A stretch of DNA of 64,000 bases from Acidobacteriota bacterium (GTDB lineage Bacteria > Acidobacteriota > Terriglobia > Terriglobales > Acidobacteriaceae), in NCBI GenBank assembly GCA_013289795.1, contig JABCZH010000005.1, forward strand, positions 1 through 64,000, written 5' to 3'. Shown one piece after another: positions 1-64,000 of this stretch (positions are counted from its first letter, which is position 1; each line of letters begins with the position of its first letter). Made by a program: the position numbers and the translations under genes. The notes under the pieces are model-generated. The model saw only the letters and a program-made list of their open reading frames with translations, searched no databases and was not told the origin of the DNA.

Positions 1-344
1 CAGGTGTAGTTTAGCGATTCGCACGCGGGGCAGGTTTAGGAAGCAAAAGCAAGGACAAGTCCGGTGGGATAGTCCCGTTCCGCCTGTTGGGAGACTGTCG
101 GCATCTCGGGAGTTGCTCAAAGATGTTTCTTTCCGGCACGAGAAATCAGAAACGTCGCAAGGGATATGGTTATATGAACTTGCGTGTGCCGAAAGTGCCT
201 CTCACACAGAATCCGCGCAATAAACTCAATTGTGAACTCAGCCCATGATCCCAGCCCATGATCGCTCCGACTTACACGTATTTGCAGGTACTTGGCAGTC
301 TCCCGCAAACCTGTAAGTAGTTGTAGGTTCGGGTTGACCTAGGT
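1..344. other. Non-coding left edge, probable end of an integrated element
   Basis: I see no convincing gene here. The one open frame (minus strand, 117-308, 63 codons) has no recognisable domain, no good ribosome binding site and a composition that fits chance. A short direct repeat (GCCCATGATC) occurs twice in tandem near 240-260. Because the stretch ends exactly where a 3' tRNA fragment begins, the simplest reading is that it is the distal end of an integrated element whose body lies to the left of the window. No integrase is visible. Confidence 0.35.
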
Positions 345-389
345 CTGAAAAGGCTGGCGTCGGCGGTTCAACTCCGTCCCTGGCCACCA
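345..389 (+). pseudogene. 3' half of a tRNA-Phe(GAA) gene (attachment-site remnant)
   Basis: From the anticodon loop onward this is a textbook tRNA: loop CTGAAAA with anticodon GAA at 347-349, 3' anticodon strand GGCTG, five-base variable loop, T-stem GGCGG/CCGTC around loop TTCAACT, acceptor strand CCTGGCC, discriminator A and an encoded CCA. All spacings are canonical. The 5' half is missing: the bases before the loop (TAGGT) do not pair with GGCTG, and no GGCCAGG acceptor strand or D-arm lies upstream. A tRNA cut in the anticodon loop with an intact 3' half is the normal product of tyrosine-recombinase integration, where the complete gene is rebuilt at the other end of the element. The orientation puts that element to the left. 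Confidence 0.75.
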
Positions 390-414
390 TCTTTTCAACC
401 TCCAGAATCTTTGG

Positions 415-1137
415 CTAGTTCTGACCAGCCGCAGGCAGGTTCAGGCGAACCACTTCGCCAGTATCGAACTGATACTCTGCCTCGATCACGCTAAACTTGC
501 CTGACTTCACTGCGTTCCGAATGATCTCGCTGTTGGCCAGCACGTCTGTGGCGCTCTGGTGAACGTTCTCCTTGATGGCCGATTCGACCAGATCGTCCGC
601 CTTGGCGTAGGTCTTGGCTTGAGCAACGGCGGGACCGATCTTGTCCATGATTGCGTCCAGGTTGCGGCTGGGCATCTTCACGCCCGAACACGCCGCGATC
701 ACCGCACCGCATTTCTGATGTCCGAGCACCACCAATAAAGGACTGTGAAAGTGGTCCACCGCGTACTCGATGCTACCCAGCCCGACGGGCCCGGCGATGT
801 TGCCGGCTGCGCGCACCACGAAGAGGTCGCCCAGGCTCTGGTCGAACGTCAACTCCGGCGAAACGCGGCTGTCGGAACACGAAAGGACGATCACGTGGGG
901 CGATTGCCCGGAAGCCAGTTTCTGGCGTAGTGAAGCCAAGGCATATATTTTCGGTTTACTGGCGACAAACCGCGCATTGCCAGCCATAAGATTGGCCCAG
1001 AGCTTGTCTGCTGACGGTTTCGGCTGGCTCGATGCGGCATGCGCTGAATGCTGCGCAGGAGCCACTTGCGGTTGTTGTGCGAGCCCGGAAGCGACGAACC
1101 ACAACAAAACGCCGAAATATAGCAGAGCGTGTTTCAT
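415..1137 (-). CDS. Secreted beta-class carbonic anhydrase
   Basis: Interconverts CO2 and bicarbonate. The product (240 aa from the chosen start) begins with a signal peptide (residues 1-20, ending GLA), then a low-complexity linker, then a full beta-carbonic anhydrase domain. The zinc-site residues are all present: Cys87 and Asp89-Arg91 in CSDSR, His140 and Cys143 in HQKC. The start was set at the ATG preceded by GGAGGG eight bases upstream; an in-frame ATG 14 codons earlier would put extra residues in front of a clean signal peptide. The signal peptide implies periplasmic action, while most bacterial beta enzymes are cytoplasmic. It stands alone between the tRNA scar and a divergently read small gene. 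Confidence 0.93.
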   Translation of the reverse strand: MKHALLYFGVLLWFVASGLAQQPQVAPAQHSAHAASSQPKPSADKLWANLMAGNARFVASKPKIYALASLRQKLASGQSPHVIVLSCSDSRVSPELTFDQSLGDLFVVRAAGNIAGPVGLGSIEYAVDHFHSPLLVVLGHQKCGAVIAACSGVKMPSRNLDAIMDKIGPAVAQAKTYAKADDLVESAIKENVHQSATDVLANSEIIRNAVKSGKFSVIEAEYQFDTGEVVRLNLPAAGQN

Positions 1138-1272
1138 GATCAATCCCTCCAAAAGCATCGCAAGTGTACGCGCCTTCACTCCTGGAAAACAAACTGACAG
1201 GCAAGCAGCTGCTGGGTCCGGAGGTCAACATCCGCCTACGGTGTATTCTTGTACGCTAATTGCGGGACTGTC

Positions 1273-1635
1273 ATGGCCACACCGAAAAAAAACATCATCA
1301 CTTCCGACAAGGTAGCTCTCTATGAGAAGCTCATCGCCACGATTCCCGCGATTGAGCGAAAGGGCGCGGCCAATCCCTACACGTCTCTGAACGGCAACAT
1401 GTTCACACTTCTGCACCAATCGCGCTTGGCCATCCGCCTTCCCGAAGATCAACGTGACGCGTTTCTGAAGAAGTATAAGACCACGCTGTTTGAGGCCTAC
1501 GGCACTGTCATGGCGGAATACGTCGCGGTCCCTGACGCCTTGCTAAAGAATACGAAAGAACTGCAGAAGTATCTGGCGATGAGCTTCGAGTACGTCAAGA
1601 CCTTGAGGCCTAAACCGACGAAGAAGAAGTCGTGA
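1273..1635 (+). CDS. Small conserved protein, TfoX N-terminal-like
   Basis: A 120-residue soluble protein with no signal peptide or membrane segment. The middle (SLNGNMF, then LAIRLPED, then GTVMAEYVAVPDALL and a C-terminal FEYVKTLRPKP) resembles the N-terminal domain of the TfoX/Sxy family, which in other bacteria is linked to competence regulation; the basic tail is KPTKKKS. The resemblance is by eye only, so function is not claimed. The ATG is chosen because GGGA stands just upstream; a TTG eight codons earlier is possible. It reads divergently from the carbonic anhydrase, and the gap to the next gene is short. Confidence 0.65.
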   Translation: MATPKKNIITSDKVALYEKLIATIPAIERKGAANPYTSLNGNMFTLLHQSRLAIRLPEDQRDAFLKKYKTTLFEAYGTVMAEYVAVPDALLKNTKELQKYLAMSFEYVKTLRPKPTKKKS

Positions 1636-1728
1636 TCCTCGAGTCACACTATTCCTGAGGCAGTTTCTGATCCTGCTGCTCCCGATGTAAGATGTCCAAC
1701 GAACCACGACAGGGCCTCGAATCCACCG

Positions 1729-2916
1729 ATGACTACAGCGTCCCGCGCCGTCGCTTCTCCTCGCGTCGTCTGCATCCAGGATTTCCGGCCTCTGGCACGC
1801 CGCCGGCTGCCTAAAGTTGTCTTCGATTATCTGGACGGCGGCGCCGAGGGTGAAGTCACACTGCGAGAGAATTGCCGCGTATTCGAAGACGTCACCCTGC
1901 GCCCGCGCCACGCGGTCGCTGTCTCCCAATGCGATCTGCGCACCCGCGTTCTGGGTCTTGATCTTGCTTTGCCGTTCCTACTGGCTCCGGTCGGCTACAG
2001 CCGCCTCATGCATCCCGGAGGAGAAGTCGCCGCCGCTCACGCTGCTGGAGCCGTCGGAACCGCTTACATTCTCTCCACCATTTCCGGACATCGCCTGGAA
2101 GACGTGAAAGCTGCGTCTTCAGGTCCGGTCTTTTATCAGTTGTACCTAATGGGTGGCCGCGGCGCGGCCGAAGCTTCGATCGAAAGGGCTCGCATCGCAG
2201 GCTTCTCCGCGCTGGTGGTGACCATCGACACTGCGGTGGCCGGCGTGCGCGAGCGTGATGTTCGCAACGGAATGAAGGAACTCATCAGCGGCACTCTGTT
2301 CGCCAAGCTCCCATTTCTTCCGCAGGTGCTGGCCAAGCCGGGTTGGTTGGCCAACTTCCTGGTCGATGGCGGCGTCCGCCCACTCCCCAACGTCGTTGTC
2401 CCCGGCCAGGGCCCCATGCCTCTTGTGGACATCGGTGCCGCTCTCGCCGCTGCCACCGTCACGTGGGCCGACTTGCGTTGGATCCGTGCCGCCTGGCGTG
2501 GCCCTATCGTGATCAAAGGTGTCCTAACCGCTGACGACGCTCGCCACGCCCTCGACGCGGGGGCCGAAGCGATTGTTGTATCCAATCACGGCGGCCGCCA
2601 GCTCGATGGCGTTTCTCCCTCCCTGCGCGCTTTGCCGGAAGTCGTAGCCGCCGTGAACGGCCGAGCTGAGGTGCTCATGGATGGAGGCATCCGCCGCGGC
2701 GCAGACGTTGTTAAGGCCATCTGCCTTGGTGCCCGTGCCGTTCTGTGCGGCCGCGCCTATGCCTATGGCTTGGCCGCAGCCGGCCCCGCCGGCGTTGCCC
2801 GCGCCTTGGAGATTCTGCGGGTGGACCTGGAACGTACTCTCAGACTTCTCGGTTGTCCGTCGATCGCCGCTCTGGACAAATCTTATGTGAACCTTCCCGA
2901 TTGGGCCCGGCACTGA
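1729..2916 (+). CDS. FMN-dependent alpha-hydroxy acid dehydrogenase
   Basis: Member of the glycolate oxidase / L-lactate dehydrogenase (LldD) / lactate 2-monooxygenase family, which oxidises 2-hydroxy acids with FMN in a TIM barrel. The opening FRPLARRRLPKVVFDYLDGGAEGE is typical. The active-site stretch SNHGGRQLDG lies at residues 285-294 with the catalytic base His287, followed by the FMN-phosphate-binding region DGGIRRGADVVKA. The length (395 aa) is normal. The exact substrate cannot be read from the sequence; lactate or glycolate are the likeliest. The C terminus converges on the DUF1223 gene, with only ten bases between the two stops. Confidence 0.9.
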   Translation: MTTASRAVASPRVVCIQDFRPLARRRLPKVVFDYLDGGAEGEVTLRENCRVFEDVTLRPRHAVAVSQCDLRTRVLGLDLALPFLLAPVGYSRLMHPGGEVAAAHAAGAVGTAYILSTISGHRLEDVKAASSGPVFYQLYLMGGRGAAEASIERARIAGFSALVVTIDTAVAGVRERDVRNGMKELISGTLFAKLPFLPQVLAKPGWLANFLVDGGVRPLPNVVVPGQGPMPLVDIGAALAAATVTWADLRWIRAAWRGPIVIKGVLTADDARHALDAGAEAIVVSNHGGRQLDGVSPSLRALPEVVAAVNGRAEVLMDGGIRRGADVVKAICLGARAVLCGRAYAYGLAAAGPAGVARALEILRVDLERTLRLLGCPSIAALDKSYVNLPDWARH

Positions 2917-2926
2917 CCCTTCAGGG

Positions 2927-3712
2927 TTAATTCCCCAGGACCCTCTCTACCGCCGCACCTAAGACCCTTCCCTGACGGACTTCCTGAACAAACGCGATCA
3001 TCCGAAGATTGTCTCGCGTCAATCCTGGCTCCAGTTTGACTTGAACATCTTGCGCAAAGGCTAGCCCAGGCCGTGCCGTTCCGATCTTCACCATCCTTCT
3101 GACCACGGCGGTGTGCGTCAGCGTTCGTCCGCCATTCTCTCCGCGTAACACCTGCGATTCCGCGTGATTCAGCGCAATTGCCATCACCACGTCCGCCTCG
3201 GATGGCACGGCTCCAGTTTCCACATGCGCGTGCAAAGTGTTTCCGGCATCAACCGAAATTGCAGACATGCGGACCGCAACCTTCTGGACGGCCAACGCCC
3301 GGTCGAAGGCCTTCCTCGCAAGTTCTGGATCGCTCCCCACAAACTCGCTGCTTCCGTCCACCACCATCTGCGGGGTGTACGGGCTGTCTAGATTAAAGCG
3401 GTTCGCGTAGGCGCTTTGGCGGTCGCTGTAAAAGCGGGCAGAGTAAGGATCCTTCCAGCCAATGTGGTTCCAGTAATCCACATGCTCGCTGAGCACGATC
3501 ATCTCCGCTCCCGCCAAAGGTTGCCGATCAAGCTTTTGCAGGAATGCGTCTGCCGGAGGGCAACTGGAACATCCCTCCGAGGTAAACAGTTCAACCAGGA
3601 TGGGGACGCGGTCAGCGGTCTCGCTGGCCTTTCCTGGTCCGGGCGTCGATAACGGCGTCCAAGCCCGGGCAAGCAGACAAAGGGCGACAGCCGACGCCAA
3701 TCCAATTCGCAT
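2927..3712 (-). CDS. DUF1223 family secreted thioredoxin-like protein
   Basis: A 261-residue protein with an N-terminal signal peptide or anchor (residues 1-18) followed by the DUF1223 signature: VELFTSEGCSSCPPAD, SEHVDYWNHIGWKD, and YTPQMVVDG. The Cys48-x-x-Cys51 pair sits where thioredoxin-fold proteins carry their redox site, so an extracytoplasmic thiol role is plausible, but the family has no firmly established reaction. GGAG stands eight bases before the ATG. It is convergent with the hydroxyacid dehydrogenase and divergent from the receiver-like gene. Confidence 0.85.
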   Translation of the reverse strand: MRIGLASAVALCLLARAWTPLSTPGPGKASETADRVPILVELFTSEGCSSCPPADAFLQKLDRQPLAGAEMIVLSEHVDYWNHIGWKDPYSARFYSDRQSAYANRFNLDSPYTPQMVVDGSSEFVGSDPELARKAFDRALAVQKVAVRMSAISVDAGNTLHAHVETGAVPSEADVVMAIALNHAESQVLRGENGGRTLTHTAVVRRMVKIGTARPGLAFAQDVQVKLEPGLTRDNLRMIAFVQEVRQGRVLGAAVERVLGN

Positions 3713-3872
3713 AAGAGAACTCCACTAACCTGTATGGAGTGGATGCTGGGCTGGCCGGAAAGTTGCGTCGCAGGATGGAGGGACCGGGCGCCGGATTTAC
3801 CAAACCTTAACCTGCCTGCAACCTGTTCGCAACCTTATCTCGTTATCTTCGAACCACCGGAGGAACACTCTT

Positions 3873-4343
3873 ATGACGATCCTCTTTAGTGAGCGCCGCA
3901 GGGTTCTATTGATCGACGAGAACTTGCGGAGGCTAAACCTCCTTGCCACGATTCTGAGAAACCACGAAGTCGAGGTACACCCAGCCAGTCGCCTGGAGAA
4001 GGCCAAATCCCTTTGGAAAAACATTCCCTATGATCTGGTCTTGCTGGCGGCGCCGGAGAACTCTGAGCAGGCCGCTCTGGCTTCCTCGCAGATCAGGAAC
4101 AGCAAGCCTCGCCAGCGCATCGCCCTGCTGGTCGGTCCTCCGGTCTACATTCGCGAGATTGGTCGTCCGGTGGGAAAGCCGCGCCCGGTTTCGCCGTCGA
4201 CCCCGCGCGAGAGTCCATCAAGACCGCAGTGGCCGGAGATCGTTCAAAAAATGGTAAGCGACTGGTACGTAGATCAGAGCGCCCGCTTCGCGCTGGACAA
4301 CCTAACCGGCCCGGTCGCTGAACCACCGTTCGTTGCCGACTAG
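3873..4343 (+). CDS. Degenerate receiver-domain (pseudo-receiver) protein
   Basis: The first roughly 100 residues fold like a response-regulator receiver: VLLIDEN with the acidic pair Asp15-Glu16, a helix, EVEVHPAS, then YDLVLL. The phospho-acceptor Asp that should end that last strand is replaced by Ala (LLAAPEN), and the usual Lys of the later strand is also missing (ALLVGPP). It should therefore not be phosphorylated in the usual way and may act as a protein-binding module. The tail is Pro/Arg-rich with no output domain. GGAGG precedes the ATG. Two LuxR-type HTH genes face it on the other strand and could be partners, but that is inference. Confidence 0.7.
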   Translation: MTILFSERRRVLLIDENLRRLNLLATILRNHEVEVHPASRLEKAKSLWKNIPYDLVLLAAPENSEQAALASSQIRNSKPRQRIALLVGPPVYIREIGRPVGKPRPVSPSTPRESPSRPQWPEIVQKMVSDWYVDQSARFALDNLTGPVAEPPFVAD

Positions 4344-4362
4344 TTGGCTTGCTTAGTTGATC

Positions 4363-4647
4363 TCAGAACTCGGGGCTGCGAGGGAAGTCGCGACCATCTG
4401 TCCCGATCGCAGCCTCGCCGAAAGTAAGGTTTTCCTGCCTGCGGGCTTCGTACCACAACGCTAGTTCGACCCGGTTCCAGAGCCCCAGTTTGTCGTAGAT
4501 GGTGCGAAGATGGTTTTTGATGACGTATTCAGTGGTTCCGAGCGCTTTCGCGACCTCACGATTCGTGAGCCCTTGAGCAACAAGTTCGATGATGCGCTGC
4601 TCCCTTGGATTGCGAACTCGTCCCGGTTCCCGCCGCTCTCCAAGCAT
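4363..4647 (-). CDS. LuxR-type HTH transcriptional regulator (second of an overlapping pair)
   Basis: A 94-residue protein that is almost only a GerE/LuxR DNA-binding domain: NPREQRIIELVAQGLTNREVA, then LGTTEYVIKNHLRTIYDKLG, then NRVELALWY. A strong GGAGG lies five bases before the ATG, inside the 3' part of the preceding HTH gene, which is in another frame. No receiver or ligand-binding domain is attached. It probably needs a partner; the pseudo-receiver gene that converges on it is a candidate. Translation is likely coupled to the upstream gene. Confidence 0.8.
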   Translation of the reverse strand: MLGERREPGRVRNPREQRIIELVAQGLTNREVAKALGTTEYVIKNHLRTIYDKLGLWNRVELALWYEARRQENLTFGEAAIGTDGRDFPRSPEF

Positions 4648-4871
4648 AGCTGCCTCCGGTAGATAAGAGTTGCCAGTTTTACCCGCTTGATTCCGCCACT
4701 GATCCCAAACTTGTGAAAAAGACGATTGAAGTGCGCTTTCACTGTCCGGCGATTCATCCCTATGACGGTCGCAATTTCCGTGTTACCGCAGCCCTGCAAG
4801 AGCAAATCAACGATTTGCTGCTCACGCGGCCCCAGCCGGACCGGACCCTTTTCATCCATTGTCTCTCCCAA
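4461..4871 (-). CDS. LuxR-type HTH transcriptional regulator (first of an overlapping pair)
   Basis: Residues 12-70 are a LuxR/GerE HTH (LGPREQQIVDLLLQGCGNTEIA, MNRRTVKAHFNRLFHKFGI, KRVKLATLIYRR). After IYRRQ the frame stays open for about 60 more codons, but this tail is basic and Ser/Thr-rich with no domain and lies over the HTH-coding part of the next gene in a different frame. Either the tail is real and the two genes overlap by 187 bases, or a frameshift has removed an earlier stop or separated a former double-HTH protein. The HTH part itself is secure. Confidence 0.7.
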   Translation of the reverse strand: MGETMDEKGPVRLGPREQQIVDLLLQGCGNTEIATVIGMNRRTVKAHFNRLFHKFGISGGIKRVKLATLIYRRQLCLESGGNRDEFAIQGSSASSNLLLKGSRIVRSRKRSEPLNTSSKTIFAPSTTNWGSGTGSN

Positions 4872-4930
4872 TTGATGAAGCCCCCCTATTGAAACCCGCG
4901 TCCAGCCGAAATTGTGCGGCGGTTCGATAA

Positions 4931-4936
4931 ATTATA
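4931..4936 (-). promoter_or_regulatory. Possible -10 box for the LuxR pair
   Basis: A perfect TATAAT on the minus strand about 60 bases before the first LuxR-type gene. No convincing -35 box is found at the proper distance, so this is only a candidate. The rest of the 230-base divergent gap has no gene. Confidence 0.25.
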
Positions 4937-5251
4937 TGTGAAATCCGCCACCTCGTTTTCCACCGGATTCCGGCACGGGAAGCCGCTTTTGTCGGGAATC
5001 GGCCTCTGGCGGGTTGGCAAGCGGGGTGCTACTAAGCAAGGTGGAGGCGCAGTCTGAGCCGGTTTCTGTACCGATTTCCGGGACCAGGCGCGCACACCTA
5101 ACCTGTGGTAACTGGCTCTGGTAGCGTCATTTGCGGGCTGGCTCAGCCGGCCCAAGTCCAGCATCGAGGTCCGCGTTCGCTATCCCCAGTGTGTAAACTA
5201 TCGCACATCTGTGTCCCGCGGCGGACACGTGTTTTGCTCCCTCCAAAGACA

Positions 5252-6082
5252 GTGGTCATCCGCGCAATGCTCCTGGCGGTTGCCGTAACCACGGCCCAGG
5301 TGACCGCCTGGGCTCAGTTGTCTGAGATCCCGGCGGACACTGAAACTGCCCGCAACTTTACGATGCCATTCGAAAGCTCTCCGCCTGCCATGCTGACGCA
5401 ACCGGTGACCCCATCTCCAACACCGTCGCTCCCGTGCCAGATGAAGACGCCGCCGGCAAGTCCCATGGTCGGTCCTGGAAATATCCCCGATGCTCCATCC
5501 GCGTACATTCCCTTGTCCCGTCACTGCAAGTTCACACTTGTCCTGCGGCAGACCTATTCCCCTTACACTTTCGCTTCCGCCGCCTTCGATTCCACCTGGG
5601 GTCAACTGTGGGGCCAGTGGCCACAATACGGAGGCGGGATGCAAGGCTGGGGCAAGCGAATGGGGGCCACTCTCGCCGACGTCGAATCCCGCCGCTTCAT
5701 CCAAAACTTCGTGCTCGCAAGCCTGCTGCATGAAGACCCACGGTATTTTTACTCTGGTAAGAGCGGGTTGGTTCCACGCGCGTGGTACGCCGCAACTCGA
5801 GTGCTGGTCACTCGTGATGACTACGGCCGCGACGTCTTCAACCAGTCAGAGTTTCTTGGAGTATCACTCACCAGCGCACTCCAGAACGCCTACTACCCGC
5901 GGCCTGACCGTACTTTCGACGGCACTCTGAACCGTCTTGTAGAAACTCTAAGCGGGGATGCCACTACCAATATCTTGCACGAATTCACTCCCGATCTGAA
6001 GCGTCTGTTCCACAAACGTTGCCCGCAAGGCATCCAGCGATTCGAAGCCCGGATTCCCATACCCGAGAATGTCAAACCCTGA
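5252..6082 (+). CDS. Secreted protein of unknown function, acidobacterial type
   Basis: The start is uncertain. The frame is open from an ATG at 5105, but the credible N terminus is the GTG at 5252 or the ATG at 5267, both giving a clean signal peptide (MLLAVAVTTAQVTAWA). A Pro-rich linker follows, then a compact region rich in Tyr, Trp and Phe (RQTYSPYTFASAAFDSTWG, HEDPRYFYSG, YYPRPDR, SGDATTNILHEFTPD). It resembles conserved hypothetical proteins I associate with Acidobacteriota, but I recognise no catalytic motif. Aromatic spacing and lack of later membrane helices fit a periplasmic or outer-membrane protein. It is monocistronic. Confidence 0.7.
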   Translation: MVIRAMLLAVAVTTAQVTAWAQLSEIPADTETARNFTMPFESSPPAMLTQPVTPSPTPSLPCQMKTPPASPMVGPGNIPDAPSAYIPLSRHCKFTLVLRQTYSPYTFASAAFDSTWGQLWGQWPQYGGGMQGWGKRMGATLADVESRRFIQNFVLASLLHEDPRYFYSGKSGLVPRAWYAATRVLVTRDDYGRDVFNQSEFLGVSLTSALQNAYYPRPDRTFDGTLNRLVETLSGDATTNILHEFTPDLKRLFHKRCPQGIQRFEARIPIPENVKP

Positions 6083-6090
6083 CCGCGCGG

Positions 6091-6763
6091 CTACCGTTTC
6101 GCCACGAAGACTAGGAAATAATCCATACCATCGCCCTTGACGAAGTCATATTGCGCGATCAGTTCGTAGCCTGCCTCCCCCACCTCCCGGATAACCAAAT
6201 CCTTGCCTACACCGTGATTCTCTCCGTTGCCATTGCGATCAATGATTCCGATCTTTGCCCCCGGCCGCAGTGACGCCCGCAAGTTCCGCAGCAGAAGCAC
6301 CGGATTATCCACTTCGTGGTAGGTTTTCAAGAGCAATACTGCGTCGATGGCTGGTGGGAAGCAGCGGGTCGTCGGCCTTGCTTAAGACCGGTTTCACATT
6401 GTGCAGTTGCTCCTTTTCCGCGCGCTTCTCGATGTAGCGTATGGCCTCAGGATTAATGTCCACGGCATACACATTCCCAGTTTCCGTGACTCGCCTCGCG
6501 GCACGTACGGTAAACCATCCCGATCCCGCTCCAATGTCCGCCACATTCTTTCCTGGACTTATGCTCAGGATGTCCATCACGCGGTTGATTTGGAGCCTGT
6601 CCTCTCGCCCCGGCGAATCAAATATCGACAAGTCGCCGGTGTAGGGCGTGCTGGTCTTGCGGGGCTGGGCCGGCGGCGCGGCAGTATCCTGCGCCTGTGA
6701 CAACCACACACTCGCAGCCAGGACAACCGCGCTGACCACTCGGCGCTTAAACGAAGTAAACAC
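6091..6763 (-). pseudogene. SAM-dependent methyltransferase, frameshifted
   Basis: Two minus-strand frames together form one class I methyltransferase. The 5' part (from 6763) has a signal peptide, YTGDLSIFDSPGRED, the SAM motif VADIGAGSGWFTV and YAVDINPEAI. The 3' part continues in another frame with LLLKTYHEVDNP, RPGAKIGIIDRN and YDFVKGDGMDYFLVFVAKR. The join is a CCC run (GGG on the plus strand at 6356-6358): removing one base gives a continuous reading DPLLPPAIDAVLLLKTYHE. This is either a genuine single-base insertion or an assembly error. The signal peptide is odd for a methyltransferase but is seen in related acidobacterial proteins. Confidence 0.85.
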
Positions 6764-6877
6764 GGCGTCTCACTCTCTGGGATGGACTAAATTCGCATGC
6801 CGTGGTTAGCAGCGACAGGGTTGGGCGGAGCAGCACTCTTTCAGGCCCCTTCAAGCTATTTCTTACGGTTACGCGCC

Positions 6878-7321
6878 TTAGGGTGTGGCGTGTGGAGCGG
6901 GCAAGGTCGGCATTGAATTCCTAACAAAAACGCCCCTCGCTGCGGCGCCCGCCAAACCGTTCGCTTCGGCGTTGTTTTCCCGCCGCACATGGGAAATGGA
7001 GAACTCCAGCCCGCGTGCCAGTTTACGGCAGATCCAATGCAGCGAATACAAACGTGGGCTGCGGCAAGCGTACTCGCCGATCATCTGCTTCACTACCACC
7101 TCCGAATCCGAATACACGTGAAGCGCGCCGGCCTTCAGCAACACCGCGCATTGCAGGGCTTCGAGCAGTGCCAGATACTCCGCGACGTTGTTGTCCTGCC
7201 GCCCGACCCACTTCGCAATCTTCATTCGACCGCCCTCAGCCCCGTCGATCACTACCCCGATCCCCGACGGTCCTGGATTTCCCAGGGACCCACCATCGAC
7301 ATACGCCACCAACTGCGGCAT
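6878..7321 (-). CDS. Ribonuclease HI-like protein
   Basis: Cleaves RNA in RNA-DNA hybrids, if active. The 147-residue protein shows the RNase H fold motifs: YVDGGSLGNPGPSG with Asp9, NNVAEYLALLEAL with Glu48 and YSDSEVVVKQM with Asp72. In the last motif (ENNAEANGLAGAA) the fourth acidic residue, normally Asp in ADxLA, is Asn121. This position is the most tolerant of the four in E. coli RNase HI, so activity may be retained. The size fits the short RnhA-like family rather than RNase HII. It is not in an operon. Confidence 0.85.
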   Translation of the reverse strand: MPQLVAYVDGGSLGNPGPSGIGVVIDGAEGGRMKIAKWVGRQDNNVAEYLALLEALQCAVLLKAGALHVYSDSEVVVKQMIGEYACRSPRLYSLHWICRKLARGLEFSISHVRRENNAEANGLAGAAARGVFVRNSMPTLPAPHATP

Positions 7322-7574
7322 CGTTGAGCCTCAGAACTAACATGCGGCCTCCGCCACTCCGCGTCAAGAAACTACTGTGGTTCCGGCTCGCTGTGTTTTG
7401 TGCAAGAACCTGTGGAAAAGGGGGACGTTCGACTCTTATGCCCCCTAAAGCACCCCGGCAGAAGAGATTGCATATAGGAAAACTCTGTGGATCGTACAGC
7501 CACGTTGCACCGAAATGCGGCGTTGACAATTCCTGTCCTAGCATTTAACTTCGCGCCCGTCGACGGCTGAAAGG

Positions 7575-7790
7575 GTTGGCTTAAATAAAACTTAGCCAGT
7601 CCGAAGTAAGCTGGGTGATCTGCTCACCGGGGCAACTCGGTGGGCGACCTGACCCGAAAAATCCGGCTACTCTGCGAGGATGTGGCCGGGGTTGGGAACT
7701 GCGAAAGCAGTGATTACATCGAAGGCCGTGATGGTGCATGACTCCACGTCGCTAGCTCCCTCGCAGGAGTTGACGGCTAGAGCATAACCA
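7575..7790 (+). other. Hairpin-rich gap, candidate structured RNA
   Basis: No credible protein is encoded between the RNase H gene and the secreted propeller (7322-8043). This part holds several clean hairpins: an 8-bp stem at 7622-7645 (GCTCACCG/CGGTGGGC, one G-T pair), a 5-bp stem closed by a GAAA tetraloop at 7698-7711 (ACTGC-GAAA-GCAGT) inside a longer GGCC/GGCC pairing, and a CTCC/GGAG stem near 7761-7774. I compared by eye with common riboswitches, RNase P, SRP RNA and tmRNA and found no match. The strand is not certain. Confidence 0.25.
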
Positions 7791-7836
7791 ATATCACGGC
7801 CTTTTCCTTTTTCCCCAAACCTCTCACTTGACCAAG

Positions 7837-7915
7837 TTCTTCTTTGCGTTCTCCGCGGCGTTTCTCAGCGACCTCTGCGATTAAGCTTTTCGCAAACCCG
7901 TGGACATCCGTGGCT
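7837..7915. repeat. Intergenic repeat remnants (TGCGTTCTCCGCGG type plus CCGTGGACATCCGTGGC)
   Basis: The stretch carries two low-complexity units typical of dispersed intergenic repeats: a CTTTGCGTTCTCCGCGGCG-like unit, then a copy of the ATCCGTGGC motif that recurs at 34.7, 37.2, 41.5, 47.5 and 48.2 kb. An open frame covering it on the minus strand (7777-8031) is judged accidental. Confidence 0.5.
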
Positions 7916-8043
7916 TCGTTTTCTGCCAACGGACCTCCCACCTCACCCGACTTTTCAACAACAATTGTGAATAACCTTGTGAAAGCACGCTCGTCGTGCA
8001 AGCTTGATGAGGGCTTGACCGCTTTGCACACAAACAGATTCAG

Positions 8044-9711
8044 TCACCTCTTCTTGCCTTGTTGTAGTAGCCCGAAAACCGCCACCCCATTCTGCGTTCC
8101 CACATAGACTTTGCCATTCACGATCATGGGTGTGCCAAAGTGGCTGGCCGATCCGAACTGATCGCGCCCGTTCGGCGCTTGCCCGGAGTTGTACAACTCC
8201 TGCGCTACCGAGTTGGCATTGTAAGCGTGCAGCACATCGTTGGGATCGCTGTGCTCGATGGCCCACACGATACCGTTCCGCGATCCATTGGCCGAGACAC
8301 TCGGCGTGCTTCCCGGATAGGTAAAGCTGGCTGCGCTCTTGGCCACGGGAGCGGTCGAGAGCCTGGCGTTCCTGAAACTGAACTGCAGCAGGTTGTTGCC
8401 TTGCGGTCCGTAGTAAACATTCCCTTTGAAGAAGGCCGGCATGCCCCAAACCCCCCCGGCGAGCACATTGTCCAGTTCCTGGTAAATCGCATTGTCGTTT
8501 TGCGGATTGAACTTCCCCATGTTGTCACGGTTCACAACGTAAATATTCTGGTCTTTGCCGGCACCGATGGCCAGATAACGCGTCTTACCCCGCGAGTCTT
8601 TCATCGGCGGCAGCAACATCGTCCCGCCCGATCCCAGGTCTTCGTCTGCATTCGATTCCTGCACCGTGTTGTACGCGTTGAAATAATCCGCCACGGCGAG
8701 CGTTCCGTTGCTCGTCGAAATCTTCACGAAAGCGTTGCCGAAATCCCCGTTCACCGGGAACCCTTGCGCGTTTAGTTCGGTATCGAAGGTGCCGTTGGCG
8801 TCCAGCAAATAAAGAAATTTTCCGTCGGATGCAATGCCCGCACCCGCCTGCCAGATAGCGCCTTCGCTCCCGTTCGGAGTCAAATTGAGCACCCCGGTCT
8901 GCAGTCCGGTGTGCGCGTCATACGCGATTACCCAGCCCGTGTAGGGACGCTGATCGCAGTGCGAAGTCCAAGCGGTGTAGAGAACCCCATCGAGAAGCAG
9001 CAACCCCTGTCTTTCCGCATACTGTCCCGGATCAAAGATCACATACCCGCCCTGGCTGTTGTCGCCGGTACCCGGATATTTCGCCGTTACGGTGATTGGA
9101 GATCCAGGTTGTTCCGTGCCTGTAGCCACATCCAGCGCGTGGATGCGCTGAAAATAGCTGGAACCCTTTTTGCTCATCGCCACCACATACATAATTCCGT
9201 GCGGACCGATATGGCGATCAATCACGGGAGTGGAGGTGATTCCGATGACGGGGCTGATTTGCCCGCAACCGTGCGTGTCTGAGGGCGTTTCTCCCGCGCC
9301 CAGCACCGACACTTGCCACAACAACGTGCCCTGGTCGGCGTCGAAGGCATACACGCTGTCGTTCTCCGTCACCACATAAACCACGTCGTGAGTTCCCTTG
9401 CCGGGGATAGCCACTCCCGACAAGTACAAGGGCTCGGCATCAATCACGTTATCCACCGGAAGCGTGAACAGCTTCCCGAAGTTCGTCGAATTTACGTTGC
9501 TTTGGGTAAGCAAAGTCTCCGCGAGATTCTGTCCGGTTCGGTAGATGTCATTGTGGTAGGTCACAACATCGGTGGCGAAACTCAGCCCTGCGGCGCAGAT
9601 CACAAACAAAACCAAAGAGGGAAGCCGGGTTGGAAAATGCCAACCGGTGGCTCGTTGCCATTTGCTCATGCCCGTACCAAGAGAATGCTTCTTGCCTAGC
9701 GAGGATGCCAT
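8044..9711 (-). CDS. Secreted PQQ-type beta-propeller protein
   Basis: About 555 residues. After an N-terminal hydrophobic export segment (PSLVLFVICAAGLSFA) come repeated propeller blades of the PQQ/BamB type: VVYVVTENDSVYAFDADQGTLLW, GIMYVVAMSKKG, IHALDVATGTE, VIAYDAHTGL, LLDANGTFD, YLAIGAGKDQNIYVVNRDN. The last blade is GTPMIVNGKVYVGTQNGVAVFGLL. No catalytic residues can be named, and many such acidobacterial proteins are annotated only as pyrrolo-quinoline quinone repeat proteins. The start is set at the ATG six bases after GGAGG. A related protein is encoded at about 53.8 kb. Confidence 0.82.
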   Translation of the reverse strand: MASSLGKKHSLGTGMSKWQRATGWHFPTRLPSLVLFVICAAGLSFATDVVTYHNDIYRTGQNLAETLLTQSNVNSTNFGKLFTLPVDNVIDAEPLYLSGVAIPGKGTHDVVYVVTENDSVYAFDADQGTLLWQVSVLGAGETPSDTHGCGQISPVIGITSTPVIDRHIGPHGIMYVVAMSKKGSSYFQRIHALDVATGTEQPGSPITVTAKYPGTGDNSQGGYVIFDPGQYAERQGLLLLDGVLYTAWTSHCDQRPYTGWVIAYDAHTGLQTGVLNLTPNGSEGAIWQAGAGIASDGKFLYLLDANGTFDTELNAQGFPVNGDFGNAFVKISTSNGTLAVADYFNAYNTVQESNADEDLGSGGTMLLPPMKDSRGKTRYLAIGAGKDQNIYVVNRDNMGKFNPQNDNAIYQELDNVLAGGVWGMPAFFKGNVYYGPQGNNLLQFSFRNARLSTAPVAKSAASFTYPGSTPSVSANGSRNGIVWAIEHSDPNDVLHAYNANSVAQELYNSGQAPNGRDQFGSASHFGTPMIVNGKVYVGTQNGVAVFGLLQQGKKR

Positions 9712-10036
9712 TGAAGCCTCCGGAATGCGGTTCGATCCAATTTTCGACCCCTTGGATGGCGCAGATGAACAAAAATTTGCCAGCCTTACTGGCGTGGGGA
9801 CCAAGAGGATCCCAAGACGGGTGGCAAGCCTGCCGCTATTCTAGCACTTGCCCCACACGCTTTTTGGCTCTGCAGAGAGCTCACCGGGCGGCTTGCCGCT
9901 GCGGACACCAATCCGCAAGACCCTCTATAATTTGCCATCCTGTATGTGAGTTATCCATTTCGCTTTTCTGATGTCCAAGAGATCTGCTCTCACTGTGCTC
10001 ACCCAGCGGAGAGCAGGAACAACTTGTAGATAAACT

Positions 10037-11449
10037 ATGGATTCGGTTCCCGCCATCGCGTCTCCACCCAGCCTCTGGGCTTCTCTCCGCGAAGCCATCC
10101 GTGGTTCCCACCAGGATTACACCCAGGGCAGCTTGAACCGCGCCATCCTCCTGCTCGCCGTGCCCATGGTGCTGGAGATGGTTCTGGAATCCCTCTTCGC
10201 CGTGGTTGACGTCTTCTGGGTAGGACGCCTCGGAGCCAATGCGGTTGCCACCGTCGGCCTCACCGAATCTCTGCTTAGTCTGGTCTTCGCCGTTAGCATT
10301 GGACTGGGCATGTCCACTACCGCCATGGTGGCACGTCGCATCGGTGAAAAAGATCCTGAAGGAGCCGCCGTGGCCGCTGTTCAGGCCGTAGTGCTTGGCC
10401 TGTTGGTTTCCCTCGCCATCGGCATTCCATGTTGGATTTGGGCAGCTCGCTTGCTCAGCCTGATGGGCGCATCCCCCGAAATCATCTCGCTCGGGAGCGG
10501 CTATGCACGCATCGCGCTCGGAGGCAGTGGCGCCGTCTTGCTGCTGTTTCTCAACAATGCCATCTTTCGCGGCGCCGGCGACGCCGCCATCGCTATGCGC
10601 CTGCTGTGGGTCTCGAACATCATTAACCTGATTCTCGATCCCTGCCTCATTTTCGGGCTGGGGCCGTTCCCCCGCCTCGGTGTCACCGGAGCAGCCCTTG
10701 CCACCTTCACGGGACGCAGCATCGGCGTCGGGTATCAGTTCTACCGCCTGCTGCGCGGCACCGAGCGCCTGCGCATTCTCCGCCGCCATCTTCGCGTGAA
10801 CCTGACCATTCTGTTCCGCCTGCTGCGGGTCTCGCTCACCGGCATTCTCCAGTTCGTGATCGCCCACACCAGTTGGATCGGGTTGGTGCGCATTATCAGC
10901 GTTTTCGGCTCCGCCGCCCTCGCCGGCTACACTATCGCCATCCGGATTATAGTTTTCGCGCTCCTGCCTTCGTGGGGATTGAGCAACGCAGCCGCCACCT
11001 TGGTCGGCCAGAATCTCGGAGCCAGGAACCCCGAGCGCGCCGAGCGCGCGGTCTGGCACACCGGACTCTACAACATGATTTTCCTTGGCACCATCGGAGT
11101 GTTCTTTGCGTTCTTCGCCGAACCCATCGTACGGCTCTTTACCCACGACCCCGCCGTCGTTCCTTTAGGTGCCTCTTGTCTGCGCATCGTCAGTTACGGC
11201 AACATCGGCTACGCCTACGCTTTCGTAATGATGCAGGCCTTCAACGGCGCGGGCGACACCGTCACTCCCACCATCGTGAATTTCTTCGGCTTCTGGCTGC
11301 TGGAAATCCCCCTCGCCTACTGGCTCGCCATCCCACTCGGTTTCCGCTCCAACGGTGTGTTCTGGTCCATCGTGATTGCCGAAGGCTCCATCGCTGCTGC
11401 CAGCGCCATCCTGTTCAAGCGCGGCCGCTGGAAGACCCAGAAGATCTAG
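10037..11449 (+). CDS. MATE family multidrug/Na+(H+) antiporter
   Basis: A 470-residue inner-membrane protein with about 12 hydrophobic helices in two halves. The first half begins SLNRAILLLAVPMVLEMVLESLFAVVD, with VFWVGRLGANAVATVGL, typical of MATE proteins. The second half repeats this with ILQFVIAHTSWIGLVRI, ATLVGQNLGARNPERAERAV and AFNGAGDTVTPT. Family members export cationic drugs or metabolites using Na+ or H+ gradients; the substrate here is unknown. The gene stands alone; a long minus-strand open frame over it (9881-11146) is a shadow. Confidence 0.92.
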   Translation: MDSVPAIASPPSLWASLREAIRGSHQDYTQGSLNRAILLLAVPMVLEMVLESLFAVVDVFWVGRLGANAVATVGLTESLLSLVFAVSIGLGMSTTAMVARRIGEKDPEGAAVAAVQAVVLGLLVSLAIGIPCWIWAARLLSLMGASPEIISLGSGYARIALGGSGAVLLLFLNNAIFRGAGDAAIAMRLLWVSNIINLILDPCLIFGLGPFPRLGVTGAALATFTGRSIGVGYQFYRLLRGTERLRILRRHLRVNLTILFRLLRVSLTGILQFVIAHTSWIGLVRIISVFGSAALAGYTIAIRIIVFALLPSWGLSNAAATLVGQNLGARNPERAERAVWHTGLYNMIFLGTIGVFFAFFAEPIVRLFTHDPAVVPLGASCLRIVSYGNIGYAYAFVMMQAFNGAGDTVTPTIVNFFGFWLLEIPLAYWLAIPLGFRSNGVFWSIVIAEGSIAAASAILFKRGRWKTQKI

Positions 11450-11534
11450 CTGCGGGCGATCGCGTGGTGAGGCTTGACTTCTGCTACCCCCTCTGACAAG
11501 ATGCGAGGCACTTCATCCAGAGGCACAGAGCCTT

Positions 11535-11621
11535 ATGGTCAATGATCCCGTCTCGGCGCCGTACACCCTGGAGCAGGTCGCCTGCCTGGTGGATTCTGGC
11601 AAGCTCGAATCAGGTCTGTGA
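11535..11621 (+). CDS. Very short ORF or gene remnant
   Basis: A 28-codon frame (MVNDPVSAPYTLEQVACLV, then DSGKLESGL) in the gap between the MATE gene and the Oar-like gene. YTLEQVxxLVDSGKL resembles the start of a longer helical domain, so this is probably a truncated gene rather than a functional peptide. No clear ribosome binding site. Confidence 0.2.
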   Translation: MVNDPVSAPYTLEQVACLVDSGKLESGL

Positions 11622-11714
11622 TCTCCTGAATCCTCCACGCCTCCTGAGGCGGATGCTCAGCAGCACCAGCCATTCCGCTTTTCAATAATCGTGGCGAACA
11701 CTTGGAGCCTCCCC

Positions 11715-14700
11715 ATGAAACTGTTGAAGGTTGCGCAGTTCTCCATCACTCTCTTGCTGATCCCGGCACTTTCCTTCGCCCAGGACGCCACCGGAAGAAT
11801 CGCAGGCACTATTACCGACCCCAGCGGAGCCGTGATCACCGGAGTTCAAGTGATTGTCACCAACACCGCCACGCAGGTGAGCCGGAAAGCGTCCACCAAC
11901 CAGGACGGCTACTATCAAGTGCTCGCGTTGCCCATCGGCAACTACAAGGTCTCCGCGGAACACGACGGCTTCCGCACGGTCGTCAGTAGTGAATACAAAC
12001 TGCTTATCAACCAAGCCTTGCGCGTCGATATCAAAATGGAAGTCGGCGCTGCCAGTCAGACGGTGGAAGTAGGGGCGCAGGCCGCGCCCGTGGAAACCAT
12101 AAACGCGACTCTAGGCCAATCGGTGACCGGTCGCACTCTCACCAATATGCCGCTCAACGGCCGCGACACCCTCGATCTGGCCCTGCTGCAGCCGGGCGTC
12201 ACTGAGAGCAACGACGACAACGGCGGAGCCGGCAACTTCAGCATCGCCGGCGGTCGCACCGATTCCGTTACCTTCCTGCTCGATGGCGGCCAAAACAACG
12301 ATCTGTTAGACAACAGCAACCTTCTTGATCCGAACCCTGATGCCATTGCTGAGTTTCGCCTCCTGACCAGCAACTACACCGCCGAGTACGGCCGCAACGG
12401 CGGGGGCATCATCAGCGTGGTGACGAAGTCAGGAACCAATCAGTTACACGGAAGCCTGTTCGAGTTTTTCCGCAATCGCGTGCTCGACGCCAATGACTTC
12501 TTCAATATCCAGCAGGGACTTCCGCGTCTGGATCTAAAACGCAACCAGTACGGCGCCACCCTCGGCGGGCCCATCGTCAAGGACAAAATCTTCTTCTTCC
12601 TCGCCTACCAGGGACAACGGCAGGTGCAAGCTGTCCCCGACGTTGACGCCCCCGTATTGACACCTTTGGAATTGCAGGGAAACTTTTCCCAGTCGGGACC
12701 GAACGGCGGACCGGATCCGGGTGTTGTAACATTTCTGCAAAATAATTCCTTTTTTCAACCGAGCGCCGCCCTCCAGAATCAGGCCATCATCGCGCCCAGC
12801 CGGATCAACAGCGTTGCCCAGGCCTATATCAAAGCGGGCTTTGTCCCCAGTGCCCCCGGCGGTCTGCTTTCCACCACCTTGAGCGAATTCAGCAATGCCG
12901 ACGAATTAACCATCAAGTTTGATTTCGATCTCAGTGCCAAAGACAAAATTGCTGCCACCATAGGTCTGAACCGCACGCCCTCCTCCAGCCCGTTTCCTTT
13001 CGCCAGCGTGCCCGGTTTCCCCAGCCTCACTGTGGCCAATTATTACTACACCAATATTGGCTATACCCGGGTCTTTTCGCCGACTCTTCTCAACGAATTC
13101 CACTTTGTGAGCCATCGCAGCAATTTCGTGCAAGATATTCCGGGAAAACAATTGCCCTCGCCTTCGACGCTGGGAATCGGCATTACTCCGGATGCCACTA
13201 CCGGCCCAACCAACCTGTTCTTCGACACCGGGCTCTTAATCGGAAACAGTGAGAATGGTCCCACCCGCTTCATCGAAAACACTTTCTCCTGGACCGACTC
13301 CGTCTCCTGGACGCGCGGCAAACACAATTGGAAGTTCGGCGGCGGCTTCACCCCTTATCAGGAAAATCTCGCCTTCGACTTCATTATTAACGGTGAATTT
13401 GACTTTGACACCGGCACTTCTACGGCTAGTGGAAACCCGTACGCCGATTTCCTACTCGGCGTCCCCGATTCCTACTTCCAGGGCGGCAAGGCCCCTTCCA
13501 ATATCCGTCAAAAAAACACGTACGTTTTTGCCCAGGACGAATGGCGCGCCCGCAAGAATCTTACGCTTACGCTCGGACTCCGCTACGAATACAGCACTCC
13601 CAAGAGCGACACTGAGGGCCGCACGTTCTCCATCATTCCCGGGGAGCAATCTCACCGCTTTGTGAATGCTCCGGTGGGCTTGGTCTTTCCCGGGGACCGC
13701 GGCGCTCCTAAGGGCGTCAACTTTCCGGTCAAGACCAATTTTGCCCCTCGCTTTGGCTTTGCCTGGGACCCCACCGGCTCCGGCAAGACCAGTCTTCGCG
13801 GCGGTTTCGGCGTTTTCTATGACATCCTGAAAGCCGAAGACAATTTCCAGTTCAACGGCCAGGCTCCCTTCGTCAGTACTGCCGGTTTGTTCTTCACCTC
13901 CCCGGATAACTTGCCCAGCTGTGTTCCGGTTTCTCCCTCCACCATATGTCCCGTTACCGCGCCGGTGCCCTACATGAGTCAGCCCTTCGCCAACGCCTGC
14001 AATTTTGACTCGAACGGGAACTGCACAAGTCTGGGAGTGACTAATTCCTTCCCTTCGAAGCCGCCCTCTTCCGGTGTGTCCTTCGCGCCGTTCGTGCCCA
14101 TCACCTACAACGGTTTCGTCTATTTCGTGGACCCACATCTGCGCACACCTTACGTTTACCAGTACAACCTGAGTTTGCAGCAAAACATTTTCGGCGACAT
14201 AGTCCTCGAGACCAATTATGTGGGCAGTTCATCCCACGGCCTCACTTCGCTCAAAGATATCAATCCCATGATCTTGGGGACGACCACTCGCGTCCTTAAC
14301 CAGACGCCTGGCAATGCCACTTGCGGAACCACCGCCGGAATCCCCTGCTTCGGTCAAATTCCAGAATTCCAGAACGTCTCCAACGCCAACTACAACGCTC
14401 TCGAGGCCAGCCTCACGCGACAACCGAAAAACTCGCCCATCGGCACCGTGTATTTCACTCTTGCCTACACCTACTCCCACAATCTGGACAACGCCTCCGG
14501 GTTCCGCCAGCGCAACGCCTTTGTGCCAACGTACAGCCCCGACCTTTTCTACGCTTCCAGCGATAGTGACGTTCGCAACCGCATAACGTTCAGCGGCGGA
14601 TGGGATTTGCCTTTCGACCGCGCCTGGACCGGAGGCCCCAAACGCCTGACCAAAGGCTGGAGCCTCTATCCCATCGTGACTTGGCGGAGCGGATTTCCCT

Positions 14701-15308
14701 TCGATATTTCAGCATCCTTGCCTAGCATTTACGATCCCACCAATCCGGGAACTTCTGGAGCCGGAGATCCCTATATGAGCAACGCTGCCGTGGTCGGGCC
14801 GCTTACTATCTTTAATCCCGACCATCAGCGCACCATCAACGAAATCACCTACGGGACCAACCCTGCGACCGGAGGATGCCAGATCAGCTACACTCCAGTC
14901 AGCGGTAACTTCTACTTTGATCCGAACAGTTTTTCTAACGTGCCGCTCGAAAACAGCAACTACTTCGACGGCGGACCCGCCAACGCCAATCCCTGTTTCC
15001 CGCAGCTCGATCCCGTGCACAACCCCGGCGACCGGACTTACGGTCTGCACCGCAACACCCTGCGTGGCCCACACCTGACTAATATGGATCTCGCGTTGGC
15101 CAAGACCACCGCCATCACCGAGCGCGTTAGCCTGGAATTTCGCGTGGAGTATTTCAATGTTCTCAATCACCCTGAGTTCGCGCAACCCACGTTTGTCGAC
15201 AACGCGACCAACATCAACAGCCCCGTGTTCGGACAGATCACGAGCACCGGTACTTTCCGCGGCGCTACGCCGCGCATCGGCCAGCTCGCAGCCAGGATAA
15301 CGTTTTGA
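11715..15308 (+). CDS. Oar-like TonB-dependent outer-membrane transporter, CarboxypepD_reg domain
   Basis: A protein of nearly 1200 residues: signal peptide ([22 protein letters not shown]), a carboxypeptidase-regulatory-like Ig fold ([20 protein letters not shown] to about residue 105), a plug domain ([53 protein letters not shown]), then a long beta-barrel with alternating aromatic strands ending in Phe (RITF). This is the standard acidobacterial substitute for SusC/Oar transporters. No SusD partner is seen. GGAG precedes the ATG, so the frame's earlier TTG start was not used. The substrate is unknown. The serine hydrolase gene overlaps or directly follows its stop. Confidence 0.92.
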
Positions 15309-15364
15309 GCTTCAGACGATGTAGGCGCGAACGTCCCCGCTCGTGCAGCGCAAGTGACCAGCTC

Positions 15365-16420
15365 GTGAAGATTCTCTCTTCACTCGTCGCCCTGCTTCTC
15401 GTCTCCCCCGCCTTCGCCCAAAACTCCGACTCCATCGACGCCTACATCCACTCCGAGATGCAGCGCCAGCGCATCCCCGGTCTGTCTCTGCTGATCGCGC
15501 GCGACGGGAAAATCGTCCGCGCCCAGGGCTACGGCTTCTCAAACGTAGAACTTCAGGTGCCCGTAAAGCCCGAAACCGTCTTTCAGTCCGGGTCAGTAGG
15601 CAAGCAGTTCACCGCGACCGCGGTGATGATGTTGGTGGAAGAAGGCAAGATAAAGCTCGACGATCCCATCACGAAGTATCTGAAAGGCGCTCCTGCAAGC
15701 TGGAATCAAGTGACGATTCGTGAACTCCTCAGCCACACCGCCGGGTTCACCGACTATCCGGAGAAATTCGATTTCCGCAAAGACTGCACCGAAGCCGATC
15801 TGCTCAAGATTGTCGAAGGCATCCCGCTGGCATTCCCGCCGGGTACAAACTATAGCTATGCCAATCTCGGATACTTGACCCTGGGCATTCTCATCCACCA
15901 GGTCACGGGTGAGTTCTACGGAGACTTCCTGCAAGAACGAATCTTCCGGCCCCTAGACATGAACACTACTCGCGTCATGAGCGAAGCCGACATCGTTCCC
16001 AACCGTGCCGCCGGATACCGCTTGGTTAAAGGCGAACTCAAGAATCAGGAGTGGGTTTCGCCCACACTGAACACCACCGCCGATGGCGCACTCTACTTTT
16101 CGATTCTGGATCTGGCGAAATGGGACGCTGCGCTTTACACCGAGAAACTCCTCCACCGCTCCAGCTTCGAACAAATGTGGACTCCCGCGAAACTCCTCAA
16201 CGGTCAGTCTAATCCCGGCAACTATGGTTTCGGTTGGCGTATTGCCAACAAAGACGGCCACCGCGTTCTCGACCACGGCGGCGCCTGGCAGGGGTTCGAA
16301 GTCCACATCTCCCGTTACGTGGACGACAAACTCACGGTTGTTGTCCTTACCAACCTTGCCGACGCCGATCCGGGGGAGATTGCCGATCACGTTGCGAAAA
16401 TGTGCCTCGCCGCGCCGTAA
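15365..16420 (+). CDS. Secreted serine beta-lactamase-like hydrolase
   Basis: Belongs to the class C beta-lactamase/DD-peptidase/esterase (Pfam Beta-lactamase) family. The signal peptide ([18 protein letters not shown]) starts at a GTG; an upstream TTG overlapping the transporter's stop would give a 20-residue Arg-rich extension and was not chosen. The catalytic signatures are SVGK (Ser nucleophile and Lys, in [12 protein letters not shown]), YSYANLGY (Tyr-x-Asn) and DHGGAWQGF near the C terminus (HxG in place of KTG). Likely acts in the periplasm on an ester, amide or D-peptide. The tight linkage to the Oar-like gene suggests co-transcription and processing of an imported ligand, which is inference. 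Confidence 0.88.
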
Positions 16421-16469
16421 TCGCCGGACGCAACCTGCCGTGTGTTACCGCTTCTGTCAGGCTCCCGCC

Positions 16470-17852
16470 TCACAGCGAGCGCAGGAAGTTCAACAAGTCC
16501 TGCTGCTCCTGCGGCCGGAGCTTGCTGAACCTGTGAACCACGACGTTGGCTTCGGAGGCGCGGTACTGAATGTTTCCTTCGCTCTCATGTTCATGGATCG
16601 CCCTCACCAGGTTGGAAGCGCGGCCGTCGTGGAGGAAGAAGATTCTCTGTCCCAGTCCCCACAGCGGAGCGGTACGAAACTCGTCGCCTCCAGCTGCCCC
16701 CTGGCTCACGTTATCTGCCAACCCCGGCCCCATATGATGGAGAAGGAGATCGGAAAACACGTTGGCCTGAATATGAGTGAGCGCGGCAACTGACGATCGC
16801 CCGGTGGTGAATGAAGCAGTGTGACACAGCACGCAACCAATTTCCTGAAAAATCTGTCTTCCCCGCGAAGTGGAATCCGTGTCGGGTGCAGGCTTAGGCT
16901 GGTCGAGAAACCGCATGAAGGTGGCGAAGCGAATGATGTCGGCGGGAAGCGCCGTCCCCTGCTGATCGAAGTTGGTGAGGTCCTCTGGGGTACCGTTGAA
17001 CTGGCAGCCCGGAGTTTCATCACGCTCGTTGGGGAACAATTCGTTGGTCACACCCACTTCCACGTTGTAAGCTTCGCCGGCAAACATCTCGAGCGATTTG
17101 TTCTGCGCCTTCCATCCGAAACGCGTGATGGTGGCGTCGTTGCCGCTAGTATTGGTCCGGCCAAAAATCCCCAGGTCACGCTTGCGCTCAAGATCAGAGT
17201 TCATGTTGGCAACAATGTCGCGGTCTGAAATGGACTCGATCAGCCCGCCGCCAAACACCGGGGTCGGGATGCGAAAAATCAAGTTCCCGGCCTCGGCGGC
17301 GGCGCGGAAGTCGGGTTGGGCAATCTTGCAACCAGGAGCATCCGTCCGTCCGGTGATGGTGAACAGGTCGTGAACGCTGCCATCGGGATGGCGTAGGTCG
17401 GTCGTCATCGGGAACCGCGCCTCCCGCACCGGGCCATCGATGGCAATAAAAAAAGGAATGCGGTTGGTTGCCTGCTGGTCGTGCCCGGCGGCAATCTGAG
17501 GGTTCGGCAGGGGGCTGGTGCCGCCTATGGCCGGCTGGGAATGGCATTGACCACAACCCTCTCCGTTGAACCTTGGCCCCAGGCCACCACCAGTGTTAGG
17601 CACACTGCCGGTGACGGACTGGGTCTGCTCAAAATCCGCCTGGCCCGCCGTAAAGAACATCAGTTGTATCGGGGTCAAGCCAGTGATCGGACCACCGGCT
17701 CCGGAGGCGGCGCCGCGCACTCCCGGATCGGTCGCAGCCGCTTGTGTTCCGCCCGGCGTCGTGACGAAGAAGGTGAAAGGCAGCAGGGCCAGAACAAATA
17801 GCAATCTGCGACGGTTGAATCGATGGAAGCGTTTCTTGGTCTCTGCGGACAT
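16470..17852 (-). CDS. DUF1111 dihaem c-type cytochrome (DHOR family)
   Basis: A 460-residue exported protein: a basic N terminus and a hydrophobic segment (LLFVLALLPFTFFVTTPGG), then two haem c sites, CGQCH in the first third and CVLCH near the C terminus. Between them are the DUF1111 hallmarks: LGPRFNGEGCGQCHSQP, RFGWKAQNKSLEMFAGEAYNVE, MGVTNELFP-like spacing and the distal GPGLADNV and FFLHDGRA. The family is related to dihaem peroxidases (MauG/CcpA) and often called thiol oxidoreductase, but the reaction is not settled. GGAGG is five bases before the ATG, in a leader that resembles that of the propeller gene at 9.7 kb. Confidence 0.9.
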   Translation of the reverse strand: MSAETKKRFHRFNRRRLLFVLALLPFTFFVTTPGGTQAAATDPGVRGAASGAGGPITGLTPIQLMFFTAGQADFEQTQSVTGSVPNTGGGLGPRFNGEGCGQCHSQPAIGGTSPLPNPQIAAGHDQQATNRIPFFIAIDGPVREARFPMTTDLRHPDGSVHDLFTITGRTDAPGCKIAQPDFRAAAEAGNLIFRIPTPVFGGGLIESISDRDIVANMNSDLERKRDLGIFGRTNTSGNDATITRFGWKAQNKSLEMFAGEAYNVEVGVTNELFPNERDETPGCQFNGTPEDLTNFDQQGTALPADIIRFATFMRFLDQPKPAPDTDSTSRGRQIFQEIGCVLCHTASFTTGRSSVAALTHIQANVFSDLLLHHMGPGLADNVSQGAAGGDEFRTAPLWGLGQRIFFLHDGRASNLVRAIHEHESEGNIQYRASEANVVVHRFSKLRPQEQQDLLNFLRSL

Positions 17853-18167
17853 GAAGCCTCCGGAATGACGGTGGCGGATTTACTCCGAGCCGAACCACGA
17901 TGGGCCAACGACGTGGAGGATTATAGTCTTCGATGGGGACGGCGATAGGTGCCAGAAGGGCATGCAGTAATCACATGGTCCGGTCGACAAAACCAGTAAC
18001 CTAACCCTGTCCGAGTGGTCATCGTCTTGGAGGGCTAACTACCCGCTTCGAAAAACCAGATCGCCCGGTCGAGCGGTCCGCGAAGACCGGCGCAAGAAAA
18101 AACCCACGGCGCGAAAGCCGTGGGTTCGAGTGTCAGACCAAACCAACCCCGAAGGAGCAAGAGGAAA
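17853..18167. other. Gap without genes between the dihaem gene and a small gene
   Basis: No protein-coding frame is credible. Apart from the terminator at its right end I see nothing conserved. The left part should contain the promoter of the minus-strand dihaem gene, but no clear -35/-10 pair stands out. Confidence 0.4.
18101..18126 (-). terminator. Rho-independent terminator of the small gene
   Basis: A perfect 10-bp stem (AACCCACGGC) with a six-base loop, followed on the minus strand by a run of T (TTTTTTCTTG), about 40 bases after the stop codon of the small minus-strand gene. Confidence 0.8.
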
Positions 18168-18383
18168 CTAGCTCTTGTAGAACTCGTATCCGCGAAACGT
18201 CAGCCGGACCACTCCGCGCATCTGTTCTTCCAGGTAGCCCTGATTTCTCATCTCGGCTACCGCCATGCGCGCCAACGAGGAGTCCACCACGGGTTTGGGC
18301 AAAGTCACAAACTGACGCGGATCCTCTTCATAAGAGTGTGCGAGCGATACCAGGAGGCTGCTGGGAACCATTTCCTGATGCAT
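18168..18383 (-). CDS. Small protein of unknown function
   Basis: 71 residues from an ATG (MHQEMVPSS) preceded by AAAGGAGAG; a longer frame starts nine codons earlier but lacks a spaced ribosome site. The C-terminal half (SLARMAVAEMRNQGYLEEQM, VVRLTFRGYEFYKS) has the look of a small winged-helix wing region, so DNA binding is possible but unproven. It has its own terminator and is monocistronic. Confidence 0.65.
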   Translation of the reverse strand: MHQEMVPSSLLVSLAHSYEEDPRQFVTLPKPVVDSSLARMAVAEMRNQGYLEEQMRGVVRLTFRGYEFYKS

Positions 18384-18410
18384 ACATCTCTCCTTTTGCC
18401 GACGTCTCAT

Positions 18411-18734
18411 ACTATTGCGCCCCCCCTTCGTGCGGAATGGCCCACCTGTGCCTCCGAATGGCCCCTTGGTAACATCTGCAACTAGCTGTAAATAAGATAG
18501 TTATCAATGAATGCCCACCCGGACCGCCTCGATCCTGCACTTCCATCAGGCTGAAAACAAAGCCTGCCCTTCCGGAACTTTGCCGGCCATGGCGAATCTC
18601 TTCAATATGGCGTCAAATCACCAAAATAGGATCGCAAATTCTTCAGACCGCATGGATTCTTCCCGGCATCAATAGTACGATGTCGTTCCACTTCATCTCA
18701 GGTCGCTAAGGCGTAACCCTATGGGGAGTGATTT
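18411..18734. other. Divergent intergenic region upstream of egtB
   Basis: No gene. It must carry the promoters of the small minus-strand gene and of egtB. The AT-rich patch near 18485-18515 (GTAAATAAGATAGTTATCAA) is the best place for the minus-strand promoter (TTGATA on that strand). No terminator or repeat was seen, and no clear ribosome binding site precedes egtB. Confidence 0.35.
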
Positions 18735-20000
18735 ATGACTGCCAGCCTCGCACATCAGTTTCCCGCCGTCGTGGGGACGGCCCTGCGTGAGCGTTTTGCC
18801 GAGATTCGCGAAACCACCATGCGGATCACCGCCTCGCTTTCTTCAGAAGATCAGATGTTGCAATCCATGCCCGAAGCCAGCCCCACCAAGTGGCACCTCG
18901 CGCACACTACCTGGTTCTTCGAAACTTTCATCCTGTTGCCGCATGTGCCGGGATATCAGGCGTTCGACCCTCACTTCCAGTACTTGTTCAACTCGTATTA
19001 CAAGCAACTCGGTTCGCATCCGCATCGCGGGTCGCGCGGGCTTATGTCGCGTCCGAGCCTGGAACGGGTGCATGCCTATAGATCGCACGTCGACACCGCC
19101 GTACTTGCGCTGTTGGGCCATGCCGGGGACGAAGTACGCACTCTCGTCGAACTCGGGCTCAATCACGAGCAGCAGCATCAGGAGTTGATTCTCACGGACA
19201 TCAAACACGCTCTCTGGTCGGGCCCGCTGCATCCCGAACCCGCGCCCGGCATAGCGTCGCAGGCCTCTGCTTCCCCTCTCACTTGGACTGAGGTCGAAGG
19301 AGGCATTCACCTCATCGGTCACGAGGGACCTGACTTCGCTTTCGACAACGAGAGTCCGCGCCACGAAGTCCTGCTACGGGCGTTTCGCCTGGCCTCTCGC
19401 CCCGTCACCAATGCTGAGTATCTCGATTTCATGCAGGATGGCGGTTACCGTCGGCCGGACTTGTGGCTCTCCGACGGTTGGGACAAGGTTTGCACCGAAG
19501 GTTGGAGCGCACCTCTCTACTGGGAGCGCAATGAAGAAGAGGAAGACCATGCGACATGGTCGCAGTTCACCGTGCGCGGCCTCAATCATGTCCATCCCGC
19601 CGACCCCGTCTGCCACATTAGCTACTACGAGGCCGACGCTTACGCGCGCTGGCGCAACGCTCGCTTGCCTACCGAAGAAGAATGGGAGGTGGCCGCTGCC
19701 CGCAACCCGGCAAGAGGAAGCTTCCTGGAAGACGGCGATGTCCACCCCAGCCCCGCCGGTTCCGCTCCCCAGATGTTCGGCGACGTGTGGGAGTGGACTT
19801 CAAGCCCTTATGTGGCCTATCCCGGATTCAAACCGGCCGAAGGCCTGATCGGCGAATACAACGGCAAATTTATGGTCAATCAACTCGTTCTGCGGGGTGG
19901 CTCATGTGCTACTCCCGCCAGTCACATTCGCGCTACCTATCGCAATTTCTTTCCGCCGCACGCCCGATGGCAATTCTCTGGAATCAGGTTGGCCAAATGA
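18735..20000 (+). CDS. egtB: Ergothioneine biosynthesis sulfoxide synthase EgtB
   Basis: Non-haem iron enzyme that joins a thiol (Cys or gamma-Glu-Cys) to trimethylhistidine using O2. The N-terminal DinB-like four-helix part carries the iron ligands: KWHLAHTTWFFE (probably His57) and NHEQQHQE (His144 and His148). Residues from about 190 form an FGE-sulfatase (C-type lectin-like) domain with PRHEVLLRAFRLASRPVTNAEY, RLPTEEEWEVAA and GDVWEWTSSPY. The length (421 aa) is normal. The stop overlaps the egtD start by four bases. No egtA or egtC is nearby, which suits acidobacterial and fungal-type enzymes that can use cysteine directly; this is inferred from family knowledge, not from a residue I can point to. 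Confidence 0.93.
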   Translation: MTASLAHQFPAVVGTALRERFAEIRETTMRITASLSSEDQMLQSMPEASPTKWHLAHTTWFFETFILLPHVPGYQAFDPHFQYLFNSYYKQLGSHPHRGSRGLMSRPSLERVHAYRSHVDTAVLALLGHAGDEVRTLVELGLNHEQQHQELILTDIKHALWSGPLHPEPAPGIASQASASPLTWTEVEGGIHLIGHEGPDFAFDNESPRHEVLLRAFRLASRPVTNAEYLDFMQDGGYRRPDLWLSDGWDKVCTEGWSAPLYWERNEEEEDHATWSQFTVRGLNHVHPADPVCHISYYEADAYARWRNARLPTEEEWEVAAARNPARGSFLEDGDVHPSPAGSAPQMFGDVWEWTSSPYVAYPGFKPAEGLIGEYNGKFMVNQLVLRGGSCATPASHIRATYRNFFPPHARWQFSGIRLAK

Positions 20001-20950
20001 TCGCTCGAGAACTCATATCGCTGCCGTCCTTTGCCGAAGACGTTGAGCAGGGCCTTTCCAGCTCTCCCAAGACTCTGCCTTCCAAGTTGTTTTACGACGA
20101 GGCCGGCTCGGCCCTATTCGAGCAGATTACTCGCCTGCCCGAGTACTACCTCACTCGCATCGAACTTGAGATCCTGCGCGACCGTGGCGCCGAGATTGCC
20201 CAGGAAGTCAGGCCGGGCGTAACCGTGGTCGAACTCGGTTCCGGCACAGCCACCAAGACCACCACGCTGCTACAGGCGTTTGCCCGCCGCCAGTTACGGG
20301 TTCCTTATTTTCCGGTTGATATCTCTCCCGCCGCGCTGGGCGAGGCCCGTGAGCGCGTGGAGTCGCTGTGCACGCGAGTTTCGGTTCGCCCCGTCGTTGC
20401 GGATTTCAGCTACGGCTTTGGTTTCTTGCGCGGCATCCCCGGACGCAAACTCGTGCTCTACCTGGGATCGAGCATCGGCAACTTCGATCCCGGCCCCGCC
20501 GTGGAAATGCTCAGCCAGATTCGCAGTCAACTGGCCACCGGCGATGCCTTGCTGCTGGGCACGGACCTGGTGAAAGATCCATCTATTTTGGTACCTGCAT
20601 ACGATGACGCTCAGGGTATCACCGAGCAATTTGACAAGAACATTCTTGCCCGGCTGAACCGCGAGCTGGGTGCCAACTTCGACCTCGACTTCTTCCGCCA
20701 CATTGCAATCTGGAATCCGGAGAAGTCGCGAATGGAGATCTACCTGGAGAGTTTGCGTCCGCAGGCCGTGAATTTAGCTTCGCTGAATCTGGACGTCCGC
20801 TTCGCCAACGGAGAGCGTCTCCATACCGAGAACAGCTACAAATACACCATGCCCATGGTCCGCGAATTGCTGGAAAGCTCCGGCTTCTCCCTCGATGCCA
20901 CCTGGTTCGATCGCCGGACCTGGTTCGCTCTCCACCTTGCCCGCGTGTGA
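19997..20950 (+). CDS. egtD: L-histidine N-alpha-methyltransferase EgtD
   Basis: Trimethylates histidine to hercynine with SAM, the first step of ergothioneine synthesis. The protein is 317 residues from the ATG in the ATGA overlap with egtB; the open frame extends 105 codons upstream but only inside egtB in another frame. Family features: LPSKLFYDEAGSALFEQIT, LPEYYLTRIELEIL, SAM motif VVELGSGTATKT, YFPVDISPAAL, LVLYLGSSIGNFDP, LLGTDLVKDP, YDDAQGITEQFDKNILARLN and the C-terminal ENSYKYT. Translationally coupled to egtB, so the two are one operon. Confidence 0.95.
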   Translation: MIARELISLPSFAEDVEQGLSSSPKTLPSKLFYDEAGSALFEQITRLPEYYLTRIELEILRDRGAEIAQEVRPGVTVVELGSGTATKTTTLLQAFARRQLRVPYFPVDISPAALGEARERVESLCTRVSVRPVVADFSYGFGFLRGIPGRKLVLYLGSSIGNFDPGPAVEMLSQIRSQLATGDALLLGTDLVKDPSILVPAYDDAQGITEQFDKNILARLNRELGANFDLDFFRHIAIWNPEKSRMEIYLESLRPQAVNLASLNLDVRFANGERLHTENSYKYTMPMVRELLESSGFSLDATWFDRRTWFALHLARV

Positions 20951-20969
20951 TCCTTTCTGCCACATAAAA

Positions 20970-20995
20970 ATGCCGCGCACGTAAGTGCGCGGCAT
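20970..20995 (-). terminator. Terminator between egtD and the M13 peptidase gene
   Basis: An 11-bp perfect stem (ATGCCGCGCAC) with a four-base loop. The T-run (ATTTTTATG) lies on the minus strand, so it ends the metallopeptidase transcript; on the plus strand no T-run follows. Confidence 0.8.
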
Positions 20996-21010
20996 CCTGC
21001 AATCATGTTG

Positions 21011-23098
21011 TTACCAAACTCTGCACTGCTTTGCCCGCACCATCGGGGTTCCTGCTTTACAGGAAAACGCCTGCTGAAATTCGGGCATATTCGCAACCAC
21101 ATTGTTCACCCGGTACTTCGGAATCGAGTGCGGATTCGTCAACACCACTGTGCTGCTCAATTCTGGCCGGTACTGCTGGCACCATTCGTTCGCGTATGAC
21201 AGGAAGAACTTCTGCCGCGGCGTCCAGCCACTTCCATCTTTCTCGTCCAGGGATTTGCTGGTGGTCTGCAGCTTGTTGGTCAGCGCCATGAAAGCGATGC
21301 GTAAGCCGCCGTTGTCCGCCGTATCCTCGCCCTGGGTCAGGTGTCCGTTTTGCTTGACTCCGGCCTCTGGAATCTCCTGCGTGTACTCGTCGGCAATGCA
21401 TTCGTCGCGTTCGTCGTAAGCTTTGGCGTCAGCCGCCGTCCACCAGTCGCGCAGGTTGCCTTGGGCATCGAACTTGCGCCCTTGATCGTCAAACCCGTGC
21501 GTGATCTCGTGCCCAACCACCATTCCGATGGCCCCATAGTTCACTGCATCATCCGTGCCCGCATCGAAAAATGGCGGCTGTAAAATCCCGGCAGGGAAGT
21601 TGATGGTATTGAGCTGCGGATCGTAATACGCATTGATCGTCGGAGGCGTCATGGTCCACTCGCTACGATCCACCGGCTTGCCGATCTTGCCGAGTTGGCG
21701 ATGGAACTCAAACACCGTCGCCTCACGCACATTGTTCAGATAACTTGTGCGCGTGATGGTCACCGAAGAATAATCCCGCCACTGGTTCGGATACCCTATT
21801 TTGTCCTCGATGGCGTGCAACTTGATCTTGGCTTGTTCTTTGGTGGCAGGTTGCATCCAATCGAGAGTAGTAATGTCCTGGTCTAACGCGTGTTCCACGT
21901 CATGGACTACGCCCACCGTTCGCTCCTTGCTCGATGGCGGAAATGCCGCTGCCACGTAAGCCCGCCCCAGCGCCATTCCCAGATCACGATCCGCAGCGCG
22001 TACACACCGCCGCCAGCGCGGCAACTGTTGCTTTGCGCCGAACAGCGTATGTGCGAAAAACTCCCAGTTCTCGTCCACAAATGCCTTGCTCAAATACGGC
22101 GCTGACCCGTGCACCAGCTGCCAACGAAGATAAACCTGCCAATCCGCCACGGAGTGCTGCTGGATCAAAACTTCCAGCTCCTTAAAGAACCCCGGAGTGC
22201 TCACCAGATAGTGCGGGGCCGACGCAGGCGCCCCGATGTCAGCCGTGTATTTCTTCCAGTCAAAAGAGGGCGTCAGCGCCTGTATCTGCTCGAAACTCAT
22301 TTTGTTATTGACATTCTTCGGATCGCGCCGCGCCACATTGTCCATGTGCGCCCTGGCCATCGCGGTTTCAATCGCGATCACCGTTTTCGCATCGCCCGCA
22401 GCCTGGGTTGCGTTCTCCCCAGTCAGCGTCAACATCTTGGCCACGTGGGTTTCATACTTGGCCAGGATGTCTTTCGACTTTTCATCATCCTTCACGTAGA
22501 AGTCACGGTTCGGCAATGCCAGTCCGCCCTGATCGATGGCGGCCACCACTTTGCTGGCATCGTCATAATCCTGTTGCGACGCGAAACCGAGCAGCGCCGC
22601 CGCGGTCTGGTTGTCGCCGGCCTCCCAGGCGCCCGGAGTGATCATGTGGATGTGCGCTACCTGGTCCGCCAGTTCCGCTTTGCTCTTCATCCTGGCGATA
22701 CGCTCCAGTTCCGGTTTCAAATCGCGGCTACCGGCGGTCTCCAGCTGCGGCTCGTCAGTGCACGCCTGCCAATAGTCACCGATCTTCTGTTCGAAGTCGC
22801 TGCGCCCGCTGGTCTGCGCCGATGCCTTCTCCAGCGCTTGACGCACGATGTTTTCATTCCAATATTGCAAGCCGCTGGCGGTTCCCCACGCCACTTGGTC
22901 AGGAGGAATCGGGTTGGCCGCGTTCCACTTGCTGCACGCGTATTGATAGAAATCCTGGCAGGGATCGAGCGTACGGTCCACCATGGTGGGATCGAAGTGC
23001 TCCAACTTGGGGGCCTGATCGGACGCCGGCATTTCCTGCGCCAGCCCCAGCACCGGACAAAGTACGACAGCTATGATCGCGAGTCGTGCAAAATGCAT
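21011..23098 (-). CDS. M13 family metalloendopeptidase (PepO/neprilysin type)
   Basis: A 695-residue zinc endopeptidase with a signal peptide (MHFARLAIIAVVLCPVLGLAQ), so it acts in the periplasm or outside. The N-terminal M13 segment DPCQDFYQYACSKWNAANPIP is typical. The zinc site is VVGHEITHGFDDQG (HExxH, about 21501-21518), with the third ligand Glu in GEDTADNGGLRIAF, and the substrate-binding NAYYDPQLNTINFPAGIL. The C terminus ends CRVW, the conserved M13 ending (C-x-V/L-W). A lone gene with its own terminator. Confidence 0.95.
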   Translation of the reverse strand: MHFARLAIIAVVLCPVLGLAQEMPASDQAPKLEHFDPTMVDRTLDPCQDFYQYACSKWNAANPIPPDQVAWGTASGLQYWNENIVRQALEKASAQTSGRSDFEQKIGDYWQACTDEPQLETAGSRDLKPELERIARMKSKAELADQVAHIHMITPGAWEAGDNQTAAALLGFASQQDYDDASKVVAAIDQGGLALPNRDFYVKDDEKSKDILAKYETHVAKMLTLTGENATQAAGDAKTVIAIETAMARAHMDNVARRDPKNVNNKMSFEQIQALTPSFDWKKYTADIGAPASAPHYLVSTPGFFKELEVLIQQHSVADWQVYLRWQLVHGSAPYLSKAFVDENWEFFAHTLFGAKQQLPRWRRCVRAADRDLGMALGRAYVAAAFPPSSKERTVGVVHDVEHALDQDITTLDWMQPATKEQAKIKLHAIEDKIGYPNQWRDYSSVTITRTSYLNNVREATVFEFHRQLGKIGKPVDRSEWTMTPPTINAYYDPQLNTINFPAGILQPPFFDAGTDDAVNYGAIGMVVGHEITHGFDDQGRKFDAQGNLRDWWTAADAKAYDERDECIADEYTQEIPEAGVKQNGHLTQGEDTADNGGLRIAFMALTNKLQTTSKSLDEKDGSGWTPRQKFFLSYANEWCQQYRPELSSTVVLTNPHSIPKYRVNNVVANMPEFQQAFSCKAGTPMVRAKQCRVW

Positions 23099-23315
23099 GG
23101 TTTGGTCTCCTGCGTGAAAAGTTGGGTAAGTGCACTGCTGGTAATGTGGCCCCGGCGCGGCGGCTCAACTCCACTGACTCTCGTTGCGAACAGCAGACTA
23201 AACGCGCGTTTCAAAAGTGTATCGCAGTTTCGCGATGTGTGCTCAAAAGCGCCCGGCCGGGTCACTTCCCGCAATCTGATATACGGATTCCACAGCAGTT
23301 GAGTTCCATCCCGCC

Positions 23316-23963
23316 TCACTTCACCGCGATTACCAACTCTCCCCCCTCCACTCCGATATCAAGACACCCTCCTACGATCCAATCCGCCCCCGCTCCTCGC
23401 AACTCGTGCTCCGATGCCGTGGTGCACACCGCAATCACCCGCGCACCGGCCGCTTTGCCGGAGCGAATTCCGGCCGGAGCATCCTCCACCACCACACAGT
23501 CGGCCGCGGCCACCCTCAACGCCGCCGCGCCCTTCAGATACGGCTCCGGATGTGGCTTCCCGTTCTTCACATCGCTGCAGGTAACCATCTTTTCGGGAAT
23601 CTCCAACTCCGCTGCCCACAACCGAACTTCCGCCAGCGGCCGGGTGCATGAGGTCACAATCGTCCAGCAATCCGGCGACAGCGCCAGCAACAATTCCTGC
23701 GCTCCCGGCAGAGGTACTACGCCCTCGATGTCTTCGATCTCAGCCCGCTCCACAATTAGGTTTTCGCTCTCTGCGTCTGCGAGCGGGAGCAGTTCGCGGA
23801 TGGTCGTGATACTCGGCCGGCCATGGGCCCGTTTCACAACTTCCTCTGGGTTGAGCCCGTGTCTCGCCGCCCATTTCTTCCAGACCCTTGCCACTGCGGG
23901 AGTGGAATCAATTAAAACGCCATCCAAGTCAAACAGCACACCACGGTAACGAATCCGAACCAT
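23316..23963 (-). CDS. HAD-superfamily phosphatase (sugar/glycerol phosphatase type)
   Basis: A 215-residue HAD hydrolase with all four motifs: LFDLDGVLIDS (nucleophile and acid Asp pair), IVTSCT (Ser/Thr), GKPHPEPYL (Lys) and VVEDAPAGIRSGKAAG (acidic metal ligands). The alpha-helical cap between motifs I and II makes it subclass IA, like YfbT, glycerol-3-phosphatase or beta-phosphoglucomutase. The Gxx loop needed for a true mutase is not evident, so a small-molecule phosphatase is likelier. It is downstream of the AsmA gene on the same strand, separated by a palindromic repeat. Confidence 0.88.
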   Translation of the reverse strand: MVRIRYRGVLFDLDGVLIDSTPAVARVWKKWAARHGLNPEEVVKRAHGRPSITTIRELLPLADAESENLIVERAEIEDIEGVVPLPGAQELLLALSPDCWTIVTSCTRPLAEVRLWAAELEIPEKMVTCSDVKNGKPHPEPYLKGAAALRVAAADCVVVEDAPAGIRSGKAAGARVIAVCTTASEHELRGAGADWIVGGCLDIGVEGGELVIAVK

Positions 23964-23966
23964 GCT

Positions 23967-24034
23967 CCCTCAATCTGTCACCCTGAGCGCAACAGGCCGA
24001 TTCGCCAAGCGAATCGGCCTGCGGAGCTTGAGGG
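23967..24034. repeat. 68-bp palindromic element (CCCTCAA...TTGAGGG)
   Basis: Outer arms CCCTCAA and TTGAGGG enclose a perfect 12-bp hairpin AGGCCGATTCGC with a three-base loop at 23994-24020. The motifs TCACCCTGAGCG and GAGGGATCCTG are of the widespread intergenic repeat type. Size and form resemble the other palindromic elements in this window. No T-run follows on either strand. Confidence 0.65.
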
Positions 24035-24052
24035 ATCCTGTCTTGTTTCCGG

Positions 24053-25657
24053 CTACGGTTTCTTCTTCCCGAACAATCCACCTAATCCATTCACAATGCC
24101 TGCGGGATTCTGTCCTGTTGCCCCAAGCGGATTGCCCAGCATGCCCTTCACGTCCGGCACAAACTTCGGGTCTGAGGTCGTTCCCTGAATGAAGAACGGA
24201 ATTCCTCCGCTCTTGTTGCCCATCCCGGCAAGCTGCGTCAGCCCGCCACCCACCCCGCCGCTGAGTTTGGCTTCCATGTGATAGTTCAATGCGTTCTGCG
24301 GGCTGATGGTCCCACTGCCCGTGACCACGCCCAGTGACGGAATGTTCAAATTTACGTTCTGTGTGTTGATTCCCTCCGGCGCCACGTGCGCGTCCGCGCT
24401 CAGGTTCTGAATAGTTGTGTCCGATCCAGTCTTCGCCCCGGTGAGCGCTGAAATCGCCGACATCTTAGATCCCATGTCGAAGCCCGATAACTTCGTATTC
24501 GCCATTTTGACCGGCCCGTTGATCACCAGTTTGTCCACCGGCCCTACAATCGTGAAGTCCGCCGTCAGAGTTCCACCCTTCAAACTCGAACCGGAGGGCA
24601 GTACGATGCCCATCGCAGGGAGCATGGCCACCAGGTCATCCACCGGCATATTGTCCGCGTTCAACTTCATGTTCAAGACAGTCGATGCCCCTTCCATCTG
24701 ATACCCGCCGGTCAGCTTCGCCAACGCCTTGCCAATGGTGACGTCACCCTGCGTCAATTGCCCCGCCTGCTTCTGCAGTTCGTAGTCCGTTGCGAATTTC
24801 GCCACTACCTCTCGCCCGGCCGGCAAGCCCTTGGGAGAGAGTTTCAGTTTCTGCACAGTGGCGGTGCCGCTGCTCCGCGCCTGCCGTCCGTCAGAACTCA
24901 CAGTGCCATTGAAATTTGCCATCCCTGCAATCCCCGCCCCCGGCTCCACAAACCCCGACGCCGCCAGATCAAGATCATTCACCGTGATCTTCGCCTGCAC
25001 TGGGGTCAACGCCGCATCAGTGGTGCCAATTGGCCCTGCCGATCCGTCCAGCTTCACACCGCCTCCGCCCGGCAGCGCGGCCGAAAGCGTAAAAGGGAAC
25101 TTCGACGTGAAGGAGAACTTCTGCACCGTGATGTTGACGTTCTTGTAGACCTGAGGCTTAGTCTTGTTGCTGATGTTGTCGATTGAAACGCTGCCATCCT
25201 TGACCGTAAGCTTGCCCACCGACAAGTCCGGGCTCACACTGCTTTTACTTGCCGCTGGCTTGTCCGTCTTGCCTCCCAAGCTCGAAAAATTCCACTTGCC
25301 CGCCGCCGTATGCAACAGCGAAACCTGCGGCTGCTCGATCGTCAAGTCGGTTACGTGCAACTCCTTCGAGAAAATCAGAGGCATAAGCTCTATACCGACA
25401 CCCAGCGCTTTGGCGCGAATAAAAGGGTCCTTGCTGAATGCGGGATCATCCGCGATTGACAGATCGTCTGCCGAAACACTGCCGTCTATGATCGAAAGCC
25501 GCAGACTCCCCACCTTCACCTGCCGGCCCAGCGCAGTGCTCAAGTCCGACTCGATAGTCGGACGGAAGACATTCACATCAATAATGAAGGGAAGTGCGAC
25601 CGCCACCACAACCAGCAGAACCACAACAATCGCAACGATTTTCAATGCGCGTTTCAT
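24053..25657 (-). CDS. AsmA family inner-membrane-anchored protein
   Basis: A 534-residue protein with one N-terminal transmembrane anchor (LKIVAIVVVLLVVVAVALPFII), then the AsmA signature DVNVFRPTIESDLSTALGRQVKVGSLRL and a long periplasmic beta-rich part with repeated LTVKDGSVSIDN- and VLNMKLNADNM-like strands. AsmA-like proteins are thought to form repeating beta-groove bridges for lipid movement to the outer membrane. The tail is Gly-rich (GNKSGGIPFFIQGTTSDPKF). It stands 75 bases downstream of the TPR gene on the same strand, so the two may be co-transcribed. Confidence 0.88.
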   Translation of the reverse strand: MKRALKIVAIVVVLLVVVAVALPFIIDVNVFRPTIESDLSTALGRQVKVGSLRLSIIDGSVSADDLSIADDPAFSKDPFIRAKALGVGIELMPLIFSKELHVTDLTIEQPQVSLLHTAAGKWNFSSLGGKTDKPAASKSSVSPDLSVGKLTVKDGSVSIDNISNKTKPQVYKNVNITVQKFSFTSKFPFTLSAALPGGGGVKLDGSAGPIGTTDAALTPVQAKITVNDLDLAASGFVEPGAGIAGMANFNGTVSSDGRQARSSGTATVQKLKLSPKGLPAGREVVAKFATDYELQKQAGQLTQGDVTIGKALAKLTGGYQMEGASTVLNMKLNADNMPVDDLVAMLPAMGIVLPSGSSLKGGTLTADFTIVGPVDKLVINGPVKMANTKLSGFDMGSKMSAISALTGAKTGSDTTIQNLSADAHVAPEGINTQNVNLNIPSLGVVTGSGTISPQNALNYHMEAKLSGGVGGGLTQLAGMGNKSGGIPFFIQGTTSDPKFVPDVKGMLGNPLGATGQNPAGIVNGLGGLFGKKKP

Positions 25658-25733
25658 AACCGGGGGTCCTCCGTAGGCTAGGTTTTTGTGGACGACCGTT
25701 CAGACGCGGCCAGTCTACCAGAAAACGCGGTCC

Positions 25734-26975
25734 CTACTGCGGTTCCCGCGTAAGTTCGGGGTCGGGCACGGGGCTGGACTCCAGTTCCTGGTGCCGTTTC
25801 TCGCGCGACGCATTCGACATCGCGGTAAACTTCTCCATCTCCTTCTTGGCTTCCTGGGTGCGTCCCATGTGCTGCAAAATCTGTCCGCGTACGTAGAAAA
25901 CACTTTCGCTCTCCGGGCTCAGCTTCTTCGCTGCGTCAATCGCCGCCAGTGCCTCATGGTACTTCTGTTCCCGCAGATAAACTCGGGCCAGCTGGAAATC
26001 AGAACTTGAAAGCTGCGGGTCCAACCGCAGCGCCTTGCGAAACATCTTCTCTGCGTCCTCATCCTGCTGCTGCAAATAGAACACCAGTCCTAGCTGGTCG
26101 TAGTCGTACGCCACATCCGGCTCGATCTCAATATCCTTCAGAAACTCCGCCTTCGCTCGCTCCAAGTCCTGCTTCTCGAGATACGTCATGCCCAGATTGA
26201 AATGAACGAAAGGAAGCTGCGGCGCAGCCTTGGCCGCAGCTTCCAGTTCCGTGATCGCTTCGTCATATTCTTTCCGGTTCAAGTATGCCTTCCCCATCAG
26301 CAGGTGAAACTCCGGCGTGTCCTGGCCGGTTTCTACCAATCGCCCCAGCGCTCGCTGCTCCAGGTCTGCCCGTCCCGCCTTATTGGCTGCGATCCCCAGC
26401 ACGTACAGGAAGTTCAACTGGTCGGAAGCCTGCGCCCACAGTGGCTCCAGAGTGCTCGCCGCCTCTACATAACGCTGATTGAAGAAGTAGCACAGCCCCA
26501 GCAGATACCGTGGCTGATATGAGACCGGGACATCCCGCACTACCGACTCAAACGGCCCAATCGCTCCCCGAAAGTCATTCTGGCGGTAATGAACCAGCCC
26601 GATGTTGAGCCTGATCCCCGCCACTTGCGGCGCCAGATGCTCCGCCTTGTGCAACATCTCCAGCGCCTGCGGCCATTGCTTCCGGCGCATGGCGATCACG
26701 CCCAGGTTGGCGTACGCTCCCGCCATCTCCGGATTCACCGCCAACACTCCCCGAAACGCCCGCTCTGCTGTGGCCAGGTCGCTTCGTTTCAGAGCCGCCT
26801 CTCCCTGCTCAAACAGTTGCTTGGGATCAGCGCTCCGAGTCTGATTTCCAGACGATTTCGCAGCCGGCAATTCGGTTTGGCCCACCCCTATCGGTGGCGC
26901 ACTCTCCGCGTAGCTGCACGCGAGCAGGAGTACAGTCACCGCACACCGCAAACCTAAACTTGACACTGGTTTCAC
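25734..26975 (-). CDS. Secreted TPR-repeat protein
   Basis: 413 residues from a GTG that opens a signal peptide (VKPVSSLGLRCAVTVLLLACSYA, with a possible lipobox Cys). The frame is open much further upstream, but there it runs through the promoter and antisense to the LacI gene, so it was cut. About nine to ten TPR units follow (for example LFEQGEAALKRSDLATAERA, AYANLGVIAMRRKQWPQALE, VHFNLGMTYLEKQDLERAKA, YDQLGLVFYLQQQDEDAEKM). It is a protein-protein scaffold of the cell envelope. It reads divergently from the LacI gene, and the 72-base gap must hold both promoters. Confidence 0.85.
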   Translation of the reverse strand: MKPVSSLGLRCAVTVLLLACSYAESAPPIGVGQTELPAAKSSGNQTRSADPKQLFEQGEAALKRSDLATAERAFRGVLAVNPEMAGAYANLGVIAMRRKQWPQALEMLHKAEHLAPQVAGIRLNIGLVHYRQNDFRGAIGPFESVVRDVPVSYQPRYLLGLCYFFNQRYVEAASTLEPLWAQASDQLNFLYVLGIAANKAGRADLEQRALGRLVETGQDTPEFHLLMGKAYLNRKEYDEAITELEAAAKAAPQLPFVHFNLGMTYLEKQDLERAKAEFLKDIEIEPDVAYDYDQLGLVFYLQQQDEDAEKMFRKALRLDPQLSSSDFQLARVYLREQKYHEALAAIDAAKKLSPESESVFYVRGQILQHMGRTQEAKKEMEKFTAMSNASREKRHQELESSPVPDPELTREPQ

Positions 26976-27047
26976 TCTCTGCTGTAGTGTCCGCCAGCGC
27001 CAGCCTGAATTCAAGCTGGCTGCGGTTGACGTAAACGTTGGCCACGC

Positions 27048-28106
27048 ATGAAGAGCACCATGGTCACAATCCGCGACGTTGCCAAGGAAAGTGGTTTTTC
27101 CTCCACCACCGTCTCCATCGTTCTCAACAGTGCTCCCCTGGCGCGCTACATTCCCGCAAGCACCAAGAAATGCATCGAACGAGCTGCCAAGAAACTGGGA
27201 TATCGCCCCAACTTGTTTGCCCGCTCCCTGCGCAGCCAGCGTAGCCACACCGTCGGCGTCATGGTTTTCGACATGACTGATCCCTACTGCACCCTGGTTC
27301 TGCGCGGCATCGAAAATTCTCTTTATCAGTCGTCCTATCTTCCCATTCTCACCGACGTTCACAACGAACGCAGCCGCTTCGAGCGCTATTTGGAAATGCT
27401 GCTCGACCGCCGCGTCGAAGCCCTCATAGTTCTCGCCAACTGGCTCTTCGTCGACATCGATGTCCTCGCCGATCTCGAAAAGAGCAGCATCCCCACCGTA
27501 ATGATCGGTCGTGAACTGCAAACCGATTCCATCAGTTCCGTCCTAGTGGACAACGAACTCGGCGCCCATGCCGCACTCGAGCATCTGTATTCCCTGGGAC
27601 ATCGCAAGATCGCCATTATCCGCGGTCCCAAGACCCTGGCCGACAGCGCTCCGCGCTGGAAGGGAATTCGCTCCTTCGCCAAGTCCGTTGAGCTTGAGAT
27701 CGATCCCCGCCTGGTCCTCGACCTGCCCGAATCCCGCGATCCCATCTCCAGTTTCGAGGCCGGCTACCAACTCACCGAAGACCTGCTCAAACAAAGACGT
27801 CCCTTCACCGCCCTGATGGCCTTCGATGACATGACGGCTTTCGGCGCCATTCGCGCCCTTGCCAAGGCCGGACTGCGCGTTCCCGAACACTGTTCGGTGA
27901 TCGGTTTTGACGACGTCGCTGCTTCTGCGCTTTATACTCCCTCGCTGACTACCATCCGCCAGCCCATGGAAGTCATGGGCACCATCGCCGTAAGCATTGC
28001 GTTGGACGGAGTGAACGCCGTGCTCGAAAAGCGCCAGCTCTCCGCTGTTCACCGCAAGATTGCCCCCGAATTAGCAGTTCGCGAATCCACCCGCCGCTTA
28101 CTCTGA
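27048..28106 (+). CDS. LacI/GalR family transcriptional regulator
   Basis: A 352-residue regulator: N-terminal HTH (VTIRDVAKESGFSSTTVSIVLN, hinge AAKKLGYRPNLFARSLRSQRS), then a periplasmic-binding-protein-like sugar-sensor domain (VGVMVFDMTDPYCTLVLRGIE, SVLVDNELGAHAALEHLYSLGHRKIAIIRG, FTALMAFDDMTAFGAIRALAKAG, SVIGFDDVAASALYTPSLTTIRQP). An ATG four codons in is an alternative start. The adjacent Oar-like transporter carries a promoter with a palindrome that fits an operator, so this is most likely its sugar-responsive repressor. TAAACG(T/A)T is shared between the LacI upstream region (27032-27039) and that palindrome. Confidence 0.92.
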   Translation: MKSTMVTIRDVAKESGFSSTTVSIVLNSAPLARYIPASTKKCIERAAKKLGYRPNLFARSLRSQRSHTVGVMVFDMTDPYCTLVLRGIENSLYQSSYLPILTDVHNERSRFERYLEMLLDRRVEALIVLANWLFVDIDVLADLEKSSIPTVMIGRELQTDSISSVLVDNELGAHAALEHLYSLGHRKIAIIRGPKTLADSAPRWKGIRSFAKSVELEIDPRLVLDLPESRDPISSFEAGYQLTEDLLKQRRPFTALMAFDDMTAFGAIRALAKAGLRVPEHCSVIGFDDVAASALYTPSLTTIRQPMEVMGTIAVSIALDGVNAVLEKRQLSAVHRKIAPELAVRESTRRLL

Positions 28107-28146
28107 TCGCCAACTCTGCCCGCTTACCAAAATGAGCATTTTTTCC

Positions 28147-28194
28147 TTGACAGCACAACAGCCCTACCTCACTATTGATACGTTTTAATAAACG
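28147..28194 (+). promoter_or_regulatory. Promoter and LacI-type operator of the Oar-like transporter
   Basis: A consensus -35 TTGACA (28147-28152) with a weak -10 ACTATT (28171-28176), then a perfect palindrome CGTTT-TAAT-AAACG (28181-28194) covering the expected start of transcription. A repressor bound there would block initiation. The rest of the 322-base gap (28107-28428) encodes nothing convincing and gives a leader of about 240 bases. Confidence 0.6.
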
Positions 28195-28428
28195 ATTTCT
28201 GCGGCTTTTTCATGGATGTGGCGCATGGACGTCCTTGTCCGCGAAAAGCCTGCGGAAGGCGATGCGGCGGGACAGGAAAGCCCGGCAGGGCAGTGCTTTC
28301 TTGCGAACCAAACTGAGTAATGCTGGCGCGAGGTCGTGCACTCGTAGGATGGAAAGTATTGGGTCGGCCGGAAGGCTTAACGTACGCTCGGTTCCTTATC
28401 GTGGTTCAGAATTTGAACGGAGTTGACC

Positions 28429-31400
28429 ATGAAATGCCGTCTGCTGTGGTTGTGGCTGCTGCTATCGGTTTGCTGCCTATCCGCCTCGCTGTTTGCTCAG
28501 GACAGCGCTTCCATTACTGGCACCGTCGCCGATCAGACTGGCGCGGCGATTCCCGGAGCGCAAGTGACGATCAGCAATCCGGAACATGGCATCAAACGCT
28601 CGACCGTCTCCAACGGCAGCGGAGATTACTTGATCAGCGCCCTGCCTCCGGGCTCTTATAACCTCTCGATCACCGCCCCGGGCTTCAAGAAATACGAAGC
28701 GACTGGAGTCATCCTGCGCGTCGCGGAAAAGGCCCGCGCGGATGCCGCCCTGCAAGTGGGCGCGGCCAAGGAGGAAGTGCTCGTCGAAGGCACGAATGTC
28801 GCCCAGGTCGAAACCCAGACCAACGAGCTCGCCGGAACCATCACCAGCAAAGAGATCAGCCAACTGCAACTCAACGGGCGCGTGTTCACGCAACTGGTGA
28901 CACTCACTCCCGGTATCACCAATCAAACCGGTTCCTCAGAAGGACAATACGGTATCACCGCCAACGTAAACTACAGCGTCAATGGTGGACGCCTGGAGTA
29001 CAACAATTGGGAACTAGACGGCGGCGACAACATGGATAACGGCAGCAATTCCACGCTGAACGTTACCCCCAGCATCGACGCCATCGGCGAAGTCCGCGTC
29101 CTGACCTCCAACTACGGGGCACAATACGGACGCAATGGCTCCGGCACCATCGAAACCGAAACCAAGTCGGGCACCAGTTCATTCCATGGCGATGCCTACG
29201 AATTCGTGCGCAACGACGCGTTCAACGCCACGCCCGAATTCCAGACCACCAACCCCTCCTACAAAAAGAACGACTTTGGATACACCATCGGAGGCCCGAT
29301 TTACATCCCCGGCCACTACAATTCCAACAAAGACAAGACCTTCTTCTTCTGGTCGCAGGAGTGGCGCCGCGACCGCGTGCCCGGTCAGGCCTTCAACGTG
29401 GTTGTTCCATCGGTGGCGGAGCGTAGCGGAAACTTCAGTGATCTTTGTCCGGGGCCGGATTGCCCCGTACAACCGGCGAAGATCAACGGCGTGGCGAACC
29501 CGAATGCTGGCAAACCGTTTCCTGGCAATCAGGTCCCGATCAATCCTGCCGCCATACCGCTGCTTGGGCTGATTCCGTCCCCAACCGGCGGATCCGGCAA
29601 TGTCTTCACCGCCTCTCCCTCACAGCCCACAAATTGGCGCGAAGAGTTAGTCCGTGTGGACCACAACTTCAGTGACAAATTGCGTGCCATGTTCCGTTAC
29701 GCCCACGACTCCTGGGAGACCGTGACCGCAGCCCCCTTGTGGGGCGACGGCACCAGCTTTCCAACCATTCAGACAAGTTTCGTTGGCCCGGCGACTGCAC
29801 TGGTAGCACGCCTCACGGCGACCGCATCTCCCACCCTGCTGAATGAATTCGTTTTCAGCTATACCACCGATCACATCACGCTTAAGAACACCGGGACACC
29901 AAATCCCAATGCATGGCAACGTCCGGCGAACCTCCCGATCAGCAGTTTATTCCCGGGGGCCGGAAACGGCGGCGCACTGCCCGGAATCAGCGTCGCCGGA
30001 GGCCTCGGTGGTGCATACGGGAGTAGCGGATTCCAAGAGGATTCCGGTTTCGTCCCCAATGGGCCCTATAACGCGAATCCTACCTACACCTACCGCGACA
30101 ATGTGACCAAGATTATCGGCAAGCACAATCTGCAGTTTGGGGCCTATTTTGTCGCAGCCCAGAAGAACGAACTTACCGGAACCAACCCTTCCATCAATGG
30201 ATTTCTAACCTTCGATCCAACCTCGCCGGTCTCCAGCCTCAACCCTTTCGCCGATTTGTTGATGGGGAACATTGCGAACTATTCGCAATCCAACGCTCGG
30301 GTGAAGTATTACAACCGCTACAAGATTCTGGAGCCATATTTCCAGGATGACTTCCACGCCACTAGACGGTTGACCTTGAACATGGGATTGCGGATCAGCC
30401 TCTTCGGCACTTATCGCGAGCGCTACCATCAGGCCTTCAATTTCAATCCCGCTGCGTGGAGCGCTGCCAAAGCTCCCCAAATTGGCACTGTTGACGGACA
30501 GTCGGGCGCCCTTGTTCCAGGCTCCGGCGATCCCTTTAACGGCATGGTGCAATGTGGCGTCAACGGTGTGCCCGCGGGGTGCATGACCGGCCACTTGTTC
30601 AACCCCGCGCCTCGCCTCGGTTTTGCATTCGATCCTAAGGGAGATGGCCGCTGGGCGATCCGTGGCGGATACGGAATCTTCTTCGATCACACCAACGGCA
30701 ACGAAGCCGACAGCGAAGCTCTGGAAAGCTCCCCGCCTCTGGTTCAAGTTCCCACTCAGTACAACATCTCCGGATATGGCAATATCGGGGGCGGAGGGAA
30801 CACCAAGGTACTGTTTCCTCTCGGCGTGGTTTCCATCCCCAATCACGCCGTTTGGCCCTATGTGCAGCAATGGCATTTTGACATTCAGCACGATATTGCC
30901 AGGAACACCGTGGCTACACTTTCCTACGTAGGGAGTAAGGGTACTCACTTGGGGCGGAAGTTCGAGCTCAACCAGTTGCATCCGGTGCCGTCAGCACAAA
31001 ATCCATTCGGCCCGGGAGAGACTCTAGTCAATACGGGCTTTATCGACCCATCGACAGGGCAACCCGAAGGTGCGTGCGCTGGCCCGTTCGGGAATGCGAA
31101 TGTCGTACCTTGGACTGCGGGACAAACCGTACCTGGCTCGAACAAGGCGTTGACCTCCCAGGCAGTCGTCAATCTAAACGTGGCCTGCGGCAACGATGCC
31201 AATCCCTTCCGTCCTTTCCGCGGCATTGGCGACATCACCCGCCTCGACAACGGAGCCTCTTCCAGCTACAACGCGCTCCAGGCACAGTTGCGCCGCAGTA
31301 TCGGAACGCTGCAATTGAACGTTTCCTACACCTACAGCCATTCCATCGACGATGCTTCCGATGGAGGGGTCTTCGGCGATGGCGGCATTCTGAACGCTTT

Positions 31401-32055
31401 TGATTTTCCTGCGTTTCGCGCCTCCTCGAACTTCGACCAGCGCCACACCTTCACGACCAGCGCCATTTATGATTTGCCGTTTTTCAAGAATCCCGGTATC
31501 ACCAACAAGTTGCTCGGAGGCTGGGAACTCTCCGGTATTGGCGCGTGGCAGACGGGCACTCCGTTCAGCACCTACAATAGTGCCGCCACTCCCGATAATG
31601 CTGGCCTCGGCAACGGCGTGGCCTCGGGTGCCGGCGCCGGCCAATCTTATGCCGACGTTATCTCCAATCCACACCAAAACATTCCACAGTTCGATCCCGC
31701 ATCCGGGTTTGGCCCGTTCATCGCCAACCCTAACGCTTTTGCCGCCCCAGTCGGTCTGACCCTTGGAGACTCGGGCCGGAACTTCTTGCGCAATCCTGGC
31801 CACTGGAACATCGACATGGCCCTGTTCAAGCACATTCCCATAACAGAACGCGTCGCCTTCGAGTTCCGGGCGGAAGCCTTCAACATTTTCAATCATGTTG
31901 AATACGGCCCGCTCACAGGCGATCAGGGCGGCGCTGCCGGCAGCGCCGGATTCTCCTCCAATACCGGGAGTTTTTCGCCCGGATCCAACTTCCTGCAGGT
32001 CGGCACCGTCTACAGTCCGCGTATTCTCCAGCTTGGCGCGAAGCTTATCTTCTGA
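28429..32055 (+). CDS. Oar-like TonB-dependent outer-membrane transporter, LacI-linked
   Basis: A protein of just over 1200 residues: signal peptide (LLWLWLLLSVCCLSASLFA), CarboxypepD_reg fold (ASITGTVADQTGAAIPGAQV to about residue 105), plug (LQLNGRVFTQLVTLTPGI, WELDGGDNMDNGSN, GSGTIETETKSGTSSFHGDA), then the barrel ending in AKLIF. It is a paralogue in kind, not a recent copy, of the protein at 11.7 kb. GGAG is eight bases before the ATG. The neighbouring LacI regulator and operator argue that it imports a saccharide or saccharide-derived ligand. A strong terminator follows, so it is probably monocistronic. Confidence 0.92.
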   Translation: MKCRLLWLWLLLSVCCLSASLFAQDSASITGTVADQTGAAIPGAQVTISNPEHGIKRSTVSNGSGDYLISALPPGSYNLSITAPGFKKYEATGVILRVAEKARADAALQVGAAKEEVLVEGTNVAQVETQTNELAGTITSKEISQLQLNGRVFTQLVTLTPGITNQTGSSEGQYGITANVNYSVNGGRLEYNNWELDGGDNMDNGSNSTLNVTPSIDAIGEVRVLTSNYGAQYGRNGSGTIETETKSGTSSFHGDAYEFVRNDAFNATPEFQTTNPSYKKNDFGYTIGGPIYIPGHYNSNKDKTFFFWSQEWRRDRVPGQAFNVVVPSVAERSGNFSDLCPGPDCPVQPAKINGVANPNAGKPFPGNQVPINPAAIPLLGLIPSPTGGSGNVFTASPSQPTNWREELVRVDHNFSDKLRAMFRYAHDSWETVTAAPLWGDGTSFPTIQTSFVGPATALVARLTATASPTLLNEFVFSYTTDHITLKNTGTPNPNAWQRPANLPISSLFPGAGNGGALPGISVAGGLGGAYGSSGFQEDSGFVPNGPYNANPTYTYRDNVTKIIGKHNLQFGAYFVAAQKNELTGTNPSINGFLTFDPTSPVSSLNPFADLLMGNIANYSQSNARVKYYNRYKILEPYFQDDFHATRRLTLNMGLRISLFGTYRERYHQAFNFNPAAWSAAKAPQIGTVDGQSGALVPGSGDPFNGMVQCGVNGVPAGCMTGHLFNPAPRLGFAFDPKGDGRWAIRGGYGIFFDHTNGNEADSEALESSPPLVQVPTQYNISGYGNIGGGGNTKVLFPLGVVSIPNHAVWPYVQQWHFDIQHDIARNTVATLSYVGSKGTHLGRKFELNQLHPVPSAQNPFGPGETLVNTGFIDPSTGQPEGACAGPFGNANVVPWTAGQTVPGSNKALTSQAVVNLNVACGNDANPFRPFRGIGDITRLDNGASSSYNALQAQLRRSIGTLQLNVSYTYSHSIDDASDGGVFGDGGILNAFDFPAFRASSNFDQRHTFTTSAIYDLPFFKNPGITNKLLGGWELSGIGAWQTGTPFSTYNSAATPDNAGLGNGVASGAGAGQSYADVISNPHQNIPQFDPASGFGPFIANPNAFAAPVGLTLGDSGRNFLRNPGHWNIDMALFKHIPITERVAFEFRAEAFNIFNHVEYGPLTGDQGGAAGSAGFSSNTGSFSPGSNFLQVGTVYSPRILQLGAKLIF

Positions 32056-32076
32056 TCGGTTACAGAACTGAGAGCC

Positions 32077-32106
32077 CTGGCCTCCTTTCTCGGAGGCCAG
32101 TTTTTT
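32077..32106 (+). terminator. Rho-independent terminator after the Oar-like gene
   Basis: A 9-bp perfect stem CTGGCCTCC/GGAGGCCAG with a six-base loop, followed by six T. About 20 bases after the stop codon. Confidence 0.92.
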
Positions 32107-32130
32107 GCTCCGTCTGGATGAGACAATGGC

Positions 32131-33291
32131 ATGCCCATGCGATTCGGCAGATTTCTTTTCGGGCTGGCTGCGCTTTCGATCGCCGTTGCCTTCGCTCGTT
32201 CGGTCAAGTCTCTCGTCCCGGCGAGCGTTCCCATGGCCACCGAGGATCGCGTACAACTCCCCGGCTGGTGGCCGACCAAAGGCACAGCTTCTCGTGATGA
32301 ATTCCTGGGCCCCGATGCTTGCGAGGCTTGCCATGCCTCCAAGGTTCGTACTCAGAAGCAGACGCCGATGGCCCACGCTGCCCTGCGCCCAGAGGATTCC
32401 GAGGCCTTGCGTTCCCATGAGCAGCTGACTTTGAGCCTTCCGCCTTACACCTACCAGATATCGCGTCAGGAAGCCGGCAGCCTCTATTCCGTCACCGACG
32501 GCAAGCAGACGATTTCACTGCCGCTGAGTTGGGCATTCGGGCTCGGCCAATCCGGCCAAACCTACATTCTCGAACGCAACGGTACCTTCTACGAAAGTCG
32601 CGTGAGTTACTTTCCGGTGCTTGACGGTCTTGACTCAACCCCGGGACAATCGCAGGCCGCACCTTCCACTCTTGAAGACGCCTTAGGGCGCAGCATGCTC
32701 TATGCCGGCGAAACCCAACGCTGTTTTGGCTGCCACACCACCGCCTCGACCACCAATCGTCGATTCGATCCCGGCCACCTGATTCCAGGAGTCACCTGCG
32801 AAGCTTGTCACGGCCCCGGCGCAAAGCACGTGGCTGCGATGAAGGCGGAAAAGATAAAGGTGGGATTAAAGGCGATCCTGGACCCCGGCCAGCTAAATCC
32901 GGTCGATCAAGTGGATTTCTGCGGCGCCTGCCACCGCAGCTATGTGGATGTTGTTCTGAGTAAGACCTTCGGAATTCGCAATCTTCGTTTCCAACCCTAT
33001 CGCCTGGAAAGAAGCCAGTGCTGGATTAAAAGCAACAGTGGAATTACCTGCCTCAATTGTCACAATCCCCATCAACCGCGGGCGCGAGACCTGGCTTCCT
33101 ATGACGACCGATGTCTCAGTTGTCACCGCTCTCCGGCTCCTACCGGCGGCCGTTCTGGAAAGGTCTGTGCCGTCAGCACCAACAATTGCGTGTCCTGTCA
33201 CATGCCCAAGTACGAGGTCCCAGGAATGCACGCCAAATTTACCGACCACTTCATCCGCGTAATCCGCAAAGACGAAGGCTACTTTGACTGA
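32131..33291 (+). CDS. Seven-haem c-type cytochrome (cytochrome c554/NrfA-like fold)
   Basis: A 386-residue exported protein (hydrophobic N terminus FLFGLAALSIAVAFA) with seven CxxCH sites in order: CEACH, CFGCH, CEACH, CGACH, CLNCH, CLSCH and CVSCH. The context HxxGVTCEACHGPGAKHV and ITCLNCHNPHQP and the end NCVSCHMPKYEV is typical of multihaem periplasmic cytochromes found in acidobacteria and often paired with TPR proteins. It probably takes part in periplasmic electron transfer; a catalytic role is not shown. No strong ribosome site is visible before the ATG; a second Met is two codons later. Confidence 0.9.
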   Translation: MPMRFGRFLFGLAALSIAVAFARSVKSLVPASVPMATEDRVQLPGWWPTKGTASRDEFLGPDACEACHASKVRTQKQTPMAHAALRPEDSEALRSHEQLTLSLPPYTYQISRQEAGSLYSVTDGKQTISLPLSWAFGLGQSGQTYILERNGTFYESRVSYFPVLDGLDSTPGQSQAAPSTLEDALGRSMLYAGETQRCFGCHTTASTTNRRFDPGHLIPGVTCEACHGPGAKHVAAMKAEKIKVGLKAILDPGQLNPVDQVDFCGACHRSYVDVVLSKTFGIRNLRFQPYRLERSQCWIKSNSGITCLNCHNPHQPRARDLASYDDRCLSCHRSPAPTGGRSGKVCAVSTNNCVSCHMPKYEVPGMHAKFTDHFIRVIRKDEGYFD

Positions 33292-33332
33292 GAATCGAGA
33301 ACTGTTTTTGGCGCAGCTCCTAAATGCCGATC

Positions 33333-33396
33333 ACCAAATGCCAAGTGCCAAATGCTAAGTGCTGATTGCTGAATGCTGAGTGCTGAGTGCTGAACT
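33333..33396. repeat. Short tandem repeat (TGCTGA/TGCCAA type) at a gene end
   Basis: Runs of AAATGCCAAGTGCC followed by TGCTGATTGCTGAATGCTGA and related units, period about seven bases. The stop codon and last dozen codons of the PLP enzyme gene lie inside it. A related GCTGA-unit repeat lies at 41.6 kb. Confidence 0.7.
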
Positions 33397-34566
33397 CACC
33401 ACTGTCAGCCCGTGTTCCAGATCCGCAATCAGATCATCCACATGCTCAATCCCCACCGACAGCCGAATCAGTTGGTCCGTGATCCCCGTCTTCTGCCGGT
33501 GCTCGGCCGGGATCATGGCGTGTGAGGTCAGCGCCGGAAGGCAAACCAGCGAATCCACACCGCCCAGGCTCGGCGCCAGAGTGAAAAGACTCAACGCCTC
33601 CGATACCCGGCGCGCATCCTCGCCGCTGCCTTCCACTTCAAAGCTGAGTACGCCTCCGCCTCCACTCATCTGCTCCATCGCCAGCGCCCGTTGCGGATGA
33701 CCCTCCAGGAACGGATAGAAAACCCGTCGCACTTTGGCATGTCGCGACAGATACTGCGCAATTAGCAGCGCGCTTTCGTTCTGCCGCTGCACCCGCACCG
33801 CCACCGTCTTGATCCCCCGCAACAGCAGCCACGCCGCGTGCGGATCCATCGCTCCGCCAAGTGTGGTGCGAGTCGAATGAATCTTCTCCAGCAGCTCCCC
33901 GCGCCCTGCGATCGCTCCGCAAATCAGGTCCGAGTGCCCCGCGAAGAATTTAGTCCCGGAATGCATCACCAGATCAATGCCAAACTCTGCCGGTCGGCAA
34001 TTGATCGGCGTCGCGAAAGTGCTGTCGATCATGGTGATCAGCCCATGTTTCTTCGCAATCGCCGCCACCCGCCGCAGATCGATTACCCGCAGCATGGGAT
34101 TGGTCGGCGATTCTACATACAGCAACCGTGTATTGGGACGAATCGCCCCCTCATGCTGCTCGTAGTCGGTCGTGTCCACAAATGTTGTCTCAATCCCCAG
34201 TTTCGGCAGCCACTGCCCCAGAAACTTCGTCGCGCCCCCATAGATGTCCCGCTGCGCCACAATATGATCGCCCGCTTTCAGCAGTGCCAGAATCGGTGTC
34301 GTAATCGCGCACATTCCTGAAGCAAACACCAGGGCGCGCTCGGTTCCTTCCAGTTCCGCGATCGCCTTCTCCGCCACCGTCACCGTCGGATTTCCGTAGC
34401 GCGTGTAAAACATGTCGGTCGGCGTAGCCCGCAACTGCTGCTCGTTGTCGGCGACCTCAAACGTCGATGTCTGATAGATGGGCGTGGCCAGCGGGCCGTT
34501 TTTCTTGCCCAGGTCCGTGCCTCCACGAACCGCCTTCGTCTCCGCGCGATGCGGATGCTTCTTCAT
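33355..34566 (-). CDS. Cys/Met metabolism PLP-dependent lyase/synthase
   Basis: A 403-residue fold-type I enzyme of the cystathionine gamma-synthase / gamma-lyase / O-succinylhomoserine sulfhydrylase family. Seen: GPLATPIYQTSTFEV, YTRYGNPTVTVAEKAIAELEG, ALVFASGMCAITT (PLP phosphate), ESPTNPMLRVIDL, MIDSTFATPINCRP, and the PLP Lys in MHSGTKFFAGHSDLICG. The C-terminal SLGGVDSLVCLPALTSHAMIP is conserved. Which family reaction it carries out cannot be decided by eye. The last residues (SSALSTQHSAIST) come from a tandem DNA repeat and are not part of the fold, so the original stop was probably a little earlier. Confidence 0.9.
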   Translation of the reverse strand: MKKHPHRAETKAVRGGTDLGKKNGPLATPIYQTSTFEVADNEQQLRATPTDMFYTRYGNPTVTVAEKAIAELEGTERALVFASGMCAITTPILALLKAGDHIVAQRDIYGGATKFLGQWLPKLGIETTFVDTTDYEQHEGAIRPNTRLLYVESPTNPMLRVIDLRRVAAIAKKHGLITMIDSTFATPINCRPAEFGIDLVMHSGTKFFAGHSDLICGAIAGRGELLEKIHSTRTTLGGAMDPHAAWLLLRGIKTVAVRVQRQNESALLIAQYLSRHAKVRRVFYPFLEGHPQRALAMEQMSGGGGVLSFEVEGSGEDARRVSEALSLFTLAPSLGGVDSLVCLPALTSHAMIPAEHRQKTGITDQLIRLSVGIEHVDDLIADLEHGLTVVSSALSTQHSAIST

Positions 34567-34617
34567 AGGAACTCCTAGATAAGATTATCGCTCACCAGGG
34601 GCGTAGAACCACCGATT

Positions 34618-34680
34618 TTCCTCCGTGCACCTCTGTGCCCCCTGTGGTTACGTTTTTCAAATCCGTGTAAATCCGTGGCC
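34618..34680. repeat. Adjacent intergenic repeats of the CTGTGGT and ATCCGTGGC families
   Basis: A half copy of the family with CACCTCTGTGCCCCCTGTGG is directly followed by a half copy of AAATCCGTGTAAATCCGTGG. It lies between the divergent PLP-enzyme and aminotransferase genes. The full palindromic versions are at 39.5, 40.0 and 41.5 kb. Confidence 0.7.
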
Positions 34681-34704
34681 AAAGCCTTTAAGCCCCATTA
34701 CCCT

Positions 34705-34710
34705 TATAAT
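34705..34710 (+). promoter_or_regulatory. Candidate -10 box of the aminotransferase gene
   Basis: A perfect TATAAT 22 bases before the ATG. The -35 position falls in repeat sequence and does not match. If used, the leader would be only about 15 bases, just enough for the GGAAGG ribosome site. Confidence 0.4.
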
Positions 34711-34731
34711 TCCAAGTCTGGAAGGATCACA

Positions 34732-35919
34732 ATGCAGCCCCTCGCTTCCCGCATGGCAGTCATGACAGGTGAAGGCGCGCTAGCCGTCAACGCCCGCGCC
34801 CGTGAACTCGAGAGCCAGGGACGCTCCATCATCCACCTGGAACTCGGCGAACCCGACTTCCACCCTGCGCCCCCGGTCAACGACGCTCTCAAGCGCGCCC
34901 TCGACGAAGGCAAAGACCGCTACTGCGCCGTCGCGGGCGTGCCCGCTCTGCGCGACGCCATCGCCCGTTACCTTCACGATACTCGCGGTCTCAATGTTTC
35001 TCCCGACCAGATCGTCCTCGCACCCGGCTGCAAGCTCGCCCTCTTCCTGGCCATGATGGCGCTCACAGATCCCGGCGACGAAGTCCTCTATCCCGATCCC
35101 GGTTTCCCCGGATATTCTTCCATTACTCTCGGATTGGGCGGTGTCCCCGTTCCCTTTGAGCTCTCCGAACGTAACCGCTTCCAGCCGGACCCCGACGAAA
35201 TCGCCGCGAAGATCACTCCACGAACCAAGATTCTGATCACCAATTCTCCCGGCAATCCCACCGGCACGGTTTACACCGACGACACCCAGCGCCGCCTCGC
35301 AGAGCTTGCCGTCGAGCATGACCTCATCATTCTTTCCGACGAAATCTACGCCCGCATTCTCTACCAAGGGAACTTCGTCTCCATGATGAGTTATCCCGGC
35401 ATGGAAGAGCGCACCCTCATCCTCGACGGATTTTCCAAGAGCTTCGCCATGACCGGATGGCGCCTCGGCTACACCGTCGCTCCCGCCCGCATCGTCCCCG
35501 CCCTCGCCATGCTGGCCATCAACAGCTACACCTGCGTTGCCGAGTTCAGTCAGTACGCTGCCATCGAAGCTCTGCGGGATCCCGGTGGCGCAACGCCCCG
35601 CATGGTCGTTGAGTTCGACAAACGCCGCCAACAGTTCATTCGCGATCTGAACCGTATCCCCGGATTCCGCTGCCAGGCGCCCGAAGGCGCCTTCTATGCC
35701 TGGGTCCACATCGGCGACACCGGTATGACCGCCGAAGAACTCAGCCGCATCATGCTCGAAGACGCCGGTGTTGCCGCCATCCCCGGAGCGGCTTTCGGCC
35801 CGGCCGGCCGCGACTTCATCCGTTTCTCGTTCGCGTCTTCCACCGCGAACTTGCACGAGGCTGTCGAGAGAATCCTGCGTGCTTCCGCCGCCTGGCAGAG
35901 CACTGCCGTGGTTCGGTAG
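34732..35919 (+). CDS. Class I/II aminotransferase (aspartate aminotransferase type)
   Basis: A 395-residue PLP aminotransferase. Start set at MQPLASRMAVM, preceded by GGAAGGATCACA; the frame extends 19 codons upstream through repeat DNA. Motifs: HLELGEPDFHPAPPV, YCAVAGVPALRDAIARYL, QIVLAPGCKLALFLAMMAL, NSPGNPTGTVY, ILSDEIYARILY, the PLP Lys in DGFSKSFAMTGWRLGY and the substrate-carboxylate Arg in FIRFSFASS. Probably makes an amino acid from its 2-oxo acid; aspartate or a related substrate is likely, not proven. It is followed after 27 bases by a cupin gene on the same strand, so an operon is plausible. Confidence 0.92.
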   Translation: MQPLASRMAVMTGEGALAVNARARELESQGRSIIHLELGEPDFHPAPPVNDALKRALDEGKDRYCAVAGVPALRDAIARYLHDTRGLNVSPDQIVLAPGCKLALFLAMMALTDPGDEVLYPDPGFPGYSSITLGLGGVPVPFELSERNRFQPDPDEIAAKITPRTKILITNSPGNPTGTVYTDDTQRRLAELAVEHDLIILSDEIYARILYQGNFVSMMSYPGMEERTLILDGFSKSFAMTGWRLGYTVAPARIVPALAMLAINSYTCVAEFSQYAAIEALRDPGGATPRMVVEFDKRRQQFIRDLNRIPGFRCQAPEGAFYAWVHIGDTGMTAEELSRIMLEDAGVAAIPGAAFGPAGRDFIRFSFASSTANLHEAVERILRASAAWQSTAVVR

Positions 35920-35946
35920 CATGAAAGTAGAGGGATTCAAGAAACC

Positions 35947-36354
35947 ATGCCCAAGACCGCCAAAACAAAACGCAAACCTCCCGCCAAGAAGAAACCCCAA
36001 CATCAGCATATCTCCTGGAAGTCAGTCGAAATCGAAGCCCTGAACCCACTCCTGCAACGCCACTTCATTGTTGGGCAAAACATTATGCTGGCCCGTGTGC
36101 TGCTCAGAAAGGGTTGCATCGTCCCCGAGCACAGCCACCATAACGAGCAGGTAACCTACATTCTTGATGGCGCCTTGAAGTTTTGGATTGATGGCAAGGA
36201 AATCGTGGTCCGCACCGGAGAGGTGCTGACTATCCCGCCGCACATGCCGCACAAGGCGGAGGCTCTCGAAGACACTGTTGATCTCGATGTCTTCAGTCCG
36301 CCGCGGGCCGACTGGATCAACAAAACCGACCAATACCTGCGCGGCACGAAATAG
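35947..36354 (+). CDS. Cupin-2 domain protein
   Basis: 135 residues: a Lys-rich N-terminal tail (KTAKTKRKPPAKKKPQ) then a single cupin barrel. Metal ligands are visible as PEHSHHNEQVTYILDGALKFW (His-x-His plus Glu) and IPPHMPHKAEAL (His). Small cupins of this kind may bind a metal and a small molecule, or act as isomerases or dioxygenases; no substrate can be given. It probably shares a transcript with the aminotransferase. The basic tail is unusual for the family and may be a nucleic-acid or membrane contact. Confidence 0.85.
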   Translation: MPKTAKTKRKPPAKKKPQHQHISWKSVEIEALNPLLQRHFIVGQNIMLARVLLRKGCIVPEHSHHNEQVTYILDGALKFWIDGKEIVVRTGEVLTIPPHMPHKAEALEDTVDLDVFSPPRADWINKTDQYLRGTK

Positions 36355-36404
36355 AGATCTGTGCCTTGCGAGCCCAGCGGCCTGGCAGGAGTCCCAGTCG
36401 TACC

Positions 36405-36776
36405 TTATTTCTTGGCCGGATCGATTGCCCAGTCGAGATACATCCACAGCACGCGCGAGAATAGGGTCAGCGTCGGCGCCAGCGGCAAGAACAACAGAAT
36501 TGCCCAGATCGTGATCTTCTGCAACGACCATGTGGTCGCGACCCACAGAAGCAATGCCAGGCCCACAATCGTAATCAGCGCCAGACCATAGCCGATGTAC
36601 ATGGCTCCGAGGAAATATCCCTCCTCGCGCTCAAATTTCAGGTCGCAAGCCGGGCAGCGCTGGTGCATCTTGGGGAAGCCCCGGAAAATGGAAGTGCGGA
36701 ACATGCGGGCCGAGCGGCATCGCGGACACATTTGGTGCAGCATCGCCGAAGCCGTGGATGCCCGGGGTCCACTCAT
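36405..36776 (-). CDS. DUF983 family small membrane protein with zinc ribbon
   Basis: 123 residues. N-terminal zinc ribbon formed by CPRCRSARMF and CPACDLKF, a linker FEREEGYFLGAMYIGYGL, and two to three transmembrane helices (ALITIVGLALLLWVAT, ITIWAILLFLPLAPTLTLFS). This order is diagnostic for DUF983. Function is unknown. It lies four bases downstream of the hspR stop on the same strand, so they are likely co-transcribed. Confidence 0.85.
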   Translation of the reverse strand: MSGPRASTASAMLHQMCPRCRSARMFRTSIFRGFPKMHQRCPACDLKFEREEGYFLGAMYIGYGLALITIVGLALLLWVATTWSLQKITIWAILLFLPLAPTLTLFSRVLWMYLDWAIDPAKK

Positions 36777-36780
36777 GAAA

Positions 36781-37182
36781 CTAACGCTTGCGGCTAGGCG
36801 TATGGGTAGGCGCGATCATACTGCGGCGCACGGGGACGATCGCACCACGCGAAGGATCGGCAGCGGCGCTGGCGCGGGCAAGCACTTCTTCCTGGATGTA
36901 CTTCACGAAATCCTGAATCTGGCGCTGCATTTCCTCGGTGCGCTCGCGCATTTGCAGAATGATCGCAATTCCGCTGATGTTGACCGACAGATCGCGCGCC
37001 AGAGTCAGGATGAACTCCAGGCGCTGCAGGTCTTCGTCGGTATAAAGCCGTGTGTTGCCCTCCGTGCGCGAAGGCTTGAGCAGACCTTCGCGTTCGTAGA
37101 GGCGCAAGGTCTGAGGGTGGATCTCATACATCTCGGCGACCGCCGAGATCATGTAGGCGCCCTTGGATTTGCGCTTGGTCAT
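36781..37182 (-). CDS. hspR: MerR-family heat-shock repressor HspR
   Basis: A 133-residue MerR-type regulator with the HspR pattern: YMISAVAEMYEIHPQTLRLYEREGLLKPSRTEGNTRLYTDEDLQRLEFILTLARDL (winged HTH), then a short coiled coil (GIAIILQMRERTEEMQRQIQ) and a basic tail. There is no metal-binding Cys set. HspR proteins repress dnaK operons by binding HAIR boxes (CTTGAGT-N7-ACTCAAG) and use DnaK as co-repressor; a HAIR-like box is present at the dnaK promoter here. In actinobacteria hspR ends the dnaK operon; here it lies on the same strand but is separated from dnaJ by about 3 kb. The ATG ten codons into the frame was chosen to match the family start. Confidence 0.88.
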   Translation of the reverse strand: MTKRKSKGAYMISAVAEMYEIHPQTLRLYEREGLLKPSRTEGNTRLYTDEDLQRLEFILTLARDLSVNISGIAIILQMRERTEEMQRQIQDFVKYIQEEVLARASAAADPSRGAIVPVRRSMIAPTHTPSRKR

Positions 37183-37203
37183 GCCTACAGGTATTAAAAC
37201 ACA

Positions 37204-37272
37204 AGCCACGGATTACGCGGATGATCATACATCTCAGTATTGATCTGCGTTTATCTGCGCAAATCTGCGGCA
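37204..37272. repeat. Palindromic repeat, GCCACGGATT family
   Basis: About 69 bp. Left arm GCCACGGATTACGCGGAT and right arm GATCTGCGTTTATCTGCGC with AAATCTGCGGC; the arms have diverged but still pair. Sits between the permease stop and the hspR start, so hspR's promoter must lie in or next to it. Confidence 0.65.
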
Positions 37273-37286
37273 GCGGCGGGGCGCTT

Positions 37287-38690
37287 CTAGGCTACGACTT
37301 CAGGTTTCTCGGGAGACCCAGCGGTCCAGCCCTCTGGCTTCACCGCGTGATTAAGGAAGTAGGCAAGGACACCGGCGGCAATCAACACCATGCCGAAAGC
37401 AAACGAACTCATTCCCATCACCTGCTCGGTCTCGCTGCGGACTACGGAGAACCCAAGCAGCAGCATGGGCGTGATGCCGACAGCGACCGCCCCAAACATC
37501 CCCCCGGGAACGCGGAAGGGTCGCGGCAACTCAGGTTCGCGTACGCGAAGAACGATCAGGGCGACAAATTCCAGCGACAGGCTGACGCCATAGAGCAGAA
37601 TGTCCATGGTGACCAGTCGCTCGAATCCCAATCCGAGGCACATCGCCCAGCACACGGCCAGAGCCAGAATCGCAACCCAGGGTGCACGTGTGCGCGGGTG
37701 CAGTTTCCCGAACACCTTCGGCAACATGCCATCTTGCGCCATGGCCAAAGGCAAACGCGAGTAGCTCATCACTAAAGCGTTAAACATGCCAAAACCGCTG
37801 ATGATGCCGCCCAGAGCCAGACCAATACGCAACAGCGGCCCGCCCAACATGCCTGCGATGTCGGCCCAGAAACCAGTGTCCCACGAGGTCGCCGGAAGCC
37901 CGGTCATCCACATCGCCGCCACCGGCACGATGTAACTCAGCGCCACGATTGCTACCGCCACCAACATGGCCCGGGGATAGGTCCGCTGTGGGCGCTCGAC
38001 TTCGGTCGCGATGGTCGAAGCATTGTCCCATCCCATGTAGTTCCACATGCAGATCAACAGGCCAGTCAGAATGTCCACACTCGGATTCGTTGCCTTGGTA
38101 GCGACGTGAGCCAGTGCTCCAAACTTGAAAGGCGCAATGCAAACAATCGCAATGAAAGGTGCCGAAAGCGCAAAGAACAGCCACAACGACGTGGTCGAGA
38201 CCACGCGAACGCCGGCAATATTCATCAGCGCACAAATAATCACAACCGCCAGAGCGACCATCACTCCGCGATGTCCTTCAGCGAACCAGGGGAACAAGCG
38301 GTCGAGATAAAGGACGAACAGAGTAGGATAAATCGCCATGTCGAAGATCGACGCCACCAGCGAGAGCCAAGCCTCTTGAAATCCCCAGAAGTTGCCCATG
38401 GCGCGCCGCACCCAGGCGTAGTAGCCGCCTTCGAAGGGCAGGGCACTCGAAAGTTCGCCAATCATAAACGCGGTGGGCAGGCTCCAGAGAATAGGGGTCA
38501 ACAACAGAATGAGAATGCCGCGGCCATACCCGGCCCCATGCACGATGTCCTCCGTGCCATAGGTTCCGCCCGACACCATAAAGAAGGTGGCGGCGACGAG
38601 TGGCCACAGCGTGAGGCGGACGGACTTTTTCCGGGGAGCTACGATGGCGGGTGGCTGAAGTTGTTGACGGGGTGCGCTAGCTGTTGCCAA
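37287..38690 (-). CDS. APC-superfamily amino acid permease
   Basis: A 467-residue inner-membrane transporter with about 12 helices. Opening motif LWPLVAATFFMVSGGTYGTEDIVHGAGYG is the unwound first helix that binds amino-acid substrates. Also FEGGYYAWVRRAMGNFWGFQEAW, WNYMGWDNASTIATEVERPQRTYPRA (helix 6) and SRLPLAMAQDGMLPKVFGKLHPRTRAPW, all typical of APC amino acid/polyamine permeases. Substrate unknown. The gene lies between hspR and the cupin on the minus strand, apparently an insertion into an older heat-shock cluster. Confidence 0.9.
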   Translation of the reverse strand: MATASAPRQQLQPPAIVAPRKKSVRLTLWPLVAATFFMVSGGTYGTEDIVHGAGYGRGILILLLTPILWSLPTAFMIGELSSALPFEGGYYAWVRRAMGNFWGFQEAWLSLVASIFDMAIYPTLFVLYLDRLFPWFAEGHRGVMVALAVVIICALMNIAGVRVVSTTSLWLFFALSAPFIAIVCIAPFKFGALAHVATKATNPSVDILTGLLICMWNYMGWDNASTIATEVERPQRTYPRAMLVAVAIVALSYIVPVAAMWMTGLPATSWDTGFWADIAGMLGGPLLRIGLALGGIISGFGMFNALVMSYSRLPLAMAQDGMLPKVFGKLHPRTRAPWVAILALAVCWAMCLGLGFERLVTMDILLYGVSLSLEFVALIVLRVREPELPRPFRVPGGMFGAVAVGITPMLLLGFSVVRSETEQVMGMSSFAFGMVLIAAGVLAYFLNHAVKPEGWTAGSPEKPEVVA

Positions 38691-38980
38691 TTTCTATGGC
38701 TTCCTCCCTTGGGCGAATCACTCTCAGCCACCTCGTCTCCCTTGAATTACGAGGCTCCCGGTACCTAAGATTCCGGGGATTCGGCTGAAGTTAGTTCGCA
38801 GGTATGAGATTACGGGAAATTTCCCCAGATGCAAGAAAATTCTTGAAAAATTCTGTAGCTGGCGAGAGGTACCGAGGTAACGGAGGCACGCTCCCGCCCG
38901 CCGAACTCGACGTGAAACATGCTGGTGAATCTGGTATAAGGAATGCGCTTACGAAAACCTTTTTTCAGGAGGCAAGTTCC

Positions 38981-39442
38981 ATGAAGAAGATGCTAGTGGC
39001 TGCTTTTTTGATAGGAACAGTTCTCTTGTTTGCGCAATCGGGAAAGCCGCAGAACGCCTTCACCCCAAGCCGAATCAAATGGGGTCCACCGCCGCCATTT
39101 GTGGCCGCTGGCGCGAAGCTTGCGGTGCTGGAAGGCGACCCAACCGCCAATGCCGGCGATTTCACCATCCGACTGAAGATGCCCGACGGATACAAGATCG
39201 CGCCTCATTGGCACCCCAAGCGCGAGAATGTCACTGTGATCTCGGGTACTTTCAAGGTTGGTATGGGGGACAAGTTCGAGGCGGCCAAAATGACGAGTTT
39301 TCCGGCGGGCAGCTTCGCCTACCTCGATCCCGACATGCACCACTACGGCATGGCTTCGGGGCCAACCGTAGTCCAAGTTCACGGGATGTCGCCGCTGCAG
39401 TTCAACTATGTGAATCCCGCGGACGATCCCAGCAAGAAATGA
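38981..39442 (+). CDS. Secreted cupin protein (ChrR/DUF4437-like)
   Basis: 153 residues from an ATG nine bases after AGGAGG; the frame is open upstream but lacks any other ribosome site. Signal peptide MKKMLVAAFLIGTVLLFAQ, then one cupin barrel with HWHPKRENVTVISGTFKVGMGD (His-x-His, Glu) and DPDMHHYGMA (His). The metal site looks complete. These exported cupins are common in acidobacteria; the substrate is not known. The 290-base gap in front (38691-38980) has a TATAAG at about 38934 as a possible -10 box. A palindromic repeat begins 12 bases after the stop. Confidence 0.85.
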   Translation: MKKMLVAAFLIGTVLLFAQSGKPQNAFTPSRIKWGPPPPFVAAGAKLAVLEGDPTANAGDFTIRLKMPDGYKIAPHWHPKRENVTVISGTFKVGMGDKFEAAKMTSFPAGSFAYLDPDMHHYGMASGPTVVQVHGMSPLQFNYVNPADDPSKK

Positions 39443-39453
39443 TGAGAAGAGCC

Positions 39454-39525
39454 TTACCACAGGGGTCACAGGGAAAACGGTGTCTTTGGGAGTTTCCCTG
39501 TGTTCCTCTGTGCCCCCTGTGGTAA
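39454..39525. repeat. 72-bp palindromic element, TTACCACAGGGG family
   Basis: Perfect 12-bp terminal inverted arms TTACCACAGGGG and CCCCTGTGGTAA, with inner pairing CACAGGGAAA/TTTCCCTGTG. It lies between the cupin and GxxExxY stop codons and starts within a dozen bases of each. The same family occurs at 34.6, 40.0 and 46.0 kb. Confidence 0.85.
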
Positions 39526-39526
39526 T

Positions 39527-39937
39527 TCATTTCTGCCAATCCCGTCCATCAACCATGCGTTTGATCCCATCCCGCAGACGTGCAACATGAAAGTTGATCA
39601 GAAGCCCGACCGGGATGCCGCTAAGCCGCATATACGACAATAACTGCGCCTCGTGGACGGGGTGAATCGCCTCAACGCATTTCGCTTCAACAACTGAGTT
39701 TTCGACAACCAGATCGATTCGATACCCTAGTTCGAGTTTCTCACCCTCATAGACAACTGGCAGGGCAACTTGGGACGCCACCATAACGCCACGATTGCGG
39801 AGTTCGCGAGCAAGGCAGGCCTGATAGGCGCTCTCCAGTAGACCCGGTCCAAGCACGGAATGAACCTTCATTGCCGCGTTAACGACGATGCCCGTTAGTT
39901 GGTTGATTTTGGGCTGGAACGGGACAACGGAAGACAT
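39527..39937 (-). CDS. GxxExxY protein (PD-(D/E)XK-like nuclease fold family)
   Basis: 136 residues. The naming motif is GPGLLESAYQACLARELRNRG, followed by LPVVYEGEKLELGYRIDLVVENSVVEAKCVEAIHPVHEAQLLSYMRLSG; the Asp of YRIDLVV and the Glu-x-Lys of VEAK match the catalytic pattern of PD-(D/E)XK nucleases, and the tail has VGLLINFHVARLRDGIKR. Function is unknown. The start is the ATG preceded by AAAGGGAGA. The gene is framed on both sides by copies of the same palindromic repeat family and splits the dnaJ-hspR neighbourhood, so it was probably acquired together with the repeats. Confidence 0.88.
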   Translation of the reverse strand: MSSVVPFQPKINQLTGIVVNAAMKVHSVLGPGLLESAYQACLARELRNRGVMVASQVALPVVYEGEKLELGYRIDLVVENSVVEAKCVEAIHPVHEAQLLSYMRLSGIPVGLLINFHVARLRDGIKRMVDGRDWQK

Positions 39938-40009
39938 TCTCCCTTTGTATCCGCGAGTCAGAACAAACCTCAGTGACAAATGAACGGCGGTCACCTGTTG
40001 AAAAGCAAT

Positions 40010-40072
40010 GACCACAGAGACCACAGGGGTCCACAGAGGACTCCCCTGTGTCCCTCTGTGCCCCTGTGGTTA
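40010..40072. repeat. 63-bp palindromic element, ACCACAGGGG family
   Basis: Left arm GACCACAGAGACCACAGGGG and right arm CCCCTGTGTCCCTCTGTGCC, ending CCTGTGGTTA. The dnaJ stop codon (TAA on the minus strand) is the outermost triplet of the element. It is the upstream partner of the 39.5-kb copy around the GxxExxY gene. Confidence 0.8.
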
Positions 40073-41287
40073 AAGCTCTTTGAACAGGTCCGCCCGAGGA
40101 TCTTCCGGATTCAGCTTGGCAATTTCTCGCAGGAGTTCTTTGGTCTTTTCATCGCGCGGCATGGGAACCGTGATCTTGACTTCGACAATCTCGTCGCCAC
40201 GAACCCCGTCCTTGGTGGCGGAGGGCACGCCCTTCTCGCGCAACCGAAGTTTCTGACCAGATTGCGTTCCCTGAGGAATCTTCAACATCGCCCGGCCATC
40301 AATCGTAGGCACTTCGATCTTCGCGCCCAGAGCAGCCTCAGTCACAGTGATCGGCACGGTAAGTTGGATGTCATCACCCTCGCGATGAAATACCGGGTGA
40401 TCGCCTGTCCGGATAATGACGTAAAGATCGCCGCTGGGGCCGCCACGCAGTCCGGCGTTGCCTTTGCCGCTCAGCCGGATGCGCTGGCCGTCACGCGTGC
40501 CGGCCTTGATCCGCACTTCGAGCGGTTCAGTGCGTTCCACCGTGCCATCGCCGTGGCACGCAGCGCAGGTGGAAATGTTCTTGCCCGTCCCGTGACAGCG
40601 CGGGCAGGGAACGTTGAACTTCATGCGTCCACCAGTCTGAGTGATCTGCCCGGCGCCGTCGCACTCGGGACACTTTCCCGGCGACTCAATATGACCCTGT
40701 CCACGGCAATCAGTGCAAACATCACGGCGGGATATGTTTAGCCGCATCACACCCCCGCGAATCGCTGTCCAGAAGGGGACGTTGACCTGGTATTCCAAGT
40801 CCGACCCCGGTTCGGGACCTTCATGGGCAGGCGCGCCGCGTCCCCCGAAAATGCCGGAGAAAATGTCTTTGAAACCGGCGCCGCCACTCGGTTTCCGTGC
40901 CCGCGCGCCTTCGAACATGTCGGAGAAATCAAATCCTCCGAAGTCGAAGGGAACTTCCTGACCTGGCGGCCGCGCCTGGCCCGGGGGAACCCCGCCGCCG
41001 GGGAATCCACTCGCTCCAGCGCGAGCGTAAGCCTCGGCCGTCGCCGCATCAATATTGTCGGAGTAGAAGCCAACCTGATCGTAAATCTTGCGCTTCTTGG
41101 GATCGCTCAGAACATCGTTGGCCTCGGAGATCGTCTTGAACTTCTCCTCAGCAGTCTTGTCGCCAGGGTTTACGTCAGGATGATACTTGCGCGCCAGCTT
41201 GCGAAAAGCCTTGCGGACATCATCAGCTGAGGCTGACTTCTTTATTCCGAGAAGCTCGTAGTAGTCCTTTTTTGCAGTCGTGGCCAT
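40070..41287 (-). CDS. dnaJ: Chaperone DnaJ
   Basis: DnaK co-chaperone that delivers unfolded clients and stimulates ATP hydrolysis. 405 residues: J domain 8-72 with the HPD motif (KYHPDVNPG), a Gly/Phe-rich linker ([28 protein letters not shown]), a four-repeat zinc finger ([32 protein letters not shown]), and the C-terminal client-binding domain. Full length. It follows dnaK and a small ORF on the same strand; grpE is not in the cluster. The stop codon touches a palindromic repeat, so the original downstream sequence has been replaced. Confidence 0.95.
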
Positions 41288-41308
41288 GTTGGCGTGCTGA
41301 GAGTCACC

Positions 41309-41482
41309 TTACTGGATTTTTCGGCTGCCGTTTCTGAACGTCTCAGCCCACTCCTGCTTGGCCGCGTCCACGTACACGGGGAAGCGGTCGACGCCATTCT
41401 CCGTCGCCCGAAAAACGTAAAAGCAGTTCTCAGCCTCGACAAACTTCAGAAAGTAATCTTGTCCGTTGACTTGAAATTGCAT
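41309..41482 (-). CDS. Small conserved protein between dnaK and dnaJ
   Basis: 57 residues (MQFQVNGQDYFLKFVEAENC, YVFRATENGVDRFPVYVDAA). Two in-frame ATGs follow GGGGAGG: the first is adjacent to it and too close, the second has six bases of spacing and is taken as the start. The short beta-rich protein has no known domain. It ends 21 bases before dnaJ, so it belongs to the dnaK-dnaJ transcript and may be heat induced. Confidence 0.75.
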   Translation of the reverse strand: MQFQVNGQDYFLKFVEAENCFYVFRATENGVDRFPVYVDAAKQEWAETFRNGSRKIQ

Positions 41483-41510
41483 TTGCATCCTCCCCAGAAC
41501 CCAAAAACAA

Positions 41511-41574
41511 GCCACGGATTTAACTGATCCTGACGGATTGCCTTAATCCGCGTTGATCCGCGTAAATCCGTGGC
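41511..41574. repeat. 64-bp palindromic element, GCCACGGATTTA family
   Basis: Perfect 12-bp terminal arms GCCACGGATTTA and TAAATCCGTGGC, with inner copies of GATCC/GGATT and TGATCCGCG. The best-preserved copy of the family in this window; others at 34.7, 37.2, 47.5 and 48.2 kb. It lies inside the dnaK-dnaJ gene cluster. Confidence 0.85.
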
Positions 41575-41583
41575 GCTTTTCGT

Positions 41584-41624
41584 GCCCAGCTTTGGCTGAA
41601 AGCTGACGGCTGATAGCTGACAGC
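41584..41624. repeat. Short tandem repeat (GCTGA units) at the dnaK stop
   Basis: Five to six units of the type GCTGAAA, GCTGACG, GCTGATA, GCTGACA ending exactly at the dnaK stop codon. Same type as the repeat at 33.3 kb, also placed at a gene end. Confidence 0.65.
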
Positions 41625-43562
41625 TTATTTCTTGTCTTCTACATCCACATACTCGGCGTCGATCACGCCTTCGTCCTTCTTCTGCCCGGCGCCATTCGCG
41701 CTGGGGTCCGGACCGCCGCCATTTCCCGCCGTCGGGCCCGCCCCCGGAGCCGCCTGTGACTGCGCAGCCTTGTACATCTGCTCAGCCAGCTTGTGCGAAG
41801 CCTTGGTCAAGGTCTCGCGAGCCTTGTCCATAGCCGACTTATCGCCACCTTCGAGCGCCTTCTTGGCGTCGGCAATCGCGTTCTCCACATCGCCACGGTC
41901 CGATCCCGAGATCTTCTCGCCTTGCTCCTTGAGCATCTTCTCCACGTTGTAAACCATCGAGTCGAGCTGGTTCTTAGCGTCAATCTCTTCGCGCCGCGCT
42001 TTGTCCTCAGCCGAGTGCGCCTCAGCGTCCTTCGCCATTTGCTCCACTTCCTCTTTCGACAATCCCGACGACGACGTAATCGTGATCTTCTGGTCCTTGC
42101 CCGTAGCGTTGTCCTTCGCCGTCACATTCAGGATGCCGTTGGCATCAATGTCGAACGTGACTTCCACCTGCGGCACGCCGCGCGGAGCCGGTGGAATCCC
42201 GGTCAAGTGGAACTTGCCCAGCGTCCGATTCTGCGCCGCCATCGGCCGTTCGCCCTGCAACACGTGGACTTCAACCGAAGTCTGGCTATCCGCCGCGGTC
42301 GAGAACGTTTCCGTCTTCTTGGTCGGAATCGTCGTGTTCCGCGGAATCATCGGAGTCGCCACCCCGCCCAGCGTTTCAATCGCCAGCGTCAGCGGAGTCA
42401 CATCCAGCAACAGCAGATCCTTGACTTCGCCCTTGAGCACGCCGCCCTGAATCGCCGCGCCGATCGCCACCACTTCATCCGGATTCACGCCCTTGTGCGG
42501 CTCTTTGCCAAACAATTCCTTCACCAGCGCCTGAATGCGAGGCATACGCGTCTGCCCGCCGACCAGCACTACTTCGTTGATCTTCGAGGCATCCACGCCT
42601 GCGTCTTTCATGCACTGCTTGCACGGCCCCACTGACTTCTGAATGATGTCCTCAACCATCGACTCCAGCTTCGCCCGGGTCAGTTTCTTCACCAGATGCT
42701 TCGGCCCGCTGGCATCCGCCGTGATGAACGGCAAATTGATCTCATGCTCCATCGTGGTCGAAAGCTCAATCTTCGCCCGCTCCGCCGCATCCCGCAGACG
42801 CTGCAAAGCCATCTCATTGCCCTTGCCGCGCAAGTCGAGGCCTTCATCCTTCTTGAATTCGTCAATCAACCAATCAACCAGCCGCTGATCAATGTTGTCG
42901 CCGCCCAGGTGCGTGTCACCGTTGGTGGCTTTCACTTCGATCACGCCTTCGCCGACTTCAAGGATCGAAATATCAAACGTCCCGCCCCCGAAGTCGTACA
43001 CCGCAATGGTCTCGTCCTTACCTTTGTCGAGGCCATAAGCCAGCGCCGCCGCGGTCGGCTCGTTGATAATGCGCTTCACATCGAGCCCGGCAATCTTGCC
43101 GGCATCTTTCGTCGCCTGCCGCTGGGCGTCGTTAAAGTACGCAGGCACAGTAATAACCGCCTCGGTCACTTTCTCCCCGAGATAGTCTTCCGCCGCCTTC
43201 TTCAACTTCTGCAATATCAGCGCCGAAATCTCCGGTGGCGGATACTCCTTGCCCTGCGCCAGCACGGCCACGTTGTCGCCCTGGCGAACCACTTTGTAGG
43301 GCACCATCTTCAACTCTTCGCTGACTTCGTCATAGCGCCGGCCCATAAAGCGCTTGATCGAGTAAACCGTGTTCTCCGGATTGGTGATGGCCTGCCGCTT
43401 GGCAACCTGCCCCACCAGCCGTTCCCCAGTCTTGGTGAATCCCACGACCGAAGGCGTAGTCCGCCCTCCTTCTTCATTAGGGATAACCTTGGGCTCGCCA
43501 CCCTCCATAACCGCCACGCAGGAGTTGGTGGTTCCGAGGTCAATACCGATAATCTTGGACAT
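41625..43562 (-). CDS. dnaK: Chaperone DnaK (Hsp70)
   Basis: ATP-dependent chaperone, 645 residues. ATPase domain with [50 protein letters not shown] and [14 protein letters not shown]; the GrpE-contact and hinge [17 protein letters not shown]; substrate domain with [17 protein letters not shown] and a helical lid; and the usual disordered end with [21 protein letters not shown] lies eight bases before the ATG. The promoter has a HAIR-like HspR site, so the gene is probably under HspR repression with DnaK feedback. First gene of the dnaK-small ORF-dnaJ cluster. Confidence 0.97.
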
Positions 43563-43627
43563 GTGAAGTCCCTCCTAGTTCTACTAAGTGCTTTGTAATC
43601 AATGTCGTGATGATTGCGTTCAGGGCT

Positions 43628-43657
43628 ATGCTAAGACCTGAGTGAATCGTTGTCAAG
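43628..43657 (-). promoter_or_regulatory. dnaK promoter with HAIR-like HspR site
   Basis: On the minus strand a perfect -35 TTGACA (43651-43656) is followed by exactly 17 bases and a -10 TAGCAT (43628-43633). The inverted repeat CTTGACA-N7-ACTCAGG (43637-43657) covers the -35 and spacer and matches the HspR box CTTGAGT-N7-ACTCAAG at 10 of 14 positions. The leader is about 60 bases. Confidence 0.75.
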
Positions 43658-43752
43658 GTTTAGATGCGGGAGGAGATGTGGAGGATGCGGCGCCGTCGGC
43701 AAGAAAGCAGAACCTCGCGCCCCAGGCGAGCGGCGGAGTAACATAGCGGCGA

Positions 43753-44526
43753 ATGGCCGGGCACAAGCTCTCCTCATTGAAGGGGCTCGAAAGGTTTCAG
43801 ATGGCGGTCGTCGCTGACGGAATGCCGGCGATGAAGCGCTTGCTTAGGTCGAGGAAAGCGAAGCTCCTCATGCAGGAGATACACAAGGAGATCTTCGAGC
43901 TAGGCCCACCGACCCCACCGAACAAGCCGACGGGGCGTACAAGGTACCACCAATGGCTGATGCACCATGCCTCGGAAATTTCGAGGTCGCTCGAAACGAT
44001 GGGAGACATCGAGTTCTACATCGGGAAATTCCCCTATCGCAAAACGCAGATTGCCAAGCACAGGCACCTCCAGTTCCACGTCGAGTCCTTCCTGCACGAG
44101 CTCTACATCCTGCAGGAAAGACTGGTGCAGTTTCTAAAGTTTGTCGAGCGCCAGCACAGGAAGGACCCGCGCCTGCCGCAGATCAAAGCCACGTGCGCAG
44201 TGCTCAACACGCTCGTGATTGACTCGATGAAGAAGGGAATCGCGATCCGAGGAAGCCACGTGCACAGATGGAGGATGTCGGACACGAAGATCGACCGCCT
44301 CAACGCAATCAGCTTCTACACAATGATGCCGAACAAGAAGGTCAAGAGGGTTTTCAAGGCGTTCTACGAGTCCGAGTACAGGAAGACCAGGAAGCAGTGG
44401 CGCGGATGGATCACGGGGGGCATAGCCGAAGCCCAGAAGCTAGTAGATGCGTACTTTGACGAGCTTTTCAAACTGGTGTTCGACGATAAGGGGAAGCTGG
44501 CCTATCCCAGCCGACTAGAGTTCTGA
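43753..44526 (+). CDS. HEPN-like protein of an accessory island
   Basis: 257 residues, highly basic, mostly helical. A long helical pair (KHRHLQFHVESFLHELYILQ, ERLVQFLKFVERQH) is followed by a helix with IAIRGSHVHRWRMSD, where Arg166 to His171 gives the R-x4-H motif of HEPN ribonucleases (most like the Cthe_2314-type group). If correct it would cut RNA as a toxin or defence effector. No obvious antitoxin is fused to it; the next genes on the strand are an unknown protein and an HTH-nucleotidyltransferase protein. Codon use and base composition are less G+C-rich than the neighbouring housekeeping genes, fitting acquisition. Confidence 0.7.
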   Translation: MAGHKLSSLKGLERFQMAVVADGMPAMKRLLRSRKAKLLMQEIHKEIFELGPPTPPNKPTGRTRYHQWLMHHASEISRSLETMGDIEFYIGKFPYRKTQIAKHRHLQFHVESFLHELYILQERLVQFLKFVERQHRKDPRLPQIKATCAVLNTLVIDSMKKGIAIRGSHVHRWRMSDTKIDRLNAISFYTMMPNKKVKRVFKAFYESEYRKTRKQWRGWITGGIAEAQKLVDAYFDELFKLVFDDKGKLAYPSRLEF

Positions 44527-44606
44527 CAATAACCGGAAATGCACAACACATGAAAAGGCTATGAAGGCGACGTGGTCGTAACGTCGGGAAGGCGAGACAG
44601 CGAGAA

Positions 44607-45245
44607 ATGTACCGATTGATCGAAAAGTATGCTGGCATCATCGTGAAAAGAATCCCACCAGACTTCGTGAGCAAGTACGACTGGCTCTTGGAAAACGCTG
44701 ATAAGGTAATGGCCTCTGAGTACCAGATGAAATATCGGGACTTTTGGGCAATGAATGCGGCACTGCCGAGTGACGAGTTTTGTAGTGTTTACTTTTCCAC
44801 ACTGCAAAGCGCTCTCAATGAGGCAAAAGATCCTCCCTCGCTCAAAGACATCGTGAAGATTCTCTATCCGGCCACTGAGCGTAAAGGTAAGAACCCGAAA
44901 AAGCCTTTCCCTCCATTTTCATTCGCAACAAAGTTACAGCACATGACGAATACCGCCTTGCCGGTTTATGACAAGTGGGTGGTTGGATTCTACTTCCTTC
45001 GGGTACCGACGCTTACGAAGACGGGAGGAATAGAACGTCGGATCGTGGACTATATCAAGATCCATGATTTTCTGGTCGAGGAGTATGCCCGAGTCTTGGA
45101 TGAGGGTTTGTTATCAAATGCGATTCGGGAATTCGAGAGCGAATTGAAGCCGCGACATTTTTCAAAGGAGAAGATTATTGACTCTCTGATTTGGGCATTT
45201 GCCGGTAATAACCTACTCCAGACCAAAGCGGTCATATACGAATAG
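44607..45245 (+). CDS. Unknown protein of the accessory island
   Basis: 212 residues and clearly richer in A+T than its surroundings. The most informative part is FATKLQHMTNTALPVYDKWVVGFY, which looks like the helix-hairpin-helix-like strip (SKxLHxxNPxxPIYD) found in proteins of unknown role in phage-defence and restriction neighbourhoods, but I cannot name a family. The rest is helical (EEYARVLDEGLLSNAIREFE). It lies 80 bases after the HEPN-like gene on the same strand; together they look like one acquired cassette. Confidence 0.65.
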   Translation: MYRLIEKYAGIIVKRIPPDFVSKYDWLLENADKVMASEYQMKYRDFWAMNAALPSDEFCSVYFSTLQSALNEAKDPPSLKDIVKILYPATERKGKNPKKPFPPFSFATKLQHMTNTALPVYDKWVVGFYFLRVPTLTKTGGIERRIVDYIKIHDFLVEEYARVLDEGLLSNAIREFESELKPRHFSKEKIIDSLIWAFAGNNLLQTKAVIYE

Positions 45246-45263
45246 CCCGGCGCTGGGTGCCCA

Positions 45264-45320
45264 ATGTCTCGCCGCTTTTGCGAGACATGGGAGGGCTTCT
45301 GGGACCTGGCCGGCCCTCCC
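45264..45320. other. Two consecutive hairpins after the accessory cassette
   Basis: A perfect 9-bp hairpin ATGTCTCGC/GCGAGACAT with a seven-base loop is followed at once by a GGGAGGGC/GGCCCTCCC pairing. There is no T-run, so these are not classical terminators, but their place after the unknown gene suggests a transcript end or an insertion border. Confidence 0.45.
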
Positions 45321-45341
45321 CTCAAGGACAACTGAATCAGT

Positions 45342-45378
45342 TTGACCATCGTACTTCAAATGGGTACAATAGTACCCA
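45342..45378 (+). promoter_or_regulatory. Promoter with operator on its -10 box
   Basis: -35 TTGACC (45342-45347), 17 bases, -10 TACAAT (45365-45370). The -10 box lies inside a perfect inverted repeat TGGGTAC-aata-GTACCCA (45361-45378). Transcription would start at about 45377, three or four bases before the GTG of the gene. Confidence 0.8.
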
Positions 45379-45380
45379 CA

Positions 45381-45989
45381 GTGAGTACGCAAACTTCCAC
45401 GCCTGACCACACCTTATTCGGCCGCACCCGCAGCGCCCTGCTCGCCCTGCTTTTCGGCCACACCGACGAATCCTTCTACCTGCGTCAACTCATCCGAACC
45501 GTGGGCACAGGGAACGGCGCTTTGCAGCGCGAAATCAAGCAACTGACGGACATGGGACTCATCGTGCGCCGTGCCCAGGGCAATCAGGTTCTCTATCGCG
45601 CAAATAAGCAAAGCCCGATCTTCCCCGAACTCAAGCGGCTGATCACCAAGACCGTCGGCGTGCACGACGCCATCCGCTCCGCGCTCGCCACCCTGGAGCC
45701 GGAGATTGAGGCTGCCTTCGTATACGGCTCGGTCGCCAGTCACCGCGAGCAGACCAACAGCGACGTGGACCTCATGGTCATCGGAAAAGCATCTTTCAGC
45801 GTTGTAGTCGCAGCACTCAACCCAGCCCAGAAGACGCTCCGCCGCGAGATCAACCCAAGTGTCTTTCCCGTTTCAGAATTCCGCTCAAAATTAGCCGCCA
45901 AAAATCACTTTCTGCGTAGCGTATTGGCCGGCCAAAAGGTATTTGTGTTAGGTAGTGAAGACGAGCTTAGAAAGCTGGTTGCGAAATAG
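45381..45989 (+). CDS. HTH regulator fused to a MNT-type nucleotidyltransferase domain
   Basis: 202 residues starting at a GTG. N-terminal winged helix (TRSALLALLFGHTDESFYLR, GALQREIKQLTDMGLIVRRA) and a C-terminal minimal nucleotidyltransferase domain: FVYGSVASHREQTNSDVDLMVIG gives Gly116-Ser117 and Asp128-x-Asp130. MNT domains in this setting modify targets or act as antitoxins to HEPN toxins by AMP transfer. An upstream HEPN-like gene makes that pairing attractive but distance and separate promoter weigh against a simple operon. The promoter and its palindrome strongly suggest self-repression and a leaderless or near-leaderless mRNA. A longer ATG/ATA start upstream would run through the promoter. 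Confidence 0.85.
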   Translation: MSTQTSTPDHTLFGRTRSALLALLFGHTDESFYLRQLIRTVGTGNGALQREIKQLTDMGLIVRRAQGNQVLYRANKQSPIFPELKRLITKTVGVHDAIRSALATLEPEIEAAFVYGSVASHREQTNSDVDLMVIGKASFSVVVAALNPAQKTLRREINPSVFPVSEFRSKLAAKNHFLRSVLAGQKVFVLGSEDELRKLVAK

Positions 45990-46000
45990 ATCGCGAGTTC

Positions 46001-46042
46001 CGCACAGACCACCCCGTGATCCTCTGTGCCCCCTGTGGTAAA
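46001..46042. repeat. Half copy of the CTGTGGT repeat family
   Basis: CACAGACCACCCC on the left and CCTCTGTGCCCCCTGTGG on the right, starting about a dozen bases after the stop of the HTH-nucleotidyltransferase gene. The wider gap 45990-46292 has no gene. Confidence 0.65.
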
Positions 46043-46233
46043 GATTTTGACCTATCCGTCCCAATCCGGGCACTTTAGTCGCGCCGTCCCAAAGTTTTCT
46101 CGATTCGGGAAACACCTTGTCAAGCCCCTTGACATCGACATTTCCGGCTAGCCCACTGAAACTAATCCAGAAATAAATTTCCAATTCGTGTCTCACTTAC
46201 CCTTCCAATTTGCTATCCTAAAAGTAGGTACAA

Positions 46234-46264
46234 AAAAGGCGCGGCCCTACGGGCTGCGCCTTTT
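46234..46264. terminator. Bidirectional terminator-like hairpin before the endonuclease gene
   Basis: A 14-bp stem starting AAAAGGCGC with one G-T pair and a three-base loop; A-run on the left and T-run on the right, so it could stop transcription in both directions. It lies only 29 bases before the endonuclease ATG, so it could also act as a leader attenuator if transcription begins upstream. Confidence 0.7.
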
Positions 46265-46292
46265 ACTTTGCTCGAAAACCTGAAAGGCTCAA

Positions 46293-47069
46293 ATGATTGG
46301 ACACATTCCAGAAATCCACGCCGTCGGCCTCCCCACCAGCAAGGCGCACGGCGAAGCCGCCGAAGCTGCCTTCCTCGCCAAAGCCACCAGTCTGGGCTTC
46401 GGCGTAGCCAAAACCTGGGGAGAGAGTGAGCGTTACGACTTCATGGTCGACTCTGGCCAAAAACTGTGGCGGGTCCAGGTCAAATCCTGCAGGTGCTTCA
46501 GGTCCTACTACAAGGTGATAACCAGAGGAGGCAAGGCAGCTTATACCGCCGACGAAATCGATTTCATCGTTGTCTATATCGTGCCGAAAAATCTCTGGTA
46601 CGTGATTCCGATTTCCTTTATCGCCTCGCGCGTCAATATGTACATCTCTCCCGACGGCCCCAATTATCGTGAGCACGAAAAGTACCGCGAGGCCTGGTGC
46701 CAAATGGCGTGCCCCCGCGATCCAAACCGCGCAAACCCTCTCCTCGTAGAACGCCAGCCCGATTACGCCTTTGACTCTTGTGGGCTATGCAGCACCCAGC
46801 CTGTTGACATGTGCTGCACATGCAAGTACGCTACAAACATGTCAAAGATGATTCAACTCCGAAACGTCCCGGATGCCCTGCATCGCAGCCTGAAAGCCCG
46901 CGCTGCCATGTCCGGCAGGTCGTTGTCGGACTACCTGCTGGCGGAGATCAAAGAGATCGCGGAACGGCCCACGCTGGAAGAATTCCGGGAACGTCTGCAC
47001 CGCAGGAAGCCGCTAGCAGTCGAAATCGACAGCGCACGCCTGGTACGCGAAGAACGTGACGCGCGGTGA
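46293..47069 (+). CDS. Group I intron-type PD-(D/E)XK endonuclease fused to a FitA-like antitoxin
   Basis: A 258-residue open frame of two unrelated parts. Residues 1 to about 150 match the PD-(D/E)XK endonucleases first met in group I introns: KAHGEAAEAAFLAKATSLGF, Asp49 in SERYDFMV and Gln62-x-Lys64 in WRVQVKS, then YTADEIDFIVVYIVPKNLWYVIP and the EKYREAW end. A Cys-rich bridge follows. Residues 183-258 are a ribbon-helix-helix antitoxin (see the nested entry). The nuclease's usual stop has been lost, or the fusion is real. No intron is visible here. Its ATG has no strong ribosome site, and a terminator-like hairpin sits in front. Confidence 0.75.
   Translation: MIGHIPEIHAVGLPTSKAHGEAAEAAFLAKATSLGFGVAKTWGESERYDFMVDSGQKLWRVQVKSCRCFRSYYKVITRGGKAAYTADEIDFIVVYIVPKNLWYVIPISFIASRVNMYISPDGPNYREHEKYREAWCQMACPRDPNRANPLLVERQPDYAFDSCGLCSTQPVDMCCTCKYATNMSKMIQLRNVPDALHRSLKARAAMSGRSLSDYLLAEIKEIAERPTLEEFRERLHRRKPLAVEIDSARLVREERDAR
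46804..46832 (+). promoter_or_regulatory. Internal promoter and palindrome in front of the antitoxin
   Basis: A consensus -35 TTGACA (46804-46809) and a poor -10 TACGCT 17 bases later. Overlapping them is the perfect inverted repeat CATGTGC-T-GCACATG (46808-46822). This is the position of a self-regulating toxin-antitoxin operator, yet it lies inside the open frame of the fused nuclease. Confidence 0.5.
46839..47069 (+). CDS. FitA/VapB-like ribbon-helix-helix antitoxin
   Basis: 76 residues if started at its own ATG (an alternative is MIQLRNVPD three codons later). MIQLRNVPDALHRSLKARAA with SGRSLSDYLLAEIKEIAERP is the Arc/FitA-type DNA-binding fold, and the tail (TLEEFRERLHRRKPLAVE) is the flexible part that would thread into the toxin. 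The stop overlaps the toxin GTG by four bases, the standard coupling of VapBC pairs. It lies in frame with the upstream nuclease, so it may be made alone, as a fusion, or both. Confidence 0.85.
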   Translation: MSKMIQLRNVPDALHRSLKARAAMSGRSLSDYLLAEIKEIAERPTLEEFRERLHRRKPLAVEIDSARLVREERDAR

Positions 47070-47458
47070 TCGTCCTGGATGCGTCAGTTGTTATTGACTG
47101 GTTGATTCGGTCTCCAGCCGCCCAACGCATTGAAAGCCGAATCTTTTCGCGCCATCAGTCTCTGCACGCCCCTGAACTCCTTGATCTGGAGGTCGCCCAG
47201 GTGTTGCGCCGACTGGTTCGGGAGGATACGCTTTCCGCATCGAGCGCTGAAACTGCCATTGAGGATTTACTGGACATGCGGATTACGCGCTATTCGCACA
47301 CCATGCTTTTGCCTCGAATCTGGGAACTTCGTCACAATCTATCTGCCTATGATGCGGCCTACGTTGCACTGGCAGAACGGCTAGGCGCGATCTTGCTGAC
47401 ACGGGATGCTGGCATCAAGGCTGCGGGTAAGCATTTGGCAAACATCGAGACAGTCTGA
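47066..47458 (+). CDS. vapC: VapC-like PIN-domain toxin ribonuclease
   Basis: 130 residues, GTG start within the antitoxin stop. The PIN-domain acidic residues are in place: Asp5 (VLDASVVIDWL), Glu42 (LLDLEVAQVLRR), Asp96 (SAYDAAYVALAE) and Asp114 (LLTRDAGIK). VapC toxins cut tRNA or rRNA when freed from the antitoxin. The target is not predictable. A palindromic-repeat half copy begins within ten bases of the stop. Confidence 0.92.
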   Translation: MIVLDASVVIDWLIRSPAAQRIESRIFSRHQSLHAPELLDLEVAQVLRRLVREDTLSASSAETAIEDLLDMRITRYSHTMLLPRIWELRHNLSAYDAAYVALAERLGAILLTRDAGIKAAGKHLANIETV

Positions 47459-47463
47459 TTATC

Positions 47464-47502
47464 GTTTCGTGTGTGTTTTATCCGTGTAAATCCGTGGCGA
47501 AA
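47464..47502. repeat. Half copy of the ATCCGTGGC repeat family
   Basis: TTTTATCCGTGTAAATCCGTGG between vapC and parD, with an adjoining CGTTTCGTGTGTG. Matches the right arm of the element at 41.5 kb. Confidence 0.65.
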
Positions 47503-47520
47503 TGGTTCCTAACCAATCGC

Positions 47521-47549
47521 TTGTGACTCGGAACTCTGTCCAGTACGAT
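47521..47549 (+). promoter_or_regulatory. Candidate parDE promoter
   Basis: -35 TTGTGA (47521-47526), 17 bases, -10 TACGAT (47544-47549), 26 bases before the parD ATG. No clean palindrome is seen over it. Confidence 0.5.
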
Positions 47550-47575
47550 AATCAAGGCAGCGGAAAAGAGCAGTC

Positions 47576-47851
47576 ATGACCATTGACCTTAAACCCGAGC
47601 AACAGCGTGTTATCGATCTCGCGGTCAAATCCGGCGCCTATCAGAATCCGGGCGAGGTTCTCGATCAAGCGTTTGAGATTATCCGGGAACAGCTTGAGTT
47701 GGAAGATTGGATGACAGGGCAACGTGCAGTCGTAGCTGCCCACATTGAAAAAGGATTCCGCCAAGCCGAGCGGGGCGAACTGATGGACGGCGATGCAGCC
47801 ATTGAAATTCTGCGAAAGCGCCGTGCTGAGCGACTGAAGTCGCAAGAATGA
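47576..47851 (+). CDS. ParD-like antitoxin
   Basis: 91 residues. The N-terminal ribbon-helix-helix region (LKPEQQRVIDLAVKSGAYQN, PGEVLDQAFEIIREQLE) is the ParD/CC2985 type, and the C-terminal acid/base-rich helix (VAAHIEKGFRQAERGELMDG, AAIEILRKRRAERLK) is the toxin-binding tail. The stop overlaps the next start by four bases, as usual for ParDE operons. Confidence 0.9.
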   Translation: MTIDLKPEQQRVIDLAVKSGAYQNPGEVLDQAFEIIREQLELEDWMTGQRAVVAAHIEKGFRQAERGELMDGDAAIEILRKRRAERLKSQE

Positions 47852-48159
47852 AGGCGTCATTTCAGTTCACACCACAGGCGACCGCCGATATTGATGCCAT
47901 CTGGTGGTTCATCGCCGAGGACAATCCGGCCGCTGCAGATATGGTTGAAGGGGAGATTGTTGCATCCTGCCGCCGCCTGGCCAAACATCCTGGGATGGGC
48001 ATAAAGCATCAGGACGTTACGCCCCTGAACGTTCGCTTTTGGACCGTCTCAAGATTCCCCAACTATGTAATCGTCTATCGGCCTGAGACCACTCCTTTGC
48101 AGGTGGTTGCTGTACTGCACGGGAAACGGGATTTGAAAGAAATTCTGCAAAAGCGGTGA
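47848..48159 (+). CDS. ParE/RelE-superfamily toxin
   Basis: 103 residues: FQFTPQATADIDAIWWFIAE, NPAAADMVEGEIVASCRRLA, HPGMGIKHQDVTPLNVRFWT, FPNYVIVYRPETTPLQVVAV and LHGKRDLKEIL. This is the ParE order (antiparallel helices, then a sheet ending in VVAVLHGKRD). ParE toxins usually poison gyrase. It is translationally coupled to the antitoxin, and the pair is bracketed by half copies of the same palindromic repeat. Confidence 0.92.
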   Translation: MKASFQFTPQATADIDAIWWFIAEDNPAAADMVEGEIVASCRRLAKHPGMGIKHQDVTPLNVRFWTVSRFPNYVIVYRPETTPLQVVAVLHGKRDLKEILQKR

Positions 48160-48176
48160 TTATGAAATTCTGGCGA

Positions 48177-48206
48177 CCGCGTTGATCCGCGTAAATCCGC
48201 GGCGAG
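48177..48206. repeat. Half copy of the ATCCGTGGC repeat family
   Basis: GCGTTGATCCGCGTAAATCC with GCGGCGAG, between the convergent parE and reductase genes. It matches the right arm of the 41.5-kb element almost exactly. Confidence 0.7.
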
Positions 48207-48212
48207 ATTGTC

Positions 48213-48935
48213 CTAGTCGTACTTCTCATACAAAATCGACTTCCGGTCCCAGCCCAGTGACTTCAGCAGCTCACGGTTGGCTTTGACCATCTTGTCGAGG
48301 CCGCAGACGTAGGCGTGCATGTCAGTGCGGGCCTGTGCAATCGCGGGGACGTGTTCCTGCACATATCCTCGCAGCCCTTGCCATTCGGAACCTCCGCGGC
48401 TCAAGGTCGGCCGGTAATGAAAGTTGGCATGTTCCGAGGCTAGGCGCAGGAACTCGTCGTGGTAGTAAATATCTTTCTCAGTGCGATTGCCGAAGACCAG
48501 CGAGAGCTGTTTCCCCTGATGACGAGATTCCTCGGCAAGCAGCCAATGCAGCATCGATCGAAACGGCGCGATCCCGGTGCCAGTGGCGATGAAAACGGTA
48601 TCGCGCATCGGAGGGCGGAGAATGAAATCGCCGAACGGCCCCGAGCAGGCAATCTCGTCGCCAACTTTCATGTCACAAAGATAATTCGACGTGAAGCCAT
48701 CCTGCACCCGGTTAAGGCAAAGCGCGAAGCGGTTATCCTCACTGGGAGGCGAAGCGATGGAATAAGCCCGAGTGATTTCCTCGCCGTCAGGCTTGGTGGC
48801 CTTGAACGACAGCCATTGGCCGGCAACAAAGCCGAATCGCGGAACGGCTTTCATTTCGAACTCGATGTGCTTGGTGAGTTCGGAAAGCGCCGTCGAGCGC
48901 ATGAGGCGAGCAGCAAAAGTTTGGAAAGAGGCCAT
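48213..48935 (-). CDS. FAD-dependent ferredoxin/flavodoxin-NADP+ reductase
   Basis: 240 residues from MASFQTFAARLM; a longer frame exists but its extension reads as Ser/Pro linker without a ribosome site. FAD-binding site RAYSIASPP (Arg56-Ala-Tyr-Ser), NADP-binding ATGTGIAPFRSM (Gly119), and the C-terminal part YVCGLDKMVKANRELLKSLGWDRKSILYEKYD. Transfers electrons between NADPH and ferredoxin, flavodoxin or an oxygenase. No partner is encoded next to it. The upstream region is occupied by REP palindromes. Confidence 0.9.
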   Translation of the reverse strand: MASFQTFAARLMRSTALSELTKHIEFEMKAVPRFGFVAGQWLSFKATKPDGEEITRAYSIASPPSEDNRFALCLNRVQDGFTSNYLCDMKVGDEIACSGPFGDFILRPPMRDTVFIATGTGIAPFRSMLHWLLAEESRHQGKQLSLVFGNRTEKDIYYHDEFLRLASEHANFHYRPTLSRGGSEWQGLRGYVQEHVPAIAQARTDMHAYVCGLDKMVKANRELLKSLGWDRKSILYEKYD

Positions 48936-48993
48936 CAATTGTGTAGATGAGGGAAGATTACCAGAAGACCCGCTTGAGAGTTTGGGTGGGAAC

Positions 48994-49118
48994 GGCACGC
49001 CGGAAGGCGTGCCCCGATACGAAAGGGTTCTTAACGGGCTAAGGTCAGGTTCGTATCAGGGCACGGCTTCAGCCTTTGGCCGGTTTGGTTCGTATCAGGG
49101 CACGGCTTCAGCCGTGCC
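48994..49118. repeat. REP cluster at the 3' side of the first RAYT gene
   Basis: Perfect palindromes GGCACGCC-ggaa-GGCGTGCC (48994-49013) and GGCACGGC-ttca-GCCGTGCC (49099-49118), plus a damaged copy between them (about 49059-49082). The linkers CCGATACGAA and TTCGTATCAG are inverted to each other, so each pair forms a BIME-like unit. The last palindrome overlaps the end of the transposase gene. Confidence 0.88.
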
Positions 49119-49629
49119 GCAAGGGCTTCTTAAAAGAAACGGGCTTTGGCCCCTGCGGGAGGGGGTCCAGAATGCATCCCGGATATGCAGACGAATAGGG
49201 ATAGTCGCTTGCCTTCTGAACCAGCTTCGCCACGACCGGACTGTCGCGAATATATTCGCAAACGTGTGAAGCGGCCTGTGCATTCAGCACCCGCACTTCT
49301 GAAAAACCGCGCTGCCAAATTGCAGCTTTAAATCCGAGTTCCTTTCCTGCGCGGAATGCGAATCCACCCTTAATGAACTGAACGGCGCGCTCGACAGTTG
49401 TATCTGCACCCACTGTAATCAGTACATGAAAGTGATCCGGCATAACGACAAATTCGTGCAGCAGGAATTTACCTTGAGCACGATATTCCTGAAGCACCCT
49501 CAAGAATAATTGAGCCGCCCGGTCGGACTGAATCAGGAATCGCTTGCCCGAGGTCGAGGATGTCACATGAAAAGTGCGGACGCCGGAAATAATCTGTATG
49601 GGATTCGAATTTCTTGCGGGAATGGACAT
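49108..49629 (-). CDS. REP-associated tyrosine transposase (RAYT), copy 1
   Basis: 173 residues, Y1_Tnp/HUH fold. The HUH pair is His66 and His68 in VVMPDHFHVLI, and the catalytic Tyr is Tyr126 in CEYIRDSPV, matching Tyr115 of E. coli TnpA-REP. Also TTVERAVQFIKGGFAFR and AIWQRGFSEVRV. Single-copy, domesticated transposases of this class move or maintain their own REP palindromes. The C terminus (PQGPKPVSFKKPLRHG) is encoded inside the REP cluster. The gene is enclosed on both sides by the same REP family, the arrangement expected for a complete RAYT-REP unit. Confidence 0.9.
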   Translation of the reverse strand: MSIPARNSNPIQIISGVRTFHVTSSTSGKRFLIQSDRAAQLFLRVLQEYRAQGKFLLHEFVVMPDHFHVLITVGADTTVERAVQFIKGGFAFRAGKELGFKAAIWQRGFSEVRVLNAQAASHVCEYIRDSPVVAKLVQKASDYPYSSAYPGCILDPLPQGPKPVSFKKPLRHG

Positions 49630-49715
49630 GACTGAATTTGTAACGAATCGCAGAGCGATCGTCAGTGATATTGGTCACAAAGGAGAACCATGTAGTCCCG
49701 AATCAGGCAGCAGCG

Positions 49716-49820
49716 CCTGAAGGCGCACATTTGTAGGCTTGTAACGGCACGCCTGAAGGCGTGCCCCGATACGAATCACTGTGCGTCCGGTTCGTATCAG
49801 GGCACGGCTTCAGCCGTGCC
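49716..49820. repeat. REP cluster at the 5' side of the first RAYT gene
   Basis: GCGCCTGAAGGCGC (49716-49729), GGCACGCC-tgaa-GGCGTGCC (49746-49765) and GGCACGGC-ttca-GCCGTGCC (49801-49820), with the same inverted linkers CCGATACGAA and TTCGTATCAG. The trailing GGCTTTAGCCCCTGCG also occurs (as GGCTTTGGCCCCTGCG) at the other side. A decayed relative lies at 61825-61850. Confidence 0.88.
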
Positions 49821-49863
49821 GCAAAAGCATCGCAAAGGAAACAGGCTTTAGCCCCTGCGAACT

Positions 49864-51738
49864 CTACTCCACCGTCACCGACTTCGCCAAATTCCGCGGT
49901 TGATCCACATCACACCCACGCCGGACCGCGATGTGATAAGCCAGCAACTGCAGCGGCACGATTTCCAGAATCGGCGCCAGCTCTTCGGGCGCCGGAGGAA
50001 TGTAGAGCACATGATCGGCAGCTTCCTTGATTTCTTCGTCGCCCTCAGTAGCTAAAGCGATAACCTGCCCGGATCGCGCTTTTACTTCCTTCAAGTTCGA
50101 GATGGTCTTCTCATAACGGATGCGCGAAAGCTCGTCATTAGCATCGCGAGTTGCCAAAATCACAACAGGAAGGTTCTCGTCGATCAGCGCATTGGGGCCG
50201 TGCTTCATTTCACCGGCCGGATAGCCCTCGGCGTGGATGTAAGAAATCTCTTTGAGCTTGAGTGCGCCTTCGAGCGCAATGGGATAGTGGATGCCGCGGC
50301 CCAGAAACAGGAAATCCTGTGCCCGGACATACTGTTTCGCGAGCGCTTCGCATTCTTCATCACGCGTAAGCAACTGCTCGAGTTTGGCGGGCAGGCGCAG
50401 CAGTTCTTGAATAGCAGTCTTGGCCTGCTCAGCGCTCATTTCCCCTCGCGTTTGCGCCAGATATAGCGCAAACAGGTAAAGCGCTGTAAGTTGAGCAGTG
50501 AAAGCCTTAGTAGACGCGACGCCAATCTCCGGACCAGCATGGGTGTAAATCGTCCCGGCAGCCTCGCGCGTAATCATCGAGCCGACCACGTTACAGATAG
50601 CCAGCGTCTTCGAGCCTTTGGACTTCGCCTCGCGCTGCGCAGCAATGGTGTCAGCAGTTTCGCCAGACTGCGAAATCAGCATGGTCAGCGTATCCGGCGG
50701 AATGATGGGATCGCGGTAGCGCCATTCGCTGGCGTAGTCGACTTCGACTGGAATCCGCGCCAGCCGCTCAATCATGAACTTCCCGGCCTGAGCAGCATGC
50801 CAACTGGTACCGCAAGCCGCAATGTTGATCTTCTTCGCAGCCTTGAACTCGGCTTCCGTAACCTGCATTTCATCCAAAAAAATATGGCCGGTCTCCTGGG
50901 AGATCCGGCCAAGGGTAGTGTCGCGGACAGAGCGTGGCTGCTCATAGATTTCCTTGAGCATGAAATGCTTAAACCCACCTTTTTCGGCAGCTATAGGATC
51001 CCAATTCACGTGCTGGATCTGGGGAGTACGCGGATTACCAAGGAAGTCGGTCAGCTTCACGCCTTCGGGAGTGATCGTCGCCAGGTCGCCGTCGGAGAGG
51101 AAGAACAAATCGCGAGTGTGATAAAGAATTGCCGGCACATCGGAGGCGATGAAGTATTCGTCTTTGCCGAGGCCGATGACAGCTGGCGGGCCATTGCGGG
51201 CAGCCACGATTTTGTCGGGAGAGTCCGACGACAGCACGCCCAGCGCGAACACCCCAGTCAACTCGCCAACTGTTTTGCGCACGGCTTCTTCGAGCGATGG
51301 CCGATGGCCGTTTCCAGTTTTGTAATAATATTTCTCGACCAGGTGGGCGATGACTTCAGTATCGGTCTCAGTAGTAAATGTGTGGCCTTCTTCGATCAGT
51401 TTCTTCTTTAGTGTGACGTAATTCTCGATGATGCCGTTGTGCACGACGACAATCTTGCCAGTGCAATCGCGATGCGGATGCGCATTTTCTTCAGTGGGGC
51501 GGCCATGCGTGGCCCAGCGAGTATGGCCGATGCCGTAAGTACCGTCGAGCGGCTTGAGACGAATAACTTCTTCAAGATTACGCAGCTTGCCTTCAGCGCG
51601 CCGCACCTGCAAGCCTTCGCCGTTACCGCACACGGCGATCCCAGCAGAATCGTATCCACGATATTCCAAACGACGAAGTCCCTCAATAATGACAGGGACA
51701 ACCGCCTTCCTACCAACATAACCCACGATTCCGCACAT
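49864..51738 (-). CDS. glmS: Glutamine-fructose-6-phosphate aminotransferase GlmS
   Basis: Makes glucosamine-6-phosphate for peptidoglycan and LPS. 624 residues: N-terminal glutaminase with the nucleophile Cys2 ([11 protein letters not shown]), [20 protein letters not shown] and [11 protein letters not shown]; two SIS isomerase domains ([52 protein letters not shown]) and the conserved end [16 protein letters not shown] precedes the ATG. It is 175 bases downstream of purS on the same strand; no glmS ribozyme is recognisable in that gap. Confidence 0.96.
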
Positions 51739-51913
51739 GTTGTGCTACTCCTGCTTTCGGCGGGGACACTGGTTCAAGTCCCTTGCAAGATCCCCAGTAC
51801 AGATTACGGCAACCTGCGCCCGGCGTGTCATGAAAGATTTTTATAGGTGACCAAAGTACTGCTTATTTCGTTTCGCGGGCAATTGCCAGCCTGCGGAGTC
51901 GGGGTCGTGGGGA

Positions 51914-52159
51914 CTACTCCTCGATAGAGTAACGAAACTCTTCGATCACGGGGTTGGTAAGGACCTCGCGGGCGATGCGTGCTACTTCGGCGTCCGCTTC
52001 TGTCCTGGTCAAACCGCCGTCCAGGGTGAGCTCGAAATACTTGCCTTGGCGGACTTCGTCCAGCCCCTTGAATCCCATCTTCGTGAGGGCGCCGTGAATG
52101 GTCTTGCCCTGGGGATCGAGGACGCTCTTCTTCAACGAAACATACACGTAAGCTTTCAT
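51914..52159 (-). CDS. purS: Phosphoribosylformylglycinamidine synthase subunit PurS
   Basis: 81 residues: MKAYVYVSLKKSVLDPQGKT, GALTKMGFKGLDEVRQGKYF and VLTNPVIEEFRYSIE are the standard PurS motifs. PurS bridges PurL and PurQ in the purine pathway enzyme. Normally purQ follows at once; here the next gene on the strand is glmS, so purS is separated from its partners in this window. Confidence 0.93.
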   Translation of the reverse strand: MKAYVYVSLKKSVLDPQGKTIHGALTKMGFKGLDEVRQGKYFELTLDGGLTRTEADAEVARIAREVLTNPVIEEFRYSIEE

Positions 52160-52213
52160 GGGGATGCGACCATTATACGACAGGGTCGGGATGAAACACG
52201 GGGTGCGACGGAC

Positions 52214-52456
52214 TCAGCCTAGTCGCGCGAGCTGTGCGTCGAGATCAGCAAGAGCGGCTTCCAGCATCTGGCGGTGCTGGGTGTTCTGGGCGGTTTCGAG
52301 TTGTTGCAGCACGCGGGCGCGGGACAATAGAAGCCCTTGCCGTTGGCGTTGGCGGGTGAGTTGGTCAGGGGTGGGCGGAGGACCGGGCTTCGGTTCGGAG
52401 GAGCCGGCTTGAGATTGCTGTTCCTCGACTGATTTACTCTCCCATCCGCGGGCCAT
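52214..52456 (-). CDS. Small coiled-coil protein of unknown function
   Basis: 80 residues from MARGWESKSVEEQQSQ; the 14 extra codons of the longer frame lack a ribosome site. A Pro-rich stretch (SSEPKPGPPPTPDQ) is followed by a long charged helix (LTRQRQRQGLLLSRARVLQQ, LETAQNTQHRQMLEAALADL) that should form a coiled coil. The MARGWESKSVE start is, in my memory, a recurring acidobacterial hypothetical; no function is known. Confidence 0.7.
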   Translation of the reverse strand: MARGWESKSVEEQQSQAGSSEPKPGPPPTPDQLTRQRQRQGLLLSRARVLQQLETAQNTQHRQMLEAALADLDAQLARLG

Positions 52457-52729
52457 GGGAGGAGTATATTCCGGGACCGCGGTCCAAGAAAACGGCAATC
52501 GCGAACCCGACCTGTGGGTGCCTAACGGCGGTGGCTGGTGTGGTTAGTCAGGTATATTATTGCCCGAACTTGCTGCTTGACACGCTCCGGGGCGAGCCTA
52601 TACTGGCCGTGTCAGGCTGACTAGCGTTCGCTTCGTCCCACAACGCTGGTTGATGTTCCAATTCTCCACTCGTAAACGACGTTCTTACCTAGCCGTTTAT
52701 TTCTGGACCGACCGCAGGAGTAGAAAGTC

Positions 52730-53743
52730 ATGAAGACTCGAATCGTAATCGGCGTGTCTCTGATTGTTGCAGTTCTGGCAATGGCGAATTTGTCTGCTGG
52801 GCAAGCGCAGAAAGCAGCCAGTCAACCGGCACAAGCTCAGCCGGTGCAGATGCAGCCTCCAAAGTTGGATGCGGGAGCGCATCTGAACCCGCTGAAGATT
52901 GCGCTGCTGCACTGGTACTTGGCCGACACTGCGACTGCTGTCGCAGTGGGCAGCCAGCCCTATGGCGTGTGCTTTGACGGAGCCAATATCTGGACGGCGA
53001 ACAATAACAGTACTACCGTCACGAAGGTGCGGGCGAGCGATGGCCAGGTTCTGGGCACCTTCAACGCAGGCCCTCAACCCTTCGGAGTCACCTTTGACGG
53101 GGCCAACGTCTGGGTCTCCGGTGGCATAAACACCGTCACCAAGTTGCGAGCGAGCGACGGCAAGACCTTGGGGACCTTCACCGTGGGAAACGCCCCAGAG
53201 TGGATGACCTTTGACGGGCAAAGCATCTGGGTACCGAACGGCGGTGACAACACGGTAAGCAAGCTGCGGGCAACTGACGGCGCGAATCTGGGAACATTCC
53301 CGGTGGGCAACGCCCCGATTGCGATGGCGTTTGACGGCAGCGCCGTCTGGTCGTCCAACTACGGGGGCAACACGGTAACTAAGTTGCGGGCTTCGGACGG
53401 AGCCGTTCTGGGTACGTTTGGGGTCGGCATTAACCCATTGGGGATCGCTTTTGACGGTGCGAACATGTGGGTGGCGAACCGCAACAGCAACACCGTGACC
53501 AAGCTGCGGGCCAGCGACGGCACGGTACTTGGTACGTTCCCCACGCCCCCGTCTGACGGCCCCTATGGAGTCGCATTTGATGGCACGTACATCTGGGTGT
53601 CGGGCGATTCCTATATGTTGGTTCTGCGAACAAGCGACGGTGCCCAGGTTGCATCGCGACCGCTTAATTCGGCAGGCGTTGCCTTCGACGGTGCTTACGT
53701 TTGGACGGCGGAGACAAACGGGAGCCGCCTGCTCAAGTTCTAG
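52730..53743 (+). CDS. Secreted seven-bladed repeat (NHL/YVTN-like) beta-propeller
   Basis: 337 residues: signal peptide (TRIVIGVSLIVAVLAMANLSA), Ala/Gln-rich linker, then about seven repeats of roughly 40 residues with the core FDGANIWTAN-(x)n-NTVTKLRASDGxxLGTF-xVGxxP. The repeats are strikingly similar to one another, which suggests recent internal duplication. Such propellers bind ligands or proteins; no active site is seen. It begins the block of secreted propeller genes and is separated from the next by about 50 bases, so an operon is plausible. Confidence 0.85.
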   Translation: MKTRIVIGVSLIVAVLAMANLSAGQAQKAASQPAQAQPVQMQPPKLDAGAHLNPLKIALLHWYLADTATAVAVGSQPYGVCFDGANIWTANNNSTTVTKVRASDGQVLGTFNAGPQPFGVTFDGANVWVSGGINTVTKLRASDGKTLGTFTVGNAPEWMTFDGQSIWVPNGGDNTVSKLRATDGANLGTFPVGNAPIAMAFDGSAVWSSNYGGNTVTKLRASDGAVLGTFGVGINPLGIAFDGANMWVANRNSNTVTKLRASDGTVLGTFPTPPSDGPYGVAFDGTYIWVSGDSYMLVLRTSDGAQVASRPLNSAGVAFDGAYVWTAETNGSRLLKF

Positions 53744-53793
53744 TTGTGGTTGGGGAGCTGCGGTCTAACGAGACAGGCGAAAAAGGAGAAATT

Positions 53794-55838
53794 ATGGGGA
53801 AATACAGCGGCACTACGTTCGCAGGTTTTATGCTGCTCGCTCTCTTTCTGGGAGTCGCGCCTCAGCAATTTGCCCAAACGACTAATGTAACTACCGGACA
53901 CCAGGACATTCCGTCCACGATCTGCTCGGGCACAGGGTGCGTATATCGCACGGGCCAGAACCTTCAGGAGAGCGTGCTCGACAATACGATCTCAAAGAAC
54001 AACTTCGGGCAGTTCTGTAACTACACCCTGGACGGACAAGTTTACGGGCAGCCGTTGGTGGTCACCGGTGTGCCTTGGATGAATGGCGGTAACCAGCCCG
54101 TGGTTTACGTGGTCACGATGAACGGCACCATTTATGCGTTTAACGGGAGTCCCACGGCTCCCAGCGGCTCTCCGGGCTCCTGCACTCTGCTGAACTCGCC
54201 GAACGGGACATCCCTGCTAAACAGCGGAAGCGCGGCGACCTGCGACCAAGTGGGAGGGAAGGGCTGTCTGACAATCGCCCCCAGCGTCGGCGTGTTGGGT
54301 ACTCCCGTGATTAGCGTCACGAGCAACAGCGGCACCAACACAGGGACTATCTATTTGGTGACCGAGTCTGTAACGAGCGGGATCTACTCTCACTATCTTT
54401 GGGCGCTGGACATAACAACGCTCTCCACCACAAGCGCAACGATGAAGACAATAGATCCTGGAAACACCTTATCTGGCAACTGCTCCGCTGACGCTAATTT
54501 TTCCAAGAATCACATTCAGCGGCCTGCGCTTCTTCTTGGAGGCGATGGATACCTGTACATTGCATTCTCAATGATGGACGGACACAAGAAACCTTATCCG
54601 TACGGCGCGGTCTTCGCATACGACACAACATCCCTGAGCACTAAGCCATTGTGCCTTGCCCTAGCCGTAAGCTCAACCCAGCTGAACGACGGGGCAGGCG
54701 TCTGGGGAGGCGGCGGGGGGCCGCTCTATGCCCAGGACCCAAACCATGGCGCTTGGCATGTCTTTTTCAACACGGGCAACGGAGGTTTCGACGGCCAGAG
54801 CCTCTGGGGGGACACCTTTGTCAGGATGTCCAGCGCCAGCACACACTCGTTGTCGGTCGACACAACGTCTTACACTCCCGGCGATCAGTACTGGCGATCC
54901 CACAGCGTCCTGGATGGGTACACGGGTTGCAGCGCAGATGGCGATGTCGATCTTGGCTCAGGCAGTCCCATGTTAATCCCAGACAACGAGAACTCAGATC
55001 ACAAATATTTGGCGGTCAGCGGCGACAAGGAGGGCGGCCTCTGGTTCATGGACTGGACCAGCCCCGGAGGGTACACCGGCACATCCGCATGCAACAGCAC
55101 GTCCAGCACCGACCTGAACGTGCAAACATTCCCGATCAGCAGCGCGTTTCGCAGTGGCCCACTGATTCACCATACTCCAGCGTTCTGGGAGAGCTGTTGC
55201 GCGTCACCAAATGCAAATTATCTCTTCGTGGGCGCATCATCGCAGGGGCAGGGAACAGGATACCTCTATCGATATCAGCTTTGCGGAAGCGGCAAGCCGA
55301 TCAACTCCAATTCGCCGTGTACGCAGACACCAGCGACAGCACAGAACTCCACAGGGGCGATTGAATTTCCTTGGGGAGCGACGCCATCCGTCACGGCGGC
55401 AACCGATTCCGCGAGCGACGCTATTGTCTGGGCAATTTGGGCAGACGGCACCGACCTGCCGGCTAGCACCGGGTTCACATGGCAGAACGGCTTCCCGCAC
55501 CCTCCTATGTTCAACGCAGCGCAAACCTCTGGGCGATTGAAGCCACGAACAGCACCAACCCCTCGGAGTGCAAAACCGGCAACACTGAACCCGGAACCTA
55601 CTACCTGGATATTGCGCTGCACGCCTACGATGCGACCCACATAAGCAACACCACTCCACTTTATAACGGTCGAGGCCACAACAGCAGCCCCCACACCGGG
55701 TATCCCATAAAGTTCACAACACCCACGGTATTTAATGGAAAAGTGTTCGCTGGCGCACGCAACGAAACCAATACAGGCGGCATCGTGGATGTTTGGGGCC
55801 TATGCAGCGAAACCCCAAGCCAAATGTGTTTGGAATAG
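53794..55838 (+). pseudogene. Secreted PQQ-type propeller gene, frameshifted near the 3' end
   Basis: From the ATG after AAAGGAGAAATT the frame gives a signal peptide (FAGFMLLALFLGVAPQQFAQ) and propeller strands like those of the 8.0-kb protein (YRTGQNLQESVLDNTISKNN, VVYVVTMNGTIYAFNG, YLFVGASSQGQGTGYLYRYQ). Near 55500 it switches: the frame then reads a meaningless tail to 55644, while another frame continues with SANLWAIEATNSTNPSEC, YLDIALHAYDATHIS and the last blade TTPTVFNGKVFAGARNETNT to 55838. The shift is minus one (or plus two) within roughly 55440-55540. Either the gene is broken or one base is wrong in the sequence. The bulk of the protein is intact. Confidence 0.8.
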
Positions 55839-55852
55839 AGGAGCTATCTGTG

Positions 55853-57271
55853 ATGAAGATTCAATTCTGTTTACTTGCGTTGCTGCTAGTTTCATTCTCG
55901 CCCCGACAGGCCGAGGGGCAGTCGCACGCGGCGGCTGTAAACTCGGTCTCCGCTCTATCCGGGGCAGCCTGCTCACCTGCCCCCTGTGTTTTGCCACCTG
56001 CGCTCGCCTCGGAGGGGACCGGCGCTGACATTTTCGCTCCGGTTGCCGCAAACCCGAAAAGTCCAAGGCAGGTGATCGTGGGGAGCGACGACGGCAACTG
56101 CGGGCAGTTCACTCAGGTTGGCTTTCATGTATCGAGCAACGCCGGTTCCAGTTGGAGCACCACCTGCCTCGCGGCCTTCAGCGAATTCGGACGGGGATGG
56201 GATCCTCTCGATCTTCCCCTTGTGGGCTACGATCTGAAAGGCTCGGCCTACATTGCAGGGTATTATCAGGATAGCGATGGCAAGGGGTTTTCGCTGATCG
56301 GCATCGAGAAATCAACTGACGGCATCACTTGGAGCACGCCGATTGCCGCCGTGGGCAACGGCGGGTCAGCGATTTTTGATGCCTCGCTTTCGGTCGATCA
56401 ATCCTCCAGCAGCCCCTATGCCAACAGTGTCTATGTTTCCGGAGTGGACCTCAACGCGAATCAGATTCTGGTTTCGCGCTCCCGCGACGGCGGAAACACC
56501 TGGACTCAGGCGCTGGTGGCGATGAACCCTAACTCCGCCGATTACGACCCCAGCATGGCCGTGGGCAAAGACGGAACTGTCTATATGGCCTGGATGCACT
56601 GCCCTCAGGCTAGCTTTGGCGTCTATTGCGCGAACAGTGTGGAGAACGTGGCGTTCTCCAAGTCGAGCGATGGGGGCGTTACGTGGTCAACGCCAAAGAT
56701 AATCGCGAAAGTGCTCGAAATACCCAATACTTGCATGTGCTTCCCCTTTGGAGAACTGCCGAATACCACAGTCTACGGCGTGCCGAATACACCGGCGCTG
56801 GGCATAGACAACAGCAAGGGACCATACTCGGGGCGCTTGTACGCGACCATGTTCGCGTGGACAGGCACCTATATGCGGGTACAAGTGATTCATTCTTCTG
56901 ACGGCGGCAACACCTGGTCGAAACCGGTGCCATTGGCCCCACCCAGCGATACTCACGACCAGTTCTTTCCCTGGCTTTCGGTAAGCCCGACTGGACTCGT
57001 CGGAGTAAGCTGGCTTGATCGCCGCAACGATCCAGCGAACATCAGCTATCAAGCCTACGCTGCAATTTCCTTTGATGGCGGCGTAACCTTCCAGCCCAAC
57101 GCGCAGCTGACTTCGGCATTTTCGAATCCCGACAATAACGGCTCCGACCACTCGCTGGGCCACTACGCTGGCAACACCTGGGACGGCCCCAACTACTTCA
57201 TCGCCGCTTGGATGGACACCAGCAACGGCGTCAGCAGCCAGGACTACATCGGCGGCATCCGCCTGCACTGA
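55853..57271 (+). CDS. Secreted Asp-box (sialidase-fold) propeller protein, copy 1
   Basis: 472 residues from an ATG after GAGGAG. Signal peptide MKIQFCLLALLLVSFSPRQAEG, the conserved N-terminal Cys pair (ACSPAPCVLPPALASEG), then blades with Asp-box motifs: SSNAGSSWSTTC, STDGITWSTP, SRDGGNTWTQ, SSDGGVTWSTP, SSDGGNTWSKP. Near the end are HDQFFPWLSVSPTGLVGVSW, LDRRNDPANISYQAYAAIS and YAGNTWDGPNYFIAAWMDTS. It has the six-bladed sialidase scaffold, but I do not see the Arg triad and Tyr/Glu pair clearly, so enzyme activity is not claimed. First of a tandem family. Confidence 0.85.
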   Translation: MKIQFCLLALLLVSFSPRQAEGQSHAAAVNSVSALSGAACSPAPCVLPPALASEGTGADIFAPVAANPKSPRQVIVGSDDGNCGQFTQVGFHVSSNAGSSWSTTCLAAFSEFGRGWDPLDLPLVGYDLKGSAYIAGYYQDSDGKGFSLIGIEKSTDGITWSTPIAAVGNGGSAIFDASLSVDQSSSSPYANSVYVSGVDLNANQILVSRSRDGGNTWTQALVAMNPNSADYDPSMAVGKDGTVYMAWMHCPQASFGVYCANSVENVAFSKSSDGGVTWSTPKIIAKVLEIPNTCMCFPFGELPNTTVYGVPNTPALGIDNSKGPYSGRLYATMFAWTGTYMRVQVIHSSDGGNTWSKPVPLAPPSDTHDQFFPWLSVSPTGLVGVSWLDRRNDPANISYQAYAAISFDGGVTFQPNAQLTSAFSNPDNNGSDHSLGHYAGNTWDGPNYFIAAWMDTSNGVSSQDYIGGIRLH

Positions 57272-57298
57272 GCCAGACGCCGCGAGGAGGAGGGGGTT

Positions 57299-58708
57299 AT
57301 GGCGATGTTTCGTACACCGGCAACCACGCTCCTCGTCTTCACGGCGGCGTTCTTGCTTGTCGGACGTGCGAGTGCACAGACACGCAATCCGGTCCGTGGT
57401 GAACCAATCACCTGCTCCCCGGCTCCTTGCGTACTGCCACCAACCCAAGCTTCGGAAGGCGGAGCGCTGGTGAACACCTCGCCGATCGTGGGGAACCCGC
57501 TGAATCCGAAGCAACTGCTGTTGGGAAGTAACGATTGGAACTGCCCCGCGCCGCCCGCATTGGGCTTCTTTTTGTCCAGTGACGGGGGTTCGAACTGGAG
57601 CCGCATCTGTATGGCCGCTGTCCTTACACGTTTGTATGTATTTCTGCCGACGATCGAACCCGTGGTGGGCTACGACCGCAGCGGGACGGCATACATCGCC
57701 GGACTCTACTTTGACAACGAGGGTGCCGGCATTGGCTTTGTGGGTTTGGAGAAGTCGAGCGACGGGATTCACTGGAGTGCACCGGCCGTGGCGCTCGGCA
57801 TAGAGAATACCTTCGCGGATACTCCGTGGCTGGTCGTGGATACGAATCTGGGGAGCCCCTACTTAGATAGCATTTACGTTTCGGCGGTGATGATTGGGCC
57901 ACCCGGTGTTCAGTCGGAAAATCAGGTGGTGGTCTCGCACTCTAACGACGGCGGCACAACCTGGGATAAAGTGCCGGTGGCGCCAGTGCAAAGGGCGCCG
58001 GCGGGCGACCGATACACTAACATGACCGTGGGCAAGGACGGAGCTGTATATCTGACTTGGATGTACTGCGACTCTGGCCCCTTCTACTTCTGTACTAACA
58101 ACAAGGGCAACATGGTTTTCTCCAAGTCAAGCGACGGCGGCAACACCTGGTCAGCTCCGACGCTGATGAACACGATCGTGCTTGGCCCGGGCCTTCCCAA
58201 CAGCCACGTGGGTGTAACCGATTACCCGGTGATCGGTGTGGATAACAGCAGTGGGCCGTATGCTGGAAACCTCTACGTCGTCATGTACACGTGGACCGGG
58301 ACCTATATGCAGGTTCAAGTCATCCGCTCTACCGACAAAGGCATAACTTGGTCCAAGCCAGTTCCGGTTGCTCCCGCGAGCGTTACTCACGATCAGTTCT
58401 TCCCCTGGCTTTCGGTGAGCAGCACAGGCCTGGTGGGGGTCAGTTGGCTCGACCGCCGCAACGATCCTGCAAATATCGATTACCAGGCATTCGCTGCCAT
58501 CTCTACCGACGGCGGCCAGAGCTTTCAGCCCAACGTGCAACTGACGACGGCATTCTCCAACCCAAACGTGAACGGGTATCCGAATAACGAATGGATGGGC
58601 GATTACACTGGCAACACTTGGGTCGGCCCGGACTTCATCGCCGCCTGGATGGACAGCAGCAACGGCGTCGATATGCAAGACGTAGTCGGCGGCATCCGCT
58701 TACACTAA
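57299..58708 (+). CDS. Secreted Asp-box propeller protein, copy 2
   Basis: 469 residues. Signal peptide region MAMFRTPATTLLVFTAAFLLVG is identical in sequence, with its DNA leader, to that of copy 3. Same architecture: CSPAPCVLPPTQASEGG, then SSDGGSNWSRIC, SSDGIHWSAP, SNDGGTTWDK, SSDGGNTWSAP, STDKGITWSKP. The end again has HDQFFPWLSVSSTGLVGVSW and LDRRNDPANIDYQAFAAIS. It is 27 bases behind copy 1, so the copies are likely co-transcribed. It differs from copies 1 and 3 in several blades, so it is the most divergent member. Confidence 0.85.
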   Translation: MAMFRTPATTLLVFTAAFLLVGRASAQTRNPVRGEPITCSPAPCVLPPTQASEGGALVNTSPIVGNPLNPKQLLLGSNDWNCPAPPALGFFLSSDGGSNWSRICMAAVLTRLYVFLPTIEPVVGYDRSGTAYIAGLYFDNEGAGIGFVGLEKSSDGIHWSAPAVALGIENTFADTPWLVVDTNLGSPYLDSIYVSAVMIGPPGVQSENQVVVSHSNDGGTTWDKVPVAPVQRAPAGDRYTNMTVGKDGAVYLTWMYCDSGPFYFCTNNKGNMVFSKSSDGGNTWSAPTLMNTIVLGPGLPNSHVGVTDYPVIGVDNSSGPYAGNLYVVMYTWTGTYMQVQVIRSTDKGITWSKPVPVAPASVTHDQFFPWLSVSSTGLVGVSWLDRRNDPANIDYQAFAAISTDGGQSFQPNVQLTTAFSNPNVNGYPNNEWMGDYTGNTWVGPDFIAAWMDSSNGVDMQDVVGGIRLH

Positions 58709-58735
58709 GCTAGGCGCTGCGAGGAGGAGGGGGTT

Positions 58736-60151
58736 ATGGCGATGTTTCGTACACCGGCAACCACGCTCCTCGTCTTCACGGCGGCGTTCTTGCTTGTCGG
58801 AAGCGCGAGTGCGCAGACACGCAACCCGGTCCGTCGCGATCCGATCTCCTGCTCGCCAGCCCCGTGCGTTTTGCCCCCGGCGCTAGCCTCCGAGGGCGCT
58901 GGCGCTAACATTTACGCTCCCATCGCCGTGAATCCGAAGAATTCGAAGCAACTGATTGTGGGAAGCTTGGACAGCGAGTGTGGCCGTTTCACTCTGGTTG
59001 GCTTTCACGTTTCGGTCGACGCAGGTTCCAGCTGGAGCACCACGTGTCTGACAACGTTCAGTGAGTTCGGGGAAACATGGACACCCCTAGATCGCCCCCT
59101 CGTGGGCTTCGACTTGAAGGGTACGGCATATATCGCAGGGTATTACGAGGATATAGATATTTTCCAGTACTCGCTCATGGGTATCGAGACGTCAAGCGAC
59201 GGCGTTACCTGGAGCACACCGACAGCAACAGTGGGCAACGACAGCACGCAGATCTTTTTTGCCTCGCTTGCGGTTGACCGGACCGCCAGCAGCCCCTACG
59301 TCAACAGTGTCTACCTCCTCGGCATCAATGTGATCGCCGCGCCCCAGGTCTTAGTTTCGCGCTCCCGCGACGGCGGAAAGACCTGGAACACCGCCCAAGT
59401 GGTCGCGGCCCCCGATAACGCATGGGAATATTACCCCAGCCTCACCATCGGCAGGGACGGCACTCTCTACGCCACGTGGATGCACTGCCTCCAGTTCGGG
59501 GAGCATTTGTGCACCAGCGACATCGGGTACATGGTGTTCTCGAAGTCGAGCGACGGCGGCGTCACCTGGTCGCATCCCAAGCTGGTCAGGAGCGTTCACG
59601 AAGTGCCAAACAGCTGCGGGTGCTACCCCTTCGGAACAATACCAAACACTACCGTATACCCGTCCAACACGCCCGCGCTGGGCGTAGACAACAGTAGTGG
59701 ACCATACTCCGGACGTCTGTACGCCACGTTGTTCGAGTGGACGGGGACCTACATGCGGGTGGGGGTGATTCATTCGTCGGATGGCGGCAACACCTGGTCG
59801 AAGCCAGTGCCGGTGGCTCCGGCGAGCGAGACCCACGACCAGTTCTTTCCCTGGATTTCGGTGAGCCCGGCCGGGTTGGTGGGCGTGAGCTGGTTTGACC
59901 GCCGCAACGATCCGGCGAATATCGACTATCAGGCCTACGCCGCAATTTCCTCCGACGGCGGCGAAAGCTTTCGGACTAATATGCAGTTGACGACTGCATT
60001 TTCGAATCCTGACAACAACGGCTACGACAACTTCCTGGGCCAGTATGCCGGCAACACCTGGGACGGCCCCAACTACTTCATCGCTGCCTGGATGGACACC
60101 AGCAACGGCATCAGCAGCCAGGACTACATCGGCGGCATTCGGTTGAAGTGA
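58736..60151 (+). CDS. Secreted Asp-box propeller protein, copy 3
   Basis: 471 residues. Mature part is closest to copy 1 (IAGYYEDIDIFQYSLMGIET, HCLQFGEHLC, SCGCYPFGTIPNTTVYPSNT, DNNGYDNFLGQYAGNTWDGP), while the leader and signal peptide are the same as those of copy 2. This mosaic points to segmental gene conversion. Asp-boxes: VDAGSSWSTTC, SSDGVTWSTP, SRDGGKTWNT, SSDGGVTWSHP, SSDGGNTWSKP. 27 bases behind copy 2. Confidence 0.85.
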   Translation: MAMFRTPATTLLVFTAAFLLVGSASAQTRNPVRRDPISCSPAPCVLPPALASEGAGANIYAPIAVNPKNSKQLIVGSLDSECGRFTLVGFHVSVDAGSSWSTTCLTTFSEFGETWTPLDRPLVGFDLKGTAYIAGYYEDIDIFQYSLMGIETSSDGVTWSTPTATVGNDSTQIFFASLAVDRTASSPYVNSVYLLGINVIAAPQVLVSRSRDGGKTWNTAQVVAAPDNAWEYYPSLTIGRDGTLYATWMHCLQFGEHLCTSDIGYMVFSKSSDGGVTWSHPKLVRSVHEVPNSCGCYPFGTIPNTTVYPSNTPALGVDNSSGPYSGRLYATLFEWTGTYMRVGVIHSSDGGNTWSKPVPVAPASETHDQFFPWISVSPAGLVGVSWFDRRNDPANIDYQAYAAISSDGGESFRTNMQLTTAFSNPDNNGYDNFLGQYAGNTWDGPNYFIAAWMDTSNGISSQDYIGGIRLK

Positions 60152-60164
60152 GGAGCCGTCTGTC

Positions 60165-60317
60165 ATGAAAATTCGGTTTTGCTTCATAGCTATCCTTCTT
60201 TGCTTGCCGCTCTGGCAGGCAGCCGGTCAGTCTCGCTTTTCGGATGGGCAGGCCTCCGCTCAACGCCCATCCCCCTATCAACCTTCGCTGACCTGGCTGG
60301 TGGCCCAGGTTGCCTGA
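60165..60317 (+). pseudogene. Fourth Asp-box paralogue, cut off after its signal peptide
   Basis: 50 codons. AGGAG then ATG opens MKIRFCFIAILLCLPLWQAA with GQS, a signal peptide like that of copy 1 (MKIQFCLLALLLV...AEGQS). After a few more codons the reading runs into the CCCAGGTT repeat of the second RAYT unit and stops. The propeller itself is missing. The RAYT/REP unit appears to have replaced the rest of the gene. Confidence 0.85.
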
Positions 60318-60327
60318 TTTTCTGATC

Positions 60328-60403
60328 GGTGCCCCAGGTTCGCGCCCCGCATTCTCAATTATCTTTTCACGATCCCTGGTTTTGGGGCGCTAACCTGGGC
60401 CAC
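60328..60403. repeat. REP-like inverted pair at the 5' side of the second RAYT gene
   Basis: GGTGCCCCAGGTTCGCGCCC (60328 on) and its inverted relative GGGGCGCTAACCTGGGCCAC (60384-60403), an imperfect inverted pair about 75 bp long. A partial CCCAGGTT also lies at 60304. Unrelated to the GGCACGGC family of the first RAYT. Confidence 0.85.
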
Positions 60404-60438
60404 TTTACGGCCATATCGATCCGGTGTAAGTTCCTCTT

Positions 60439-60981
60439 ATGCCCAGCGGTCTGCGGCGTTTTCAGGAGTCCGGGCAATCTCATTTCGTAACTTTCAGTTG
60501 TGACCGTCGTCAGCCCTATTTCGCAACACCTGAGCTATTCGACTTGTTGGCCCTCCGTTTGGAGGGCATGCGCCGTCGCTTTGCGATGTATGTTTATGGA
60601 TATGTCGTCATGCCCGAGCACGTTCACTTACTGCTGAGTGAGCCGCCCCGAGCCACGCTGGCCGAGGCCATTCACTTCTTGAAACTGTCCTTCTCCAAAC
60701 GAGCCGGAGCCAGGCTCGAAAAGCCGGGTACGTTCTGGCAGAAGCGTTACTACGATGGCAACGTGAGGGACCACCGCGAGTTTGCCATCAAACTCCGGTA
60801 CATGCACCGGAATCCGGTACGGCGCGGTTTAGTCATGCGGCCGGAGGAATGGAAGTGGAGCAGCTATCGCCACTACGCACTGCGTGAAAGCGGGCCGGTG
60901 GAGGTCGAATCGCAATGGATGGCTAGCGATCGTGAAGCGCAGGATGGACAGACAAAGCGGATATTCCTCCGCCCAGGTTAG
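60439..60981 (+). CDS. REP-associated tyrosine transposase (RAYT), copy 2
   Basis: 180 residues: FVTFSCDRRQPYFATPE, the HUH motif VVMPEHVHLLLSEP (His61, His63), FWQKRYYDGNVRD, and the catalytic Tyr121 in LRYMHRNPVRRGLV. All key residues are present. It is only distantly similar to copy 1 and has its own repeat family on both sides; its last codons lie in the first downstream repeat. The C-terminal tail has WSSYRHYALRESGPVEVE, typical of the family. Confidence 0.92.
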   Translation: MPSGLRRFQESGQSHFVTFSCDRRQPYFATPELFDLLALRLEGMRRRFAMYVYGYVVMPEHVHLLLSEPPRATLAEAIHFLKLSFSKRAGARLEKPGTFWQKRYYDGNVRDHREFAIKLRYMHRNPVRRGLVMRPEEWKWSSYRHYALRESGPVEVESQWMASDREAQDGQTKRIFLRPG

Positions 60982-61118
60982 CGCCCCGAAAGCGAGGGCG
61001 CTGGGGCTTGGTGGCTTGGCACTGGGGGCGCGAACCTGGGGCACCGATCGGGCCCCGAAAACCGTGGGCGTTGGAGCTGGAGACTTGGCACTGGGGGCGC
61101 GAACCTGGGGCACCGATC
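60971..61118. repeat. REP-like repeats at the 3' side of the second RAYT gene
   Basis: GCCCAGGTTAGCGCCCCGAA (60971-60990), then two copies of GGGGGCGCGAACCTGGGGCA with CCGATC at 61024-61049 and 61093-61118, exactly 69 bases apart within a near-identical tandem unit. They are inverted relative to the copy at 60328. Confidence 0.88.
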
Positions 61119-61232
61119 AAGCAATATCTGGGGCACCTGCCCGGCGTGAATCTACTCGAGCAATGAGTCGGGGTAGCGCGGTCAGGTTGCACATGGGCGG
61201 CGCTACCCCGAAAGAGCTGATCTGAGGTGCGA

Positions 61233-61481
61233 TTACTGCTTGGGGGCGGCGTCGTCTTTCTTCATCGTGTCTTTCTTCATGCCGTCTTTGTTGGTGCTGG
61301 TCTTCTTTACTTTGGCGGACTTCTTGCTGTCTTTCGCCATGCTGTCTTTCTTCATGGTGTCGGACTTCATGTTGTCTTTCTTCATGTTGTCTTTGCTCGC
61401 GTCAGAACCGGTCTGGGCGAACGCGACGAGGGAAACGGCCAGGAAAGACATGGCCATCAATCTGGCAATCAGCTTCTTCAT
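61233..61481 (-). CDS. Secreted pentapeptide MXKDX-repeat protein
   Basis: 82 residues from an ATG five bases after AGGAGG: signal peptide (LIARLMAMSFLAVSLVAFAQ), then a Lys/Asp/Met-rich tail built from MKKD(x) pentapeptides (DNMKKDNMKSDTMKKDSMAK, TNKDGMKKDTMKKDD). This matches the pentapeptide MXKDX family of small exported proteins of unknown function. The even charge pattern and Met content suggest metal or polyanion binding, which is speculation. Confidence 0.85.
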   Translation of the reverse strand: MKKLIARLMAMSFLAVSLVAFAQTGSDASKDNMKKDNMKSDTMKKDSMAKDSKKSAKVKKTSTNKDGMKKDTMKKDDAAPKQ

Positions 61482-62106
61482 ACAGCCTCCTAAAGGTTGA
61501 GTTGGAATTCGAACTGCGCCCACACTACTGCGGCTGCGCATGGGATTTACCGATGGCTCAGAAGTTACAGCGAAGCGGGGAAAACTGCAACTATTTCTGT
61601 GTATAAGAATGATGCGGGTGGGGACGGCAATCGGGGGAAAGGCTGTGCTTTCCGCAGGATGAAGCGTTCTTGCCGAATTGGCACTAACTATTTGTGGACA
61701 AAGATCGCCAGTGAGCGAGAGTCGGACTCTCGGCGGCTAAAGCCGAATTCAAATAATGTATTCACCGCAGCGGTGAACCGCTGCGCCACCCAAATTCAAG
61801 TGCAACCCCTAGGATGGTGGTATGGCTGAAGGCATCCCCTGATACGAATCGGCTAGCCTGAATACGAGGGCGGGACCGCCCTCGCGACAGCCAGCGAGAC
61901 GCTGGCGCTAGAGTTGACGGCCCCGGTCGTACATGTCTGAGTGTCATCTACTTTTGATGGTTTTCTCTCATTAGACTGTAATCTCACAACCGCGAGCCGT
62001 CCCCAACGGCTCCGAAGTCCGTATTGTGCAGTGGGCTTTTACAGCGTTCCCCTGAATCCACTACCACAAAAGCCAGCATTCTGGGCGGCGATGGCGGCAT
62101 AGCAAG
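61482..62106. other. Long non-coding gap before the sensor gene
   Basis: No convincing gene. The central part is a hairpin cluster (separate entry). The right part (61930-62106) should contain the sensor's promoter, but no clear -35/-10 pair is visible. Confidence 0.45.
61730..61906. repeat. Cluster of four palindromes and a decayed REP
   Basis: TCGGC-ggctaaa-GCCGA (61730-61746), CGCAGCGGT-ga-ACCGCTGCG (61766-61785), CGAGGGCGG-ga-CCGCCCTCG (61865-61884) and GCCAGCG-aga-CGCTGGC (61890-61906). At 61825-61850 lies GGCTGAAGGCATCCCCTGATACGAATC-like sequence, a degenerate relative of the first RAYT's REP unit. Confidence 0.7.
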
Positions 62107-64000
62107 TTGAAGAATGTAATCAAGAAGCAGTTGCTGAGCCTGGCGGTTGCAGCCGGTTGGTTGCTGACGCCCCTGCGCGCGTCTAATTTGCCTTCTCCGA
62201 CGTTGTCTGTTCCCGATCACGCCCGCTATGTTTTCGAAAAGGTAGGAGAAGACCTGGGGCTGGGGACGATCACGCCGGTGTGCTTATTCCAGGACCATCA
62301 GGGCTTTATATGGATTGCGAGCATGAGCGGCCTGTTGCGTTATGACGGGACGCGGGTGGTGAAGTTTGGTTCCGAGCAGGGGATCTCAAGGGCGATCATC
62401 GAGGAAATCACAGAAGGCGCGGACGGCCGAATCTGGGTGGTGAGCCGGGACGGGCTGGCGCTGCAAAACGGCATGCGATTTGTTCCGGTGGCACTGCCGG
62501 CTGGGATTCATTCAGTGGCCACCTATCAACCCATCGTGGTGAAGCCGGAGGGCATCTACCTGGCGAGTGACAGCGGGCTATGGATATTCACCGCCACGGG
62601 GGCCTCTTCGGTGACGGTGAAACAGCAGGTCTTTCCGGGGCGGGAAGTCGGACTGGTGCAGGACGGGAATGACGGCAGAGTCTGGTTTACGTTGGGCAAT
62701 CGCGTGGGGTGGCTGGACCACGCTATCCGACCGCATTTTCTGGCGGCACAAAAGGATGTTCCCAAGGAGCCGATGATTGCGCTGCTGCAGGACGGGAAGC
62801 GGCGGGTGTGGTTGCGGACCTCGCGGCACTTGCTGCGGCTTGACCCGGGAGCCGAGCAGTTTGTGGTGGATGCTCCCGAATTGCCTCCGGCGAATGACGT
62901 GGGTGTGCCGGCGATCGATGGGCACGGGCGGCTGATGGTTCCCACGATTTCCGGTTTGTTTTTGCATTATGACGACCATTGGGATGTGATCGACAAGCGC
63001 AGGGGCACGGCGGCAAACGCGATGTTTTCCGCGATACAGGACCGCGAGGGTACGTACTGGCTGGGACTGGGAGGCAATGGAATCGAGCGCTGGCAGGGTG
63101 AGGGACGCTGGTCGGGCTGGACGGATGCGGAAGGATTGCCGGACAACGTGGTGTGGGCGGAAGCGCGTGACTACAAGCAGCGGCTGTGGGTGGGGACCAA
63201 TGATGGAGTGGCGATGTGGGATGCAGACCAGCATCGCTTTCGGGTGTGGAGGCAGGCGGATGGTTTGAACGGATCGATGGCGCGAACGCTGGCGGTGGCC
63301 GCGGACGGATCGGTATGGGTGCTGTGCCATCCGGGCGGTCTTACGCGGTTCGATCCTCGCACTCTACAACCGGATAAAGTGGCTACGCCGTGGCCGGATA
63401 TCACGTGGATCGGCTCGGGGCCGGATGCGCGGCTTTGGATTTCGGGGCCACATTTCCTGCAAGCGCTGGAGAACTCGGCTCCTCCTTTTGTTTTTAGAGA
63501 CGCTGGCGCGCCACGCGAAATCTTGGATGGGGTCAGCAATTTTGCCATGGCCACCGGAGGAGTGGTTTGGATCAGCGGACACAACGGCCTGGGGAGATAC
63601 GATGGCAAATCGTGGGCACTTTATACACGCAGGGACGGATTGCTGTCCGATCGTGTGCTCGGGGTCGCACCGGTGGACGGAAATGAGGTTTGGATCCACT
63701 ATGCGGACGCCCCTGGAGTGACCCGGTTTCGATTCGACAAACAGAAGAGCGAGGCCGAACATTTCAGCCAGCAGGATGGTTTGTTGGCGAACGAGGTCTT
63801 TATGCTGGGCCGGGACCGCGACGGCAGGATTTGGGCAGGGGGCTCGCAGGGAGTAACGCGGATCACTTGGGGGCACAACACGCAACGTTATCGTCACGAC
63901 GATGGCCTGATCTGGGATGACCAGAGCGAAGGTGGATTTTACGCGGAGCAGGACGGCACGATTCTGTTCGGCACCAGCGGCGGCCTGGCGCGTTACGATC
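62107..64000 (+). CDS. Two-component-regulator-propeller (Reg_prop) sensor protein, 3' end outside the window
   Basis: The frame is open from 62056 to the last base. No ATG fits; the TTG at 62107 gives a good signal peptide (LKNVIKKQLLSLAVAAGWLL then TPLRAS). Then come Reg_prop propeller blades: ITPVCLFQDHQGFIWIASMS with GLLRYDGT, IEEITEGADGRIWVVSRDGL, VVWAEARDYKQRLWVGTNDG, ARTLAVAADGSVWVLCHPGG, VFMLGRDRDGRIWAGGSQGV. In full-length relatives the propeller is followed by a Y_Y_Y domain, a membrane helix and a histidine kinase, diguanylate cyclase or DNA-binding output, which would lie beyond the window. No ribosome binding site is evident. Confidence 0.88.
   Translation, partial: MKNVIKKQLLSLAVAAGWLLTPLRASNLPSPTLSVPDHARYVFEKVGEDLGLGTITPVCLFQDHQGFIWIASMSGLLRYDGTRVVKFGSEQGISRAIIEEITEGADGRIWVVSRDGLALQNGMRFVPVALPAGIHSVATYQPIVVKPEGIYLASDSGLWIFTATGASSVTVKQQVFPGREVGLVQDGNDGRVWFTLGNRVGWLDHAIRPHFLAAQKDVPKEPMIALLQDGKRRVWLRTSRHLLRLDPGAEQFVVDAPELPPANDVGVPAIDGHGRLMVPTISGLFLHYDDHWDVIDKRRGTAANAMFSAIQDREGTYWLGLGGNGIERWQGEGRWSGWTDAEGLPDNVVWAEARDYKQRLWVGTNDGVAMWDADQHRFRVWRQADGLNGSMARTLAVAADGSVWVLCHPGGLTRFDPRTLQPDKVATPWPDITWIGSGPDARLWISGPHFLQALENSAPPFVFRDAGAPREILDGVSNFAMATGGVVWISGHNGLGRYDGKSWALYTRRDGLLSDRVLGVAPVDGNEVWIHYADAPGVTRFRFDKQKSEAEHFSQQDGLLANEVFMLGRDRDGRIWAGGSQGVTRITWGHNTQRYRHDDGLIWDDQSEGGFYAEQDGTILFGTSGGLARYD

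Follow-up and report, generated by a model that had tools for sequence, protein, structure and literature searches.

Genes 1 and 2, two adjacent open frames of a 64,000-nucleotide stretch of DNA from an Acidobacteriota bacterium (contig JABCZH010000005.1; hereafter, the window), appear to be independent accessory genes that have come to be neighbours within a small acquired island, which carries defence and toxin-antitoxin genes and is located upstream of dnaK (Table 1), a reading to which we give a slight preference. Two separate arrivals are suggested by the lack of co-occurrence of the genes elsewhere together with the disagreement of their base compositions.

Table 1. Coordinates of the features of the dnaK island, given as positions of the window.
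Feature	Position	Strand	Remarks
Acquired island, dnaK to ferredoxin-reductase-like gene	43670..48211	.	4542 bp between stretches homologous to G1089
Gene 1	43753..44526	+	Open frame, 257 aa, pI 10.1; basic helical RGxHVH protein, HEPN-like candidate
R166-G-S-H-V-H171 codons of gene 1	44248..44265	+	R166, G167, H169, V170 and H171 invariant in 5/5 rows
Gap between genes 1 and 2	44527..44606	+	80 bp; fold z-score 0.34, no significant RNA structure; no Rfam match
Gene 2	44607..45245	+	Open frame, 212 aa; family without a name, FSFxxKLxHM and PxYD motifs
Gene 2 residues 104-122 (FSFATKLQHM to PVYD), best-conserved block	44916..44972	+	Homologue alignment
Two stem-loops, gene 2 to next gene	45246..45341	+	MFE -40.9 kcal/mol, z -1.44; 20/200 shuffles fold equally well
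HTH-nucleotidyltransferase	45342..45989	+	PADLOC PDC-M05A 4.4e-73 (45342-45986); Pfam Polbeta 3.1e-7
PDDEXK_5 endonuclease domain and FitA-like ribbon-helix-helix antitoxin domain in one frame	46293..47069	+	Pfam 8e-16 and 1.6e-7; PADLOC HEase 5.5e-10
PIN-domain toxin	47066..47458	+	PF01850 1e-11
Small gene preceding ParE; probable ParE antitoxin	47576..47851	+	Position only; no credible Pfam match
ParE toxin	47848..48159	+	PF05016 4.3e-16

The island, of about 4.5 kb, is missing from two relatives, G1089 and G1083. Two stretches of the window, 41596-43669 and 48212-48950, are homologous to G1089, where they lie only 622 bp apart, and the dnaK and ferredoxin-reductase-like genes, which are 4.65 kb apart in the window, are separated by 287 bp in G1083. 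The gap in G1088 measures about 2.7 kb and is filled by other frames, including a permease-like one. The two flanking genes were found close together in just three of the 20 relatives, the remaining 17 being uninformative (the genes were not close on one contig). The island contains two apparent toxin-antitoxin pairs. The PDDEXK_5 and FitA-like domains share one frame, through either a fusion or the loss of a stop codon, and this frame overlaps the PIN toxin gene. No integrase was seen by eye in the island and no tRNA was found in the region 38000-52000. Two 30-nt direct repeats (47477-47506 and 48182-48211) are 83% identical, and the end of the second one coincides exactly with the island's right edge.

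The stem-loops that follow gene 2 are a possible transcription boundary, and no terminator with a T run was called in that interval. An RNA antitoxin or riboregulator was considered and rejected, given that no Rfam match was obtained at E <= 1, only short tandem repeats were seen and no unusual fold was detected between genes 1 and 2; the stretch located 5' of gene 1 folds worse than its own shuffles.

The base composition of both genes was compared with a background of 165 ORFs of the same genome. The G+C content of gene 2 (0.465; GC3 0.566) is lower than that of all the 165 background ORFs (mean 0.582), so that the proposal of the earlier note that this gene is compositionally foreign stands for its G+C content and does not extend to its whole codon choice, which is ordinary (28th percentile). 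That proposal had to be corrected in another respect, since gene 2 is not the only odd gene: gene 1, with an ordinary total G+C (0.558, 16th percentile) and an ordinary codon choice (62nd percentile), has a GC3 of 0.802 that is higher than that of all 165 ORFs, i.e., it deviates in the opposite direction. The ordinary codon choice of both genes for this genome is a point against two arrivals. Outside the island, a PDDEXK_3 gene (PF13366, 6.4e-40) that adjoins dnaJ at 39527-40024 also has a low G+C (0.531).

The open frame of gene 1, its basic character and its R166-GSHV-H171 motif were confirmed as the earlier note had described them. By itself, the Rx4-6H motif is at chance level in this protein: gene 1 contains four matches and its shuffled versions 3.1 on average, and at least one match is present in 96% of the shuffles and in 73% of the 165 background proteins. 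Thus, the weight of the motif comes solely from its conservation among homologues. The alignment of gene 1 comprises five rows, i.e., the window, an Acidobacteria MAG (L007), a plasmid of Paraburkholderia caledonica (L005), Paraburkholderia sp. CNPSo 3274 (L006), and a genome from the family of the latter (L009), with pairwise identities of 16.8-26.6% except for the two proteins L005 and L006, which are 70.2% identical to one another. The motif, as R166-x4-H171, is conserved in all five proteins. There are 13 invariant columns including the start Met, the other 12 being E75, I76, P94, I100, Y118, R123, R166, G167, H169, V170, H171, and W216. Judged from this alignment, R166 and H171 behave as active-site residues would, and the same can be said of H169, E75, and R123.

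Searches of Pfam, NCBIfam, PADLOC, and PHROGs gave no credible match to gene 1, the best being phrog_13677 (E 0.028), which was discarded because it was matched by just one of the five gene 1 members. The search against PDB sequences did not yield a credible match either; a match to designed armadillo proteins (E 0.008) was rejected, as it covered 32 residues and was gone when a profile was used. None of the five members matched a HEPN-named family of Pfam or PHROGs, and one homologue weakly matched PADLOC Csx1 (E 0.034), a CRISPR-associated protein with a HEPN domain. When gene 1 was compared by hhalign with five neighbouring HEPN-motif proteins, considered HEPN by eye only, the probability was at most 1.3% and shuffles did no worse, in a comparison run without a positive control.

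The structural evidence comes from a model of gene 1 built with four sequences, which shows a generic helical bundle with a mean pLDDT of 55.6. In this weak model the helix 141-166 terminates at R166 (mean pLDDT just 57 over residues 161-170), and the end of helix 3 is the location described for the HEPN motif (PMC3710099). Foldseek retrieved no PDB or BFVD match for the model at E <= 0.001. The VIA-align matches, which reach Z 10.8, are for the most part generic helical bundles, for which Z values in this range are common by chance; no HEPN entry could be recognized by title among the 50 matches listed, which do include the YicC endoribonuclease (Z 7.5 and 7.2). Concerning the residues around the motif, the Arg is followed by Gly in the five rows, so the polar N, D, or H that is described as typical of the HEPN motif, though not required (PMC3710099), is absent. 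Many HEPN families, not all, are described as having a conserved acidic residue upstream in helix 2, typically within Ex3[KR] (PMC3710099); in gene 1, E75 is invariant and E116 is present in four of the five rows, and no Ex3[KR] is found at E75.

The HEPN assignment of the earlier note remains plausible: the invariant motif residues, the position of R166 at a helix end of the weak model, the weak Csx1 match of one homologue, and the mobile/defence context speak for it, and the lack of a HEPN profile match, the lack of a structural match of the weak model, the Gly after the Arg, and the absence of Ex3[KR] at E75 speak against it. We consider a HEPN-like RNase function for gene 1 a prediction with marginally better than even prospects, based on the alignment and the model, and we do not class gene 1 as a member of the HEPN superfamily. 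Alternatively, gene 1 might be a non-HEPN helical bundle with a metal or ligand site formed by E75, H169, and H171, perhaps with R123 and R166. E75 and H169 equal R166 and H171 in invariance, the structural matches include four-helix bundles, metal-binding ones among them (6n63, YtfE, copper storage proteins), and a sequence link to HEPN was not found; however, helical-bundle matches at such Z values are common by chance and an R-x4-H at a predicted helix end is the HEPN arrangement, and we regard this alternative as unlikely, although worth bearing in mind.

Gene 1 is a rare gene. It was found in two of the 396 genomes of the phylum of the window (its own included), in two of 299 genomes from the family to which the Paraburkholderia genome belongs (a count that includes the latter; the same two were recovered among 398 genomes of its phylum), in one plasmid record, and in one IMG/VR contig, and two loci came from the scan of species genomes (80 candidate stretches). 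No homologue was detected by tblastn in phage records. These counts, like those of gene 2 given below, are lower bounds, because some peptide patterns were poorly placed and the proteins are so divergent.

The homologues of gene 1 are found in mobile settings. In the prophage L010 (genome G408), the homologue is located between a RusA resolvase gene and the terminase/portal genes, in an orientation opposite to that of the surrounding phage genes, and an identical protein is encoded by a 50.8-kb contig classed as viral by IMG/VR. In L006 the homologue directly follows an integrase gene. The plasmid that carries the L005 homologue is mobilizable, and the genes close to this homologue are of the IS66, TIR-like (E 4e-6), and HNH nuclease types. 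The MAG locus L007 is the same as locus L002 carried by G170. Two side observations can be added: a 454-aa protein of no named family with an RSRVLH motif is encoded directly after the integrase and the homologue in L006 (8568-9932), and two small R-x4-H genes, whose HEPN character was judged by eye and which have no credible Pfam or PADLOC match, lie directly 3' of the homologue in L007 (8647-9661).

Gene 2 did not give a credible match in Pfam, NCBIfam, PADLOC, or PHROGs either, the best one being phrog_16553, annotated as 'transcriptional repressor' (E 0.0042). This result bears out, for these four libraries, the view of the earlier note that gene 2 belongs to no known family, and the same holds for gene 1. 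No credible match to gene 2 was found among PDB sequences, where its profile retrieved only CP190 (E 0.45 and 0.54), and its structural model, built with two sequences, was unusable (pLDDT 37.2). One of the four members scanned, the homologue of locus L014, weakly matched Pfam HEPN_AbiA_CTD (E 0.011; 16.1 bits, the cut-off being 27). We do not claim a likeness of gene 2 to helix-hairpin-helix glycosylases.

Gene 2 was detected in two of the 396 genomes of the phylum of the window (its own included), in one of 398 further genomes, and in one IMG/VR contig, and tblastn did not detect homologues on plasmids or in phage records. In the 54.9-kb viral contig L017, the homologue adjoins the tape-measure gene on the opposite strand; a second opposite-strand gene (11946-12806), located across the tape-measure gene from the homologue, encodes a 286-aa protein, membrane-like by eye and without a PADLOC match. 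In the prophage L016 (G909), the homologue lies between the terminase/endolysin and Rha genes, and it is followed at once by genes for a nucleotidyltransferase (PADLOC PDC-S09, 4e-10) and a HepT-like protein, so labelled by eye. AbiEi and AbiEii genes are found about 3 kb from the homologue of L011 (G203). Prophage hotspots of anti-phage genes have been documented (PMC9122126). Taken together, the island, prophage, integrase, and plasmid contexts and the toxin-antitoxin neighbours support a defence/mobile setting for the two genes.

The proposal that both genes form a toxin-antitoxin or defence pair fared worse. Gene 2 was not found with a two-row profile in G170, G396, G397, or the plasmid (0/4, in a run without a positive control), nor with a four-row profile in G170, G408, G396, the plasmid, or the viral contig of gene 1 (0/5, in a run that found its positive control G000, the genome of the window). 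The six genomes and records that carry gene 1 probably represent four sources, as G170/G397 and G408/viral contig look duplicated. Reciprocally, gene 1 was not found in G203, G909, or the viral contig of gene 2 (0/3, with no positive control in that run, the same profile having found G396 and G408 elsewhere). This co-occurrence survey, which had been set beforehand as the test of the pair, goes against it, as no genome or record apart from that of the window yielded both genes, a result that rests on few genomes because both families are so rare.

A single two-gene system, in which gene 1 would be a HEPN ribonuclease toxin and gene 2 its antitoxin or sensor, is in our opinion improbable. The genes share a strand and are spaced by 80 bp, a codirectional arrangement that makes co-transcription possible and counts against their independence, and both are rare genes of defence/phage settings; however, each gene has been found without the other in phage settings, and a two-gene system lacks support since co-occurrence was seen in the window alone and the two compositions are biased in opposite directions. 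A reshuffled nucleotidyltransferase-HEPN module, in which the M05A nucleotidyltransferase of the island would work with gene 1 (or gene 2) replacing its usual HEPN partner, is still harder to credit, for although PDC-M05 pairs a nucleotidyltransferase with a HEPN protein (PMC12988326), no HEPN partner for M05A was recognized when gene 1, gene 2, and the next downstream gene were scanned, and the gene 2 homologue of G909 likewise directly precedes a nucleotidyltransferase gene, the stem-loops separate gene 2 from M05A, M05A has its own promoter-like site (such sites being at chance level, with 2 found and 1.5 expected), no nucleotidyltransferase was seen by eye adjoining the other homologues, and PADLOC gave no match to either gene at E up to 10. 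The M05A gene is perhaps the orphan half of a candidate defence/toxin-antitoxin system.

Returning to genes 1 and 2 as independent accessory genes, gene 1 could encode a single-gene, HEPN-like RNA-cutting effector that would remain inactive in the absence of a trigger, such as a phage component or some other cue; once it is triggered, R166 and H171, perhaps with H169, would cut RNA and stop growth, as Tha does. The idea of a one-gene, infection-triggered RNase is drawn by analogy with Tha. Gene 2, whose role we infer more weakly than that of gene 1 and from its genomic setting, might be a stand-alone phage-interference gene organized around the FSFxxKLxHM/PxYD block. Our broadest proposal, which we put forward tentatively and expect to fail in some part, is that gene 1 founds a new and very divergent RGxHVH family of HEPN ribonucleases that act in one-gene abortive infection and owe their spread to temperate phages and integrative elements, that gene 2 founds an unrelated phage-carried interference family, and that the dnaK island traps such cargo alongside genes of the nucleotidyltransferase and toxin-antitoxin types. 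Both families, which lack a match in four major model libraries and occupy phage cargo positions, are good candidates for single-gene anti-phage screens, and recognizing that these neighbours are probably not a pair avoids testing them with the wrong partner. The Gly-for-Asn motif of gene 1 would broaden the reach of current HEPN profiles, provided that the gene does encode a HEPN RNase.

Several known systems can be compared with these genes. The PADLOC candidate PDC-M05 is described as consisting of a nucleotidyltransferase and a HEPN protein (PMC12988326); its A subunit is encoded by the next island gene after gene 2, and neither gene 1 nor gene 2 was recognized by PADLOC as its HEPN partner.

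As regards gene 2, the closest named family is DUF6308 (PF19827), which was matched only by the homologue of the viral contig L017 (4e-5, residues 81-196) with a score of 24.0 bits, which falls short of the curated cut-off (27.3); gene 2 of the window and the two other members scanned did not match it. The sole DUF6308 match in 55 genomes, L042, was dismissed as spurious, as it was sub-threshold and the only long plus-strand frame seen there was DNA polymerase subunit-like. No mention of DUF6308 was found in the papers searched, and, since a family without a name is not searchable by name, we do not claim that these families are absent from print. Gene 2 represents a separate phage-carried family, at most a distant kin of DUF6308.

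As to the HEPN superfamily, as described in PMC3710099, gene 1 shares with it an invariant R-x4-H at a predicted helix end, the all-helical nature of the protein, and the mobile/defence context, and differs from it in the lack of a profile link, the non-polar residue after the Arg, the absence of Ex3[KR] at E75, and the extra invariant His at R+3. The closest functional parallel is Tha, a HEPN defence protein of 301 aa encoded by a Staphylococcus aureus prophage, whose motif is R265NSIMH270, whose H270A mutant loses protection, and whose activators are reported to be phage tail proteins (PMC11087260). Compared by description, the motifs R265-NSIMH270 and R166-GSHVH171 differ in the residue after the Arg (Asn in Tha, Gly in gene 1), and a HEPN fold is confidently predicted for Tha only. 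Like gene 1, Tha is a single prophage-borne gene of similar size, and according to its description it acts alone by means of its RNase activity (PMC11087260).
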